From assembly GCA_030832185.1 (NCBI GenBank), contig JAURJQ010000020.1:1-47799 (forward strand): a stretch of 47,799 nucleotides of DNA. Direction: 5' to 3'. Below, piece after piece: positions 1-47,799 of the stretch. The position numbers were made by a program, and so were the translations under genes. The stretch's first letter is position 1; the number at the start of each line of letters is the position of its first letter. The DNA comes from Chitinophagales bacterium. GTDB taxonomy: Bacteria > Bacteroidota > Bacteroidia > Chitinophagales > JADJOU01. The notes below the pieces were generated by a model. It was given only the letters and a program-made list of their open reading frames with translations, had not been told where the DNA came from and did not search any database.

Positions 1-112
1 CTTTGCGCGTTCATAAAAAATAAGACCTTTAAATAGTCGATTGGTTCTTTACGGGTTATTCTATATCGGGTTTTATTTTTTGCTTTTTTAAAAATAAATA
101 AACGATTAGAAT

Positions 113-2038
113 ATGACATTCGAACAGTTGGGCTTAAGCCCTAAAACACTCCGTGCATTAGCCGAAATGAATTTTACCATTCCTACTCCTATTCAGGAGC
201 AGGCCATTCCAAAATTAATTGAAGCGGATATTGACCTTTTAGGTCTGGCGCAGACAGGCACAGGTAAAACGGCTGCCTTCGCTCTTCCTATTTTAGAGAA
301 GATAGATGGTAGTAATAGAAAACCTCAAGCACTTATTTTATGCCCTACTAGAGAGCTATGTATGCAAATCACCAAGGATATAGAGAAATTTAGCTCTATG
401 ACCCCTGAGATTAGAACAGTGGCGGTCTATGGCGGCGCGAGTATCTCCATGCAAATAAGAGACCTGAGAAGAGGGGTACAGATAATTGTAGCTACTCCAG
501 GCAGAATGATTGACATCATCGAAAGAGGTGAAGTAAATTTCGAGCAGGTAAAAATAGTGGTGCTAGACGAGGCGGATGAAATGCTCAACATGGGATTCAA
601 AGAAAGTATCAATCAAATACTCTCCAATACACCAGATGAGAAAAACACGTGGTTGTTTACGGCTACTATGCCCAAAGACATCAAAATCATCACCAAAAAA
701 TACATGCGTAATCCTCTAGAGGTCAGTGTGTCTGTAAATAAAGGAAATGAAAACATAGACCACCAGTACTATGTCATCAACCCAAGAGATCGATATGCAG
801 CTGTAAAGAGAATAGTCGATTTCTATCCCGATATTTTCGGTATTGTATTCTGCCGCACTAAGAATGAAACGAAAGATGTAGCCGATATGCTTATCAAAGA
901 TGGCTATAATTCGGATGCATTACATGGAGATCTTACCCAGCAGCAGCGTGATATCGTAATGAATAGATACAGAGAGAAATCGCTGCAATTACTAATAGCT
1001 ACTGATGTAGCTGCAAGAGGCATAGACGTCAGCGATGTCACACACGTTATTAATTATGCATTGCCAGATGATGCTGAAAACTATACTCACCGAAGTGGTA
1101 GAACTGCTCGTGCTGGGAAAAAAGGAATTTCCATTTCCCTAGTATCCAAGCGTGAAATGCATAAAATCAATGAACTCGAGCGCATAGTAAGTAAGAAGTT
1201 TGAAAAAGTCAATGTGCCTACTGGCGCAGAAGTTTGTCAGAATCAACTATTGGCTTTGATACACAGAGCTCAGCAAGTAGAAGTGAATGAAGAGCAGCTG
1301 GCTCCATTTATGGATCAAATCAATGCTGAATTTGCTGATATCTCTAAAGAAGATGTCATCAAGCGATTTGCCTCTATGGAGTTCAATAGATTTTTAGAAT
1401 ACTATCAAGACTCAAGAGACTTAAACCAAGGTGGAGAACTATCTAGAAGTGAAAGAGGACCGATAAGAGAGCGCAGTGAGCGATTCGGTGGAGATCGCGG
1501 AGAAAGAGGAGCGCCGCGTGAAAGAGGAGATCGCGGAGAAAGAGGCGGCACCATATACCCACAGACAGGTTATGATCGATTCTTTATCAATATAGGAAAT
1601 TTAGATAATATCACAAAGGGCGACCTACTCAGAATAGTGTGTGACCATACTAATGTGAGAGGCGGAAGTATAGGACGTATCGATATGAAAGATAAGTTTT
1701 CGTTCTTTGAAGTGGAATCTAAGTTCAAAAAAGACATCGTGAGCGGAATGAAAAATATCAACCACAATGGCAGATCACTAAGAATAGACCTAGCCAGTGA
1801 AGGAACGAGTATGTCTGGAACAGGCGGAGATAGGCCTGCTTCATTTGGTGGAAGCCGATTCGGTGATAAGCGTGGAGGTGGAGATCGATATTCTTCTGGA
1901 CCAAGAGGTGGAAGCCGCGATGGCGGAAGCCGATTCAGTGGCAATAGAGATAACTCTTATGGTGAAAAAGGAGAGCGCAAGCCAAGAGAAAAAGGAGATA
2001 ATTTCAAGTTGGACTTTAAGTTTGACGGAGGGATTTAA
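113..2038 (+). CDS. deaD: DEAD-box ATP-dependent RNA helicase with DbpA-like RNA-binding domain and RGG-rich tail
   Basis: ATP-dependent RNA unwinding enzyme, 641 residues, cytoplasmic; the family acts in ribosome assembly, cold adaptation and mRNA turnover. Visible in order: Q motif (residues 3-33), Walker A AQTGTGKT (46-53), PTREL near 79, DEAD box (152-155), a TAT variant of the SAT motif (about 183-185), and HRSGRTARAG near 328. These make up both RecA lobes. A DbpA-type RNA-binding fold lies at about 485-560. The linker before it and the C-terminal 80 residues are full of Arg/Gly (GDRGERG-type) repeats, which probably bind RNA non-specifically. Length and layout match DeaD/CsdA better than the shorter RhlE. 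The ATG follows an A-rich stretch without a clear Shine-Dalgarno, normal for Bacteroidota. It converges on the glycosyltransferase and shares its terminator. The paralogue name deaD is an inference. Confidence 0.95.
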   Translation: MTFEQLGLSPKTLRALAEMNFTIPTPIQEQAIPKLIEADIDLLGLAQTGTGKTAAFALPILEKIDGSNRKPQALILCPTRELCMQITKDIEKFSSMTPEIRTVAVYGGASISMQIRDLRRGVQIIVATPGRMIDIIERGEVNFEQVKIVVLDEADEMLNMGFKESINQILSNTPDEKNTWLFTATMPKDIKIITKKYMRNPLEVSVSVNKGNENIDHQYYVINPRDRYAAVKRIVDFYPDIFGIVFCRTKNETKDVADMLIKDGYNSDALHGDLTQQQRDIVMNRYREKSLQLLIATDVAARGIDVSDVTHVINYALPDDAENYTHRSGRTARAGKKGISISLVSKREMHKINELERIVSKKFEKVNVPTGAEVCQNQLLALIHRAQQVEVNEEQLAPFMDQINAEFADISKEDVIKRFASMEFNRFLEYYQDSRDLNQGGELSRSERGPIRERSERFGGDRGERGAPRERGDRGERGGTIYPQTGYDRFFINIGNLDNITKGDLLRIVCDHTNVRGGSIGRIDMKDKFSFFEVESKFKKDIVSGMKNINHNGRSLRIDLASEGTSMSGTGGDRPASFGGSRFGDKRGGGDRYSSGPRGGSRDGGSRFSGNRDNSYGEKGERKPREKGDNFKLDFKFDGGI

Positions 2039-2083
2039 TCAATAATGAACTTATCGAGACTATAATATATGTCTCACTATTCT

Positions 2084-2114
2084 AAAAAAGGACAGAAAAT
2101 TTTCTGTCCTTTTT
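2084..2114. terminator. Bidirectional intrinsic terminator between convergent genes
   Basis: A perfect palindrome with arms GGACAGAAAA (2090-2099) and TTTTCTGTCC (2100-2109) is flanked by A6 on the left and T5 on the right. It therefore gives a hairpin plus U-tract on either strand. It sits between the helicase (+, ends 2038) and the glycosyltransferase (-, ends 2156), so it should stop transcription from both sides. Confidence 0.85.
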
Positions 2115-2155
2115 CTATTTGTGAAGCGTCAAAGTATTTTATAGAAAACAATAAT

Positions 2156-3292
2156 TTAAAGTGCTCGAATTTTGTCCCATATTATTTCTGATGAACTTGA
2201 CCATTTGTATTTTTCTATATGCTTGCAGCCAGATTGAATTAATGTAGTTCTAAGAGAATTGTCCGTCGCTAATGTTTGCATTGCAGCACTTATCTCCCCG
2301 ATATTATTTGGATCTACAAGCAGCGCGCCACCTCCTGCTACTTCTGGCATAGAGGATACATTCGAACAAATGACTGGTGTACCGCTGGCTAATGCCTCTA
2401 CGATGGGCACTCCAAATCCTTCATAATAAGAAACCATAAGCAGTGCGGTAGCAGATGCCATCCACTGCGCAATTATACTTGGCGAAGAATGCGGGATGAG
2501 AATAAGATCTGCATGGAACTTCATTGTACTTATATAGGCATTGACATCATCATATTGCCATGACATTCTCCCTATCAAGACGAGCTTATGAAAAGATTTT
2601 GTCTCTGTTTTAAATTGTTCAAATGCTTTGAGCAGTGTCACAATATTCTTTCTAGGATGAATAGATCCTACAAAAATAAAATAGTCATTTCCATTGGTAT
2701 TCGCTGATTTAAAGTCCCGAATTTCACCTGCCGAAAGTGGCTTGTAGTCATAAGAAGGGGCATTGTGGGCGACTACAATTTTATCTTCTGGACAATGATA
2801 GTGCTGCATCAAATCCTTCTTAGTAGAATGAGAAACCGTCACAATTAGATCTGAATGGAAAATATATTTAGGAGTGAAAAATCTAAGAAATTTCTGCGTG
2901 AGACTATCCACCTGTCCGTCAAATAAAGCAAAGGCTATATCATGAATAGCCGTCACTTTTTTTCCCTTCCACCGTACGGAGGTATAGGTATCTAGTGAGA
3001 CAAAGATATCTGGCTTTATACGACCTAATATACGTGGAACTGCCCACTCATACCATAGATACCACAAGATAGGATGCCTAGCTGGTGGATAAATTACAAT
3101 TGGGGTTACATTTTTCCCGAAAACGAATGAAGCATCAAAGTCTCTATCAAAAATAAAATAAAAGTGAACTTCAGGATTTGCCTCCACCCAGCGCTTGACT
3201 ACATGGTAGGTAAACCACCCTATACCATCCAGTCTATCCTTTATTAAGGCTCTTGTATTGATGGCTATCCTCTGTGGGGACTGCGTCTGCAA
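2156..3292 (-). CDS. Glycosyltransferase family 4 (GT-B fold)
   Basis: Predicted cytoplasmic sugar transferase using a nucleotide-activated donor, 378 residues. The N-terminal lobe shows the start of an acceptor domain (GIGWFTYH near 23-30, AIHDIAFALF near 115-124). The C-terminal lobe carries the GT4 donor-binding signatures: FVGSIHPRKN (about 207-216) and the EX7E motif in EGFGVPIVEA (E291 and E299), followed by SGTPVICS and MPEVAGGGALL. This arrangement is found in mannosyl- and other hexosyl-transferases of cell-surface polysaccharide synthesis. The substrate cannot be read from the sequence, and no other polysaccharide genes are adjacent, so its pathway is unknown. It lies 38 nt downstream of the WYL regulator and may be cotranscribed with it. 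Confidence 0.9.
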   Translation of the reverse strand: MQTQSPQRIAINTRALIKDRLDGIGWFTYHVVKRWVEANPEVHFYFIFDRDFDASFVFGKNVTPIVIYPPARHPILWYLWYEWAVPRILGRIKPDIFVSLDTYTSVRWKGKKVTAIHDIAFALFDGQVDSLTQKFLRFFTPKYIFHSDLIVTVSHSTKKDLMQHYHCPEDKIVVAHNAPSYDYKPLSAGEIRDFKSANTNGNDYFIFVGSIHPRKNIVTLLKAFEQFKTETKSFHKLVLIGRMSWQYDDVNAYISTMKFHADLILIPHSSPSIIAQWMASATALLMVSYYEGFGVPIVEALASGTPVICSNVSSMPEVAGGGALLVDPNNIGEISAAMQTLATDNSLRTTLIQSGCKHIEKYKWSSSSEIIWDKIRAL

Positions 3293-3330
3293 AGAATTTA
3301 TATTTGTCTATTTAAAATATTATAAAAAAT

Positions 3331-4230
3331 CTATTGCGGATTGTTTTTCAAAAACTCCTCATGCCGTTTAATCATCATTTTCTTCAAGCGTGCAGGCTTT
3401 ATAATCTTGACATCATCTGAAAAAAGCATCAATTCATTGACGAGCTCTAGATTTATATAAGTTCTCAATTTGATTAGTGCTCCTTCATTCGTATCCGATA
3501 AAATAATCTGGCTAGGGTGAATAGGAAAGTTTTTTATGTACCCAGCAAGTTTTGGAGAAAATTCTAATTCTACAAATTCTGAAATATCCTCACTATCTAC
3601 AGAAATCCCAATAGAATGCTTAAAATATTTATGAATACTAAAATCTTTTGGGATCAGAGCTCTTCGTGAACTGGCTTCTAAATTATCTATTCTATCCAGT
3701 CCGAAAATCCTCATCTCATTTTTTGCCAGATCCTTTCCTACGAGATACCATCTTCCTTTATACTCTTTCAAGCCATAAGGCGCCAGCTCTCTTTTTTCTG
3801 AATTCCGTTCTTGAGGATTGTATTTTGCATAGACAAATGTGATACAGCTCTGTTCTTTTATAGCATTTTGAATATCATATAAATATTGCTGGCCTACCAT
3901 GCAGCTTTTGTCATAGGCTATATGATTCTCGAAATTTTCTAAGTGCTTCTGGTAATTAAAGAAATGCAACGATTGCGTGATTTTCGAGTGCTGCATATCT
4001 GATGCGTCTTCTAGAATATAATAAAATCCTGCTCTATCACATTTTATAGAGACTTGAAATAAATCCTCAATATCATTGATCATACGCTGAAAGGTGCGCT
4101 GTGATATGGTCATATCCTCTCCTCCCATCCGCTCTATGGCATCCATCAGTTGCTTAAAATTGGCTTTTTTCTGATTGGATAATCTCCCTAGAATAGCTAT
4201 ATAACGCTTGACTATGTAACTGACCTTCAT
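3331..4230 (-). CDS. WYL-domain transcriptional regulator
   Basis: 299-residue putative DNA-binding regulator. Residues 1-65 look like a helix-turn-helix segment (RTFQRMINDIEDLF near 45-58, as in the DeoR-like N-termini of this family). The WYL domain follows at about 120-190 and contains the literal Trp-Tyr-Leu at 161-163 in the context GLKEYKGRWYLVG, plus FGLDRID near 176-182. WYL domains are thought to bind ligands, often nucleic acid or nucleotide products, and control stress, defence or DNA-repair genes. No defence genes lie next to it. The neighbours are sucD upstream and a glycosyltransferase downstream, so the target is not evident; autoregulation of the WYL-glycosyltransferase pair is a possible but unproven reading. 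Confidence 0.88.
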   Translation of the reverse strand: MKVSYIVKRYIAILGRLSNQKKANFKQLMDAIERMGGEDMTISQRTFQRMINDIEDLFQVSIKCDRAGFYYILEDASDMQHSKITQSLHFFNYQKHLENFENHIAYDKSCMVGQQYLYDIQNAIKEQSCITFVYAKYNPQERNSEKRELAPYGLKEYKGRWYLVGKDLAKNEMRIFGLDRIDNLEASSRRALIPKDFSIHKYFKHSIGISVDSEDISEFVELEFSPKLAGYIKNFPIHPSQIILSDTNEGALIKLRTYINLELVNELMLFSDDVKIIKPARLKKMMIKRHEEFLKNNPQ

Positions 4231-4287
4231 TTATAGTTAGATTTGAGAAGTCAGATATGAGATATTAGATTATAATAGAAGAATATT

Positions 4288-5172
4288 CTAATTTGCTTTA
4301 AGTCCCAACAACCCCGCCATAGTAGCTCCGATTTCTGCTGGACTGTCACAAACGGTGATACCGCACTCACGCATGATAGCCATTTTTGCTGCAGCCGTAT
4401 CGTCCTTACCGCCGATGATAGCCCCCGCGTGACCCATTCTACGACCTGCAGGAGCAGTCTGACCAGCTATGAAGCCAACTACTGGCTTCTTATTTCCTGT
4501 ACTTTTTATCCAATGGCTTGCTTCGGCTTCCATGCCTCCGCCTATCTCTCCGATCATCACAATAGCATCTGTATCTGGGTCATTCATAAATAACTCTACT
4601 GCTTCCTTCGTTGTAGTTCCTATGATAGGATCTCCTCCTATACCTATAGCGGTAGAAATACCCAAACCAGCTTTGACTATTTGGTCAGCCGCCTCATAAG
4701 TTAAAGTTCCTGATTTTGAAACGATACCTATTCTCCCTGGCTTGAATACAAAGCCCGGCATTATGCCTACTTTTGCACCATCAGGAGTAATCACACCAGG
4801 ACAGTTTGGACCTATTAATCTCGATTTTGATTTTTCAACTACTGCTTTTACCTTGATCATATCCTGAATAGGAATACCCTCAGTGATACAAACTATAATC
4901 TCGATTCCTGCATCTACAGCTTCTAATATACCATCAGCAGCGAAAGCAGGCGGCACAAAAATGATAGAAACATCACAGCCTGTCGCCTTTCTAGCATCTA
5001 ATACGGTATTGAATACAGGCCTATCCAAATGCAATTGACCCCCTTTACCTGGAGTCACTCCTCCTACTACATTGGTGCCATAAGCTAGCATCTGCTCCGC
5101 ATGAAAGGTTCCTTCTTTTCCTGTGAATCCTTGTACTATAATTTTTGAGTTTTTATTGACTAATACTGACAT
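4288..5172 (-). CDS. sucD: Succinate-CoA ligase (ADP-forming) subunit alpha
   Basis: Alpha subunit of succinyl-CoA synthetase, the TCA-cycle step that converts succinyl-CoA to succinate with substrate-level ATP/GTP formation. It works as a complex with SucC, which is not in this window. The 294 residues match the family length. Visible are the CoA-binding start ([16 protein letters not shown]), [10 protein letters not shown], the SKSGTLTYE segment, and the catalytic phospho-histidine in [10 protein letters not shown] (His about 248). A TAnnTTTG box lies about 40 nt upstream. The gene is separated from the Rieske gene by a 72-nt spacer that carries this box, suggesting its own promoter. Confidence 0.97.
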
Positions 5173-5211
5173 AAAATGAATTGATGTATTGGGTTATGGA
5201 TTAAGTATGGG

Positions 5212-5219
5212 CAAATTTA
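5212..5219 (-). promoter_or_regulatory. Putative Bacteroidota -7 box for sucD
   Basis: On the minus strand this reads TAAATTTG, matching the phylum's TAnnTTTG -7 element, 40 nt before the sucD start. A TTGA is present about 22 nt further upstream on the same strand (complement of 5241-5244), a weak -33 candidate. Short motif, so tentative. Confidence 0.35.
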
Positions 5220-5244
5220 ATAAAATATACGTCTGTAAGGTCAA

Positions 5245-5523
5245 TTAATCCAATATTTCCACCTCATAATGCTCTAGACAGTATTTCTCCACACTGCACG
5301 CCCCTGTTTTTAAATTAAATCGCCACTGATGAAGTGGGCAGATTATTTCTTCTCCATTAATTTCTCCTAAGCCTAGACTAGCACCTTGGTGGGGACAAAT
5401 ATTGTCGATAGCATAGATTTCTCCTTTTAGGTTAACTATACAATACTCTTTACCTCCTTGTATAAAAATGGAAGTTTGTTGGGGTTTAGGAATATACTTT
5501 TTTGGCAGTGGAAGTTTCATCAA
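5245..5523 (-). CDS. Rieske [2Fe-2S] ferredoxin-like protein
   Basis: Small 92-residue electron-transfer protein. Both cluster-binding boxes are present: C43-P-H45 in CPHQGA and C62-PL-H65 in CPLHQWRF, giving two Cys and two His ligands. No signal peptide or membrane anchor is seen, so this is a soluble cytoplasmic Rieske ferredoxin of the NirD / dioxygenase-ferredoxin type rather than a bc1-complex subunit. The partner oxygenase or reductase is not in the window. It lies 18 nt after the pseudouridine synthase and is probably cotranscribed with it; the functional link, if any, is unknown. Two Met codons in tandem begin the frame; either could be used. Confidence 0.9.
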   Translation of the reverse strand: MMKLPLPKKYIPKPQQTSIFIQGGKEYCIVNLKGEIYAIDNICPHQGASLGLGEINGEEIICPLHQWRFNLKTGACSVEKYCLEHYEVEILD

Positions 5524-5541
5524 CTTTTTATAGAGTTTAGA

Positions 5542-6246
5542 TTATCGAGCTTTTAGTTTGGCTATCTGTGCATCAAATAGCTGCCAAATCTTATCATCTC
5601 TCACAGGGGCATCAATGATGATTTCTTCTTTGGATACTGGATGCGTAAAGCGCAAGTACTTTGAATGCAGATCAAAATACCCATCCTCATTTGGTCTCTT
5701 AAAATTATATTTTACATCACCTTTTATCGGATACCCATGATGAGCAAACTGGGCGCGTATTTGGTGATGACGACCGGTCATTAAGTCTACCTCTGCTAAC
5801 ATATAATTATCTAACTCCGCAATGATTTTATATTTTAGTTCTGCACGTTTGTGCAGCGGCTTATCGACATCGCTTACATAGGATTTATTATGATTTTCTA
5901 TCTTACGCAGATAGTTTATCCAGTGGCCTTCTCGTGGAATGTTGCCTTTTTCTATGATAGCCCAATAGGTCTTTTTAATCTCCCTTGCCACGAATAAATC
6001 GCACATTCTCTCGAGCGACTTGGAGGTCTTACAAACTATGACTATACCGCTCGTAGGTCTATCGATTCTATGTGGCAGGCCAATAAATACATTCTCATCT
6101 GGACCTTTACCTTTTTTCTCTCGTTGATAATCTTTAGCAAGTTCTTCCAATGGTTTCACGATACGATCCTTGTCCCATTGCACTAGCATACCTGGAGGCT
6201 TATTGTATATTATGAGGTGATTATCTTCGTATAAAATTGAAAACAT
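5542..6246 (-). CDS. RluA-family RNA pseudouridine synthase
   Basis: Predicted to isomerise uridine to pseudouridine in rRNA or tRNA. The 234-residue protein contains only the catalytic domain and lacks an N-terminal S4 domain, unlike RluC/RluD. The active-site motif is HRIDRPTSGIVIV with catalytic Asp62, and the family's RHHQIRAQF segment is also present (about 163-171). Single-domain members of this size include RluA/TruC-type enzymes, but the target base cannot be assigned from sequence alone. Its leader region contains an unusual set of 14-nt tandem repeats (see 6268-6327). Confidence 0.93.
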   Translation of the reverse strand: MFSILYEDNHLIIYNKPPGMLVQWDKDRIVKPLEELAKDYQREKKGKGPDENVFIGLPHRIDRPTSGIVIVCKTSKSLERMCDLFVAREIKKTYWAIIEKGNIPREGHWINYLRKIENHNKSYVSDVDKPLHKRAELKYKIIAELDNYMLAEVDLMTGRHHQIRAQFAHHGYPIKGDVKYNFKRPNEDGYFDLHSKYLRFTHPVSKEEIIIDAPVRDDKIWQLFDAQIAKLKAR

Positions 6247-6267
6247 AGGGATAGGTAATAATTAATA

Positions 6268-6327
6268 ACTAATAGTGAATAGATAACAGTGAATAGATAA
6301 CAATGAACAGTTAATAGTGAACAATAG
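6268..6327. repeat. 14-nt tandem repeats in the leader of the pseudouridine synthase gene
   Basis: AGTGAATAGATAAC occurs twice head to tail (6274-6287 and 6288-6301), followed by diverged units AATGAACAGTTAAT (6302-6315) and AGTGAACAATAG (6316-6327). Read in the gene's sense these become TCACTGTTATCTATT-like words. They belong to the same ACTG/GTTATC-rich low-complexity family seen at 6960-7009, 8763-8846, 33194-33274 and 41266-41332. Confidence 0.8.
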
Positions 6328-6412
6328 AGTATATATCGTATTTATAAGCTTGTCAAAGTTAATGAATCATTATAGGTACAAGAGCAAAAGTCAATAAAAG
6401 AAATAAAGAAGA

Positions 6413-6778
6413 TTAAGCTTTTGATTTCTTTTGCTTCAATGTATTGATACTAGCGATAAGCATTTTTATTAATTCCTTGTTATCATTTACTAATTTTGAG
6501 TAATCTTCCATAGATATATATTCAGTCTCTTTTAATATTTCTAACCAATATTCCGTTTCATTTGCCTCTTTGAGTGATATGCTTAGTTTATGTATAAAAT
6601 CATTCGGACTAGAAGCATATTGTGATTCACGAATATTTGCACCTATGCTTGTTCCAGAACGCACCAGCTGTTTTGATAATACAAACTCTTTTTTTTCATT
6701 AGTTAATTGTTTATAGATATTAACTACGTTAATAGCGAATTTGAGACTTTTTTCGACCAAAATATTTTTTGATTCCAT
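6413..6778 (-). CDS. Four-helix-bundle protein (S23 / 23S rRNA intervening-sequence family)
   Basis: 121-residue protein of the four-helix-bundle family first known from ORFs in intervening sequences of 23S rRNA genes. Features seen: an N-terminal Lys/Val-rich helix, then KQLVRSGTSIGANIRES (about 41-57), the best-conserved stretch of the family, and ETEYWLEILKE (about 75-86). Members form pentamers or bundles of uncertain function and are also scattered as free-standing genes in Bacteroidota, as here. About 170-230 nt of AT-rich, repeat-bearing DNA lies on both sides, so it appears to be a solitary, possibly mobile-history gene. Confidence 0.9.
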   Translation of the reverse strand: MESKNILVEKSLKFAINVVNIYKQLTNEKKEFVLSKQLVRSGTSIGANIRESQYASSPNDFIHKLSISLKEANETEYWLEILKETEYISMEDYSKLVNDNKELIKMLIASINTLKQKKSKA

Positions 6779-6959
6779 AAAAAATATTAGTATTTTGTCA
6801 TGTGAGTATGATTAGACTCCACTCACAAAACTAAAGTAGAGAGAATAAATGTCCAATTAAATTTTTATAATTGATTAAAATTAGTTGAGAATATAGTTAT
6901 AAATAGTATATAACAAAAGGAGTTATAAATCATTTAATTATCTCATAAATCTACTCTCC

Positions 6960-7009
6960 GTTATCTGTTCATTATTACATTCTAACTGATTATTGTTATC
7001 TGTACACTG
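6960..7009. repeat. GTTATC/ACTG-rich low-complexity repeat downstream of aspS
   Basis: The top strand repeats words such as GTTATCTGTTCATT, CTAACTGATT and GTTATCTGTACACTG immediately after the aspS stop. It shares GTTATC(T)GTTCA-type words with the leader repeats at 6268-6327, but is in the opposite orientation relative to its neighbour. The rest of 6779-6959 is AT-rich with no gene that I can support. Confidence 0.6.
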
Positions 7010-8761
7010 CTATTTGTTATCTATCACCTTCAAACATAACTCTCCTAACTGATTATTGTCTAGCCTGCTCGGCGCATCAATCATTATATCCCTTGCACTG
7101 TTATTTTTAGGGAAGGCGATATAGTCTCGGATAGTTTCGCTGCCACCTAGTATAGATACAAAACGGTCAAATCCGAAAGCAATCCCCGCATGTGGTGGAG
7201 CCCCATATTTGAACGCGTTCATCAAAAATCCAAACTGTACCTCAGCTTCTTCTTGACTAAATCCAAGAAGGTTAAACATTTTGGACTGCAGAGTTTTATT
7301 GTAAATTCTGACAGAGCCCCCCGCTACCTCATTACCATTGAGAACTAAGTCATAGGCATTGGCTCTCACTTTAAGAGGGTCAGTTTCTAGCAAGGCTAAA
7401 TCTTCTGGTTTAGACGCGGTAAAAGGATGGTGCATTGCATGATATCTGCCGCTTTCTTCGTCCCAGTCAAGTAGCGGAAAGTCTACAACCCAAAGAGGAG
7501 CGAATTCATCAGCCTTTCGTAATCCGAGTCTTTCTGCGATAGACATTCGCAAGGCAGATAATTGAGGTCGTACTTTTTTGGCTTCTCCTGCTAAAATGAA
7601 CATTAAATCACCTGCTTTGGCATAGAATTTTTCAGACCATTTTTTCAACTCTTCTTCAGAATAAAATTTGTTAACAGAAGAAGTCAATGTACCATCTAGA
7701 TTATATTTTGCCCATATAAGCCCAGTAGCGCCTACCTGAGGAGTTTTGACATAGTCTGTCCACTCATCGATTTGTTTTCTAGTCCATTCTGAAGCTCCTT
7801 CAACATTAATACCGACAACTAATTCTGCATTGTCAAAAATAGCAAAATCTTTGCCTTTGACTAGTTCATTTAACTCGCAAAACTCCATTCCGAAACGTAT
7901 GTCTGGCTTATCATTGCCATAGGTATTCATAGCATGTTCATAGCTCATACGTGGAAATGTACCTAAATCTAATCCTTTAGTTTCTTTGACGATATATTTT
8001 GTTGCCTGCTCAAACACTTGTAGAATATCTTCTTGCTCTACGAAAGACATTTCACAGTCCACTTGGGTAAATTCAGGTTGTCTATCAGCCCTCAAGTCTT
8101 CATCCCGAAAACATTTTACTATTTGAAAATATTTGTCGAGACCACCCACCATCAATAATTGTTTAAAGGTCTGAGGGGACTGCGGAAGTGCAAAAAACTG
8201 CCCAGGATTGACACGACTAGGTACTACGAAATCTCGAGCCCCTTCTGGTGTAGATTTGATAAGAACAGGAGTTTCTACTTCTATAAATCCTTCCTGGGAT
8301 AAATATTGACGGAACAGCTGCGCTACCTTATGTCTAAAGATAAGCTTGTCTTTCAATGGATTTCTTCGAATATCCAAATAGCGAAATTTCATACGAAGTT
8401 CCTCACTACCGTCCGTATCATCTATAATCGTAAATGGAGGAATTTCACTCGAATTGAGAATAGTGAAATCGGAGGCGATAATTTCAATTTCTCCAGTGGG
8501 AATATTTAGGTTTTTATTCTCTCGTTCTTTAACTGAACCCTTGATTTGTATTACAAATTCACGGTTGAGCTCTAGTGCCTTTTTATATAAAACCTCGTTT
8601 TCCTCTGCATTAAATACTATCTGCGTGATACCATATCGATCTCTCAAATCAAGAAAAGTTAATTTGCCAAATTCTCTCAAATTCTGCACCCATCCTGATA
8701 GGGTTATAGACTGTCCTTGATTTTTTAAATTTAATTCTCCGCAGGTGTGTGAACGATACAT
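7010..8761 (-). CDS. aspS: Aspartyl-tRNA synthetase
   Basis: Class II aminoacyl-tRNA synthetase charging tRNA-Asp, 583 residues, the usual bacterial length. The N-terminal OB-fold anticodon-binding domain (about 15-110) begins with SHTCGELN and includes [17 protein letters not shown]. The class II catalytic core shows motif 2 ([18 protein letters not shown]) and motif 3 ([15 protein letters not shown] near the C-terminus). The bacterial GAD insertion lies between them. Bacterial enzymes with this architecture can be discriminating or act on Asp/Asn; this was not resolved here. The start codon is preceded directly by ACTGA-rich repeats. Confidence 0.98.
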
Positions 8762-8762
8762 A

Positions 8763-8846
8763 AGTGGTCAGTTTTCAGTCGACAGAAATCAGTAGAATTT
8801 GCCTACCAGAAACCTGATGGCCGACTACTGATTACTTCCGACTATT
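8763..8846. repeat. ACTGA-rich repeat in the aspS leader
   Basis: In the sense of aspS the leader ends with CTGAAAACTGACCACTT immediately before the ATG; further upstream are CAGTAGTCGG and CTACTGATTTCTGTCGACTG. The words ACTGACCACT and CTACTGA are shared with the dnaJ leader (41266-41332) and the 33194-33274 leader. Confidence 0.7.
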
Positions 8847-8849
8847 TTG

Positions 8850-8934
8850 AGGAAAGTAAGGGATTCGAACCCTTGAGACCTTGCAGCCTACCCGCTTTCC
8901 AAGCGAGCGAGTTCAACCACTCCTCCAACTTTCC
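8850..8934 (-). tRNA. tRNA-Ser (anticodon GGA)
   Basis: On the minus strand a full cloverleaf can be drawn. The acceptor stem GGAAAGT pairs with ACTTTCC. A D-arm contains GAGTGG. The anticodon arm CTCGC-TTGGAAA-GCGGG gives anticodon GGA, which reads UCC/UCU serine codons. A long variable region (TAGGCTGCAAGGTCTC) is as expected for serine. The T arm is AAGGG-TTCGAAT-CCCTT. CCA is not encoded, usual in Bacteroidota. The discriminator base at 8850 is U rather than the G normally found in bacterial tRNA-Ser. Confidence 0.95.
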
Positions 8935-8958
8935 CTTAGGTTAATTTTTTTGGGAGAG

Positions 8959-8966
8959 CAAAGATA
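8959..8966 (-). promoter_or_regulatory. Putative -7 box for tRNA-Ser
   Basis: On the minus strand this reads TATCTTTG (TAnnTTTG consensus), 25 nt before the mature tRNA 5' end. This position would give a short leader. No convincing -33 element was found. Confidence 0.35.
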
Positions 8967-8985
8967 AGTAAATCTTTCTTTTGAA

Positions 8986-10218
8986 TTAACTAAATCTTTC
9001 CCCGTTGATATAGACTTCATCTATCATCGATCTACCAAAGTTGTATGGTATAGAGGCTAAAGAGTTTATTTCTGAAGAGGTAAAGAAATTAGCCCGTTTA
9101 CCTATGGAAATACTTCCTAGTTCGTGGCTCAAATCCATAGCATAAGCCCCATTGATGGTAGCCGCATTGAAAGCTTCCGTAGGGGTGAGTTTCTGATAAA
9201 TGCATGCTAGGGAGAGAACGAAATTCATATTTCCGCTCGGCGTACTCCCTGGATTGTAGTCGGATGCGAGTGCTATGGCTAGGCCACTATCTATCATCTG
9301 ACGAGCGGGTGCATAAGGAATTTTTATAAAAAAAGAACAGGATGGCAGCACAGTACCTATGGTAGTTTTGTCCTTTAGATAATCTATCTCTAACTGAGAC
9401 ATTTCTTCGAGATGGTCTGCAGATAGAGCCCCTCTATCGACGGCTAATTGAAGTGCTCCCATATTGGAAAGTTGATTTACATGCAACTTAGGCTTCAACC
9501 CGTACTTATCTGAATAGTCTATGATCCGACTAGCATCTTCGAGTGAGAAATAATTTTTCTCTATAAATATATCTATAAATTCAGCTAATTCTTCCTTCGC
9601 TGCAACTTCTATACAAGGATAAATGACTTTATCGATATACTCTTTTGGATTCGATTTATAAATGGAAGGGATTGCATGCGCACCGAGAAAACTTGCTTTG
9701 ATAGGAATGGGAAAATTTTCATATAATTTTTGAATCACACGAAGCATTTTTAATTCTGCATCTATCGTGAGACCATAACCGCTTTTGATTTCCAACGCAC
9801 CTGTGCCCATGAGCATCACCTGCTGAACCCGTTGAGTAGCAGACTGTAATAATTTTTCCTCACTGGTCTCTCCTAATTTAGCTGCACTATTTAAAATACC
9901 TCCACCCGCAGCAGCTATCTCTTCATAAGTCTTTCCTTGTATTTTTAATTCAAATTCATGCTCTCTCGGCTCTGCAAATACTATGTGTGTATGCGAATCT
10001 GCGTAACAAGGCAACACTGATTTTCCATTTAGATCTATCGTAGGCGCTGAATTTTGCATCCAGTTGACCATATCGCCAAATTCAATAATCCGACCATTCT
10101 CTATCTTCATATAGGCGTCGGATATAGTCTCTACCTTATTCATTTCTGCACCGGATAGCCTTATAACATTGGAATCCAAAATGCCATATATGTTTTTAAT
10201 ATTGACAAAATTTTTCAT
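8986..10218 (-). CDS. hutI: Imidazolonepropionase (histidine degradation)
   Basis: Hydrolyses 4-imidazolone-5-propionate to formiminoglutamate, the third step of histidine catabolism; cytoplasmic metal-dependent amidohydrolase. The 410 residues match HutI. Key features are the metal-binding HTH at 76-78 (YADSHTHIVFAEPREHEF), the AAAGGGILNS segment near 104-113, SGYGL near 165, HVNQLSN near 243, DHLEEM near 259, and SDYNPGSTPSGNM near 314-326. The ATG overlaps the tilS stop (ATGA), so it is the last gene of a comEC-tilS-hutI run. The other hut genes (hutH, hutU, hutG) are not in the window, so this location is unusual for a pathway gene. Confidence 0.95.
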   Translation of the reverse strand: MKNFVNIKNIYGILDSNVIRLSGAEMNKVETISDAYMKIENGRIIEFGDMVNWMQNSAPTIDLNGKSVLPCYADSHTHIVFAEPREHEFELKIQGKTYEEIAAAGGGILNSAAKLGETSEEKLLQSATQRVQQVMLMGTGALEIKSGYGLTIDAELKMLRVIQKLYENFPIPIKASFLGAHAIPSIYKSNPKEYIDKVIYPCIEVAAKEELAEFIDIFIEKNYFSLEDASRIIDYSDKYGLKPKLHVNQLSNMGALQLAVDRGALSADHLEEMSQLEIDYLKDKTTIGTVLPSCSFFIKIPYAPARQMIDSGLAIALASDYNPGSTPSGNMNFVLSLACIYQKLTPTEAFNAATINGAYAMDLSHELGSISIGKRANFFTSSEINSLASIPYNFGRSMIDEVYINGERFS

Positions 10219-11528
10219 TTATCTACAAGATTATTTAATTTAGTTTCATGTGAATTTAGAATAAGAATCTGTTTTGTGCCTGAGTCTATTCTAATTTTCT
10301 CTGATATGCGATAGCCTAGTACAGCTATAATTTCTAAATCCTTGTCTAAGATTATTTTATTCGACATTTTATCGTTCTTAGTCCAGTTCAGCTCCTGTGC
10401 TATATCCGACAGTTTTTTTGATTGTCCATTCATCCCTAAAGGAGTCATTCTATCTCCTGATTGTATGGGTCTAATTTTTAATGGAAATAACATCTTAGAG
10501 ACATCTAAATATAATGAACCTTCTTTATATCTATTCGGAATTTCTTGAGAGATGGTAGCTTTGAACTCATCTGCCTGAAGAATTTCATCAATATCTAAAT
10601 ATGACTTAGAGGAAAAATGAATTTCATTGACACGTGAAATATGAAAATTTTTAACTTCAATTGCAAATGATAAAACTTGAAATATTTTAGACTCACTGCC
10701 TACTAATGCTTGCACAATATTCTCTAATTGAGCTTTGTGCTGAATTTCCTTTTCGAGAATATATGCTAGAATCAAAGGAAGGTAATTTTTTAAAGCATAA
10801 AAATTTAAATCTATAGCTCCTGAATTTTCCCAATTTAATTTTAATTGAGAGAAATTATCATGCAGCAAGTCCATAGTCTGTGAACTGATATCACCTAGTT
10901 GTATTAAAGCATCCTGATAAGAAGGATTGATCTCTTCTATTAATGGTAGAATTTGATTTCTTATTTTATTGCGCTGATAGATAGTTTCATTGTTAGACTT
11001 ATCTTCTCTATATTGGATGTTATTTTCTTTTGAATAAGCCAATATAGCATCTTTACTTATCTTTAAAAAGGGTCTAAAGTAGCATTGATCTCGAAGTTCT
11101 TTTATGCCTGAGAGGCCCATAATGCCTGCACCTTTAATGAGTCGCATAAATATAGTTTCCGCCTGATCATGACGGTGATGAGCTAAGAGTACTAAATCTA
11201 AATCTTCCTGTTTTATTCGCTCATCAAAAAACTTATATCGCAAATTTCGAGCTTCAACTTCTATAGAAGTATTATTTTCTCTAGCGGATTTCGGAGTATC
11301 ATATCGTTGAACAAAAAACTTCAATTTATTTTTCTTGGCAAATGAATGAACAAGCTCTTCATCTAAAGTAGAAGCTTCGCCGCGCAGTTGAAAATTACAA
11401 TGGATAAGGTCAAATTTAAACCCATAACTTATTAGCACATCCGCTAAGACCATACTATCTATGCCTCCGCTGCAGGCTAGAGCCAATTTCTTATCTTGTA
11501 AAAAATCTAACTGATTCTTAGTAAACAT
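10215..11528 (-). CDS. tilS: tRNA(Ile)-lysidine synthase
   Basis: Modifies C34 of tRNA-Ile(CAU) to lysidine using ATP and lysine, which switches the codon read from AUG to AUA. The N-terminal PP-loop ATPase motif SGGIDS sits at residues 20-25 if translation starts at the Met of MFTKNQLDF (11528). That start is preferred over an upstream Met at 11588 because it places the PP-loop at the family's usual distance from the N-terminus and leaves only an 11-nt overlap with comEC. Also seen: LLAHHRHDQAETIFMRLIKG and FRPFL, and a C-terminal substrate-binding domain (IRPIQSGDRMTPLGM). 437 residues. Its stop overlaps the hutI start. Confidence 0.95.
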   Translation of the reverse strand: MFTKNQLDFLQDKKLALACSGGIDSMVLADVLISYGFKFDLIHCNFQLRGEASTLDEELVHSFAKKNKLKFFVQRYDTPKSARENNTSIEVEARNLRYKFFDERIKQEDLDLVLLAHHRHDQAETIFMRLIKGAGIMGLSGIKELRDQCYFRPFLKISKDAILAYSKENNIQYREDKSNNETIYQRNKIRNQILPLIEEINPSYQDALIQLGDISSQTMDLLHDNFSQLKLNWENSGAIDLNFYALKNYLPLILAYILEKEIQHKAQLENIVQALVGSESKIFQVLSFAIEVKNFHISRVNEIHFSSKSYLDIDEILQADEFKATISQEIPNRYKEGSLYLDVSKMLFPLKIRPIQSGDRMTPLGMNGQSKKLSDIAQELNWTKNDKMSNKIILDKDLEIIAVLGYRISEKIRIDSGTKQILILNSHETKLNNLVDK

Positions 11529-13500
11529 AAAATCGTTTTTTCTTACGCGTGAGACTATCAATGAGTTCTTGTTTTTTATACCCGACATTAGACATCAATA
11601 CAAAACTATCTCTTTTATCTATATACTCTTGCCAAAAATCTTTATTCTCTTTGCACAATATAAGATAATCAGGGCTAGCTTCAAGATTAGCGCTATACTG
11701 ATTCTTTCTTCCAGACAGATAGTCTCTTCCTCCATATCTATTCTCTACTGGGATATTATAATACGAAGAAAGATTGGCAAAGAAAAAAGTCTCTATATTC
11801 TGATCTATGCTATCTGAAAAAACAAATATTTTATCTTTCGTTTTATAGGCTATACTGCTGTGCTTATAATTTGATACTAAAAACCATTGCTCTTCTCGCA
11901 ATAAGTTATAAGTATAAAAAGAAGTACTGATTACACCAATGAATAATGAAAGTAAAAATATCCGCAAACTTATTCTCGACTTAGAATACATAAATACTAT
12001 TCCGAATCCAATCGTCATGAAGACCATGATCAGGCCAAATAGATTGAGTAAATTGGCTTCTATGCTCGCATAGGGAAGTGAACTAAAAAAAGAAACTGTT
12101 TTATTTTGAATAATGACCAACTGTGATAGTATATATCCTAAAATATTAGATATGAAATGAATCTTAGAGCATACTAAAAATAGAAAGCCTACATACATGA
12201 TAAATGTGGTAATAGGAACTACAAGAAGATTGCTTAAAGAACCTAACCATGAAAATTTATGGTAATAAAAAAGTGTAAGCGGAGCAGTAAAAAGCCAAGC
12301 CGCAAAGAGCGTTATCGTAGACTTCCACATAAAATTAGCCACAAAATTATCAAATTGCATTTTCCAGATAGCTCTTTGATAGATGAGCATGATACCAAGC
12401 AATGCAGCATAAGAAAATTGAAATCCAATATTAAAAAATTGATGGCTATCTATAAGTAAAATGAGCCAAGCGGATAATGCTAAGATATTAAAAGATGAAG
12501 CTCTTACCTTATTCCATTTGGCTATATCCAGAAACAAAAACATAATGAAACTGCGCATAATAGGCGCGCTAAATCCTGTAATTAATGCATAGAGAAAAGA
12601 AAAACTATGTTTTACTATGAATCGATATTTTTCTCTTCGCATGAGAAATGACAATAGATAATCAATGAAAAAAATAAGTATACCAAAATGTAATCCTGAA
12701 ACTGATAAAATATGAATAGTACCCGTATCTGCATAAGCATTATAAAGCTCTCTATCTATATCCGTGCGAATTCCTATCAAGATAGATTTGGCTATAGCAT
12801 TGGATTCTATATCGGGAATGATTCTGTCTATTTCCCCTTCAAAATAATCTCGCAACTTCAATGGCCATTTTTTTAGCTGATATAGAAGGTTGGAATCATA
12901 TCTCAAGACCTGAAAATCTTTTGAATACATCGTGGCATATATTCCCTTTCGTTCTAACCATTTTTTATAATCAAATTCAAAGGAATAGTGAGGCTTCGCA
13001 GGCTGAACAATTCTTCCTTTAAAACGAATCATCTGTCCATAATACGGCTCTGAAATCTTGATTTCTTTGGGCAGGTATATGAGTATTTTTTCCCTAAGCC
13101 TTGGTACCGAACTCAGCGAACTAGCCAATAGTGTCGCCTCTAGTTGCAACGAATTCGACTTCTCAATTGGCTTCTCTTCAATTCTAGCTAAGTGATACCC
13201 CTCCTCATCTAGTATTGGGGAGAGTCGCTGAATGGAAGAATCCTTTAAATACTGTGCACTCAGATGAACTAAAATACCAGCGAAAAAAATAGTAGAAAAA
13301 CTGAAACTATCCCAGACTTTGCTGCGCTGTATCCCTAGCAGTTTATATAACCCTATGAAAAAAACAAATAAACTAAAGGGGAGACTATACAGTATCCATC
13401 GTGCAGGGATATATTCTACACAGATGATGCCTAGAGTAAAAGCGAGAAATACTTTGAGGTAGAGTAAATCTGTCAATAAAAATTTTCGCCCAGACTTCAT
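11518..13500 (-). CDS. comEC: ComEC/Rec2-family DNA-uptake channel protein
   Basis: Polytopic inner-membrane protein, 660 residues, predicted to conduct single-stranded DNA into the cytoplasm in natural transformation. Two N-terminal membrane segments (about 10-50) precede an OB-like periplasmic region (about 60-200; RFKGRIVQPAKPHYSFEFDY). The competence domain with its hallmark SVSGLHFGILIFF lies near 265 and is followed by many membrane helices. The C-terminus (about 540-660) is short and shows no HxHxDH metal motif, so it seems to lack a functional metallo-beta-lactamase domain; short forms like this are common in Bacteroidota. Its 3' end overlaps tilS. Whether the strain is competent cannot be judged from one gene. 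Confidence 0.92.
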   Translation of the reverse strand: MKSGRKFLLTDLLYLKVFLAFTLGIICVEYIPARWILYSLPFSLFVFFIGLYKLLGIQRSKVWDSFSFSTIFFAGILVHLSAQYLKDSSIQRLSPILDEEGYHLARIEEKPIEKSNSLQLEATLLASSLSSVPRLREKILIYLPKEIKISEPYYGQMIRFKGRIVQPAKPHYSFEFDYKKWLERKGIYATMYSKDFQVLRYDSNLLYQLKKWPLKLRDYFEGEIDRIIPDIESNAIAKSILIGIRTDIDRELYNAYADTGTIHILSVSGLHFGILIFFIDYLLSFLMRREKYRFIVKHSFSFLYALITGFSAPIMRSFIMFLFLDIAKWNKVRASSFNILALSAWLILLIDSHQFFNIGFQFSYAALLGIMLIYQRAIWKMQFDNFVANFMWKSTITLFAAWLFTAPLTLFYYHKFSWLGSLSNLLVVPITTFIMYVGFLFLVCSKIHFISNILGYILSQLVIIQNKTVSFFSSLPYASIEANLLNLFGLIMVFMTIGFGIVFMYSKSRISLRIFLLSLFIGVISTSFYTYNLLREEQWFLVSNYKHSSIAYKTKDKIFVFSDSIDQNIETFFFANLSSYYNIPVENRYGGRDYLSGRKNQYSANLEASPDYLILCKENKDFWQEYIDKRDSFVLMSNVGYKKQELIDSLTRKKKRFYVY

Positions 13501-13527
13501 AGTATATGCCCATTTTAATAAAGGTAA

Positions 13528-13947
13528 TTATACTGTAGCTATACACTTGAGCTCAATAGATATGGAGCTAGGTAGCGAGGAAACCTCCACCGTAGTTCTA
13601 CATGGCATAGCATCTTTAAAATACTCAGCATAGAGTTGATTATAGATATGAAAATCACGCTTCATATTGACTAGGAAAACCGTTACATCTAACAGTTTAT
13701 CCCAGCTACTGCCACTCTCCTCTAGAACAGTTTTTACATTGTCAAATACTGAACGCACCTGTGCTGCAAAATCAAACTCGAGATAGTTGCCATATTTATC
13801 TAGCTTTAGACCAGGTATCTCATCCGTGCCGGCTTTTCGTGGACCTATGCCACTTAGAAATAATAAATTTCCCACTTTGCGGGAATGAGGATATAAACCT
13901 AAGGGCTTAGCAGCTTTGTCAGTTAGAATCGGATTTGAATTAGACAT
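13528..13947 (-). CDS. RidA / YjgF-type enamine-imine deaminase
   Basis: 139-residue member of the Rid family, whose archetype hydrolyses reactive 2-aminoacrylate and related enamines made by PLP enzymes. The conserved catalytic arginine is present (R117 in PCRTTVEV), with GNLLFLSG near 26-33 and FDNVKTVLEESG near 68-79. It is a little longer than RidA of E. coli (128) and carries a lysine-containing end (ELKCIATV) instead of the typical EIEAIA, so it may be a Rid-like subfamily member with a different substrate. It lies 27 nt upstream of comEC and on the same strand. Confidence 0.88.
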   Translation of the reverse strand: MSNSNPILTDKAAKPLGLYPHSRKVGNLLFLSGIGPRKAGTDEIPGLKLDKYGNYLEFDFAAQVRSVFDNVKTVLEESGSSWDKLLDVTVFLVNMKRDFHIYNQLYAEYFKDAMPCRTTVEVSSLPSSISIELKCIATV

Positions 13948-14117
13948 ACATATTTAGTTAACATACAAAGGTAATAAATTCCGAACAATCTCAAAAGATG
14001 TAAAGATTGACAAAGTTAAAGGACCCCATGTGAAAGACCTCGTTCCTTTTCAATTCCGACTAACACGCTATCTTTATCCTGTGTGTATATCTATATGGTA
14101 TATTTATAAATGTAATT

Positions 14118-14658
14118 CTATGATTGATTATGAGTTTCTCTACACTTATTAGAAATTGCTTCAAATAATTCTTCCGAATTAGAATATTGATTCTCATAAA
14201 TTCTGCATATCATCGAATTTCTATGAAATATAACAAAATTTCTTCCTCCAATATTTCTATCCGATTGCCTACTTATACTTGGCGTTATGCCATTTTTGTA
14301 TGATCTACTTCCATACCCCACGATAAATCGTAGTGATCTATTCCATTCAAAACTTATTTTCCAAATATTTTTATATTCAAATATTAAAGGTTCCTTTTCA
14401 AGAAATTTCCTTACTTCTAAATGATTTTCAAACAAAGTTACGCTTCTAAAAACATTGTCATTCAATTCTTTAAAGATATAATATAAGAAGACAAAAACAA
14501 TTAACAAAAAGGCAAGCCTCCAACTTAACACTTAAAATGCTTAACAAAAAATATAAAATTCCAACAAATGGCAATACTGATATTAATACTGAAATCACAA
14601 AAATATTAGAGAATTTACTCTTAATTATTTCTATATTATTCTTAAGTTCCGATTTCAC
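14118..14658 (-). pseudogene. Frameshifted small membrane protein with possible bacterial PH-like domain
   Basis: Two overlapping minus-strand reading frames (62 codons from 14658; about 137 codons from a GTG at 14531) join naturally into one protein of roughly 180 residues. The first frame supplies an N-terminus and one hydrophobic helix (FVISVLISVLPFVGILYFLL), then runs into a meaningless tail. The second supplies another helix (LAFLLIVFVFLYYIF) followed by a beta-rich soluble part (HLEVRKFLEKEPLIFEYKNI, then FIVGYGSRSY). Two helices plus a beta domain resembles small bacterial PH-like membrane proteins, but I cannot name a family. A net one-base change near 14531-14545 would reconnect the frames. 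It may be a real lesion or a sequencing error. Confidence 0.55.
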
Positions 14659-14703
14659 AACAAACTAACCAATCTATTTATTAGTATCTGTTCGATTCAA
14701 TTT

Positions 14704-14765
14704 CTATCCTGCAAACTGCTTTCGAATAATATTCAGCGCACCACCTTCTTTGAACCATTCTATTT
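14704..14765 (-). pseudogene. Second, detached copy of the aconitase 3' end
   Basis: On the minus strand this encodes [19 protein letters not shown] and a TAG stop, the same C-terminus as the intact aconitase (which ends KQFAS). The DNA match covers 14711-14765 against 15444-15498, 51 of 55 positions identical. The differences are silent or sit near the end. It lies just beyond the broken hepT gene, so mntA-hepT is bracketed by two direct copies of the aconitase end. Confidence 0.88.
14711..14765. repeat. 55-bp direct repeat, distal copy (pairs with 15444-15498)
   Basis: Same orientation as the copy at 15444-15498, with four mismatches. Repeat start to repeat start is 733 bp and encloses only mntA, hepT and very short spacers. 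Confidence 0.9.
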
Positions 14766-14782
14766 ATAATCATTTCTTCATT

Positions 14783-15120
14783 TTATTTTAACTCAATTAA
14801 ATAAACAGCCTCTGCCTTGAGTATTGGAATATCCTTCATCACTACTTTCCAAATAATCTCATTATCTATTGAATCATAAGAATGAATGACTTTATTTCTT
14901 AAGTCTACAATAATTCTAGCAAAGCTGATTTCAATAGTTGAGTTAAGTTTAAAAGTCTATTGACTGCTTCACCTATAATTTCTAGTTCTCGCTATACTGC
15001 TCTTCTTTTTGTTTTACTTTGCAAATATTCAGAAAATACTCTCTTATTTTCAAGATGTTCATCAATGGATTCTATCGAATCTAGAATATCTTTCAATAGT
15101 TTTTTCTCATCAATCGTCAT
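14783..15120 (-). pseudogene. hepT: Broken HepT-type toxin gene of a HepT/MntA system
   Basis: HepT is the HEPN-domain RNase toxin of a type VII toxin-antitoxin pair. Reading from the ATG at 15120 gives a HepT N-terminus ending KTKRRAV, then an in-frame TAG (14992-14994) where the family normally has Glu, and then RELEIIGEAVNRLL in the same frame. A further single-base loss in the A-run at about 14948-14950 shifts the frame. After that the third part reads FARIIVDLRNKVIHSYD, which holds the family's catalytic RX4HXY motif, and it runs to a TAA at 14783-14785. There are thus two independent inactivating lesions. The start overlaps the mntA stop as ATGA, the usual operon arrangement. Confidence 0.85.
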
Positions 15121-15419
15121 AGAATTTGAATTTTCTGAGAATTGATTTTTTCGATTAAATATGGATTTTGAAGCGTTTTTTCTGCAACCAAATCAATATT
15201 TTTATTGAGTAGTTTTTCTAAATCGTGAAGTAATTTGAAATAATTATCTGCGTAAATTTCATAATGCAAATCTTTTGAGAAACTAAATAGAAAATCTACG
15301 TCACTGTCGTTATTCATTTTACCTAATGCAGCACTGCCAAAGATATATGCACTAGTGGCACCATTTTTTTTGAATATGGCTACTATAGCTGGCAACTTTT
15401 CTTTAATAGATAGTTCCAT
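15117..15419 (-). CDS. mntA: MntA-type nucleotidyltransferase antitoxin
   Basis: 100-residue minimal nucleotidyltransferase. The fold's signature GSX10DXD is seen in IFGSAALGKMNNDSDVDF (about 26-43). In HepT/MntA pairs this enzyme adds AMP to the HepT toxin and so neutralises it. The gene is intact, but its partner hepT downstream is broken, so it is now an orphan antitoxin. It might cross-neutralise other HepT toxins in the cell. It lies 17 nt after the aconitase stop on the same strand. Minimal nucleotidyltransferases without a partner exist, but the downstream HepT remnant settles the assignment. Confidence 0.88.
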   Translation of the reverse strand: MELSIKEKLPAIVAIFKKNGATSAYIFGSAALGKMNNDSDVDFLFSFSKDLHYEIYADNYFKLLHDLEKLLNKNIDLVAEKTLQNPYLIEKINSQKIQIL

Positions 15420-15436
15420 AAGTTGGAATTTTTAAA

Positions 15437-17704
15437 CTATGAAGCAAACTGCTTTCTTATAATATTCAGCGCACCACCTTCTTTGAACCACTCGATTTGG
15501 GCAGCGTTGTATGTGTGGTTAGCGAGGATAGTATCTGAAGTTCCATCTTTATGCGTGAACACCATTGTCAAAGGTTTTCCAGGCGCAAATGATGTTAAAT
15601 CTGAAATCGTGATTTTGTCATCTTCTTGAATCTTGTCATAGTCCGCCTTATCCGTAAACGTCAAAGCTAACATTCCTTGCTTTTTCAAATTGGTTTCGTG
15701 GATACGCGCAAATGATTTGACTAGAACTGCTCTCACACCCAAATGTCTTGGCTCCATAGCGGCGTGCTCTCTCGAAGAACCCTCGCCATAATTTTCATCA
15801 CCAACTACGATAGTACCAATATTAGCGGCCTTGTAGGCTCTCTGCACTTTAGGCACTTCGTCATATTCGCCTGTCAAATGATTTTTGACCAAATTCGCTT
15901 TTTCATTATAGAAATTGATAGCTCCTATGAGCATATTATTAGAGATATTATCCAAATGCCCTCTGAACTTCAACCAAGGACCTGCCATAGAGATATGGTC
16001 AGTCGTACACTTACCTTTCGCTTTGATCAAAAGGAACATATCCGAATAATTCGTGCCATCCCATTTCGCAAATGGAGATAATAATTGCAATCTGCTAGAC
16101 GTCGGTTCTACAGCTACATCCACTTTAGAGCCATCATCCGCTGGTTTTTGATACCCAGCGTCTTTAACATCAAAGCCATTTGGAGGCAATTCGAAGCCTG
16201 TTGGCTCATCTAATTTTACTTGTTCTCCTCTGTCATTCGTCAGTGTATCGGTCAAAGGATTGAAACTCAAATCCCCTGCGATAGCCATAGCCGTCACTAG
16301 TTCGGGACTACCGACGAAAGCCATCGTATTAGGATTTCCGTCCGCACGCTTAGCAAAATTTCTATTAAAAGAATGCACAATCGTATTGCGCTCTTGCTTT
16401 TCTGCACCTACACGATCCCACATACCTATGCATGGCCCGCAGGCATTGGCAAATACGGTAGCTCCTATTTCACTATACAAATCTAAAAATCCATCGCGCT
16501 CTATTGTATATCTCACCTGCTCTGAACCCGGGGTGATGGTAAACTCAGAATTGAGCTTCAGCCCTTTTTCTTTCATCTGCTTCACGATACTGATACTGCG
16601 TGAAATATCTTCGTAACTCGAGTTCGTGCATGAGCCGATTAGTCCTACTTCGATTTTCATAGGCCAACCGTTTGCTGCCGCAACTTCCTTCATTTTAGAA
16701 ATAGGAGTAGCTAAATCTGGCGTTAAAGGACCATTCAAATGAGGTTCCAAATCGCTTAGGTTGATTTCGATGACTTCGTCAAAATATTTCTTAGGGTCTG
16801 CATAAACCTCTGGATCCCCTGTCAAATGTTCTTTAACTTGATTGGCTGCGTCTGCTACGTCTGCTCTACCAGTAGAACGTAAATAGCGCTCCATACTTTC
16901 ATCATAGCCAAAGGTCGAGGTAGTGGCGCCAATTTCTGCACCCATATTACAAATAGTGCCCTTACCTGTGCAGCTCAATGAGATAGCTCCATCTCCAAAA
17001 TATTCTACGATAGCGTTCGTACCTCCTTTAACAGTTAAGATTCCCGCTACTTTCAAAATCACATCTTTGGCACTAGCCCATCCACTGAGTTTACCAGTTA
17101 ATTTTACTCCAATTAATTTAGGCATAAGCAATTCCCAAGGAAGTCCTGCCATAACATCACAAGCATCCGCTCCACCTACACCTATCGCCACCATTCCTAG
17201 TCCGCCAGCATTCACGGTATGTGAATCTGTTCCTATCATCATACCTCCAGGGAATGCATAATTTTCAAGAACTACTTGGTGAATAATACCCGCGCCAGGC
17301 TTCCAAAAACCTATTCCGTATTTATTTGAAACAGAAGCTAAAAAATCATAGACTTCTTTACTTTCTTTATTAGCAAATTCTAAATCATCTTTTGCATTAT
17401 TCTTTGCCATAATCAGGTGATCGCAATGCACAGTGCTAGGAACAGCTGCACGAGGTCTACCTGCCTGCATAAACTGAAGAAGAGCCATCTGAGCAGTTGC
17501 ATCCTGCATAGCCACTCTATCTGGAGCAAAATCAACATAGGCACCTAATCGCTTGTAGTCTTCGACTTTTTGATCTGAATGTAGGTGCGCAAAAAGTATT
17601 TTTTCAGATAAAGTAAGGGGTCTCTGTAGTACTTCTCTTGCTTTTTGAAGTTTAGCAGGAAAAGTTTCGTAAACTTTCTTGATCATGTCGATATCGAAGG
17701 CCAT
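15437..17704 (-). CDS. acn: Aconitate hydratase (mitochondrial-type)
   Basis: [4Fe-4S] enzyme of the TCA cycle, interconverting citrate and isocitrate. The 755-residue length and overall sequence follow the mitochondrial-type aconitase widespread in Bacteroidota, not AcnB. The cluster ligands are C359 (GSCTNSS), C422 and C425 (ACGPC). The swivel domain near the C-terminus contains the [14 protein letters not shown] motif. An upstream TAnnTTTG box lies at 17761-17768. The 3' end was duplicated, with a second remnant at 14704-14765, but this copy is complete and ends in IIRKQFAS. Confidence 0.97.
15444..15498. repeat. 55-bp direct repeat, copy within the aconitase 3' end
   Basis: Proximal member of the repeat pair with 14711-14765. 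It codes for the last residues of the intact aconitase. The pair encloses the mntA-hepT module. Confidence 0.9.
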
Positions 17705-17760
17705 GGGTTGAATATATTTTAATGTTAAATGATAATCTTAAACGAATTAGTTGTGATTCG

Positions 17761-17768
17761 CAAATATA
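17761..17768 (-). promoter_or_regulatory. Putative -7 box for aconitase
   Basis: On the minus strand TATATTTG (TAnnTTTG), 57 nt before the aconitase ATG. No good TTTG -33 partner was seen at the expected distance. Confidence 0.35.
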
Positions 17769-17862
17769 CTAAAATATACCTTATCTAGACTATAGATGAC
17801 ATTCAATTATTATATATTTAGAATTTTTAATAGTCTATATATATGCACCATTGCCATTCTCG

Positions 17863-19974
17863 CTAATCTGTTCTAAGTTTAATCCCAATAAAAAAAGATC
17901 GAGGCATATTGGGTCCATAGATATAGTTGCTATCTCTATTTTTACCTAAATCAAAATCATTTTGATATTCATTGAGCATATTTTTCATACCCGCAAACAA
18001 TTCTAAATCATGCTTGAATTTAGACAAACAAAGGGTATACGAAAGCTTACAATTGAGCTCTGAAAATGATTTAGTTTCTACCATTTGATTCCGAGTGAAG
18101 TTAATAGCTCCTCCAAAGTGTGCTATCTCCATACTGCCGGTGTATACATAATTTAGATTAAAACTCCATATCTTATCTGGTGTGAAACTAATATTAGCGA
18201 ATCCATAGCTATTGGGCGTTCTCAAAAACAATCGCCTCGGCTCCAAGCCTTGTATATATTCTACTGGATTTTCAAATTCACTATTCTGCAGGGTCACCCC
18301 AGTTTCGACTTGTATCTTGCGATTATAATTTGCCCTTAATTCTAGTGTAAATCCTTTAACTGTGGCGCTCTGACCATTTCTCTTTTCAAATAATTCTCCG
18401 AAACTATCTTGCCCTAAATTTTCAAGTATGAAGGCATTCTGAAGCTTGGTATAAAATGACTCGAGCGTGAATCCAGCGATGACTTTATTCCATACCTTAT
18501 CATAATTTACCGAAGCGCTGATGCTCTGCGACCGTTCTTCTTTTAGATTAGGATCTAGTCTGACTCTAGAGACTCCTCCACCCGCAAATGCAATATGTAA
18601 ATCTTTATCAAAAGCCTGCGGAGCTCTAAATCCAGTACCATAGCTCAATCTAAACTGTGTACTCGAATTGGATTTATACAATAAGGCTAATCTAGGATTG
18701 AAAACGAGGTTTTCGATAAGGTTGTGCTTATCCATTCGCACACCAGATAGCATGTTTAACTTATCAGAGATGTCCCAATCACTTTGCACGAAGGACCCCC
18801 AGTTTTTCGCATGCTGATCTACCTTGTATCTATAGCTCGCTATTTCATCTAGGACTTCATCGGATATATATTCTGAGCCAAGAGTTATGACATGTCTTCG
18901 TTTAAATAAATTGGCAAGGTCATGATTGAGCTGCATACCTCCCTGCCATGTCGTCGTATTAGAGAGACCATAGGGTGGATTCTCTAGGTGTACTCTGATT
19001 TCCGCTGGAGAGTCTGGGTATATCCCCGTATAATGATTTCTTTTCGTATTCTGAAGAGCTGCATATAGTATGAGTGTGGTCTTATCTTGATTGAAATTGA
19101 GCTGATAGTCTGCACTGGCCATCCATATCCTATGGGTTCGCTCCTCGGACTGCTGTCTCAGATAGGCTGACTTATCTGCCATCTCACCTCCAAGACGGTA
19201 TTCCTCCAAATGACTAAGAGAAAACTCTAATTTTTGATTCTGATTTAATTTTAAAAATGAAGTTAGCCCCAAGGATGTCAGGTCAAGTTTTGGCAGTTCG
19301 GAAAAATTATCTTGATTAGCATCAAAGAAATCTCGATTCCGTTTATTGAAAAAAACCGTAATACCTGCATTATGACTATCGCTCACTAGAGTAGCATTTC
19401 CCGTGATATTGAAATCATTTGACTTGCCATCAATGCTTTGTAAAAATGAGCCAAACTCATAACCACTCTTTTTTGGCAATTTTGTAATGACATTGACCGT
19501 ACCGCCTATAGCACTGGAACCGTAGAGCGAAGAACCCCCTCCTCGTATGACCTCTATTTTCTCTATCATATTGACAGGCAACTGCTCCATACCATAAAGA
19601 CCCATCAGCGGACTGAAAATAGGTCTGCCATTTATTAAGATTTGCGAATAGCCCCCTTGCAGTCCATTCATTCTAAGCTGGGTATAATTGCAGGTCTGAC
19701 AGTTAGTTTCCACCCGAAGACCTGGCTGAAATTTCAAGCCCTCAGACAAATTACAAACTTGGAGATTGTTGAGTGTTTTACTATCCAGAATATTGACTAT
19801 AACCGCACTTTCTGTCTTCCGTTTAAACGTTTTCGTTCCCGTGACGACTACTTCGGAAATAAATTTATTTTTAGAACTTTTAGAAGATTCTAGATTAGTG
19901 GAATCAGATTGTGCGAACAAAAAATTTGATACAAAAATAAATAGTAACAAACTCCACTTTATTTCCCAATACAT
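17863..19974 (-). CDS. TonB-dependent outer-membrane receptor
   Basis: 703-residue outer-membrane transporter. Signal peptide at 1-22 (ends FLFAQ). The plug domain covers about 40-165 and includes VVVTGTKTFKRKTESAV, the QILINGRPIFSPL segment and IEVIRGGGSSLYGSSAIGG. A 22-strand barrel fills the rest and ends with an aromatic-rich strand (RSFFIGIKLRTD). The plug has cysteines at 74, 92 and 95; the last two form a CxxC (NCQTCNYTQ) seen in a subset of Bacteroidota receptors. There is no N-terminal carboxypeptidase-like domain, unlike the receptor at 28257. The general type suggests uptake of a metal complex or cofactor, but no neighbouring binding protein or lipoprotein identifies the substrate. 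Confidence 0.92.
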   Translation of the reverse strand: MYWEIKWSLLLFIFVSNFLFAQSDSTNLESSKSSKNKFISEVVVTGTKTFKRKTESAVIVNILDSKTLNNLQVCNLSEGLKFQPGLRVETNCQTCNYTQLRMNGLQGGYSQILINGRPIFSPLMGLYGMEQLPVNMIEKIEVIRGGGSSLYGSSAIGGTVNVITKLPKKSGYEFGSFLQSIDGKSNDFNITGNATLVSDSHNAGITVFFNKRNRDFFDANQDNFSELPKLDLTSLGLTSFLKLNQNQKLEFSLSHLEEYRLGGEMADKSAYLRQQSEERTHRIWMASADYQLNFNQDKTTLILYAALQNTKRNHYTGIYPDSPAEIRVHLENPPYGLSNTTTWQGGMQLNHDLANLFKRRHVITLGSEYISDEVLDEIASYRYKVDQHAKNWGSFVQSDWDISDKLNMLSGVRMDKHNLIENLVFNPRLALLYKSNSSTQFRLSYGTGFRAPQAFDKDLHIAFAGGGVSRVRLDPNLKEERSQSISASVNYDKVWNKVIAGFTLESFYTKLQNAFILENLGQDSFGELFEKRNGQSATVKGFTLELRANYNRKIQVETGVTLQNSEFENPVEYIQGLEPRRLFLRTPNSYGFANISFTPDKIWSFNLNYVYTGSMEIAHFGGAINFTRNQMVETKSFSELNCKLSYTLCLSKFKHDLELFAGMKNMLNEYQNDFDLGKNRDSNYIYGPNMPRSFFIGIKLRTD

Positions 19975-20067
19975 TATTATTGTTTGTAGATTGCAGAAGT
20001 TAAAACCAAGACTGACTCTAGTGCATTTAAAACTAGAGGAGAAATATAGTTATTCGATGCTATCACA

Positions 20068-21039
20068 TTACAGTGCAGACCTCACCGCTGCTATCACCTT
20101 GGTAGGATTAGGGAGATAAGCTTCTACTAAATTAGGAGCGTAGTGCATAGAACTATCTGCTCCTGTCACACGCTTAATAGGGGCATCTAGGTAATCAAAG
20201 GCATAACGCTGAACTTGGAACGTGATTTCAGAAGCTATACTTCCAAATGGCCAGCTCTCTTCTACTATCACCAAGCGGTTGGTCTTTTTTACAGAATTTA
20301 CTATAGTATCTATGTCTAAGGGTCTAATGGTTCTCAAATCAATAACTTCACACTGCACTCCATCTTTAGCTAGCTCATCAGCTGCTGACAGTGCTACTTT
20401 CATCATTTTGCTAAATGAGACAATAGTACAATCTGTTCCTTCTCTTTTTACTTCTGCTTTGCCTATAGGGATATAATACTCTTCATCTGGAATTTCACAG
20501 TTATCGCTATACATCATCTCACTCTCCATAAATACAATCGGATCTGGATCTTGAATAGCAGATTTCAATAAACCTTTGGCATCATATCCATTAGAAGGAG
20601 ATATGACTTTCAGTCCCGGTATACTAGCATACATGCTCTCAAATGCCATACTATGCTGCGCTCCCAGCTGACCTGCACTACCATTCGGCCCTCTAAATAC
20701 AATAGGATTAGAAAATTCCCCTGCACTCATAGATAAAGTCTTCGACGAATGATTAATAATCTGATCGATAGCGAGTAATGCAAAATTCCAGGTCATAAAC
20801 TCCACAATAGGCTTAAGTCCATTCATAGCCGCACCTACGCCAATAGCGGTAAAACCAAGCTCTGCAATCGGTGTGTCAATGATTCTTCTTGGACCAAATT
20901 CATCGAGCATACCTTGGCTCACTTTGTAAGCGCCATTATACTCAGCTACTTCTTCTCCCATAAGAAATACAGTTGAGTCCTTTCGCATTTCTTCACTCAT
21001 GGCCTCTCTTAAGGCATCTCTAAACTTTATTTGTCGCAT
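20068..21039 (-). CDS. pdhB: Pyruvate dehydrogenase E1 component, beta subunit
   Basis: Beta chain of the heterotetrameric thiamine-diphosphate-dependent E1, which decarboxylates pyruvate and acetylates lipoyl-E2. 323 residues, the family norm. Visible segments are FLMGEEVAEYNGAYKVSQGM (23-42), the RIIDTPIAELGFTAIGVGAA stretch, GPNGSAGQLGAQHS (about 116-129), and the C-terminal EESWPFGSIASEI. The alpha subunit, E2 and E3 genes are not adjacent, a scattered arrangement common in Bacteroidota. A branched-chain 2-oxoacid E1 beta is possible in principle, but the sequence pattern favours pyruvate. Confidence 0.93.
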   Translation of the reverse strand: MRQIKFRDALREAMSEEMRKDSTVFLMGEEVAEYNGAYKVSQGMLDEFGPRRIIDTPIAELGFTAIGVGAAMNGLKPIVEFMTWNFALLAIDQIINHSSKTLSMSAGEFSNPIVFRGPNGSAGQLGAQHSMAFESMYASIPGLKVISPSNGYDAKGLLKSAIQDPDPIVFMESEMMYSDNCEIPDEEYYIPIGKAEVKREGTDCTIVSFSKMMKVALSAADELAKDGVQCEVIDLRTIRPLDIDTIVNSVKKTNRLVIVEESWPFGSIASEITFQVQRYAFDYLDAPIKRVTGADSSMHYAPNLVEAYLPNPTKVIAAVRSAL

Positions 21040-21117
21040 AAATTATTAGTTTGTGGGGTATTTAATGGTCTATTTTTTACAGTACTAAAACGTCTTCTTA
21101 CTTTTTATTTTTCAAAA

Positions 21118-21504
21118 TTATAAATTTAAAATTATTCTTTTGGCAATTTCTGACAATTCGGCTGGACTCAATTTCAATCTAGGATAATCAAAAATGAAAT
21201 CGCGACCATTCTCGATAGGCATCAAATGAATATGAGCATGCGGCACTTCGAGTCCTTCAATCCACATTCCTATTCTAGTATTAAATGTCTTTTTCATAGC
21301 TAAGCTTAATTTCTTTGAGAATAAAATTAAATCTGACAAATCTCTATCCTCCAATTCATAAAACTCATCAATCTCTACCTTAGGGACTATTAATAAATGT
21401 CCTTCTTTTAATGGATTGATATCCATAAAGGCAATACAGGTTTCATTTTCTGCAACCTTTACGCTTGGGATTTCCCCTCGAATGATCTTAGTAAATACTG
21501 TCAT
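21118..21504 (-). CDS. HIT-family nucleotide hydrolase
   Basis: Histidine-triad protein, expected to hydrolyse adenosine nucleotide derivatives (Hint/PKCI type). With the frame numbered from an upstream TTG (21516) the triad is H93, H95 and H97 in VPHAHIHLMPI. I set the start at the ATG at 21504 because the resulting MTVFTKIIRGEIPS is the usual family N-terminus. The ENETCIAFMDINPLKEGHLLIVPK stretch near 20-45 is also typical. It follows greA by 23 nt and is likely cotranscribed with it, a pairing commonly seen in Bacteroidota. Confidence 0.93.
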   Translation of the reverse strand: MTVFTKIIRGEIPSVKVAENETCIAFMDINPLKEGHLLIVPKVEIDEFYELEDRDLSDLILFSKKLSLAMKKTFNTRIGMWIEGLEVPHAHIHLMPIENGRDFIFDYPRLKLSPAELSEIAKRIILNL

Positions 21505-21527
21505 AGAATAATCCAAAGATGGATTAG

Positions 21528-21998
21528 TTATTTTGTAATTTCCAGAATCTGGTACTCCATAATCCCAGCAGGAGTTTGAATAGCCACTTTCTCGCCTTTT
21601 TTATGACCTAGTAAGCCCTTTCCGATAGGAGATATCACAGATAATTTACCTGTCTTGAAATCTGCCTCAATTTCAGAAACCATTTTATAAGTAAATTCCT
21701 TATTTGCTTTTATGTTTTTTACTTTTATAGTAGTCAAAATACTGACCTTAGAGTCGTCTATTTCTTTTTCGTCTAAAATTCTCACATTGGTCATCGCCAT
21801 TTCTAACTGAGCTATTCGCTTCTCCAGTTTAGCTTGCTCCTCTTTAGCTGCATCGTACTCTGCATTTTCGCTAAGGTCTCCTTTCTCTCTTGCCTCTGCT
21901 AATGCCGCACCTGCCTCTGCTCTGCCAGCAGTTTTCAGATGATGCAAATCTGCTTTTAATTTATCGTAACTCTCCTTGGTCAAAAATACACTAGCCAT
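21528..21998 (-). CDS. greA: Transcription elongation factor GreA
   Basis: Rescues backtracked RNA polymerase by stimulating transcript cleavage through the secondary channel. 156 residues, standard length. The N-terminal antiparallel coiled coil (about 1-75) carries the conserved acidic tip region in AREKGDLSENAEYDAAKEEQ (about 36-55). The C-terminal FKBP-like domain ends with SPIGKGLLGHKKGEKVAI, then a short strand. It is first gene of the greA-HIT unit. Confidence 0.97.
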   Translation of the reverse strand: MASVFLTKESYDKLKADLHHLKTAGRAEAGAALAEAREKGDLSENAEYDAAKEEQAKLEKRIAQLEMAMTNVRILDEKEIDDSKVSILTTIKVKNIKANKEFTYKMVSEIEADFKTGKLSVISPIGKGLLGHKKGEKVAIQTPAGIMEYQILEITK

Positions 21999-22025
21999 GT
22001 TTTAGTTTTATCTATAATTTATAAT

Positions 22026-22059
22026 TAAAAAGAGGTATCCACCAATGGTGAACACCTCT
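22026..22059 (-). terminator. Intrinsic terminator of the surface-protein operon
   Basis: On the minus strand a hairpin AGAGGTGTTCACCATTGG / TGGATACCTCT is followed directly by T5. Outer stem AGAGGT pairs with ACCTCT, inner CACCA with TGGTG. It lies just after the PorV-OmpA gene stop (22085) and before greA. Confidence 0.8.
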
Positions 22060-22073
22060 CTATTGTCAGAATG

Positions 22074-22081
22074 CAAATATA
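22074..22081 (-). promoter_or_regulatory. Possible -7 box upstream of greA
   Basis: Minus-strand TATATTTG fits TAnnTTTG, but the terminator hairpin (22026-22059) would then lie inside the greA leader, and no -33 element is evident. It may be coincidental, or the hairpin may attenuate greA. Confidence 0.25.
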
Positions 22082-22084
22082 CTA

Positions 22085-24235
22085 TTATTTTACAACTTTC
22101 AGTTCTATTCTTCGATTGTTTTTACGACCTATGTCGGAATCATTTGTATCTTTAGGTTTAGTATCTCCAAATGCTTCTGAGCTAATGCGGGAAGGATCTA
22201 TTCCCTGCTGTACCATAAGGTCTTTGATCGTCTTTATCATTTTTTCGGTCAACTCCATGTTACTTAGCGCATATTTTCCGTTATCAGTATGAGCATCTAT
22301 CTTGATCTTCATACTTGGATTATCCTTCAATACATTAACTACAGTGCTTATTGCTCTTTTACTCATTCTACTTAAAGAATCAGTTCCTGCCTTGAATGAA
22401 ATAGTATTGGCGTATTCATTTAACTCTTCCTGAGGAGTCTTCTTCGGCACATCAGCACCTGTCTCGGTAGACTCAGAAGGTATTTTTATTTCTTCTTTTT
22501 TAGGAGCAAGTGTTTCTACTTTAGGTGCACTAGGCACTACGACTGGCTTCTTAGTTTCTACCTCCTTAGGCGCTTCAGTCTTTCTTGGAGCTGAACTTGG
22601 TCTAGACATATTTTCTAATTTAGCATCCAAAACTTTTACCTCTACTCGTCTATTTCGCTGTTTACCCTCTTCAGAACTATTGTCACCGACTGGTTTAGTT
22701 TCACCATACCATTCAACCTTCATGCTGACGTCTGGAATAGATTTAAATTCATTCAAATATCGAGCGACCGTTTTAGCTCGAAGCATAGAAAGTCGCATAT
22801 TATTTTCAGGAGTACCATCATCGTCGGTATGACCTTCTATAAGGAAACGGGTATCAGGATAATTTTTTAGCATTTCGCCTACTACCATGAGTGCACCTTC
22901 TCCTCTATCCGTCAGAATAGCAGTACCTGTCTTAAACTCAATATTGCTAGCAAAATTTTTCAGCATATCGTTCACCTTTTTATATTCGATAACCGTCTCT
23001 ATCTTAGCTGGAGCCTCACGGAATATCGTATCATATTTTGTGATATACTTTATTTCAGGTTCCGGCTTCTTCTCAGGAACTACAGTCTTCGCTACCTCTA
23101 CTGCTTTAGCTATCACGTATTCATCACAGTAGCTATATTTATTTGTGAAATAAACAAACCCAAAATTATGCGTCCCACCGAAAACCCATGAAGGCCGGTA
23201 GTTATAGCTTATTTCAAGCACAGCAGGATTCTTAGATTTTTTCCTATCCTTCAATTTTAAATCATAGGATATACCTGCTGAAGCGCCCATATGAGCCCTA
23301 GTAGTGGTCTCTTTATTTAGTGCATTATCTTCATATAAGAAACCTGCTCTAAGTGAAACCTCTTCTCTGAATGAATACTCCAGCCCAAGTCCATAGTTAT
23401 TCGGTGTAAAGGAATTATAAACAAAATTAGTAGAAATAGATAATCGATGAATAGGTTTACAAAAGATATCTGAAGCCGCTGGTTTATTGCCGAAGTATAA
23501 ATCTTTGCTAATAGCCATAGAAAATTGAGTAGGCAATTCAAATTTAGCCGCTCTATTAAAGAATGGTAAATCATATTGAGAACTACCTAAAGGTACGGGT
23601 CTATTTAAAATCAAACCATCTCCTGCATATTTCATCGGAAATCCGAGATTTCTAACAAAGACGCCAAAGTGAAAATCCTCTTTCTCTCCTGTAGTATACT
23701 GCATGCCCGCATCAATAGCAAAACCAGTTGCAGATAAGTTATTGATAGATTCGTTTATTAATCTTCCCGTAACACCTGCTCGAACACCTCGTCCAAAAAC
23801 TCTAGCATAAGACAACCCAATATTTAGATAAAATGGCGAGAAAGTACTTAAAGGTTCTGGGCTTATAGAGGTCGTCCGATCCATATCTCCATAAGTCATA
23901 TATCCTATAGAGAAGCCAATATTATTTCCATTTGAAATTTCGCCTCCTACTCCCACATTAAACAAGGATGTGCCTGTAGCAGATAGCCAACTCGTATAAT
24001 TGCTAAATACTGACATTCCTTTGTTATGGGCCAGACCAGCTATATTGGTTCCTAAGGCATCAATCCCGCGCACATTGGCCGAATTTATTCCTAGCAGACC
24101 CATGGTTCTCGCTTGTGTATTGATCAATAACTCATAGGCGCCAGCCTCTCCTACTCTATCGGAATTTCCTGCATTACCAGATACTCCCAGTATAAGTAAA
24201 CCAACACACCACGACCATTTATAAAATTTCATCAT
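22085..24235 (-). CDS. PorV/PorQ-type outer-membrane barrel fused to two OmpA peptidoglycan-binding domains
   Basis: 716 residues. Signal peptide about 1-22. Residues about 28-365 look like the PorV/PorQ barrel family: the opening LLINTQARTMGLLG and NVRGIDALGTNIAGL, repeated beta strands, and GLGLEYSFREEVSLRAGF near 278-295. A linker (KKPEPEIKYITKYD) leads to an OmpA-like domain at about 420-535 with FLIEGHTDDDG, NNMRLSMLRAKTVARYL and NRRVEVKV. After a Pro/Lys/Glu-rich linker a second, more divergent OmpA domain covers about 605-716 (KIDAHTDNGK, GDTKPKDTN, KNNRRIELKV). PorV members deliver T9SS cargo at the outer membrane. The tail should tether this barrel to peptidoglycan. Third gene of an operon with only 25 nt to the upstream gene. 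Confidence 0.85.
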   Translation of the reverse strand: MMKFYKWSWCVGLLILGVSGNAGNSDRVGEAGAYELLINTQARTMGLLGINSANVRGIDALGTNIAGLAHNKGMSVFSNYTSWLSATGTSLFNVGVGGEISNGNNIGFSIGYMTYGDMDRTTSISPEPLSTFSPFYLNIGLSYARVFGRGVRAGVTGRLINESINNLSATGFAIDAGMQYTTGEKEDFHFGVFVRNLGFPMKYAGDGLILNRPVPLGSSQYDLPFFNRAAKFELPTQFSMAISKDLYFGNKPAASDIFCKPIHRLSISTNFVYNSFTPNNYGLGLEYSFREEVSLRAGFLYEDNALNKETTTRAHMGASAGISYDLKLKDRKKSKNPAVLEISYNYRPSWVFGGTHNFGFVYFTNKYSYCDEYVIAKAVEVAKTVVPEKKPEPEIKYITKYDTIFREAPAKIETVIEYKKVNDMLKNFASNIEFKTGTAILTDRGEGALMVVGEMLKNYPDTRFLIEGHTDDDGTPENNMRLSMLRAKTVARYLNEFKSIPDVSMKVEWYGETKPVGDNSSEEGKQRNRRVEVKVLDAKLENMSRPSSAPRKTEAPKEVETKKPVVVPSAPKVETLAPKKEEIKIPSESTETGADVPKKTPQEELNEYANTISFKAGTDSLSRMSKRAISTVVNVLKDNPSMKIKIDAHTDNGKYALSNMELTEKMIKTIKDLMVQQGIDPSRISSEAFGDTKPKDTNDSDIGRKNNRRIELKVVK

Positions 24236-24260
24236 AACTATCTTCTTCTTACTTGTGATA

Positions 24261-27200
24261 TTAAAAATTACTGACGTCTGCTGCTCTCATGATGGCGAAT
24301 AGTTTTAAAACCTTTGTGCCAACATTTGGAGCCTCTACATTGATATAATATACTCCACTCGCAACCATTACGCCAGTACTTGTCCTGAGATCCCAATCAA
24401 TAGTATTATCGTAATTTATATTGCCTGAATTGTCACCATATTGTCCATCGACTATTCCCTTTGAGTCTAATTTTAGTCTTCTGACAAGAATACCGTCTGT
24501 AGTAAAAATGCTAACAACACTGTTTTTTGGAACATTGACTATTTTGACTACATTCTGAGTAGCATTTAACTCGTAGGAAGAAAATGCATAGTATGGATTC
24601 GGGACCACCGTCATTTTATCAAATGCGGAAGTGACCAAGCTATCACTTTTTATTGGCTCCAAACCTTCTGTAGAAAATTCATAGATTGATGCGTCTCCTG
24701 CGTACTTTGCATATGGCTTCTCTACTCTGACTTTAATTCTCACCTCGGTAGGTATTTCATAAACCCCAGCGGCATTATACATACTAAAGTTTTTAGCAGT
24801 CAAAGGAAAACAAGTCCATGCTATCTGACGATAGAAATTTGCCACATTAGCATTTAATGTAGCGTTAGCTCCTACTCCATTAGTTAAGTTAAAATTATCG
24901 TTTAATAATTTTCTATCAAGGGCAGCTCTATCGCCATTATCATAGGCTGTATTCATCACATAGACGAATTGACTACCTCCAAAAATTGGATTTCCAAGAA
25001 CGGTTTCTGTAGTGCTATCTGGATCCCAGACCATATTCGCGGCATTCTTACCTCTAAATCTAGAATTCTCCCCAAAATAGACATTCATACGCACACCTGT
25101 TTCTAAATTGATAGCATATCCTGGAAACCATCCAAGTCCTTTATCGCTTCCATCGGGCTGACCATCTTGACCTACACCTGGCGACTGACGGAGCTGTCCT
25201 TTTAAGGCATTCCCCTCGGTAAATAACTCCGACTCACCTGTTTCAAAAACTACAGCTCTGGACCACTTGGTCTTTTCATTGGTGATGACTAAATCTAAAC
25301 TATAAATAGAATCGAGAGTGTTTTCAGGACCCTCACCCCAAGTAACCATGGTCAAAGAATCCTTGGCTACTCTGCGCCACTTGAAACCTGGACTAAAGCT
25401 TTGATAATTATTTTCTGCAGCTACAGCTGTTACATTAGCATTTGCTGCAAGACAATATGGAGCGAATTTACCCCCTAAAACCTTAGCAAAATTCCCTACT
25501 GAATCAGTCCAAACCCTGCGACCATTGATTACATTATAGGCAGATGCATTCTTGGCTCTTACATCATTCACTGCGCCAGATCGAATCCAGTCCTTATAAT
25601 CTACTCCGTCTACGTCTGCTAATAAACTCAGCCATTTCTTAGAGCTATCTTTAAAGCCTATACTTCCATCTATATAGCTATAAAACTTATTGCCATTTCT
25701 AGATATGGTTCCTAAAGTGTCTGGAAATGTAGTAGCCACTGCTATACCATAGCTCTCCACCTGACCATTTATCCTGGCATAGATGGATTGACTAAAATCT
25801 CTATCTAACTTTCCCTCCGAAACAATCGCTCTATTCGAGGGGTCAGTTATATCCATAGTCCAGCTAGTCTGTGCCAAATCATATTTATTAGGATCTTGAA
25901 CAGCAACAACTTCGGAGAATGAAAGGTTAAATTTAGCATTCTTCAATTTGAATGGATCGATAACTTTTACTAATATAGGTGATTTACCTCCAGCATATTT
26001 TAAATCCAACTGACTACCATTCGTTAGAATTTTTTCCTCTTCACCTTTTTCCAAATCCAGAAAATATTTCCCATGACCTTGGCCAGATTTTCTAGTCACT
26101 GGTATGCCTTGGTAATAGTCTGCTTTGGTTTTCACTCCCCAAAAATCATTATTGTGCGGAGTTCCTTTAAAGATTTTTATAGCGTTACTGAATATCAACT
26201 GATTCTGCTGAACCTCGGTAGGAATAGTTGGATTTCTATAATTATTATAGGCGAAAGCCACTGTGGCGTAATAATAGGTCTTGTTATTAGCTAAAAACGT
26301 CTGTCCTTCGAACTGAAAAAGGTCACGATCTACGACGATTTCTCTTTCAATACCCTTATTTGGCAATGCTAAATCTTGGGTAATTACCGTAACCGATTGT
26401 CCATTAACTACCTCCTTTCTATAATTTACCGCTCTATTTATTGAGTTCTTTTTATCCATAATAGTCAGAAGTTTCGCCTTACTATTATCTTTGAGGTCTT
26501 CTAAATTACTTACGGCATTTTCACTAACTATTTGATAAATAGCATATCCCTCGAATTTATACGTAGAATCATTATTCCATGTTCCTAATGGAACATCAAT
26601 ATTTTTTAAATTGTAATTTTCTCCGAAGTTATTTGATCCCACGGGATTCTCCAGAGTAAAGAATAACTTTTTAGGGGTCTCAATGATTTTTAGATTAGGA
26701 GCATCTGGTCCTGGAGACTTTTCAAAACAAAAATCAAATAAGCGCTGCGCCTTATCATCTGCTTCTTGCAGATAACTCATAACTGGCCTACACCCTGTTT
26801 GTGATCCTTTAGGTGGCCTTACGTAGACACAACCTATAGTTATTGTTTCTTTAGTACCGCTATTCATATCAAAAGGTCCAGAATTTTGGAGCCATCTCAA
26901 ATCTCTAGGTGTAAAATTTCGGTCACACATAGACCATTCTCCCGGCTTAGCTGGATCTCCACTGAAACAAAATTTGGTCGCTGGAAATCCAGGTGTAATA
27001 CAATCACTGCTCACCGTTAAGGAAGAGCCATTGCTAGCAAAGCCCATTTGGAAATTTCTAGTTTGAGGTTCATTAATTGGATCATTGACTAAGCCACCTT
27101 GCCCATTTATAAAATAATTAAATGAAGACAAACCAATCGGCAATCCATTTGCTTTTTTAGGACCTTCGAAGAAATCTACTCCAAAAATTGGTGGTTGATC

Positions 27201-28232
27201 TAAATAGCCTAGAGTTGTAGCATTCTCATCGTAATCATCTGAATTATAAACAAATCCCATAGAGCGAGTCACATCACAACCTACATAGTCATCGTTATAG
27301 TTACCTAAATCCGCATCCATAAACTGTGACATATAGGTCTGCTCTAAGGTTACATTTGATTTATTATGTACATCATAGGTATAAAACGTCATATCATTCA
27401 GTTGGTCTGAGGACTTAAAAGCAAATGCCAAACAATTCATCTGCGCACCGATAGGTGTTGAAGCTGGATTGACATGATCATTTCCGACATCATTGATCAC
27501 CCAAAAAATCATCTGATCAGCATACGTAAACTTATTACAAGGACTTGTGCAAGCCGATAACGGATCATTGCTCACTGGCTTAATGGATGGAAGGTCTCCT
27601 AGCTCTGGGTCATAAACACAGTTTCCATTTTTATCAAAGAATGGGGCTAAGTCATCGGAAAGTTCCTCTGCTGTAAATGTCTTTTTTACATTGATAAGAT
27701 ATCTATTGCCTTTTCCTGGCCATTCTAATATAGATTGGCTAATCTTAATACCTGCTATAGCGTCATTTATTTCTTCACTTGTTACAGACCAGTATTGATC
27801 AAATTTCTCACACTTGGCTTTATTTATTGTAGCTTCGCCTTGCTTTATAGGGCCAGGCCACCATGCGCTTTTATTCGCACTATAGGTTATAGCGGCCATT
27901 CTTAAGTTGCCGCCTACAAGACCTGATACCCATACCGAACCAGCGAATAAAGGATTTATAGCTCTCACTTTATTTTTCACTTGCTCCTCTGTTCGCTTAG
28001 GGGCTTCATACTGCGCTGTATTTCTATCCCACCAGAGGTCACCGCTATTGAGAAGCATAGCTCTAATATTGTTGACTTCTAAGAAAATAGTAGATTTTCC
28101 TCGAACACAATCCCCCGCTCTCGAGGTTAGCGGTTTTTTATGTGGGGCTGTATTTACATCTACAGCTGTATTCAAAGCGGCATACATGTCTCCTAGCATG
28201 ACACCTAGCACAAACATTAATATTTTTTTCAT
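24261..28232 (-). CDS. Large secreted surface protein with T9SS-type N-terminal module and FlgD/sorting-like C-terminus
   Basis: 1323 residues. Signal peptide at about 1-18 (ends MYAAL). The N-terminal module (about 40-230: LNSGDLWWDRNTAQYEAPK, GSVWVSGLVGGNLRMAAITY, KSAWWPGPI) is of a kind I associate with large T9SS cargo proteins of Bacteroidota. Further on is a region rich in Asp/Asn with VGCDVTRSMGFVYN and several Cys. The C-terminus (about 1215-1323) begins MTVVPNPYYAF, continues with beta strands VVSIFTTDGILVRRL and ends SGVYYINVEAPNVGTKVLKL, like FlgD-Ig/T9SS sorting domains. It probably is exported and held on the surface. No enzyme motif was recognised. Sits 24 nt after the receptor gene and 25 nt before the PorV-OmpA gene. 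Confidence 0.7.
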   Translation of the reverse strand: MKKILMFVLGVMLGDMYAALNTAVDVNTAPHKKPLTSRAGDCVRGKSTIFLEVNNIRAMLLNSGDLWWDRNTAQYEAPKRTEEQVKNKVRAINPLFAGSVWVSGLVGGNLRMAAITYSANKSAWWPGPIKQGEATINKAKCEKFDQYWSVTSEEINDAIAGIKISQSILEWPGKGNRYLINVKKTFTAEELSDDLAPFFDKNGNCVYDPELGDLPSIKPVSNDPLSACTSPCNKFTYADQMIFWVINDVGNDHVNPASTPIGAQMNCLAFAFKSSDQLNDMTFYTYDVHNKSNVTLEQTYMSQFMDADLGNYNDDYVGCDVTRSMGFVYNSDDYDENATTLGYLDQPPIFGVDFFEGPKKANGLPIGLSSFNYFINGQGGLVNDPINEPQTRNFQMGFASNGSSLTVSSDCITPGFPATKFCFSGDPAKPGEWSMCDRNFTPRDLRWLQNSGPFDMNSGTKETITIGCVYVRPPKGSQTGCRPVMSYLQEADDKAQRLFDFCFEKSPGPDAPNLKIIETPKKLFFTLENPVGSNNFGENYNLKNIDVPLGTWNNDSTYKFEGYAIYQIVSENAVSNLEDLKDNSKAKLLTIMDKKNSINRAVNYRKEVVNGQSVTVITQDLALPNKGIEREIVVDRDLFQFEGQTFLANNKTYYYATVAFAYNNYRNPTIPTEVQQNQLIFSNAIKIFKGTPHNNDFWGVKTKADYYQGIPVTRKSGQGHGKYFLDLEKGEEEKILTNGSQLDLKYAGGKSPILVKVIDPFKLKNAKFNLSFSEVVAVQDPNKYDLAQTSWTMDITDPSNRAIVSEGKLDRDFSQSIYARINGQVESYGIAVATTFPDTLGTISRNGNKFYSYIDGSIGFKDSSKKWLSLLADVDGVDYKDWIRSGAVNDVRAKNASAYNVINGRRVWTDSVGNFAKVLGGKFAPYCLAANANVTAVAAENNYQSFSPGFKWRRVAKDSLTMVTWGEGPENTLDSIYSLDLVITNEKTKWSRAVVFETGESELFTEGNALKGQLRQSPGVGQDGQPDGSDKGLGWFPGYAINLETGVRMNVYFGENSRFRGKNAANMVWDPDSTTETVLGNPIFGGSQFVYVMNTAYDNGDRAALDRKLLNDNFNLTNGVGANATLNANVANFYRQIAWTCFPLTAKNFSMYNAAGVYEIPTEVRIKVRVEKPYAKYAGDASIYEFSTEGLEPIKSDSLVTSAFDKMTVVPNPYYAFSSYELNATQNVVKIVNVPKNSVVSIFTTDGILVRRLKLDSKGIVDGQYGDNSGNINYDNTIDWDLRTSTGVMVASGVYYINVEAPNVGTKVLKLFAIMRAADVSNF

Positions 28233-28256
28233 AACTAATTATTTTATTGTTTTGTT

Positions 28257-31200
28257 TTAAAACGAAAGTACGGCTCCCAACTGAATAATTCTAGGACGAA
28301 TAAACATAGAATTTCTTCCATCCGGTATCTCTAAAGCTACATTATATAGATCTCTAAATGCTTGGCCATATCCCACGGCTACAGCTTCTTTTGAAGTATA
28401 ATCTAGCTGGCCATCCGGACTAGCGAGATAGCCATCTGTAGTCGGACTACCTGTAAATCTGTATACATCTAGCACATTCATAGCATTTAAGAGATTGGTG
28501 ATTTGCAGATAAATATTCAAACCATACTCTCTTCTTGTATCCAGTCCTTTGGTTTTTGTAGAATCAAATTTTCCAAACTTAAAGGTCAAATCCTTATCTA
28601 CTTTGAAGTTAGCCATGAATCTCCAAGGTAAAGTCCCCGAATTAATATCCCCCAAATTAACCGCCCTGGCAGTAGTATTCATAAAGGATTCTGGCGTAGC
28701 AGCTGTCTGCGCTGTAAACGGGGTTCCAGATCGAAGATTCAAATCTAAATTAAAGGTAAAATCTCTTAAGAACTTAGGAATACCCTTGTTATAAGGGTCT
28801 CTACTATCAAATTTATAGTTGGCTATGAAATTCAAATTATGCCTTGTATCCCAGCCTAAGGGGTAAATTGTTCTTAAATTTCCTAAGCCCGCATTGATGA
28901 GATTTAACTGAGCCGTGCGCGAGGAAGAGGTGCCCTCAGCAAAAGACATAGTATAATTTGCTTTGATCTTTAGATTCTTCATTCTGCGCTGCTCAAAGGC
29001 CAATCCAATAGACTTTACAGTAGAAAAATCTGAGTTATTGAACGTATTATAGGCCGCAGGATAAGCTCCCTGTAGACGAGTAACCGAAATTTGATTCGAA
29101 TATTCTCTGTAATTAAAATTAACTGTTAGCGTTGACCTAGCATTCAACCGCTGTTTAAACCCAACCTCTAAATCTGTAGTAGATGAAAAGTCCAAATCAG
29201 GATTATTAATGAAAGATGTATTTCTCCTCTGAAGTAGATTATAGTAATTTAAAGCGGTAGGGGCCCCTACTTCTGGTCTTTGGGTCAAGATATCATAGTG
29301 AGCAAACAATAGCGCAAAGGTGTCAATATTGAATGAAAGATTGATCCTCGGGGAAAAAGCAAATCGCGGATTTACTTTTCTAAACATTAAACTTGGATCA
29401 AATGTAGTAGATCCCATATCTCTTTTCGCTCTCTCTTCTGGGGTATTTCCTATCAAATAAGGTGTAATATTTCCCCCTGATTCTATTTCGATAGGATTAG
29501 CTCCAGCCAGCTCGGTTCCATCTTTTGAATACCATTGATCTCCTACTCTATATCCAGTGATACGACTAGGTCCAGTAGCTCTATCGACATAGACTACAGC
29601 ATCTTTAGACAGATTTTTAGGGTGATTCGCAGCGACTCCATTAACAGAGTCTACCATGCTTATCGTTCTACCTCCTTGAGGCACATATGGGTCTATAAGC
29701 GTATTCGTATTTGGATCAAAATAATCTACACGCAGACCTACATTTAAAGCAAGAGACTTTAATTGAAATCTATCTTGAATATAGGCTGCCCCGTATCTAG
29801 GCATAAGTGCTGCTACGTGGCGTAAGAAATTTCCTTTCTTATCCTTGGCGGTAAAAAACTCGTTAAACGTGGTAGACATTCCCAACTGATTGCCATATAC
29901 ATCATATCCTGTTCCTGATGCCAGACCATTATTGAGCAAATCATCCGCAGAGAACCACTCCAATTTCATTTTATTAGGATCTAGCTCATGAATATTAATC
30001 CTCACTGTAGAATCTCCTCCAAACAAATCATTTCTCAAATTTCTCGAAAAATTCGTTTGAGTACCATTTGATACTTCTTTATCGTAGAGAAGAGTATCAA
30101 ATGCTGCAAAGGTGATAGTATCCTGTTTGATATAGTCTTGCAGTCTCATTTTCACCGTACCATTTCGCATAACCATCAATGGATTGAAATTTCTTTCATT
30201 ATCCGGAGCTAAATGATTATTCAAAAATCCTGACTGCGCTGTAGTCCATAAGGTAAGAGGATTGATGTTATATGAAGAATTGACCCTCTGCTCTAACTCA
30301 TAACCGATTTCTATCGTATGCTTATTTATAAACGCACTTTTATTCTTCACTGGCTCTATATCAAAGTTGAAAGCTCCTGTGGCTCTGAACTGCATGTTTT
30401 CTTGCTTTTGGATGCCATTGAATACCCGCGTAGCAGGGAAAAACAAATCATGCACAGTAATATTCGCTCTTAGTCCATTGATTACACCCCCTGCGTTTTC
30501 TATTGCTGAAATAGAATTTAAAGGCCCAGCATCGGTTTTGCCTATTGTATTATTATACATATTGATAAAATACGCCGTTTGAGCTGCTGCTGGAGCATTG
30601 ATACTACCTGGCGTGAATCTTACTCCCCTAGAGTTTGAGGTGTTCGCTGATACAAAGTCTGTAAAAGTTAAGAACTGGTTCGGGGCATAATAAACTTTTT
30701 CTCCATCACTTCCTGTCTTTCTCTCCCAGGTCCAATCTCTATTTTCTTCAAATTTGCCGATATAGCCATAGTGCCATGGATTGTCTCCCCCGACAGGTGA
30801 TTTGAAATCTTGGCCTGATAGTGTAGCATCAAACTGAAGAATCATGGTGGTATTTCGGATAGACTTCTTCACTTGCTTATCCGCATTGAAGAGCGGCTGA
30901 TATAACCTTAGGTAGGCATTATAACTCTTATTTTTATAAATAGGGTTATTTTGATAGTTTAATAGAGAGTAACGTTGGACATAATTATTAAATTGATTAT
31001 CCTCTCCTCTAAATCCTAAAGTTAAGTTTGTACTATTCTTCACTACTTTCCAATCTAGTTTTCCATTCACTCTTAGTGTTCTAGCGGATGTATTTTGGTG
31101 TGAATTAATTCTTTCTAAATCATTAATGCCCAAAAAACTTTGAGATAAAAGCAACTGGCTGCCGTCAGCAGATAATCGGTAAGGATTCTTTTGTATCTCG

Positions 31201-32153
31201 CTCATGACGTCATCCTTCACTTTCCAGTTTCCGTTGATAGTAGGATTATTGTCACCTTTATACTCATATTCCGCATTGATAGAAAAGCCTAGAATGGCCT
31301 CTCCTTTTCTTTTTTCATATACACCCGGAGCCATGGTATCTATTATCGATTTTCTTCTAATCAGTGGACCTCTCAAACTAAAGCCTCCCAAATTGTATCC
31401 AAAGGGATCCAAAAACTGGGACGTCAATCCCTCTACTTTACCCATGAGCTTATCTGAAGGACCCTTGGTAATAATAGAAATGACAGCTGCGTCTGCATCT
31501 CCATACTTAGCTGGAATACCACTGGTAAATACTTCCATTTGTGCGATATCGGTAGCAGGTACATTGGGAGATCCTGTCATTTTCACCCCATCTACGAAGT
31601 AAACCAAGCCTCCTTCTCGACCACCTCCTGCATTCAAACCACCTCCTACATCAGACTGCACAATACCCCCAGTACTAGCAGCTATTGAGCCTACATCTCG
31701 CATAGAGGCTTCTTTAACCTCTGCCTCACCTATGATGTTTTCTTTTGGCTTATATACATCAATCAGTTTAGGTTGCTTTACGGGTGCTTTTGCAATAATA
31801 TCAATTTGCTTTTTAGTATTACTCTTTTGCTCCATAGAGAAGTTTTGTTCTGTAGGTCTTCCTGCTGATACTTGGACACCCAGCTCTATGGCTGACGGCT
31901 TACCTACTGAAGTGGCCATTAAGTTATAGGTACCAGGGTTCAAACCTTTTAAGGTATATCTTCCATTGGCATCTGCTTTGGTGCCTTTAGAAGTTTTATC
32001 CTTTCCGGCCTGGTCTCGAATGACTATAACCAGTGCAAATGGCACTGGCTCTCCTTTATCATCCAATACTCGTCCCTGTATCTCTCCTGTCTGGGCTGCA
32101 GCAGTGAATGAAGTTAACAACAAGACGCTTAATACTTGTAAAAATTTATTCAT
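28257..32153 (-). CDS. Large TonB-dependent receptor with carboxypeptidase-regulatory-like domain
   Basis: 1298 residues. Signal peptide about 1-20 (SFTAAAQ). A CarboxypepD_reg-like beta-sandwich spans about 22-110 (GEIQGRVLDDKGEPVPFALV, NGRYTLKGLNPGTYNLMATS). The plug follows at about 145-240 with VYFVDGVKMTG and FTSGIPAKYGDADAAVISI, then a very long barrel to the C-terminal strand (QLGAVLSF). The length and pre-plug domain resemble SusC-like receptors, but there is no SusD partner. It is first gene of a three-gene operon with the 1323-residue surface protein and the PorV-OmpA fusion, which suggests they work as one outer-membrane assembly or export/uptake system. The ligand is unknown. Confidence 0.85.
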   Translation of the reverse strand: MNKFLQVLSVLLLTSFTAAAQTGEIQGRVLDDKGEPVPFALVIVIRDQAGKDKTSKGTKADANGRYTLKGLNPGTYNLMATSVGKPSAIELGVQVSAGRPTEQNFSMEQKSNTKKQIDIIAKAPVKQPKLIDVYKPKENIIGEAEVKEASMRDVGSIAASTGGIVQSDVGGGLNAGGGREGGLVYFVDGVKMTGSPNVPATDIAQMEVFTSGIPAKYGDADAAVISIITKGPSDKLMGKVEGLTSQFLDPFGYNLGGFSLRGPLIRRKSIIDTMAPGVYEKRKGEAILGFSINAEYEYKGDNNPTINGNWKVKDDVMSEIQKNPYRLSADGSQLLLSQSFLGINDLERINSHQNTSARTLRVNGKLDWKVVKNSTNLTLGFRGEDNQFNNYVQRYSLLNYQNNPIYKNKSYNAYLRLYQPLFNADKQVKKSIRNTTMILQFDATLSGQDFKSPVGGDNPWHYGYIGKFEENRDWTWERKTGSDGEKVYYAPNQFLTFTDFVSANTSNSRGVRFTPGSINAPAAAQTAYFINMYNNTIGKTDAGPLNSISAIENAGGVINGLRANITVHDLFFPATRVFNGIQKQENMQFRATGAFNFDIEPVKNKSAFINKHTIEIGYELEQRVNSSYNINPLTLWTTAQSGFLNNHLAPDNERNFNPLMVMRNGTVKMRLQDYIKQDTITFAAFDTLLYDKEVSNGTQTNFSRNLRNDLFGGDSTVRINIHELDPNKMKLEWFSADDLLNNGLASGTGYDVYGNQLGMSTTFNEFFTAKDKKGNFLRHVAALMPRYGAAYIQDRFQLKSLALNVGLRVDYFDPNTNTLIDPYVPQGGRTISMVDSVNGVAANHPKNLSKDAVVYVDRATGPSRITGYRVGDQWYSKDGTELAGANPIEIESGGNITPYLIGNTPEERAKRDMGSTTFDPSLMFRKVNPRFAFSPRINLSFNIDTFALLFAHYDILTQRPEVGAPTALNYYNLLQRRNTSFINNPDLDFSSTTDLEVGFKQRLNARSTLTVNFNYREYSNQISVTRLQGAYPAAYNTFNNSDFSTVKSIGLAFEQRRMKNLKIKANYTMSFAEGTSSSRTAQLNLINAGLGNLRTIYPLGWDTRHNLNFIANYKFDSRDPYNKGIPKFLRDFTFNLDLNLRSGTPFTAQTAATPESFMNTTARAVNLGDINSGTLPWRFMANFKVDKDLTFKFGKFDSTKTKGLDTRREYGLNIYLQITNLLNAMNVLDVYRFTGSPTTDGYLASPDGQLDYTSKEAVAVGYGQAFRDLYNVALEIPDGRNSMFIRPRIIQLGAVLSF

Positions 32154-32216
32154 ATCTTCTCAGAGTTCTATATTACTAATTATTTTCTTAGTGCAAAGGT
32201 GCACAAATAAAACGAG

Positions 32217-32224
32217 CAAATTTA
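32217..32224 (-). promoter_or_regulatory. Putative -7 box for the surface-protein operon
   Basis: Minus-strand TAAATTTG (TAnnTTTG), 64 nt before the receptor gene start. No clear -33 partner; tentative. Confidence 0.35.
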
Positions 32225-32261
32225 GCAGTTTTGTTTAATTATTATAAAAAAAATTGACAGT

Positions 32262-33191
32262 TTAACAAAAATCGAGCTGATTTAACTTGATTATAGCTTG
32301 TTCGGCCATCTTCTTTTTGCTTTCATATGTCCAACCAGCAATATGTGGAGTAACGAATAGTTTATTTGTCTTCAGAAGAGATTTAACTCTTTCATCCATT
32401 TTAAAAGGCTCATTGTCATAGACATCAAGCATAGCTCTTTTGATAGTCCCTTGTTCTAATCCGGTCCATACATCTTCTAAAACACATATTGCTCCGCGGG
32501 AGGTATTGACCAAATCTATGGATTTGTTAAAATTCTTGAGAAAAGAATTATTTATAAAATGATGCGTATCGCTATTCAAGGGTAGATGAATTGAAACTAA
32601 ATCTGCTTTAAAATAAATTTCTCCCATACCCACTTGCTTAGCGCTAGTCTGTGCTAAACTAGTACCCACATCGATACGATCATAGACGAGCACTTCCGTA
32701 TCAAAACCATTCATGAGCTTTGCTAGTCGACTTCCGTTATTTCCGCAGCCAATGATGGCTATGGTTTTCCCAGAGAGTTCTTCCCCTCTGTTGGACTCTC
32801 TACTCCAAATTCCCTCGAGCATCTCTGTCTGGGCCTTGTTTAGATTATTGTAAGCAGACAGGATAAAGCCTAAGACATGCTCAGCCACCGCATTTGCATT
32901 TCCCTCGGGAGTAGATATAATTTGAATCCCTTTTTCAGAGCAGTAGGACTGATCTATTATTTCCAATCCTGATCCTACACGAATAATACATTTTAAGCAC
33001 TTAGCATGGTCTATCAATTGCTTGTTTATATTAATTTTACTATTGACTACGAGGATCTCATAATCGGCTATATGTTCTTGAATAGAATCGGAGGTGACCT
33101 CCCATAATTGATCACAACTATAGCCTAGATTTTCTAACCCATCGGTAAGACTCTGGTGAAATTCCTCGGTAATTAGGGCTTTCTTTATCAT
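32262..33191 (-). CDS. D-isomer-specific 2-hydroxyacid dehydrogenase
   Basis: NAD(H)-dependent oxidoreductase, 309 residues. The Rossmann motif is GCGNNG (148-153) and the catalytic residues are R232 (NTSRGAI), E261 (YDNEPF) and H283 (TPHIAGWT). The substrate-binding half shows RVGSGLEIID at 71-80. The fold matches phosphoglycerate dehydrogenase (SerA) and erythronate-4-phosphate or glyoxylate reductases; 309 residues means the regulatory ACT domain of long SerA forms is absent. A serine-biosynthesis role is plausible but not proven, as no serC or serB lies nearby. Its ATG is preceded by ACTGA-rich repeats. Confidence 0.88.
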   Translation of the reverse strand: MIKKALITEEFHQSLTDGLENLGYSCDQLWEVTSDSIQEHIADYEILVVNSKININKQLIDHAKCLKCIIRVGSGLEIIDQSYCSEKGIQIISTPEGNANAVAEHVLGFILSAYNNLNKAQTEMLEGIWSRESNRGEELSGKTIAIIGCGNNGSRLAKLMNGFDTEVLVYDRIDVGTSLAQTSAKQVGMGEIYFKADLVSIHLPLNSDTHHFINNSFLKNFNKSIDLVNTSRGAICVLEDVWTGLEQGTIKRAMLDVYDNEPFKMDERVKSLLKTNKLFVTPHIAGWTYESKKKMAEQAIIKLNQLDFC

Positions 33192-33193
33192 TT

Positions 33194-33274
33194 TTCAGTG
33201 GACAGTTTTTTAGTTTGTTCAGTGGGCCGTTTGTTCAGTAGTCAGTTTTTTCAGCTTATTAGTTAGTTCAGTGT
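33194..33274. repeat. ACTGA-rich repeat in the leader of the hydroxyacid dehydrogenase gene
   Basis: In the gene's sense this reads a run of CTGAAAAAACTGACTACTGA, CCACTGAACAAACT and CTGTCCACTGAA right up to the ATG. It shares CTGAACAAACT and ACTGACTACTGA with the dnaJ leader. Confidence 0.75.
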
Positions 33275-33348
33275 ATGCAGATACGAGAAAATTGCAGAAA
33301 TACAAGCTTCATTTTCAAATCAGCTTATCATCACATTCTCAAATCATC

Positions 33349-34113
33349 TCATTTGCTAATTACCAAATCCTCCGACAAAGCACAAAACTGTTCTACACTA
33401 AGTTGCTCTGGTCTTAGGTTTTTAAAAAGCTCGTAGCGGGCAGTATTCTTAAACTGCAGACCTTTAAGAGAGTTGCTAAGCATTTTCCTCCGCTGATTAA
33501 ACGCAGCTTTTACTAGTTTTTTCAATGGAGTGTATTCAGCCAGAGGCGCTGGTCGTCGCTGCAAAGATATCACACCTGAAATCACTTTAGGGGGTGGATC
33601 AAATGCGTCCGCAGGGATGTCGAATAAGTAATTTACTTCATAAAGCGCTTGAGTTAAGACACTCAGTATTCCATATTCTTTGGTGCCATGCTTTGAGGCA
33701 ATGCGCTTAGCTACTTCTTTTTGAAACATTCCTACACTATTCACCACGTATTCCGAGTTTTCTATAATCCAGAACATGATGAGATTGGAGATATTGTATG
33801 GATAATTACCTACTATACTGACTTGCTTACCTATACTAGTCTTAAAATCAAAAGTTAGTACATCTTGGTGATAAATCTTATCTTCTAGTTTGGGAAATTT
33901 TTTTGGCAATTCTATAACAAATCTGTCGTCTTTTTCTATCAATCGATAATCCGTGATATCCAAGGCCAATAGACGCTGAGTTAGAGCGCCCATGCCCGGG
34001 CCTACCTCTAGAACAGTTTCTAATGGAGTCAATGCTTGAACAGCCGCTACGATACTGGTCAAAATAGTCTGATCTACCAGAAAATGCTGCCCGAGTGCCT
34101 TTTTTAACTCCAA
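33349..34113 (-). CDS. rsmA: 16S rRNA A1518/A1519 N6-dimethyltransferase (KsgA)
   Basis: SAM-dependent enzyme that dimethylates two adjacent adenines in helix 45 of 16S rRNA during late 30S assembly. 254 residues, family norm. Seen are the opening KKALGQHFL (4-12), the SAM-binding VLEVGPGMGALTQ (about 34-46), the catalytic NYPYNIS motif (about 103-109) and DFDPPPKV-like (DAFDPPPKVIS near 173-183). Divergent from pepA, sharing a 105-nt spacer with back-to-back -7 boxes. Confidence 0.96.
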   Translation of the reverse strand: MELKKALGQHFLVDQTILTSIVAAVQALTPLETVLEVGPGMGALTQRLLALDITDYRLIEKDDRFVIELPKKFPKLEDKIYHQDVLTFDFKTSIGKQVSIVGNYPYNISNLIMFWIIENSEYVVNSVGMFQKEVAKRIASKHGTKEYGILSVLTQALYEVNYLFDIPADAFDPPPKVISGVISLQRRPAPLAEYTPLKKLVKAAFNQRRKMLSNSLKGLQFKNTARYELFKNLRPEQLSVEQFCALSEDLVISK

Positions 34114-34162
34114 TGTATTGCGATTTTAAGGATATTAAGAACTTTATTATTCTATAATTTAT

Positions 34163-34178
34163 TAGCTTTGCAAATTTA
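34163..34178. promoter_or_regulatory. Abutting divergent -7 boxes for pepA (+) and rsmA (-)
   Basis: The plus strand reads TAGCTTTG (34163-34170), the minus strand TAAATTTG (complement of 34171-34178). Both match TAnnTTTG and they touch directly. Spacing to the starts is 48 nt for pepA and 57 nt for rsmA. No strong -33 motif is seen on either side, so the call is tentative. Confidence 0.4.
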
Positions 34179-34218
34179 TACCTAAATTCATAAACCTTAT
34201 CCATATTAAATATAATTT

Positions 34219-35661
34219 ATGTTAGATTCAAAACCAATCCATATCGGCGCAGGGAAAATAGCTGCGGCTAAAGAAAAGGTCTATATTCTAGAAAAAAAGA
34301 GTGCCAATGCTAAAATGGGATTTACTCCATGGGAATTAGCTGAGTTAAAAAAATCATCTGAAAATGGTGGAATAGCTATACTTCGTTCAGAAAAGGAGAC
34401 CAAAATCGTGGTGCAGATAGACAAACTAGCTAAGGATAGCATGGCTAAATCAAAAGAAGAATGCAGACGCAAAGGCGCAACACTCTTCAAAGAGACAAAA
34501 AAGTTTCAGATAGAAAATCTATGTATCACATCTTATTTATCGGAACACAGCCTTAGTTTATGTCTCGCTGAAGGGATTGTCTTATCTAACTATCAGTTCC
34601 TGACCTATAAATCAGTGAAAACAAAAAGCTATCTCAAAAAATTGACAATAGATGATACACGGATTAAAGCTGCTGAATTCACGGAGCTAAATGAAGTTCT
34701 TACTGGTGTATATTTTGCTAGAACTTTAGTAAATGAGCCTGTCATAACTTTGACTGCTGAGCGCCTTAGTCAAGAAATTAAAAAACTAGGCAAAGCGGCT
34801 AACTTCTCTGTCAAGGTTTTAGATAAAAAAGAAATAATGAAAGAAAAAATGGGTGGTTTATTGGCCGTCAATTCTGGATCTCAGTTGCCCCCTACGTTTA
34901 CCATTTTGGAGCATAAACCTAAAAATGCCAAGAATAAAAAGCCTTATGTCCTGGTAGGAAAAGGTGTTGTATATGATACTGGTGGTCTATCCCTCAAGCC
35001 TACTGCTGGCAGTATGGATTCTATGAAGTCTGACATGGCAGGTGCAGCTGCTGTAGTGGGAGCTATTTATGCGATAGCTAAAAATAATCTACCCATACAT
35101 GTGGTAGGTTTAATCCCTGCTACAGATAATAGACCTGGAGAAATGGCTTATACCCCTGGGGATGTCATCACTTTGAGAGGTGGTATTACGGTAGAAGTTC
35201 TCAATACCGATGCAGAAGGAAGACTAATACTAGGCGATGCGCTAGACTATGCTAAAAAATATAACCCAGAATTAGTCCTTGACTTGGCTACACTTACTGG
35301 TGCACAAGTCATGGCTATAGGTCAATACGGTGCAGCAATTATGGGTTCTGCTCCACAAGATGTCAAAAATCAATTGTCGGCAGTAGGCTATGATACGCAT
35401 GAGCGAGTTGCAGAAATGCCATTCTGGGACGAATATGACGATCTCATAAAATCTGATATAGCTGACATAAAAAATATAGGTGGAAGAGAAGGTGGATGTA
35501 TTACAGCTGGAAAATTCTTAGCTCGCTTTACAGATTACCCATGGATACACCTAGATATTGCTGGTCCTTCGTTCCTCACATCCCCGGAGCACTATAAGAC
35601 TAAAGGTGGCACAGGTTACGGGGTCCGATTATTATATCAGTTTTTAAAATCAAAAATTTAA
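34219..35661 (+). CDS. pepA: Leucyl aminopeptidase (M17 family)
   Basis: Two-metal hexameric aminopeptidase releasing N-terminal residues from peptides. The 480-residue protein has a divergent N-terminal domain and a C-terminal catalytic domain. Active-site elements: K248 in VGKGVVYDTGG with the following Asp as metal ligand, SDMAGAAAVVGA (about 270-281), and the signature NTDAEGRLIL with D331, E333 and R335. The stop TAA is followed at once by the pdxA ATG, so the two are almost certainly cotranscribed. Some M17 proteins also bind DNA (PepA), but this has not been shown for Bacteroidota members. Confidence 0.94.
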   Translation: MLDSKPIHIGAGKIAAAKEKVYILEKKSANAKMGFTPWELAELKKSSENGGIAILRSEKETKIVVQIDKLAKDSMAKSKEECRRKGATLFKETKKFQIENLCITSYLSEHSLSLCLAEGIVLSNYQFLTYKSVKTKSYLKKLTIDDTRIKAAEFTELNEVLTGVYFARTLVNEPVITLTAERLSQEIKKLGKAANFSVKVLDKKEIMKEKMGGLLAVNSGSQLPPTFTILEHKPKNAKNKKPYVLVGKGVVYDTGGLSLKPTAGSMDSMKSDMAGAAAVVGAIYAIAKNNLPIHVVGLIPATDNRPGEMAYTPGDVITLRGGITVEVLNTDAEGRLILGDALDYAKKYNPELVLDLATLTGAQVMAIGQYGAAIMGSAPQDVKNQLSAVGYDTHERVAEMPFWDEYDDLIKSDIADIKNIGGREGGCITAGKFLARFTDYPWIHLDIAGPSFLTSPEHYKTKGGTGYGVRLLYQFLKSKI

Positions 35662-36735
35662 ATGTCTTTAGAGGATAAAAAGAGACCTGTAATAGGTATA
35701 ACTATGGGCGATGTCAATGGCGTCGGGCCGCAGGTCATCCTTAAAGCCTTGGAAGATGAAAGAATCTTTAAACATTGTCAGATAGTTGTTTTCGGCTCAG
35801 AAAGTGTCGTACAGTTTTATAAAAAGACACTTCCGAATATCAAAACAAATTTTCATGTTTTACAGAAGCAAAGTGAGTTCAAACTGCACGCTAAGCTGCC
35901 GACACTTATAGAGTGCGCTGACAAACCGGTAGAAGTAAATATGGGCGTCTCTAATGAATTTTCAGGTTCTTTGAGTTTGCGATTTATCAATGATGCACTT
36001 TTTTTCCTGCAGCAGAATAAAATTGATATCCTAGTGACGGGACCAGTTAATAAGGCCTTTATTACCACCAATCCACCATTTTCAGGTCACACCGAGTATT
36101 TGGCTCAGAAAGCGAATACAAAAGATACTCTGATGATTATGAATGCAGATGCACTGCGAGTTGCTATGGTTACTCAGCATATACCATTAGAGGATGTATC
36201 AAAAACGCTGACAACGCAATTAATATATGAAAAAATAAAATTATTCAATCAATCACTTACCATGGATTTTGGTTGTCAAAGACCTAAAATAGCGATACTA
36301 GCCCTCAATCCACATGGAGGGGAAAATGGAAAGATAGGTAAAGATGAAATAGAAAAAATCAGTCCTGCCATAAAGAAGGCTGAAGATGAAAAAATTATTG
36401 TACAAGGTCCTTTTTCAGCAGACAGTTTTTTTGGTAGTGCTAAATTTCCAAACTTCGATGGTATTCTTGCGATGTATCATGACCAAGCATTGATCCCCTT
36501 TAAATACATCTCAGGCTGGGATGGCGTTAACTTTACAGCTAATCTTCCTTATGTAAGAACCTCTCCAGACCACGGTGTGGCCTTAGATATAGTAGGGACT
36601 GATGCTGTAGACTCTAATTCAATGCATAATGCCATTACAAATGCCTTAGACATATACCATATGAGAGCTAGACAAAAATCTATGCGAGAAAACCCGTTGC
36701 CAAAAATTAATTTAAAGAACCTTGAACGAAATTAA
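35662..36735 (+). CDS. pdxA: 4-hydroxythreonine-4-phosphate dehydrogenase
   Basis: NAD-dependent oxidative step of the DXP-dependent pyridoxal-5'-phosphate pathway. 357 residues, a little longer than E. coli PdxA (329). Seen: opening PVIGITMGDVNGVGPQVILK (9-28), GPVNKAFI (about 126-133), metal-binding GHTEYLAQKA (about 141), YHDQALIPFKY (about 272-282) and RTSPDHGVALDIVGT (about 299-313). Immediately follows pepA without spacer. The pdxJ partner is not in the window. A closely related PdxA2-type erythronate enzyme cannot be wholly excluded. Confidence 0.92.
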   Translation: MSLEDKKRPVIGITMGDVNGVGPQVILKALEDERIFKHCQIVVFGSESVVQFYKKTLPNIKTNFHVLQKQSEFKLHAKLPTLIECADKPVEVNMGVSNEFSGSLSLRFINDALFFLQQNKIDILVTGPVNKAFITTNPPFSGHTEYLAQKANTKDTLMIMNADALRVAMVTQHIPLEDVSKTLTTQLIYEKIKLFNQSLTMDFGCQRPKIAILALNPHGGENGKIGKDEIEKISPAIKKAEDEKIIVQGPFSADSFFGSAKFPNFDGILAMYHDQALIPFKYISGWDGVNFTANLPYVRTSPDHGVALDIVGTDAVDSNSMHNAITNALDIYHMRARQKSMRENPLPKINLKNLERN

Positions 36736-36870
36736 TTGATTAAAAATAGTGTTGTAATACAGAAGATACATTATAGAATAGACCATTTAAATTTAACCAT
36801 AAGTCAATGTATGTCGGCATTAAACCAAAAAAAGCTAATTATAAATGGTAAAATAAGAAAATAAAATCCA

Positions 36871-37449
36871 ATGAGCAAACCTTTAGAAATCTATTTTGAA
36901 CAAACGCCGAACCCTGATAGCCTAAAATTAGTCACGAGTAAACTATTACTCCCTAATATTATCATTGACCGAAGATTGGGAGAAGACACCTCCGAGTTTC
37001 CATTAGCTGCAAGTCTTTTTGAAAAATTTGATTGGATTTCGGGAGTATTTGTCTCCAACAATTTCATCACCCTAACCAAGAATAGTCCCAATGACTGGTA
37101 TGAGTTCATGAATGAAGCCAGAGATTATATCAAAATGTATATTGAAAATAATCTAGATCTCGTAACTAAATCATTCTTAGACCGAGAGATAGCTGAAAAA
37201 ATGGAACTACAAGAAGATACAATCGAAGGTAAAATCAAGGATTTATTAGAAAAATATGTAAAACCTGCCGTAGAGAAAGATGGAGGATTTATTGCCTTTC
37301 ACTCATTTGAAAATGGACTAGTCAAGCTAAAAATGCAAGGTTCGTGCAGTGGTTGTCCTTCCTCACAAATAACCTTAAAGTCTGGCATAGAAGGTCTGCT
37401 CAAGCGTATGGTACCAGAAGTGATGGAAGTAGAAGCGGAGGCGGGATAA
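36871..37449 (+). CDS. NfuA-type Fe-S cluster carrier with Nfu_N and NifU-like domains
   Basis: Scaffold or carrier that delivers [4Fe-4S] clusters to apo-enzymes; cytoplasmic, 192 residues. The N-terminal half (1-90) matches the Nfu_N domain (EQTPNPDSLKL near 10-20; DWISGVFVSNNFITL near 54-68). The C-terminal NifU-like domain has the cluster-binding CSGC at C159 and C162 (GSCSGCPSSQITLKSGIE). The cytosolic targets in this window may include aconitase, a typical Nfu client. It precedes the coiled-coil-zapA-rny cluster, 113 nt away. Confidence 0.92.
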   Translation: MSKPLEIYFEQTPNPDSLKLVTSKLLLPNIIIDRRLGEDTSEFPLAASLFEKFDWISGVFVSNNFITLTKNSPNDWYEFMNEARDYIKMYIENNLDLVTKSFLDREIAEKMELQEDTIEGKIKDLLEKYVKPAVEKDGGFIAFHSFENGLVKLKMQGSCSGCPSSQITLKSGIEGLLKRMVPEVMEVEAEAG

Positions 37450-37562
37450 TTATAAATTACAAGTCTAAAGTGAAAAGTTTAAATATTTTGCGAGGCTAAA
37501 TGACCTTCTTTATCTCAGTAAAATTCTAATATCTAAGTTCTAATAATCTACAATCAAATAAT

Positions 37563-37856
37563 ATGCAAGCACGTCTAGAATCTATTTATGAGAAAATTCA
37601 GAAACTTGTGACTCTTATCAAAGAGTTAAAAGCAGAGAATGAAAAGTTAAAATCCGATATAGAACTGTCTAGAGATGTGCAGAATAGGCTGAAAAATGAC
37701 CTAGAAAAGCTACTAGTAGAAAAAGAAACTAACCTAAATAACCTAAAATTCAATACCTTAGCGGCTGAGAATTTAACAAAAGAACAAATTAAAGCTCAAA
37801 TAGATCATTATATATCTGAAATAGATAACTGTATAGCGCAGATAGAGAAATTATGA
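37563..37856 (+). CDS. Short coiled-coil protein before zapA
   Basis: 97 residues, almost entirely a heptad-rich coiled coil (KLVTLIKELKAENEKLKSDI at about 13-32, then DLEKLLVEKE). Its position directly before zapA with an ATGA overlap, plus the shape, recalls ZapB-like or cell-division accessory proteins, but sequence of this kind is not diagnostic. No signal peptide or membrane helix. The partner ZapA gene overlaps by 4 nt, which makes joint function at the division site likely. Confidence 0.65.
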   Translation: MQARLESIYEKIQKLVTLIKELKAENEKLKSDIELSRDVQNRLKNDLEKLLVEKETNLNNLKFNTLAAENLTKEQIKAQIDHYISEIDNCIAQIEKL

Positions 37857-38152
37857 GTCAGCAGGAGAGAGTCCATCGAGAGGTGGTCATAGCTAATAGA
37901 ACGTATCCCCTCAAAATCTTTAAACAAGATGAGGAAAAGATACTTAGTATAGTCAAATCCGTCAATCACAGGATAGAACAGCTAAAGTCTGCCTATGATG
38001 CGAAGGACAACCAAGACTATTTAGCCATGTGTATATTGCAATTATACGCTCAACAAAATAGTCAAAATACAGCTAGTCCTGTCTCTGACATTACCATAGA
38101 GCCTGAAATCGAAAAGATTGAAGGTCTTCTCCATACTGCACTAGAAAACTAG
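37853..38152 (+). CDS. zapA: Cell-division protein ZapA
   Basis: FtsZ-ring stabiliser, 99 residues. The N-terminal part has the ZapA pattern VVIANRTYPLKIFKQDEEKI (about 10-29), followed by a helix (VNHRIEQLKSAYDAKDNQDYLAMC) that forms the dimer/tetramer coil. Overlaps the preceding coiled-coil gene by ATGA and is followed 65 nt later by rny. The zapA-rny order is a frequent arrangement in Bacteroidota. Confidence 0.88.
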   Translation: MSQQERVHREVVIANRTYPLKIFKQDEEKILSIVKSVNHRIEQLKSAYDAKDNQDYLAMCILQLYAQQNSQNTASPVSDITIEPEIEKIEGLLHTALEN

Positions 38153-38217
38153 TCTATTCTTATCAGGTTGTATTGATTTAATTTTTTTAAATTAATATAT
38201 AAACACAAGATAGAATC

Positions 38218-39795
38218 ATGGAAAATCCCATTTTATTAGCAGCATTAGGTGGAGCCATAGGACTGATAAGCCTAATCTCCGGATTTATTTTCGGCAAAAA
38301 AAGCGTGTCTGCCGACGTAACAAAGCTCGAAGAAGATAGTAAAAAAGAAGCATTACGAATAGTAGAAAATGCTAAAAAAGAAGCTGAAAACATCAAGAAG
38401 AATCAGGTAATTGAAGCCAAAGAAGAAAAGTTGAAGCTGAGCGCTGAGTTTGAAAGAAGTACACGTGATAGAGAATCTAAGTTGATTCAAAAAGAAGCAG
38501 ATTTTAAAAATAGACAATCTCAACTTTCTCAAAAAATAGAACAACAGTCAAGAAAAGAGAAAGAATTAGAAAATGAAAAATCTCAACTAGCCAAATCCCT
38601 AGAAACCTTAGAAAAGAAGCAAGTAGAAGTAGATAAGCAATACCAGACCTTTCAACAAGAATTAGAAAAAATATCGGGCATGACTCGAGAGGATGCTAAA
38701 AGTCAATTGATAGAAAGCGTGCGAGCCAAGGCAGAAGGTGAAGCCTTAAAGCAAGCTAAAGTAGTCTATGATGAGGCTATGAATAAAGCAAATAAAGATG
38801 CTAAAAAAATCGTAATCCAAACCATACAGAGAACAGCCTCTGAGTATGCTATAGAAAATACTGTCTCTGTATTCAATCTAGATAGCGATGACCAGAAAGG
38901 TCAGATCATAGGAAGAGAAGGTAGAAATATTCGAGCGATAGAAGCAGCGACAGGATGCGAATTGGTAGTAGATGATACGCCAGAAGCTATTATTATTTCT
39001 GGCTACGATCCTATCCGCAGAGAGGTCGCTAGATTATCTCTTCAGCGCCTGGTAGCCGACGGCCGTATTCACCCAGCTAGAATCGAAGAAGTCGTATTGA
39101 AAACGCAAAAACAATTAGAAGACCATATCATAGAAATAGGAGAACGTACTATTCTAGATTTGAATATTCAAGGTATGCACCCTGAACTGATAAGATATAT
39201 TGGGAGAATGCGATTCCGCTCCAGTTATGGGCAGAATCTATTAATGCACTCTCGTGAAGTAGCTAATCTTTGTGCTACCATGGCAGCAGAACTTGGCTTA
39301 AATCCAAAGCTAGCAAAACGTGCTGGACTTCTACATGATATAGGAAAAGTTCCAGATGAAGAATCTGAATTATCTCATGCTCTTTTAGGTATGAAGATAT
39401 GTGAGAAATATGGCGAACATCCTGCTGTATGCAATGCCGTAGGTGCCCACCACGACGAAATAGAAATGAAATTTATGATTTCTCCTATCATACAGGCATG
39501 TGACTCTATATCTGGTGCTAGACCAGGCGCTAGAAGAGAAGTCATGGAGAGCTATATGAAGCGAATCACAGAATTAGAGCAGATAGCAGGAAGCTATAAA
39601 GGTGTAGAGAAGGCTTATGCTATTCAAGCAGGAAGAGAGCTTAGAGTCATAGTAGAGAGCGATAAAATCAATGACAAAGAATCAGAGGATTTATCATTCG
39701 AGATAGCACAGAAAATACAAAATGATATGACCTATCCTGGTCAGATAAAAGTGACCGTCATTCGTGAAAAACGAGCTGTCAACGTAGCTAAATAA
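38218..39795 (+). CDS. rny: Ribonuclease Y
   Basis: Membrane-anchored endoribonuclease that starts mRNA decay. 525 residues. One N-terminal membrane helix (about 5-24: [20 protein letters not shown]), a long charged coiled coil (about 35-190), a KH domain ([19 protein letters not shown] near 223-241) and an HD domain with catalytic HD at 373-374 ([11 protein letters not shown]). Domain order and length match RNase Y exactly. Follows zapA and ends at a strong terminator. Confidence 0.96.
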
Positions 39796-39800
39796 TCTAA

Positions 39801-39837
39801 AAAGCTGAAATGAATTAAATATCATTTCAGCTTTTTT
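39801..39837 (+). terminator. Intrinsic terminator after rny
   Basis: Thirteen-base arms AAAGCTGAAATGA (39801-39813) and TCATTTCAGCTTT (39822-39834) with an 8-nt loop, then a T-run to 39837. It ends the nfuA/zapA/rny transcripts. Confidence 0.9.
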
Positions 39838-39855
39838 CTTTTAAAATCTTTTTTT

Positions 39856-40617
39856 ATGATCTCATTAAAACAATGCGCTCTATATAGTCTGGGCCTATGT
39901 CTCCTCAGTGCTGCGCCTGCAGGATCAGTCTACAACTCTGGCGGTATAAAGGTGACTGCTGTCAAAGAATCTAATGAACATTCTAAAGCAGAGCTCCCCC
40001 AAGCTAGATTCGATAAAACCCAGCTCGATAGCCCTAAGCTAATTTATCAAATCAAAAACTATGTACTCAAAGCTAACTCGAAAAATAATCTCACTGGTAT
40101 CTGTGCAAACTCCAAGGACGGACAACACATACATGTCATAATAGACAATAAGCCCTATGCGGCTATTTACAACCCCACCTATCTAATTAAAGAGGATAGT
40201 GGGTCTCATCTAGCTCTCTCCTTTCTATCTAGATCGCATCATCAGAGTATCAAACACCCAAAAGCATTTAAACTCCAACAAATAGATCTCGGAAAGCCGA
40301 CTAAAAAATTCAATCTAAAACAGCCATATCTTTTCTATTCTAGACCCAAGGGAATCTATGCAGGCGAAGATGTAAAAAACATTTTATTAGACTTCTACCT
40401 AGTCAACACTCGTATTTCCCCTTATGGCAATAAGGTGAGGGTAACGATAGACAATAAACATATTTTTACTGTCGACAAATGGTGTCCATACCTCATAGAA
40501 GGCTTAACCATGGGAGACCATACTGTAAAACTAGAATTGATAGACGTTAGAAATAAACTCATAACTAATCCCCTATTGCCTGTCGAGAGGAAATTCAGTA
40601 TTCAAGTCAATCCTTAA
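39856..40617 (+). CDS. Predicted secreted protein of unknown function
   Basis: 253 residues, not recognised as a named family. The N-terminus has a hydrophobic stretch (QCALYSLGLCLLSAAPAGSV, 6-25) compatible with a signal peptide. The mature part shows two similar beta-rich halves, each containing an IDNK(P/H) turn: QHIHVIIDNKPYAAIY at about 95-110 and NKVRVTIDNKHIFTVD near 196-211. A SRSHHQSIKHP segment lies between them. This looks like a pair of related Ig-like or beta-sandwich units. The gene stands alone between the rny terminator and grpE. A close relative may exist among Bacteroidota envelope proteins; no enzymatic motif was seen. Confidence 0.6.
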   Translation: MISLKQCALYSLGLCLLSAAPAGSVYNSGGIKVTAVKESNEHSKAELPQARFDKTQLDSPKLIYQIKNYVLKANSKNNLTGICANSKDGQHIHVIIDNKPYAAIYNPTYLIKEDSGSHLALSFLSRSHHQSIKHPKAFKLQQIDLGKPTKKFNLKQPYLFYSRPKGIYAGEDVKNILLDFYLVNTRISPYGNKVRVTIDNKHIFTVDKWCPYLIEGLTMGDHTVKLELIDVRNKLITNPLLPVERKFSIQVNP

Positions 40618-40633
40618 TAATATGTTTTTTTCT

Positions 40634-40644
40634 GACAAAATGTC
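40634..40644. promoter_or_regulatory. Short palindrome upstream of grpE
   Basis: GACAAAATGTC (GACA-AAA-TGTC) lies 60 nt before the grpE start. It could be an operator of the grpE-dnaJ chaperone genes. It is not a CIRCE element. The regulator is unknown, and an 11-nt palindrome in AT-rich DNA is weak evidence. Confidence 0.3.
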
Positions 40645-40703
40645 TAAATCTAGCTACTTGGAAGGCATTTTGATATATAGTCTGTATAGAAAAATTAAAT
40701 CTA

Positions 40704-41249
40704 ATGGAAGATAACGAAAAAACAAACATAGAAGAACAAGAAACTACGCAAGAGGGGCCAGTGGAAATAGAAACTCCACAAGCACCATTAGATAGCGATG
40801 TAACAGAAAACTCACTTGAAAATCAGCTAACTGAGCAGAAGGACAAATTTCTAAGGCTCTTTGCAGAATTCGATAATTATAAAAAAAGAGTAGCTAAGGA
40901 GCAGAGAGAATTCTATGCTATAGCAGGGAAAGATATTATTCTAGAAATGATTTCGGTAAATGATGATTTTGAACGAGCCCTCAAATCATTTGAAGATTCT
41001 GAAGATTTGTCAGCAGTGAAAGAAGGCGTGCGCCTTATCTATGACAAATTAAACAAGTCTATCGAAAAGAAAGGCGTGAAGAAAATCGAGGCAAAAGGTT
41101 GTGATTTCGATGTAGAAAAACATGAAGCCATCACAGAAATACCCGTCACAGATGATAGCCAAAAAGGCAAGGTGATAGACGAGATAGAAAGTGGCTACAT
41201 GATGTATGAAAAAGTCATACGATTTGCTAAAGTAGTAGTAGGGAAGTAA
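40704..41249 (+). CDS. grpE: Nucleotide-exchange factor GrpE
   Basis: Releases ADP from DnaK and so drives the chaperone cycle. 181 residues. The first 45 are acidic and probably disordered (EEQETTQEGPVEIETPQ). A long helix follows with DKFLRLFAEFDNYKKRVAKEQ (about 47-67), the conserved family segment. The C-terminal beta domain includes KIEAKGCDFDVEKHEAI (about 131-147) and the final YMMYEKVIRFAKVVVGK. Followed 85 nt later by dnaJ; dnaK is not in this window. Confidence 0.95.
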   Translation: MEDNEKTNIEEQETTQEGPVEIETPQAPLDSDVTENSLENQLTEQKDKFLRLFAEFDNYKKRVAKEQREFYAIAGKDIILEMISVNDDFERALKSFEDSEDLSAVKEGVRLIYDKLNKSIEKKGVKKIEAKGCDFDVEKHEAITEIPVTDDSQKGKVIDEIESGYMMYEKVIRFAKVVVGK

Positions 41250-41265
41250 TTGATAAAATGATTGA

Positions 41266-41332
41266 TACTAACTACTGAACAAACTGACCACTGACTACTG
41301 ACTACTGACCACTATTAACTGAACAAACTGAA
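41266..41332. repeat. ACTGA-rich repeat between grpE and dnaJ
   Basis: A run of CTACTGAACAAACTGA, CCACTGACTACTGACTACTG, ACCACTATTAACTG and AACAAACTGAATT ends 2 nt before the dnaJ ATG. The clearest member of the leader-repeat family described under 8763-8846 and 33194-33274; the orientation relative to the gene is the same. Confidence 0.8.
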
Positions 41333-41334
41333 TT

Positions 41335-42501
41335 ATGTCAAAAAGAGATTATTACGAAGTATTAGGTTTAAGTAAAGGCGCCACTGAAAAGGAAATAAAA
41401 GATGCGTATAGAAAGTTGGCCATTAAATACCACCCAGATAGAAATCAAGGAGATAAAGCGGCGGAAGAAAAATTTAAGGAAGCGGCGGAAGCATATGATG
41501 TCCTAGGCACAGCAGAAAAAAAGCAAAAATACGATCAGTTCGGTCATCAAGCCTTTGATGGAAATGGCGGATTCGGTGGTGGTGGATTCAATGGAGGCAT
41601 GAATATGGAAGATATTTTCCGCAATTTTGGCGATGTTTTTGGTGGCAGCGGTGGCGGATTTGAAGGCTTCTTCGGAGGATCAGCACGCGGAGGAACTAGA
41701 AGCAATAAAGGCTCAAGCATTCGCATCACCACAAAACTCACACTAGAAGAAATAGCCAAAGGAGTAACAAAAAAAGTTAATATTCCACGCAAGACCAATT
41801 GCAAACCATGCAGTGGCTCTGGAGCTGCCAGTGAGGCCAATGCCAAAGAAAACTGCAAACGATGCAATGGCTCTGGAGTCATACGAAAGGTGCAATCTAC
41901 TTTTCTCGGTCAATTCCAAACAGAAACCGTCTGTCCTACCTGCGAAGGCAAGGGCGACGTCATACTCAAACCATGCAAGGAATGCAATGGAAAAGGTGTC
42001 ACCACAAGTAAAGACGCCTTAGATATCAATATTCCTGCTGGCGTGCAGCAAGGTATGAGCCTAAGTCTTCGAGGAGAAGGGAATCAAGGAGAAAACGGGG
42101 GTAGTCGAGGAGACCTCATAGTACAAATAGAGGAAATAGAACATGCTACATTTATCCGTGATGATAAAAACATCATCTATAATCTTAATATCAATTTTGC
42201 TAACCTAGCACTAGGAGCAGATATAGTAGTGCCAACCATAGATGGCTATGTCAAAATCAATATTAAAGCAGGCACCCACGCTGGAAAAATCTTGAGACTC
42301 AGTGGCAAAGGCATTCCTGATGTCAATGGCTACGGGAAAGGTGATCAACTCATAGTGATTAATGCATGGACTCCTCAGCATCTATCGAAAGAAGAAAAAA
42401 AGGCTATGGAAAATCTAGTAAATTCTTCCAACTTCAATCCTGATGTCAACGCTAAATCAAAAGACGGATTTTTTAGTAAAATGAAAGACTTTTTTGGCTA
42501 A
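41335..42501 (+). CDS. dnaJ: Chaperone DnaJ
   Basis: Hsp40 co-chaperone that stimulates DnaK ATPase and presents substrates. 388 residues, canonical. J domain 1-70 with the HPD motif at 33-35 (KYHPDRN). A Gly/Phe-rich linker follows (about 76-125), then four zinc-binding CxxCxGxG repeats ([32 protein letters not shown]) and two C-terminal substrate-binding beta domains. All eight zinc cysteines are present. Confidence 0.98.
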
Positions 42502-42534
42502 TATACCTTCCTCTTTAACACTATAGACATAAAC

Positions 42535-42566
42535 TTTCTAATTATCTATCTTCCCCCGTATCTTTG
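42535..42566 (+). promoter_or_regulatory. Putative promoter for the DUF1508-like gene
   Basis: TATCTTTG (42559-42566) matches TAnnTTTG. A TTTC at 42535-42538 stands 20 nt upstream, near the expected place of the -33 TTTG. The start codon follows only 17 nt after the -7 box, so the leader would be very short. Confidence 0.45.
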
Positions 42567-42583
42567 CCTAGCAAAATTTTTTT

Positions 42584-43549
42584 ATGGAAGATAACTATCT
42601 AGCAGTAAGAGAATACGAAGAAAGAATCAAAGATTCTAAATCCGTAAAATACCCAGAATTTATATCGTTTAAACATGAAAATGGTTCATTCTATTTTGCA
42701 TGGATAAAACATGGAAAAGTTTTCCTGAGAAGCGAAGGATACGAAAATGCTCCCGCTCGCGACAACAATATGCTATCCGTCATAAAAAATGGCAGCGATA
42801 AAAATAATTATAGAACTACATCTGCCCATGGAGCGTACTTTCTATATCTGGTATCGGGAAGTAATAAAGAGATAGCGCGCAGTTATCCTATGAGAGAAGA
42901 GATTGAGACTTTTATGGCACTAAAACTCATAAACGAAGTAGATGCCAATGCATCAAAAACTGCCCTTGAGGTTAGCGCTGAATTGGAAAATAAAAATACT
43001 TCGTCATTTGAAACCGCAATAGTCGAAGAAGTGCATAAGTTAGAAGAAGTCAAAACACCAATCCATGAAGAGATAGGTAAAAAAATAATGAGTAGTCCAC
43101 TCTTAGATGCTTTTCAAAAACAGATCAATAATACAGAGGCGCCACCGCTGATTATGCCAGAAGAAGTATCAAAAATAGAGATAGATGAAGAACTTCCTTT
43201 TCCTATATGCATCGAAGAATCTGAAGTGAATAACTCTGAAAATAATACAGAGAATTTAGTCACAGATACTATGGATACAGATAAGGCAGCAGAACATGCA
43301 TTAGACAGGAAAGAAGCATCAGATTTCCTATATTCTGATGCGGAAAACACTGAAGAGAAAACTAAACCAGAACCTATCCTAGACGAAGAATATAAAGAGG
43401 CTAGCAAAGGAGGTTGGCGTTGGATACTATGGTTTATCCTTATTGGACTTCTAGCGGCTCTGCTATGGTGGTTATTTCAAATGAATGGATATAAAATAAT
43501 GGAAAGAATCGTGATTAAAACAGAGCGATTTATTCTGCAGCAATTATAA
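42584..43549 (+). CDS. DUF1508-like (YegP-type) protein with C-terminal membrane anchor
   Basis: 321 residues. The N-terminal 110 residues show a small beta domain resembling DUF1508/YegP (FISFKHENGSFYFAWIKHGKVFLRSEGY, in two pieces at about 26-53; a second unit with GAYFLYLVSGSNKEIARSYPM at about 87-107). The middle, about 125-275, is acidic and low in complexity, likely disordered (EELPFPICIEESEVNNSENN near 204-223). One hydrophobic helix (WILWFILIGLLAALLWWLF) at about 281-299 precedes a short basic tail. The arrangement suggests a single-pass membrane protein with its domain in the cytoplasm, as there is no signal peptide. Known YegP proteins are small and soluble with no firm function; the fusion to an anchor is a point of interest. 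Confidence 0.65.
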   Translation: MEDNYLAVREYEERIKDSKSVKYPEFISFKHENGSFYFAWIKHGKVFLRSEGYENAPARDNNMLSVIKNGSDKNNYRTTSAHGAYFLYLVSGSNKEIARSYPMREEIETFMALKLINEVDANASKTALEVSAELENKNTSSFETAIVEEVHKLEEVKTPIHEEIGKKIMSSPLLDAFQKQINNTEAPPLIMPEEVSKIEIDEELPFPICIEESEVNNSENNTENLVTDTMDTDKAAEHALDRKEASDFLYSDAENTEEKTKPEPILDEEYKEASKGGWRWILWFILIGLLAALLWWLFQMNGYKIMERIVIKTERFILQQL

Positions 43550-43763
43550 AAAAATCCATTTCTGCCGCGCTAGCTTCGTCATTGATTTTGTTTTCTTGTT
43601 GCAGCTGCTGTATAATCCCGCAGCATTTCAAATACAATTTCAAATATAACTGTTCTGACAATTGTTTTCGGAAGTCGGGAAAACGGAACCACTCGCTAGC
43701 TGCTTTGCTTTCGAGCAGGAAAACCGGAGTGAAATCATCAAGATGGTTTAAATAATAAGTCGG
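43530..43763 (-). other. Open minus-strand stretch without a start codon, possible gene remnant
   Basis: The spacer between the DUF1508-like gene and the T9SS protein (about 300 nt) is mostly non-coding. One minus-strand frame stays open for 77 codons from just after a TAG (43764-43766) to a TAA at 43530-43532. It reads like protein (ESKAASEWFRFPDFRKQ, then LYLKLYLKCCGIIQQLQQEN) but has no usable ATG near its beginning, and its end overlaps the neighbouring gene by 20 nt. The base composition is richer in G/C than the surroundings. It could be a 3' remnant of a lost gene or just chance. Confidence 0.25.
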
Positions 43764-43834
43764 CTAGTTTAAAGAACTTAGATTACATTTGTAATTGTAC
43801 AAACAAAGTTTAAATTTACATAAATAAAAATTAT

Positions 43835-45412
43835 ATTAAAAAGTACACGCTTTTGTTTTTTGTTTCTGTATTTATATTTAAACTAGAATCTCAGATTTTA
43901 TTTATTAATAGTGGTGCCGAAATGTATTTTGGAAGCACCTCGAGCGTAGGAATCTTAGATACGCTTATAAATAGAGGTGCCATCCGATTTGCAGGCTCTT
44001 ATGGCGCAGATTTCAATATGAAAGGAAATTACTGGGCAAACCAGAACGCGGGAATACTCTCTGGAAAGGCTATAGTTAAATTCAATGGATCCAACACACA
44101 ATTCATCAATACGAACTCTCCGACAGGATTTTTCCCATCTATTGAGATCAATAATGGAAATAACCTTCACCTGACGGGAACGGATACCGATGTGCAGGAT
44201 AGTGTCAATTTTGTGTCCGGGAAAATCATTTTAAATAAAAACGACCTCAATCTAGGCAACGGGAGTAATGGGGTAATTACTGGTTATGATGAGAATAAAT
44301 ATTTCGTCACAAATGCGTTGCCTACGGATACGACAAAAGGCTCTCTGAAACGAGATGCTATAGGTGCATCTACGGTTGTTTTTCCTATTGGAACCTCTAT
44401 CAGTTCATATACCCCCGCTTCCATGCTAAATAATGGCACTGCGGATAATTATCGCATGCGGGTATTTGATAGCGCGTATAAAAATGCGACAAATGGCAAT
44501 CCGCAGGTATTGAACTCCGTCAATAAAACATGGCATATTCTAGAAGCAACTGCTGGAGGTACGAATGCGATCTTAAAACTGCAGCATCAAAATAGTACAG
44601 AAGGGTCTTCGTTTACTGCCGGAAAATCTATGCATTTTAATACCTACTTCGTAGGTACAACTAATAATACCGCCGGGGATACTTTTTCAAAAACGCTTTG
44701 GGCTAATTATAAGCCTTCGAGTACGAATACCGGAAGTCATACTGCGTCTGGAACGATTACCACAGGTACTGCGATTTCCGGAGCAACTACAACTACAAAT
44801 GATAATATGACCAATGTGGGCTTTTGGTCAAAGTCATTTTTCAGTGCGAACCTCACTCCACTTCCTGTTGAACTGATATCCTTTCAGATAAGGAGAAACG
44901 ATCATCTTTCTGCTAAGCTAGAATGGACGACAGCTTCTGAAAAAGAGAATAAAGGATTCCAGATTCAGAAGAGTCGTGATGCCATCCATTTCACAGATTG
45001 GAAATGGGTAAATGGCGCAGGTACAACAGCGTCTACCACTTCCTATCTGGAGATAGACTATGACTGCAGTTATGGTCACAATTATTATCGTCTCCTTCAA
45101 ATCGACATGGAGGGTAGTTCAAAAACACTGCCTATTAGAAGTATATTTTTCAAAAGTGAAGAAGCACAGCCCGATGTAATAGCCTATCCGACATCTTTTG
45201 AAAGATATATCCACCTTGATTTAATCAATTTGACCACTCCTGCACAAATAGAGATAATAGACTTTTCAGGTAAAAGGATCCGAAAGCACAAAATTCTAGA
45301 CTCTAGTGCTACGTCGATAGATTTAGATTTGGAAAACATCCTCACAGGCAATTATCTACTGAATGTAATCAGTGGGGAGTATTCAAAAACTATCAAACTT
45401 CAGAAGAAATAG
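43835..45412 (+). CDS. T9SS-sorted surface protein, with no ATG start
   Basis: Predicted to be exported via Sec and anchored through a type IX C-terminal signal. Reading from an ATT at 43835 gives IKKYTLLFFVSVFIFKLESQ, a convincing signal peptide if the first codon is read as Met. Mature start ILFINSGAEMYFG is typical of such proteins. The next in-frame alternative, TTG at 43853, would cut the signal's basic start. The middle is beta-rich and Thr/Asn/Ser-rich without a known domain. Near residue 340 comes LPVELISFQIRR (the usual pre-sorting segment), then PTSFERYIHLDLI, IIDFSGKRIRKHKI and GNYLLNVISGEYSKTIKLQKK as the sorting domain. 525 residues in that reading. It may be silenced by loss of its ATG. 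Confidence 0.7.
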   Translation: MKKYTLLFFVSVFIFKLESQILFINSGAEMYFGSTSSVGILDTLINRGAIRFAGSYGADFNMKGNYWANQNAGILSGKAIVKFNGSNTQFINTNSPTGFFPSIEINNGNNLHLTGTDTDVQDSVNFVSGKIILNKNDLNLGNGSNGVITGYDENKYFVTNALPTDTTKGSLKRDAIGASTVVFPIGTSISSYTPASMLNNGTADNYRMRVFDSAYKNATNGNPQVLNSVNKTWHILEATAGGTNAILKLQHQNSTEGSSFTAGKSMHFNTYFVGTTNNTAGDTFSKTLWANYKPSSTNTGSHTASGTITTGTAISGATTTTNDNMTNVGFWSKSFFSANLTPLPVELISFQIRRNDHLSAKLEWTTASEKENKGFQIQKSRDAIHFTDWKWVNGAGTTASTTSYLEIDYDCSYGHNYYRLLQIDMEGSSKTLPIRSIFFKSEEAQPDVIAYPTSFERYIHLDLINLTTPAQIEIIDFSGKRIRKHKILDSSATSIDLDLENILTGNYLLNVISGEYSKTIKLQKK

Positions 45413-45930
45413 AGCAGTTTTTCTTCCTGCTGAGTCTCTCCTATACTTAGTTTAACAGATGAAACAATATGGTAGTGTACTTTTTTGCCACAAAACAAGG
45501 CAGAGAATACTGCACACGACACTTTGATCTTTACAGGTTCTCAGGAATAGCGTGATTTCTGACTATCAGCGCCTGCCGCTGGCGGATGAGGAGCAGCCCT
45601 GTCTACCTAGATTATGCCCGCTAGTATCGGTCTATCAACTAAAATTTAAAAATGAATCAGCTTGTGGCTGGGCGGGAAATGGCAGCGCTCTGCGGTGGTC
45701 ATCCGCGAGTAAAGCATGCATTAGCATTGGGCGTAGTAGTTCCTATTCCCACTTGCGCCATACTCGCTAGTGAGGAAAGCATCATTAGAATGACTATAGT
45801 AATTTTAATTTTCATGTTTCTTATTTATTCTTTTATTTTTCGAGATTCTGTTTGCTTTACTTCCCATTACAACAACAAGAACAGTATAAACTCACTCAGA
45901 GTACAAAGTATAAATTCTTAAATCTGATAT
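45413..45930. other. Intergenic stretch with one decayed fragment and a GC-rich hairpin
   Basis: Between the T9SS protein and hipA (about 520 nt) no intact gene was found. The clear content is the truncated signal-peptide fragment at 45699-45815. A GC-rich block, CGCCTGCCGCTGGCGGATG at about 45569-45587, contains CCGCTGGCGG, which can fold as a short hairpin; similar blocks recur in Bacteroidota genomes. The DNA here is notably richer in G/C than its surroundings, and two overlapping plus-strand reading frames look like chance. Confidence 0.5.
45699..45815 (-). pseudogene. Truncated N-terminus of a secreted surface protein (QVGIGTTTP type)
   Basis: Minus strand from ATG 45815 reads MKIKITIVILMMLSSLASMA, a good signal peptide, followed by QVGIGTTTPNANACFTRG and a stop at 45699-45701. 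Mature N-termini beginning QVGIGTTTPNA are very common in large Bacteroidota surface proteins (often continuing with ALDI-like residues). Here the match ends after PNANA and is replaced by an unrelated tail and a TGA. The DNA downstream shows no continuation in any frame that I can recognise. The 38-codon unit is therefore most likely the leftover of a lost surface-protein gene. Confidence 0.7.
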
Positions 45931-47181
45931 TTAGCTTTTGAATGCTCCGCTCATTATTTCTTGTTCAAATTTTGAAATTCCAATTTCCTTAGCTAGAATT
46001 TTCCACTGCTTTACAGCTAGTTTTACTTCTTCAATACTCTTATTCATGGCGATATTATTTAATCTAAAATATTCCCCAACACTTTTAGCAAGTTCTATAT
46101 CCAAATCATTATTGTCCATATCTATATTTAAAGATAAACCGTTTTTATCTATAGATGGGTTGATGTCATAAGCAGGAGAAAGCAACCATCCTTTATCACT
46201 AAGAATGAAACCATGGTTTCTTAAATGGTCATCTGTATTTGAAATTAAAATATTAAATACAATCCGTTTCCACAATTGGGCTAAATCTTCTTTAACATTG
46301 GCACCATACTGTTGAATTACTTCTGCTATGTCGAGGTAACTTGCTGTTGTATTTCGGAGTATATCTTCATTATTTCCAGTTAGGGTCATAGCAGAGGCAA
46401 AATGAAGGCGTTCACTTTTTATCCTGTCAAAGCGTTTGGTGAAAAATGTATGGTACTTCCCAGACACCTTACCTATTTTAGACTCAGACATGTTAATCCC
46501 CGATTTTAATGCCAATTGATAGCTTACATATTCCCAAGCGGCTTTATCTATGGTGTCGTTTTTCGAAGGAAATTTGGCAATCCATAAGTGTTTATGCTCG
46601 TCTAGTATATTGGCTTTTGGCCTGGCTCCTCCTAATGATGAACCTGGCGCAATCAATTGTGCTAACCATTTTTGTACTTCATCATTGTCTTGATCGCTTT
46701 CTATGCAGTCGACCGCATGTTGGAGTTGCCCCACTGATGCCCATGGCGGAGTAGGACTATGTTCTGAATTATCTAAAAAATCACCCTGAAGATCCAATTT
46801 AAATCTCAAAGCACCCATTCTACTTTCATCATAAACACCCAACAAAAAATCTATTTCGTATAAATTTGATGGCGATTTTCCTTGCTTTTTAGCCAGAGAA
46901 TGCGCTCTTCTTTTGAGTAAAGTTCTCCCCCATGTATCCGGCATACTGTCAAGGAAAATACCGAAGTTTTCTTTTGAAACAGGAAATTGCGGTCCTGAAT
47001 AATGTTGAATATCAGGATCCAGTAAAAAAGCTTGATTCGATGTTAACCAGTCTTTTTGATACTTAAAACTAAATGATTTTCTCCCTTTGCCTTGATGGGC
47101 TGATAAAATTCCAATGCGTTTAGCTTCAGTCATTCCTAACCAATGTGCATACACAAATATGTCGGTTTTATGAGTTGTCAT
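45931..47181 (-). CDS. hipA: HipA-type kinase toxin
   Basis: Serine/threonine kinase toxin of a type II toxin-antitoxin system; HipA of E. coli phosphorylates glutamyl-tRNA synthetase and induces growth arrest. 416 residues. Visible: the N-terminal domain with GTFRFKL-like segment (GALRFKLDLQG near 139-149), the Gly-rich ATP loop GSSLGGARPKANI (about 195-207) with its lysine, IAKFPSKNDT, and the catalytic NILISNTDDHLRNHGF (about 310-325) followed by YDINPSIDKNG with the metal-binding Asp. It lies 12 nt downstream of hipB in the usual order. All catalytic positions look intact, so it is probably active. Confidence 0.9.
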   Translation of the reverse strand: MTTHKTDIFVYAHWLGMTEAKRIGILSAHQGKGRKSFSFKYQKDWLTSNQAFLLDPDIQHYSGPQFPVSKENFGIFLDSMPDTWGRTLLKRRAHSLAKKQGKSPSNLYEIDFLLGVYDESRMGALRFKLDLQGDFLDNSEHSPTPPWASVGQLQHAVDCIESDQDNDEVQKWLAQLIAPGSSLGGARPKANILDEHKHLWIAKFPSKNDTIDKAAWEYVSYQLALKSGINMSESKIGKVSGKYHTFFTKRFDRIKSERLHFASAMTLTGNNEDILRNTTASYLDIAEVIQQYGANVKEDLAQLWKRIVFNILISNTDDHLRNHGFILSDKGWLLSPAYDINPSIDKNGLSLNIDMDNNDLDIELAKSVGEYFRLNNIAMNKSIEEVKLAVKQWKILAKEIGISKFEQEIMSGAFKS

Positions 47182-47193
47182 TGTTGTAACAAT

Positions 47194-47481
47194 TTAAAGG
47201 AGTTTAATATCTTGGAGTTTACGCCCTAATTCGTCATCGGAGGCAAGTTTTAAAAAATCGTTGTGTAAGCCAAGGGTTTTAAGTACATTAAAATAGGCTC
47301 CCATGGCTACTTTAGGACTACCCTTTTCTATTTCATATAAGGTTGACCTGGCAATATCTGCTCTTTCTGCCACTTGAATAGTGGTTAAGTTCCTGCGTTT
47401 TCTTGCCAACTTCAGATTCTCGCCTAATGTTTCCAAAATAGAATTGTATTTGGGAGAGAGTATTTGTTTTTTGCTGGCCAT
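47194..47481 (-). CDS. hipB: HipB-type antitoxin / transcriptional repressor
   Basis: Helix-turn-helix (XRE/Cro) regulator, expected to bind HipA and repress the hipBA promoter. Start set at ATG 47481 because it gives MASKKQILSPKYN and leaves the frame before it (to 47532) inside the operator/promoter; it yields 95 residues. The HTH lies at about 18-72 (LGENLKLARKRRNLTTIQVAERADIARSTLYEIEKG in two pieces; helix 3 RSTLYEIEKGS). The start is directly downstream of a palindromic operator (47484-47530). The gap to hipA is only 12 nt. Confidence 0.9.
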   Translation of the reverse strand: MASKKQILSPKYNSILETLGENLKLARKRRNLTTIQVAERADIARSTLYEIEKGSPKVAMGAYFNVLKTLGLHNDFLKLASDDELGRKLQDIKLL

Positions 47482-47483
47482 TT

Positions 47484-47530
47484 GTTCGTAATTTTGTACA
47501 AATATACAATTATTGATTGTAATAACGAAC
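47484..47530 (-). promoter_or_regulatory. hipBA operator O1 overlapping its promoter
   Basis: Imperfect inverted repeat: GTTCGTAATTTTGTACAA (47484-47501) against the complement of TTGATTGTAATAACGAAC (47513-47530). On the minus strand this region also contains TATATTTG (complement of 47499-47506), a TAnnTTTG -7 box, with TTCG exactly 19 nt upstream, close to the Bacteroidota -33/-7 spacing. Repressor bound here would cover the promoter and the start codon region. Confidence 0.6.
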
Positions 47531-47578
47531 ATTATTTGAATTAATTTTAAAGTATAAGGTATTTTTTACTCCTAATTT

Positions 47579-47625
47579 GTTCATTATTACATACATATAT
47601 ACAACTATTGATTGTAATTACGAAC
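47579..47625 (-). promoter_or_regulatory. Second hipBA-type operator O2
   Basis: GTTCATTATTAC (47579-47590) faces the complement of TTGATTGTAATTACGAAC (47608-47625). A 28-nt stretch, 47598-47625, repeats 47503-47530 directly with only 2 mismatches. On the minus strand the corresponding -7 reads TATATATG, one base off TAnnTTTG. It may be a second repressor site or a duplicated, weakened promoter. Confidence 0.5.
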
Positions 47626-47646
47626 AATTGCACAGCAGGATTGTAG

Positions 47647-47663
47647 TGCCAAATATATTGGCA
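47647..47663. repeat. TGCCAA inverted repeat
   Basis: Perfect 6-bp arms TGCCAA / TTGGCA with a 5-nt ATATA spacer. Its half-site (G)TGCCAA recurs at 47709-47745. No gene is seen in 47532-47799; function unknown. Confidence 0.75.
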
Positions 47664-47708
47664 AAATAATTATTTGGTAAAGAACAATGCAACGAACATG
47701 TTTTATGT

Positions 47709-47745
47709 TGTGCCAAAAAGGAAAATATTACGTGCTTTTGGCACA
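47709..47745. repeat. 10-bp inverted repeat with TGTGCCAAAA arms
   Basis: Perfect arms TGTGCCAAAA (47709-47718) and TTTTGGCACA (47736-47745) around 17 nt. No T-tract follows on either strand, so it is not an obvious terminator. With 47647-47663 it gives four copies of the half-site TGCCAA in under 100 nt. Confidence 0.75.
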
Positions 47746-47799
47746 TTAATAAACAAATTTTAAAATAATTATATGTTTCCTATAAACAAACTATCTATA

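Follow-up and report, generated by a model that had tools for sequence, protein, structure and literature searches.

A recurrent three-gene outer-membrane unit of Bacteroidota pairs a TonB-type receptor and a putative type IX surface protein with a PorV-family barrel

Which function might unite a TonB-type receptor, a large protein with no recognisable domain and a PorV-family barrel encoded side by side? The window analysed here, the whole 47,799-nt stretch of a Chitinophagales bacterium contig (JAURJQ010000020.1), carries three such minus-strand genes, termed R, S and V, with intergenic gaps of 24 and 25 nt (Table 1). The first-pass annotation had read them as closely spaced genes for large envelope proteins without a SusD; coordinates and gaps proved exact, and a search of the own genome with PF07980, the one model used for SusD, gave 0 matches. 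The answer we prefer, at a probability of about 0.5, is that R, S and V would form one outer-membrane complex: a SusCD analogue delivered by the type IX secretion system (T9SS), in which V would hold S and S would serve R.

Table 1. Features of the R-S-V locus and its flanks. Neighbour conservation is a direct count over loci, near-copies included.
Feature	Position (nt)	Residues (aa)	Strand	Description
HIT-domain gene	21118..21516		-	downstream flank; kept in 36/44 loci
greA	21528..21998		-	downstream flank; kept in 39/44 loci
Terminator-like hairpin	22029..22061		-	15 pairs; between V and greA
V	22085..24235	716 in total	-	PorV-family barrel with two OmpA-like domains
V OmpA-like domain 2	22094..22396	~614-714	-	from Pfam and NCBIfam searches
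V OmpA-like domain 1	22649..22936	434-529	-	PF00691, 5.3e-36 (two stretches)
V barrel	23159..24130	36-359	-	NF033709, 120 bits, cut-off 90
S	24261..28232	1323 in total	-	signal peptide by eye; no known domain in library search
S C-terminal domain (CTD)	24264..24635	~1200-1323	-	PorU/PorZ-like T9SS CTD
S N-terminal module	26733..28115	~40-500	-	common to shorter orphan cargo-like proteins
R	28257..32153	1298 in total	-	TonB-type receptor; signal peptide by eye; CarboxypepD_reg N-domain, plug, large barrel
R CarboxypepD_reg N-domain	31830-32081	25-108	-	PF13620, E=5.2e-17
2-hydroxyacid dehydrogenase-like gene	32262..33191		-	upstream neighbour in 34/44 loci
ksgA (rsmA)	33349..34113		-	upstream flank in 29/44 loci

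The hairpin following V is suggestive only, as the region holds 13 terminator-like sites against 6.9 +/- 2.4 in shuffles. The ksgA/greA setting is fixed in most loci of the same order. A single-copy locus beside housekeeping genes would be unusual for a nutrient-specific transporter and speaks against a SusCD-like reading. The fixed position favours an alternative that we regard as unlikely, namely an envelope-structure or adhesion unit in which S would be a T9SS surface adhesin or coat, V would tie S to the membrane and, in loci with OmpA domains, to peptidoglycan as well, and R would act as a sensor or load-bearing partner without uptake.

The first-pass annotation had suggested asking whether the three families rarely co-occur elsewhere; the opposite was found. 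Of 37 same-order loci, 35 carry R, S and V side by side and in that gene order, the other two lacking V and lying on short contigs; the three genes also stand together in 13/14 loci of another collection, whose genomes overlap the same-order set. Of the 56 PorV-family genes in five genomes from other classes, 25 have R and S upstream and 31 do not. The trio recurs as a conserved unit across much of Bacteroidota. A draw of 149 genomes from the class matched S in 128 and V in 126. Among the matches listed, 125 class genomes had a strong V, and 114 of these carried S upstream of it in the same orientation; in two genomes (G100 and G362) the S matches listed sit on contigs different from that of the strong V. 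The class draw also exposed as a sampling effect the impression, gained from a phylum draw, that S is nearly confined to this order within the class. With an S match in 54 of the 64 families listed, R-S-V may be a basic envelope part, perhaps overlooked because some families do without it. A literature search covering titles and the starts of abstracts, and full texts by search terms only, found no description of the trio.

One outgroup genome holds 11 R-S-V loci, and outgroup copies retain the CTD, R and V, most S bodies having diverged, a pattern that suits substrate diversity better than adhesion. Within genomes (24/25 loci), distances were correlated between R and the S CTD (rho 0.73, 0/2000 permutations) and between R and V (rho 0.60, 0/2000 permutations), the weakest of the three correlations, a point against the preferred reading, being that of the S CTD with V (rho 0.28, 30/2000 permutations). 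Such correlated divergence would also fit a secretion or maturation device, in which R spends TonB energy on the display or release of S or other cargo at V, not on ligand import, and so would the fact that V and PorV, the shuttle barrel of the T9SS, belong to one family. We consider this reading improbable: the T9SS is already driven by proton-driven motors, as stated in a passage of PMC10202324, the 31 PorV-family genes mentioned above have no R-S pair, and short S-like cargo occurs in 20 loci without a strong R.

As a single sequence, R returned no plug or barrel match in a Pfam search; the carboxypeptidase-like domain initially read from its sequence was recovered (Table 1). The family profile of R matched the colicin I receptor at its plug (7e-13), the domain that marks TonB-dependent receptors, as well as the N-domain of a SusC homolog (9hfj; 2.2e-6). 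TonB-box-like stretches were noted by eye in relatives and are weak in R of this locus. Both the retained plug and these stretches argue against an adhesion unit without uptake.

V passes the curated cut-off of the NCBIfam PorV family (PorV_fam), in line with the PorV-type barrel originally assigned to it, and its family profile matched PorV (6h3i_F; 1.5e-14). That V is simply PorV was rejected, as the genome's own PorV adjoins PorU elsewhere and V falls into a clade apart from PorV, PorQ and PorV2 in the tree (82/83; core V clade, 100/100). An identity as a YiaD or Pal-type lipoprotein was likewise discarded, such scores coming from the OmpA-like domains of V, whose peptidoglycan binding is predicted from PF00691. 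The label 'PorV-OmpA' is accurate for this locus and does not carry over to the family: among 48 V proteins from same-order loci, counting near-copies, 40 are short (347-396 aa), and none of three short ones tested matched OmpA. Consequently, the OmpA fusion was abandoned as the essence of the trio. OmpA domains on V occur in four further loci besides those of the own genus and its closest relative, which favours the adhesion unit.

Little could be matched in the body of S. The protein of this locus gave no Pfam match at 0.01 and no NCBIfam match at 0.1, its profile had no PDB match at E 1, and comparison with PorU or PorZ models yielded no match outside the CTD. Structure predictions of its two halves (A4 and A5; 10 sequences each) were poor (mean pLDDT 46 and 48), so that use was restricted to the CTD portion and neither a fold nor a contact surface was derived. 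In Foldseek, the low-confidence C-half model had PorZ as its one match below 1e-3 (8.5e-5; TM scores 0.13/0.11), and a search with the N-half model gave no match below 1e-3. A loose lipobox pattern was present in 4/41 core S, at Cys 43-45, and in 2/25 outgroup S; no convincing lipobox was seen in either set.

The T9SS-like nature once proposed for the terminal modules of S gained support from comparison of its family. S of this locus does not match the models of T9SS type A cargo (TIGR04183 and PF18962) at cut-off, and TIGR04183 matched two of six other trio S (12.5 and 19.9 bits), both under its cut-off of 23. The orphan cargo-like proteins sharing the S N-module pass TIGR04183 in 4/4 cases tested; that this module is common to orphan cargo without receptors is a further point for the adhesion unit. 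In sequence, PorZ and PorU have the CTDs closest to that of S: hhalign gave 4.5e-15 (PorZ) and 2e-14 (PorU) for outgroup trios and 1.4e-10 (PorU) and 6.5e-9 (PorZ) for core trios, and PorU or PorZ models outscored the orphan-cargo model for 65/66 S CTDs. This 'PorU/PorZ type' is not a sharp group, since a trio model was the best other class for 12/22 orphan CTDs and, by hhalign, the PorU CTD is itself nearer to orphans (7e-11) than to PorZ (8.6e-6). One outgroup S (L180) is better described by the generic TIGR04183 model than by PorZ.

The own genome encodes SprA, PorU-PorV, PorU2-PorV2, a PorQ-like gene and PorZ. SprA was detected in 57 of 60 genomes, own included, and in 50/50 of the subset with a completeness of 90% or more and a contamination of 5% or less. 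It is also present in f18 and f20 genomes without S, and the idea that S loss follows T9SS loss was rejected. With a CTD homologous to known CTDs and the SprA translocon in the genome, S qualifies as a bearer of a T9SS CTD in the wider sense. The presence of PorU would also be compatible with S being ordinary cleaved cargo that uses the canonical PorV and is merely co-regulated with R and V, V then being a FadL-like channel of unrelated role. Indeed, Prevotella cleaves long CTDs (from a passage of PMC11969387), and PorV itself is termed a FadL homologue in part of PMC12578637. We nevertheless find this explanation rather improbable, since the surveyed loci combine this CTD type with this V clade, and given the better scores of PorU/PorZ models over orphan-cargo models for S CTDs.

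Returning to R-S-V as one complex, we infer that S would enter the periplasm by Sec, be exported by the T9SS through its CTD and not be released, its CTD staying in V, a dedicated PorV-family barrel, much like the PorZ CTD on PorQ and the PorU CTD on PorV. PorZ and PorU are described in a section of PMC10202324 as cargo whose CTD remains on the cognate barrel. According to a portion of PMC11285876, CTD cleavage was not stopped in RgpB grafted with a PorZ-like insertion, which counts against the retention of the S CTD. Held at the surface in contact with V, S could serve as the lid or binding protein of R, whose N-domain is SusC-like and which would take up ligand with TonB energy; the T9SS would bring S, and a barrel would hold it in place of a lipid anchor. 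The two OmpA-like domains of V, present in this genus and in its closest relative, would fix the complex to peptidoglycan.

The likeness to SusCD and RagAB lies in a receptor with a CarboxypepD-type N-domain that adjoins a large, presumed surface protein, and in many copies in some genomes. R-S-V differs in the missing PF07980 match in its own genome, an S without a convincing lipobox, putative delivery by a T9SS-type CTD and an additional PorV-family barrel; it lacks the SusD-family surface lipoprotein that defines SusCD membership. SusD (PF07980) was present in 2/5 outgroup genomes, which we counted against the SusCD analogy.

Tentatively, and with the odds slightly against it, R-S-V may add a third general architecture to the plain receptors and SusCD systems among the TonB-linked outer-membrane transporters of Bacteroidota. 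Its surface subunit would arrive via the T9SS and remain attached to a PorV-family barrel of its own, each kind of retained cargo having a separate barrel clade. Such an architecture would date far back in the phylum, occur in several copies in some classes, occupy a mostly constant position in this order and be absent from several of the class's families. If true, TonB-linked uptake and type IX secretion, two signature systems of Bacteroidota, would be joined in one operon family, a clade of 'PorV/PorQ family' genes would gain a role, and a testable rule would follow, under which a given PorV-family clade would serve a single kind of surface protein with a kept CTD.

Among T9SS components, the PorZ-PorQ and PorU-PorV pairs of the attachment complex likewise combine a CTD-bearing surface protein with a PorV-family barrel, and their CTDs are those nearest to that of S. 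However, S resembles PorU and PorZ in the CTD alone, V forms a separate clade, and R-S-V includes a TonB receptor. PorU2-PorV2, a neighbouring cargo-barrel pair in the same genome, is similar to S-V but has a barrel from a clade separate from V, and PorU2 matches a sortase model, unlike S. Type B CTD cargo is clustered, according to a passage of PMC10202324, with a cognate PorV-like barrel (PorP/SprF) and a peptidoglycan-binding partner (PorE). R-S-V is alike in its cargo-barrel clustering and predicted peptidoglycan-binding part; it differs in an S CTD nearest to PorU/PorZ, a V that passes the PorV family cut-off, OmpA fused to the barrel and the TonB receptor. The V of one locus (L054) additionally exceeds the PorP_SprF cut-off (28.2 against 22.3 bits).

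The receptor gene (R), the gene for the 1323-residue protein (S) and that for a PorV-family barrel (V) are separated by intergenic gaps of 24 and 25 nt. R carries a Pfam CarboxypepD_reg domain and, in a single-sequence search, no Pfam plug or barrel match; its family profile matched TonB-receptor plugs among solved structures, the colicin I receptor being the best (7e-13). V scores 120 bits on the PorV/PorQ family model (cut-off 90), Pfam recognises two OmpA stretches in it, and S had no match in Pfam, NCBIfam or PDB. A terminator-like hairpin of 15 pairs lies between V and greA. Terminator-like sites in the region numbered 13 (6.9 ± 2.4 expected) and promoter-like sites 40 (37.0 ± 6.1 expected), so neither constitutes proof. 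Signal peptides and TonB boxes were assigned by visual inspection.

Positions of the trio genes and of a separate receptor gene in the window
Gene	Position (nt)	Strand	Product (aa)
R	28257-32153	-	1298
S	24261-28232	-	1323
V	22085-24235	-	716
Separate TonB receptor	17863-19974	-	

Within the window's order, S was matched in 50 of 60 genomes, the window's own included (E ≤ 1e-5, short paralogues counted too). Examination of 37 S neighbourhoods (L052–L088) revealed R, S and V together and in the same order in 35, the exceptions (L084 and L088) being contigs of 5.1 and 8.3 kb with R and an incomplete S. A second contig collection, drawn partly from the same genomes, harbored all three genes in 13 of 14 loci, some fragmentary at contig ends; the fourteenth (L048) is a short paralogue. 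With the window proteins as BLASTP queries, 20 neighbourhoods of short S-like genes (450–960 aa) yielded no V, and the sole R candidate was a weak receptor-like ORF at 81 bits. The flanks comprised greA (39 of 44 loci) and a HIT gene (36 of 44) downstream, and ksgA (29 of 44) and a 2-hydroxyacid dehydrogenase gene (34 of 44) upstream; several of these loci are near-identical, and some missing flank genes reflect contig ends. Given the conserved gene order and flanks, the trio looks like a single, vertically inherited locus in most of the order. In two of its families, the genomes examined (four of f18, three of f20) are devoid of S, yet possess SprA. One f18 genome (G022) encodes both PorU and PorZ. 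The f20 genome G024 kept SprA and has a PorU-type match of only 116 bits, under the cut-off, with neither PorZ nor the trio.

In a draw of 296 genomes from across the phylum, 81 had S at E ≤ 1e-25. Among 149 genomes drawn from the class, 128 had S at 1e-50—a count that takes partial-length matches, with G354 and G415 among the few possible paralogues or fragments—and 126 had V at 1e-17. In the matches listed, 125 class genomes contained a strong V, 114 of them with a same-strand S match at most 4 kb upstream. The spacing between S and V profile ends had a median of 67.5 nt; 26 spacings exceeded 300 nt, and in these the S match often ended before the end of S. Among the other 11 genomes, V lay near a contig start (≤1.2 kb, plus strand) in five (G424, G431, G437, G439, G450). 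S was located on contigs other than that of V in G358 (where V is split) and G429, and solely so in G100 and G362. A strong V was accompanied by no S in G378, and the S matches of G400 fall outside those listed; conversely, G409, G410 and G415 had S without V among the matches listed. Families of the class draw lacking S were f20, f23, f24, f25, f28, f29, f31, f118, f92 (genome size 0.5 Mb) and f101 (genome 69% complete, V present), a list that omits one negative genome; our guess is that these are the well-studied families. In G443, a single V is flanked by two full-length S matches (contig C40, 30612-40217), and G364, G385 and G388 each have a second full-length S on a different contig.

In five genomes of other classes (G087, G127, G139, G323, G346), we examined all 56 PorV-family matches (E ≤ 1e-5) with flanking DNA of ~12 kb on the upstream and 2.5 kb on the downstream side. 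At 25 of them, the same strand carried upstream both an R-like gene and one encoding an S-type C-terminal domain (CTD) (11, 2, 5, 2 and 5 loci, respectively). The other 31 had no R–S pair, 11 of these falling below the V model built here; L169 has receptor-like ORFs and no S. The arrangement was R-S-V in 21 of the 25 loci and S, other genes, R, V in four (L147, L163, L171 and L180, in the last at L180:3218-9071). The N-terminal part of S was clearly window-like (126–365 bits) in L151, L156, L168, L173, L182 and L184, i.e. at one or two loci per genome; in the remainder, mainly the CTD, R and V were recognisable. The gene adjoining S in L180 has a canonical T9SS tail (PF18962, 5.4e-10) and matches CBM56 weakly. 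R of L179 (L179:5524-8341) is split into two overlapping frames of 284 and 666 aa, owing to a frameshift or an assembly error.

With L179 excluded for its split R, within-genome tree distances between the remaining 24 loci correlated for R and the S CTD (0.73; 0 of 2000 permutations), R and V (0.60; 0 of 2000), and the S CTD and V (0.28; 30 of 2000). This last pair, the main prop of the retention idea, shows the weakest correlation of the three.

Six other trio S proteins had PorZ as best NCBIfam match in three cases (5.5e-9, 4.5e-5, 0.07), TIGR04183 in one (19.9 bits against a cut-off of 23) and no match in two, and all four orphans checked (shorter S-like proteins outside the trio) exceeded the TIGR04183 cut-off (36–49 bits). 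CTD models were built from the last 125 residues of 27 PorU, 23 PorZ (longest ORF per locus, not individually checked) and a small control set of 22 orphans, alongside the 41 trio CTDs from the window's order, from which six near-copies were removed and other close pairs left in. The PorU or PorZ model outscored the orphan model for 65 of 66 trio CTDs. Reciprocally, the model of the other-class trio CTDs was the best other class for 27/27 PorU and 20/23 PorZ CTDs; a trio model was so for 12/22 orphans as well. In hhalign, the other-class trio model matched PorZ at 4.5e-15, PorU at 2e-14 and orphans at 2e-10, the model from the window's order PorU at 1.4e-10, PorZ at 6.5e-9 and orphans at 2e-4, and the PorU model orphans at 7e-11 and PorZ at 8.6e-6. 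The pattern W[DNE][GLHMIV], picked after inspecting the sequences, occurred in the last 75 residues of 41/41 trio CTDs of the order, 23/25 of other classes, 27/27 PorU, 20/23 PorZ and 1/22 orphans. S of the order ends in R..D or R..T followed by a final F, L or Y (41/41). Structure models of S were poor; the low-confidence model of its C-terminal half had PorZ (5m11) as sole Foldseek match below 1e-3 (8.5e-5; 22% identity, TM 0.13/0.11), and matched 8gl8_D, which belongs to the extended translocon complex of the T9SS, at 0.067.

The CTDs of PorU and PorZ are retained, bound to PorV and PorQ, respectively, and cognate PorP/SprF barrels cluster with type B cargo (PMC10202324). An extra hairpin is common to both uncleaved CTDs, and RgpB was still cleaved after it was grafted on (PMC11285876); in Prevotella, both short and long CTDs can be cleaved (PMC11969387). 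In the window's genome, PorU adjoins PorV, PorU2 adjoins PorV2, PorZ is present, and a PorQ-like gene scores 210.5 bits (cut-off 220). A tree of 61 PorV-family proteins (15 V from the window's order, 25 other-class trio V, 18 of the 31 other matches, and the window genome's PorV, PorV2 and PorQ) contained a branch (support 82/83, recovered in 86% of bootstrap trees) with every one of the 40 trio V to the same side of it, and a 100/100 clade of the order's V with one or two copies per other-class genome. From the retained-CTD precedents, the barrel pairs of the same genome and this placement, V resembles an additional cognate barrel, for which S would be the cargo. A likeness in layout, small barrel plus surface protein, exists to BamG, which binds surface BamH and is called a FadL homologue like PorV in PMC12578637; that paper and PMC12611786, both on outer-membrane assembly, describe BamG, with no link to the trio in their relevant portions. 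A further PorV-family clade, set apart in the tree from PorV, PorQ, PorV2 and trio V, comes from four loci (L153, L167, L174, L185; G087, G139, G323 and G346, respectively) that hold two adjacent PorV-family matches and neither R nor S.

V length varied among 48 V proteins from loci of the order (near-copies included): 347–396 aa in 40, 502–594 aa in four (L054, L059, L060, L074; one Pfam OmpA stretch each) and 713–722 aa in four (L035, L036, L052, L053; two stretches in the latter three). Three short V checked with Pfam had no OmpA stretch. V of L054 (L054:12011-13792) also surpassed the cut-off of the Pfam PorP_SprF model (28.2 against 22.3 bits), a hint of kinship between the two barrel families.

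We propose that S would be exported by the T9SS, remain on V and work together with R. A link to uptake is suggested by the plug of R, its SusC-like N-domain (family profile vs. 9hfj, 2.2e-6) and, in the sample of five other-class genomes, an expansion to many copies, most of whose S bodies have diverged. SusD (PF07980) had no match in the window's genome, three relatives and three of the other-class genomes. Since the remaining two contain it (seven and three matched stretches), the trio does not simply replace SusCD. The separate TonB receptor of the window has a Pfam plug and barrel, and its best NCBIfam match is a heme/hemoglobin receptor model, under the cut-off.
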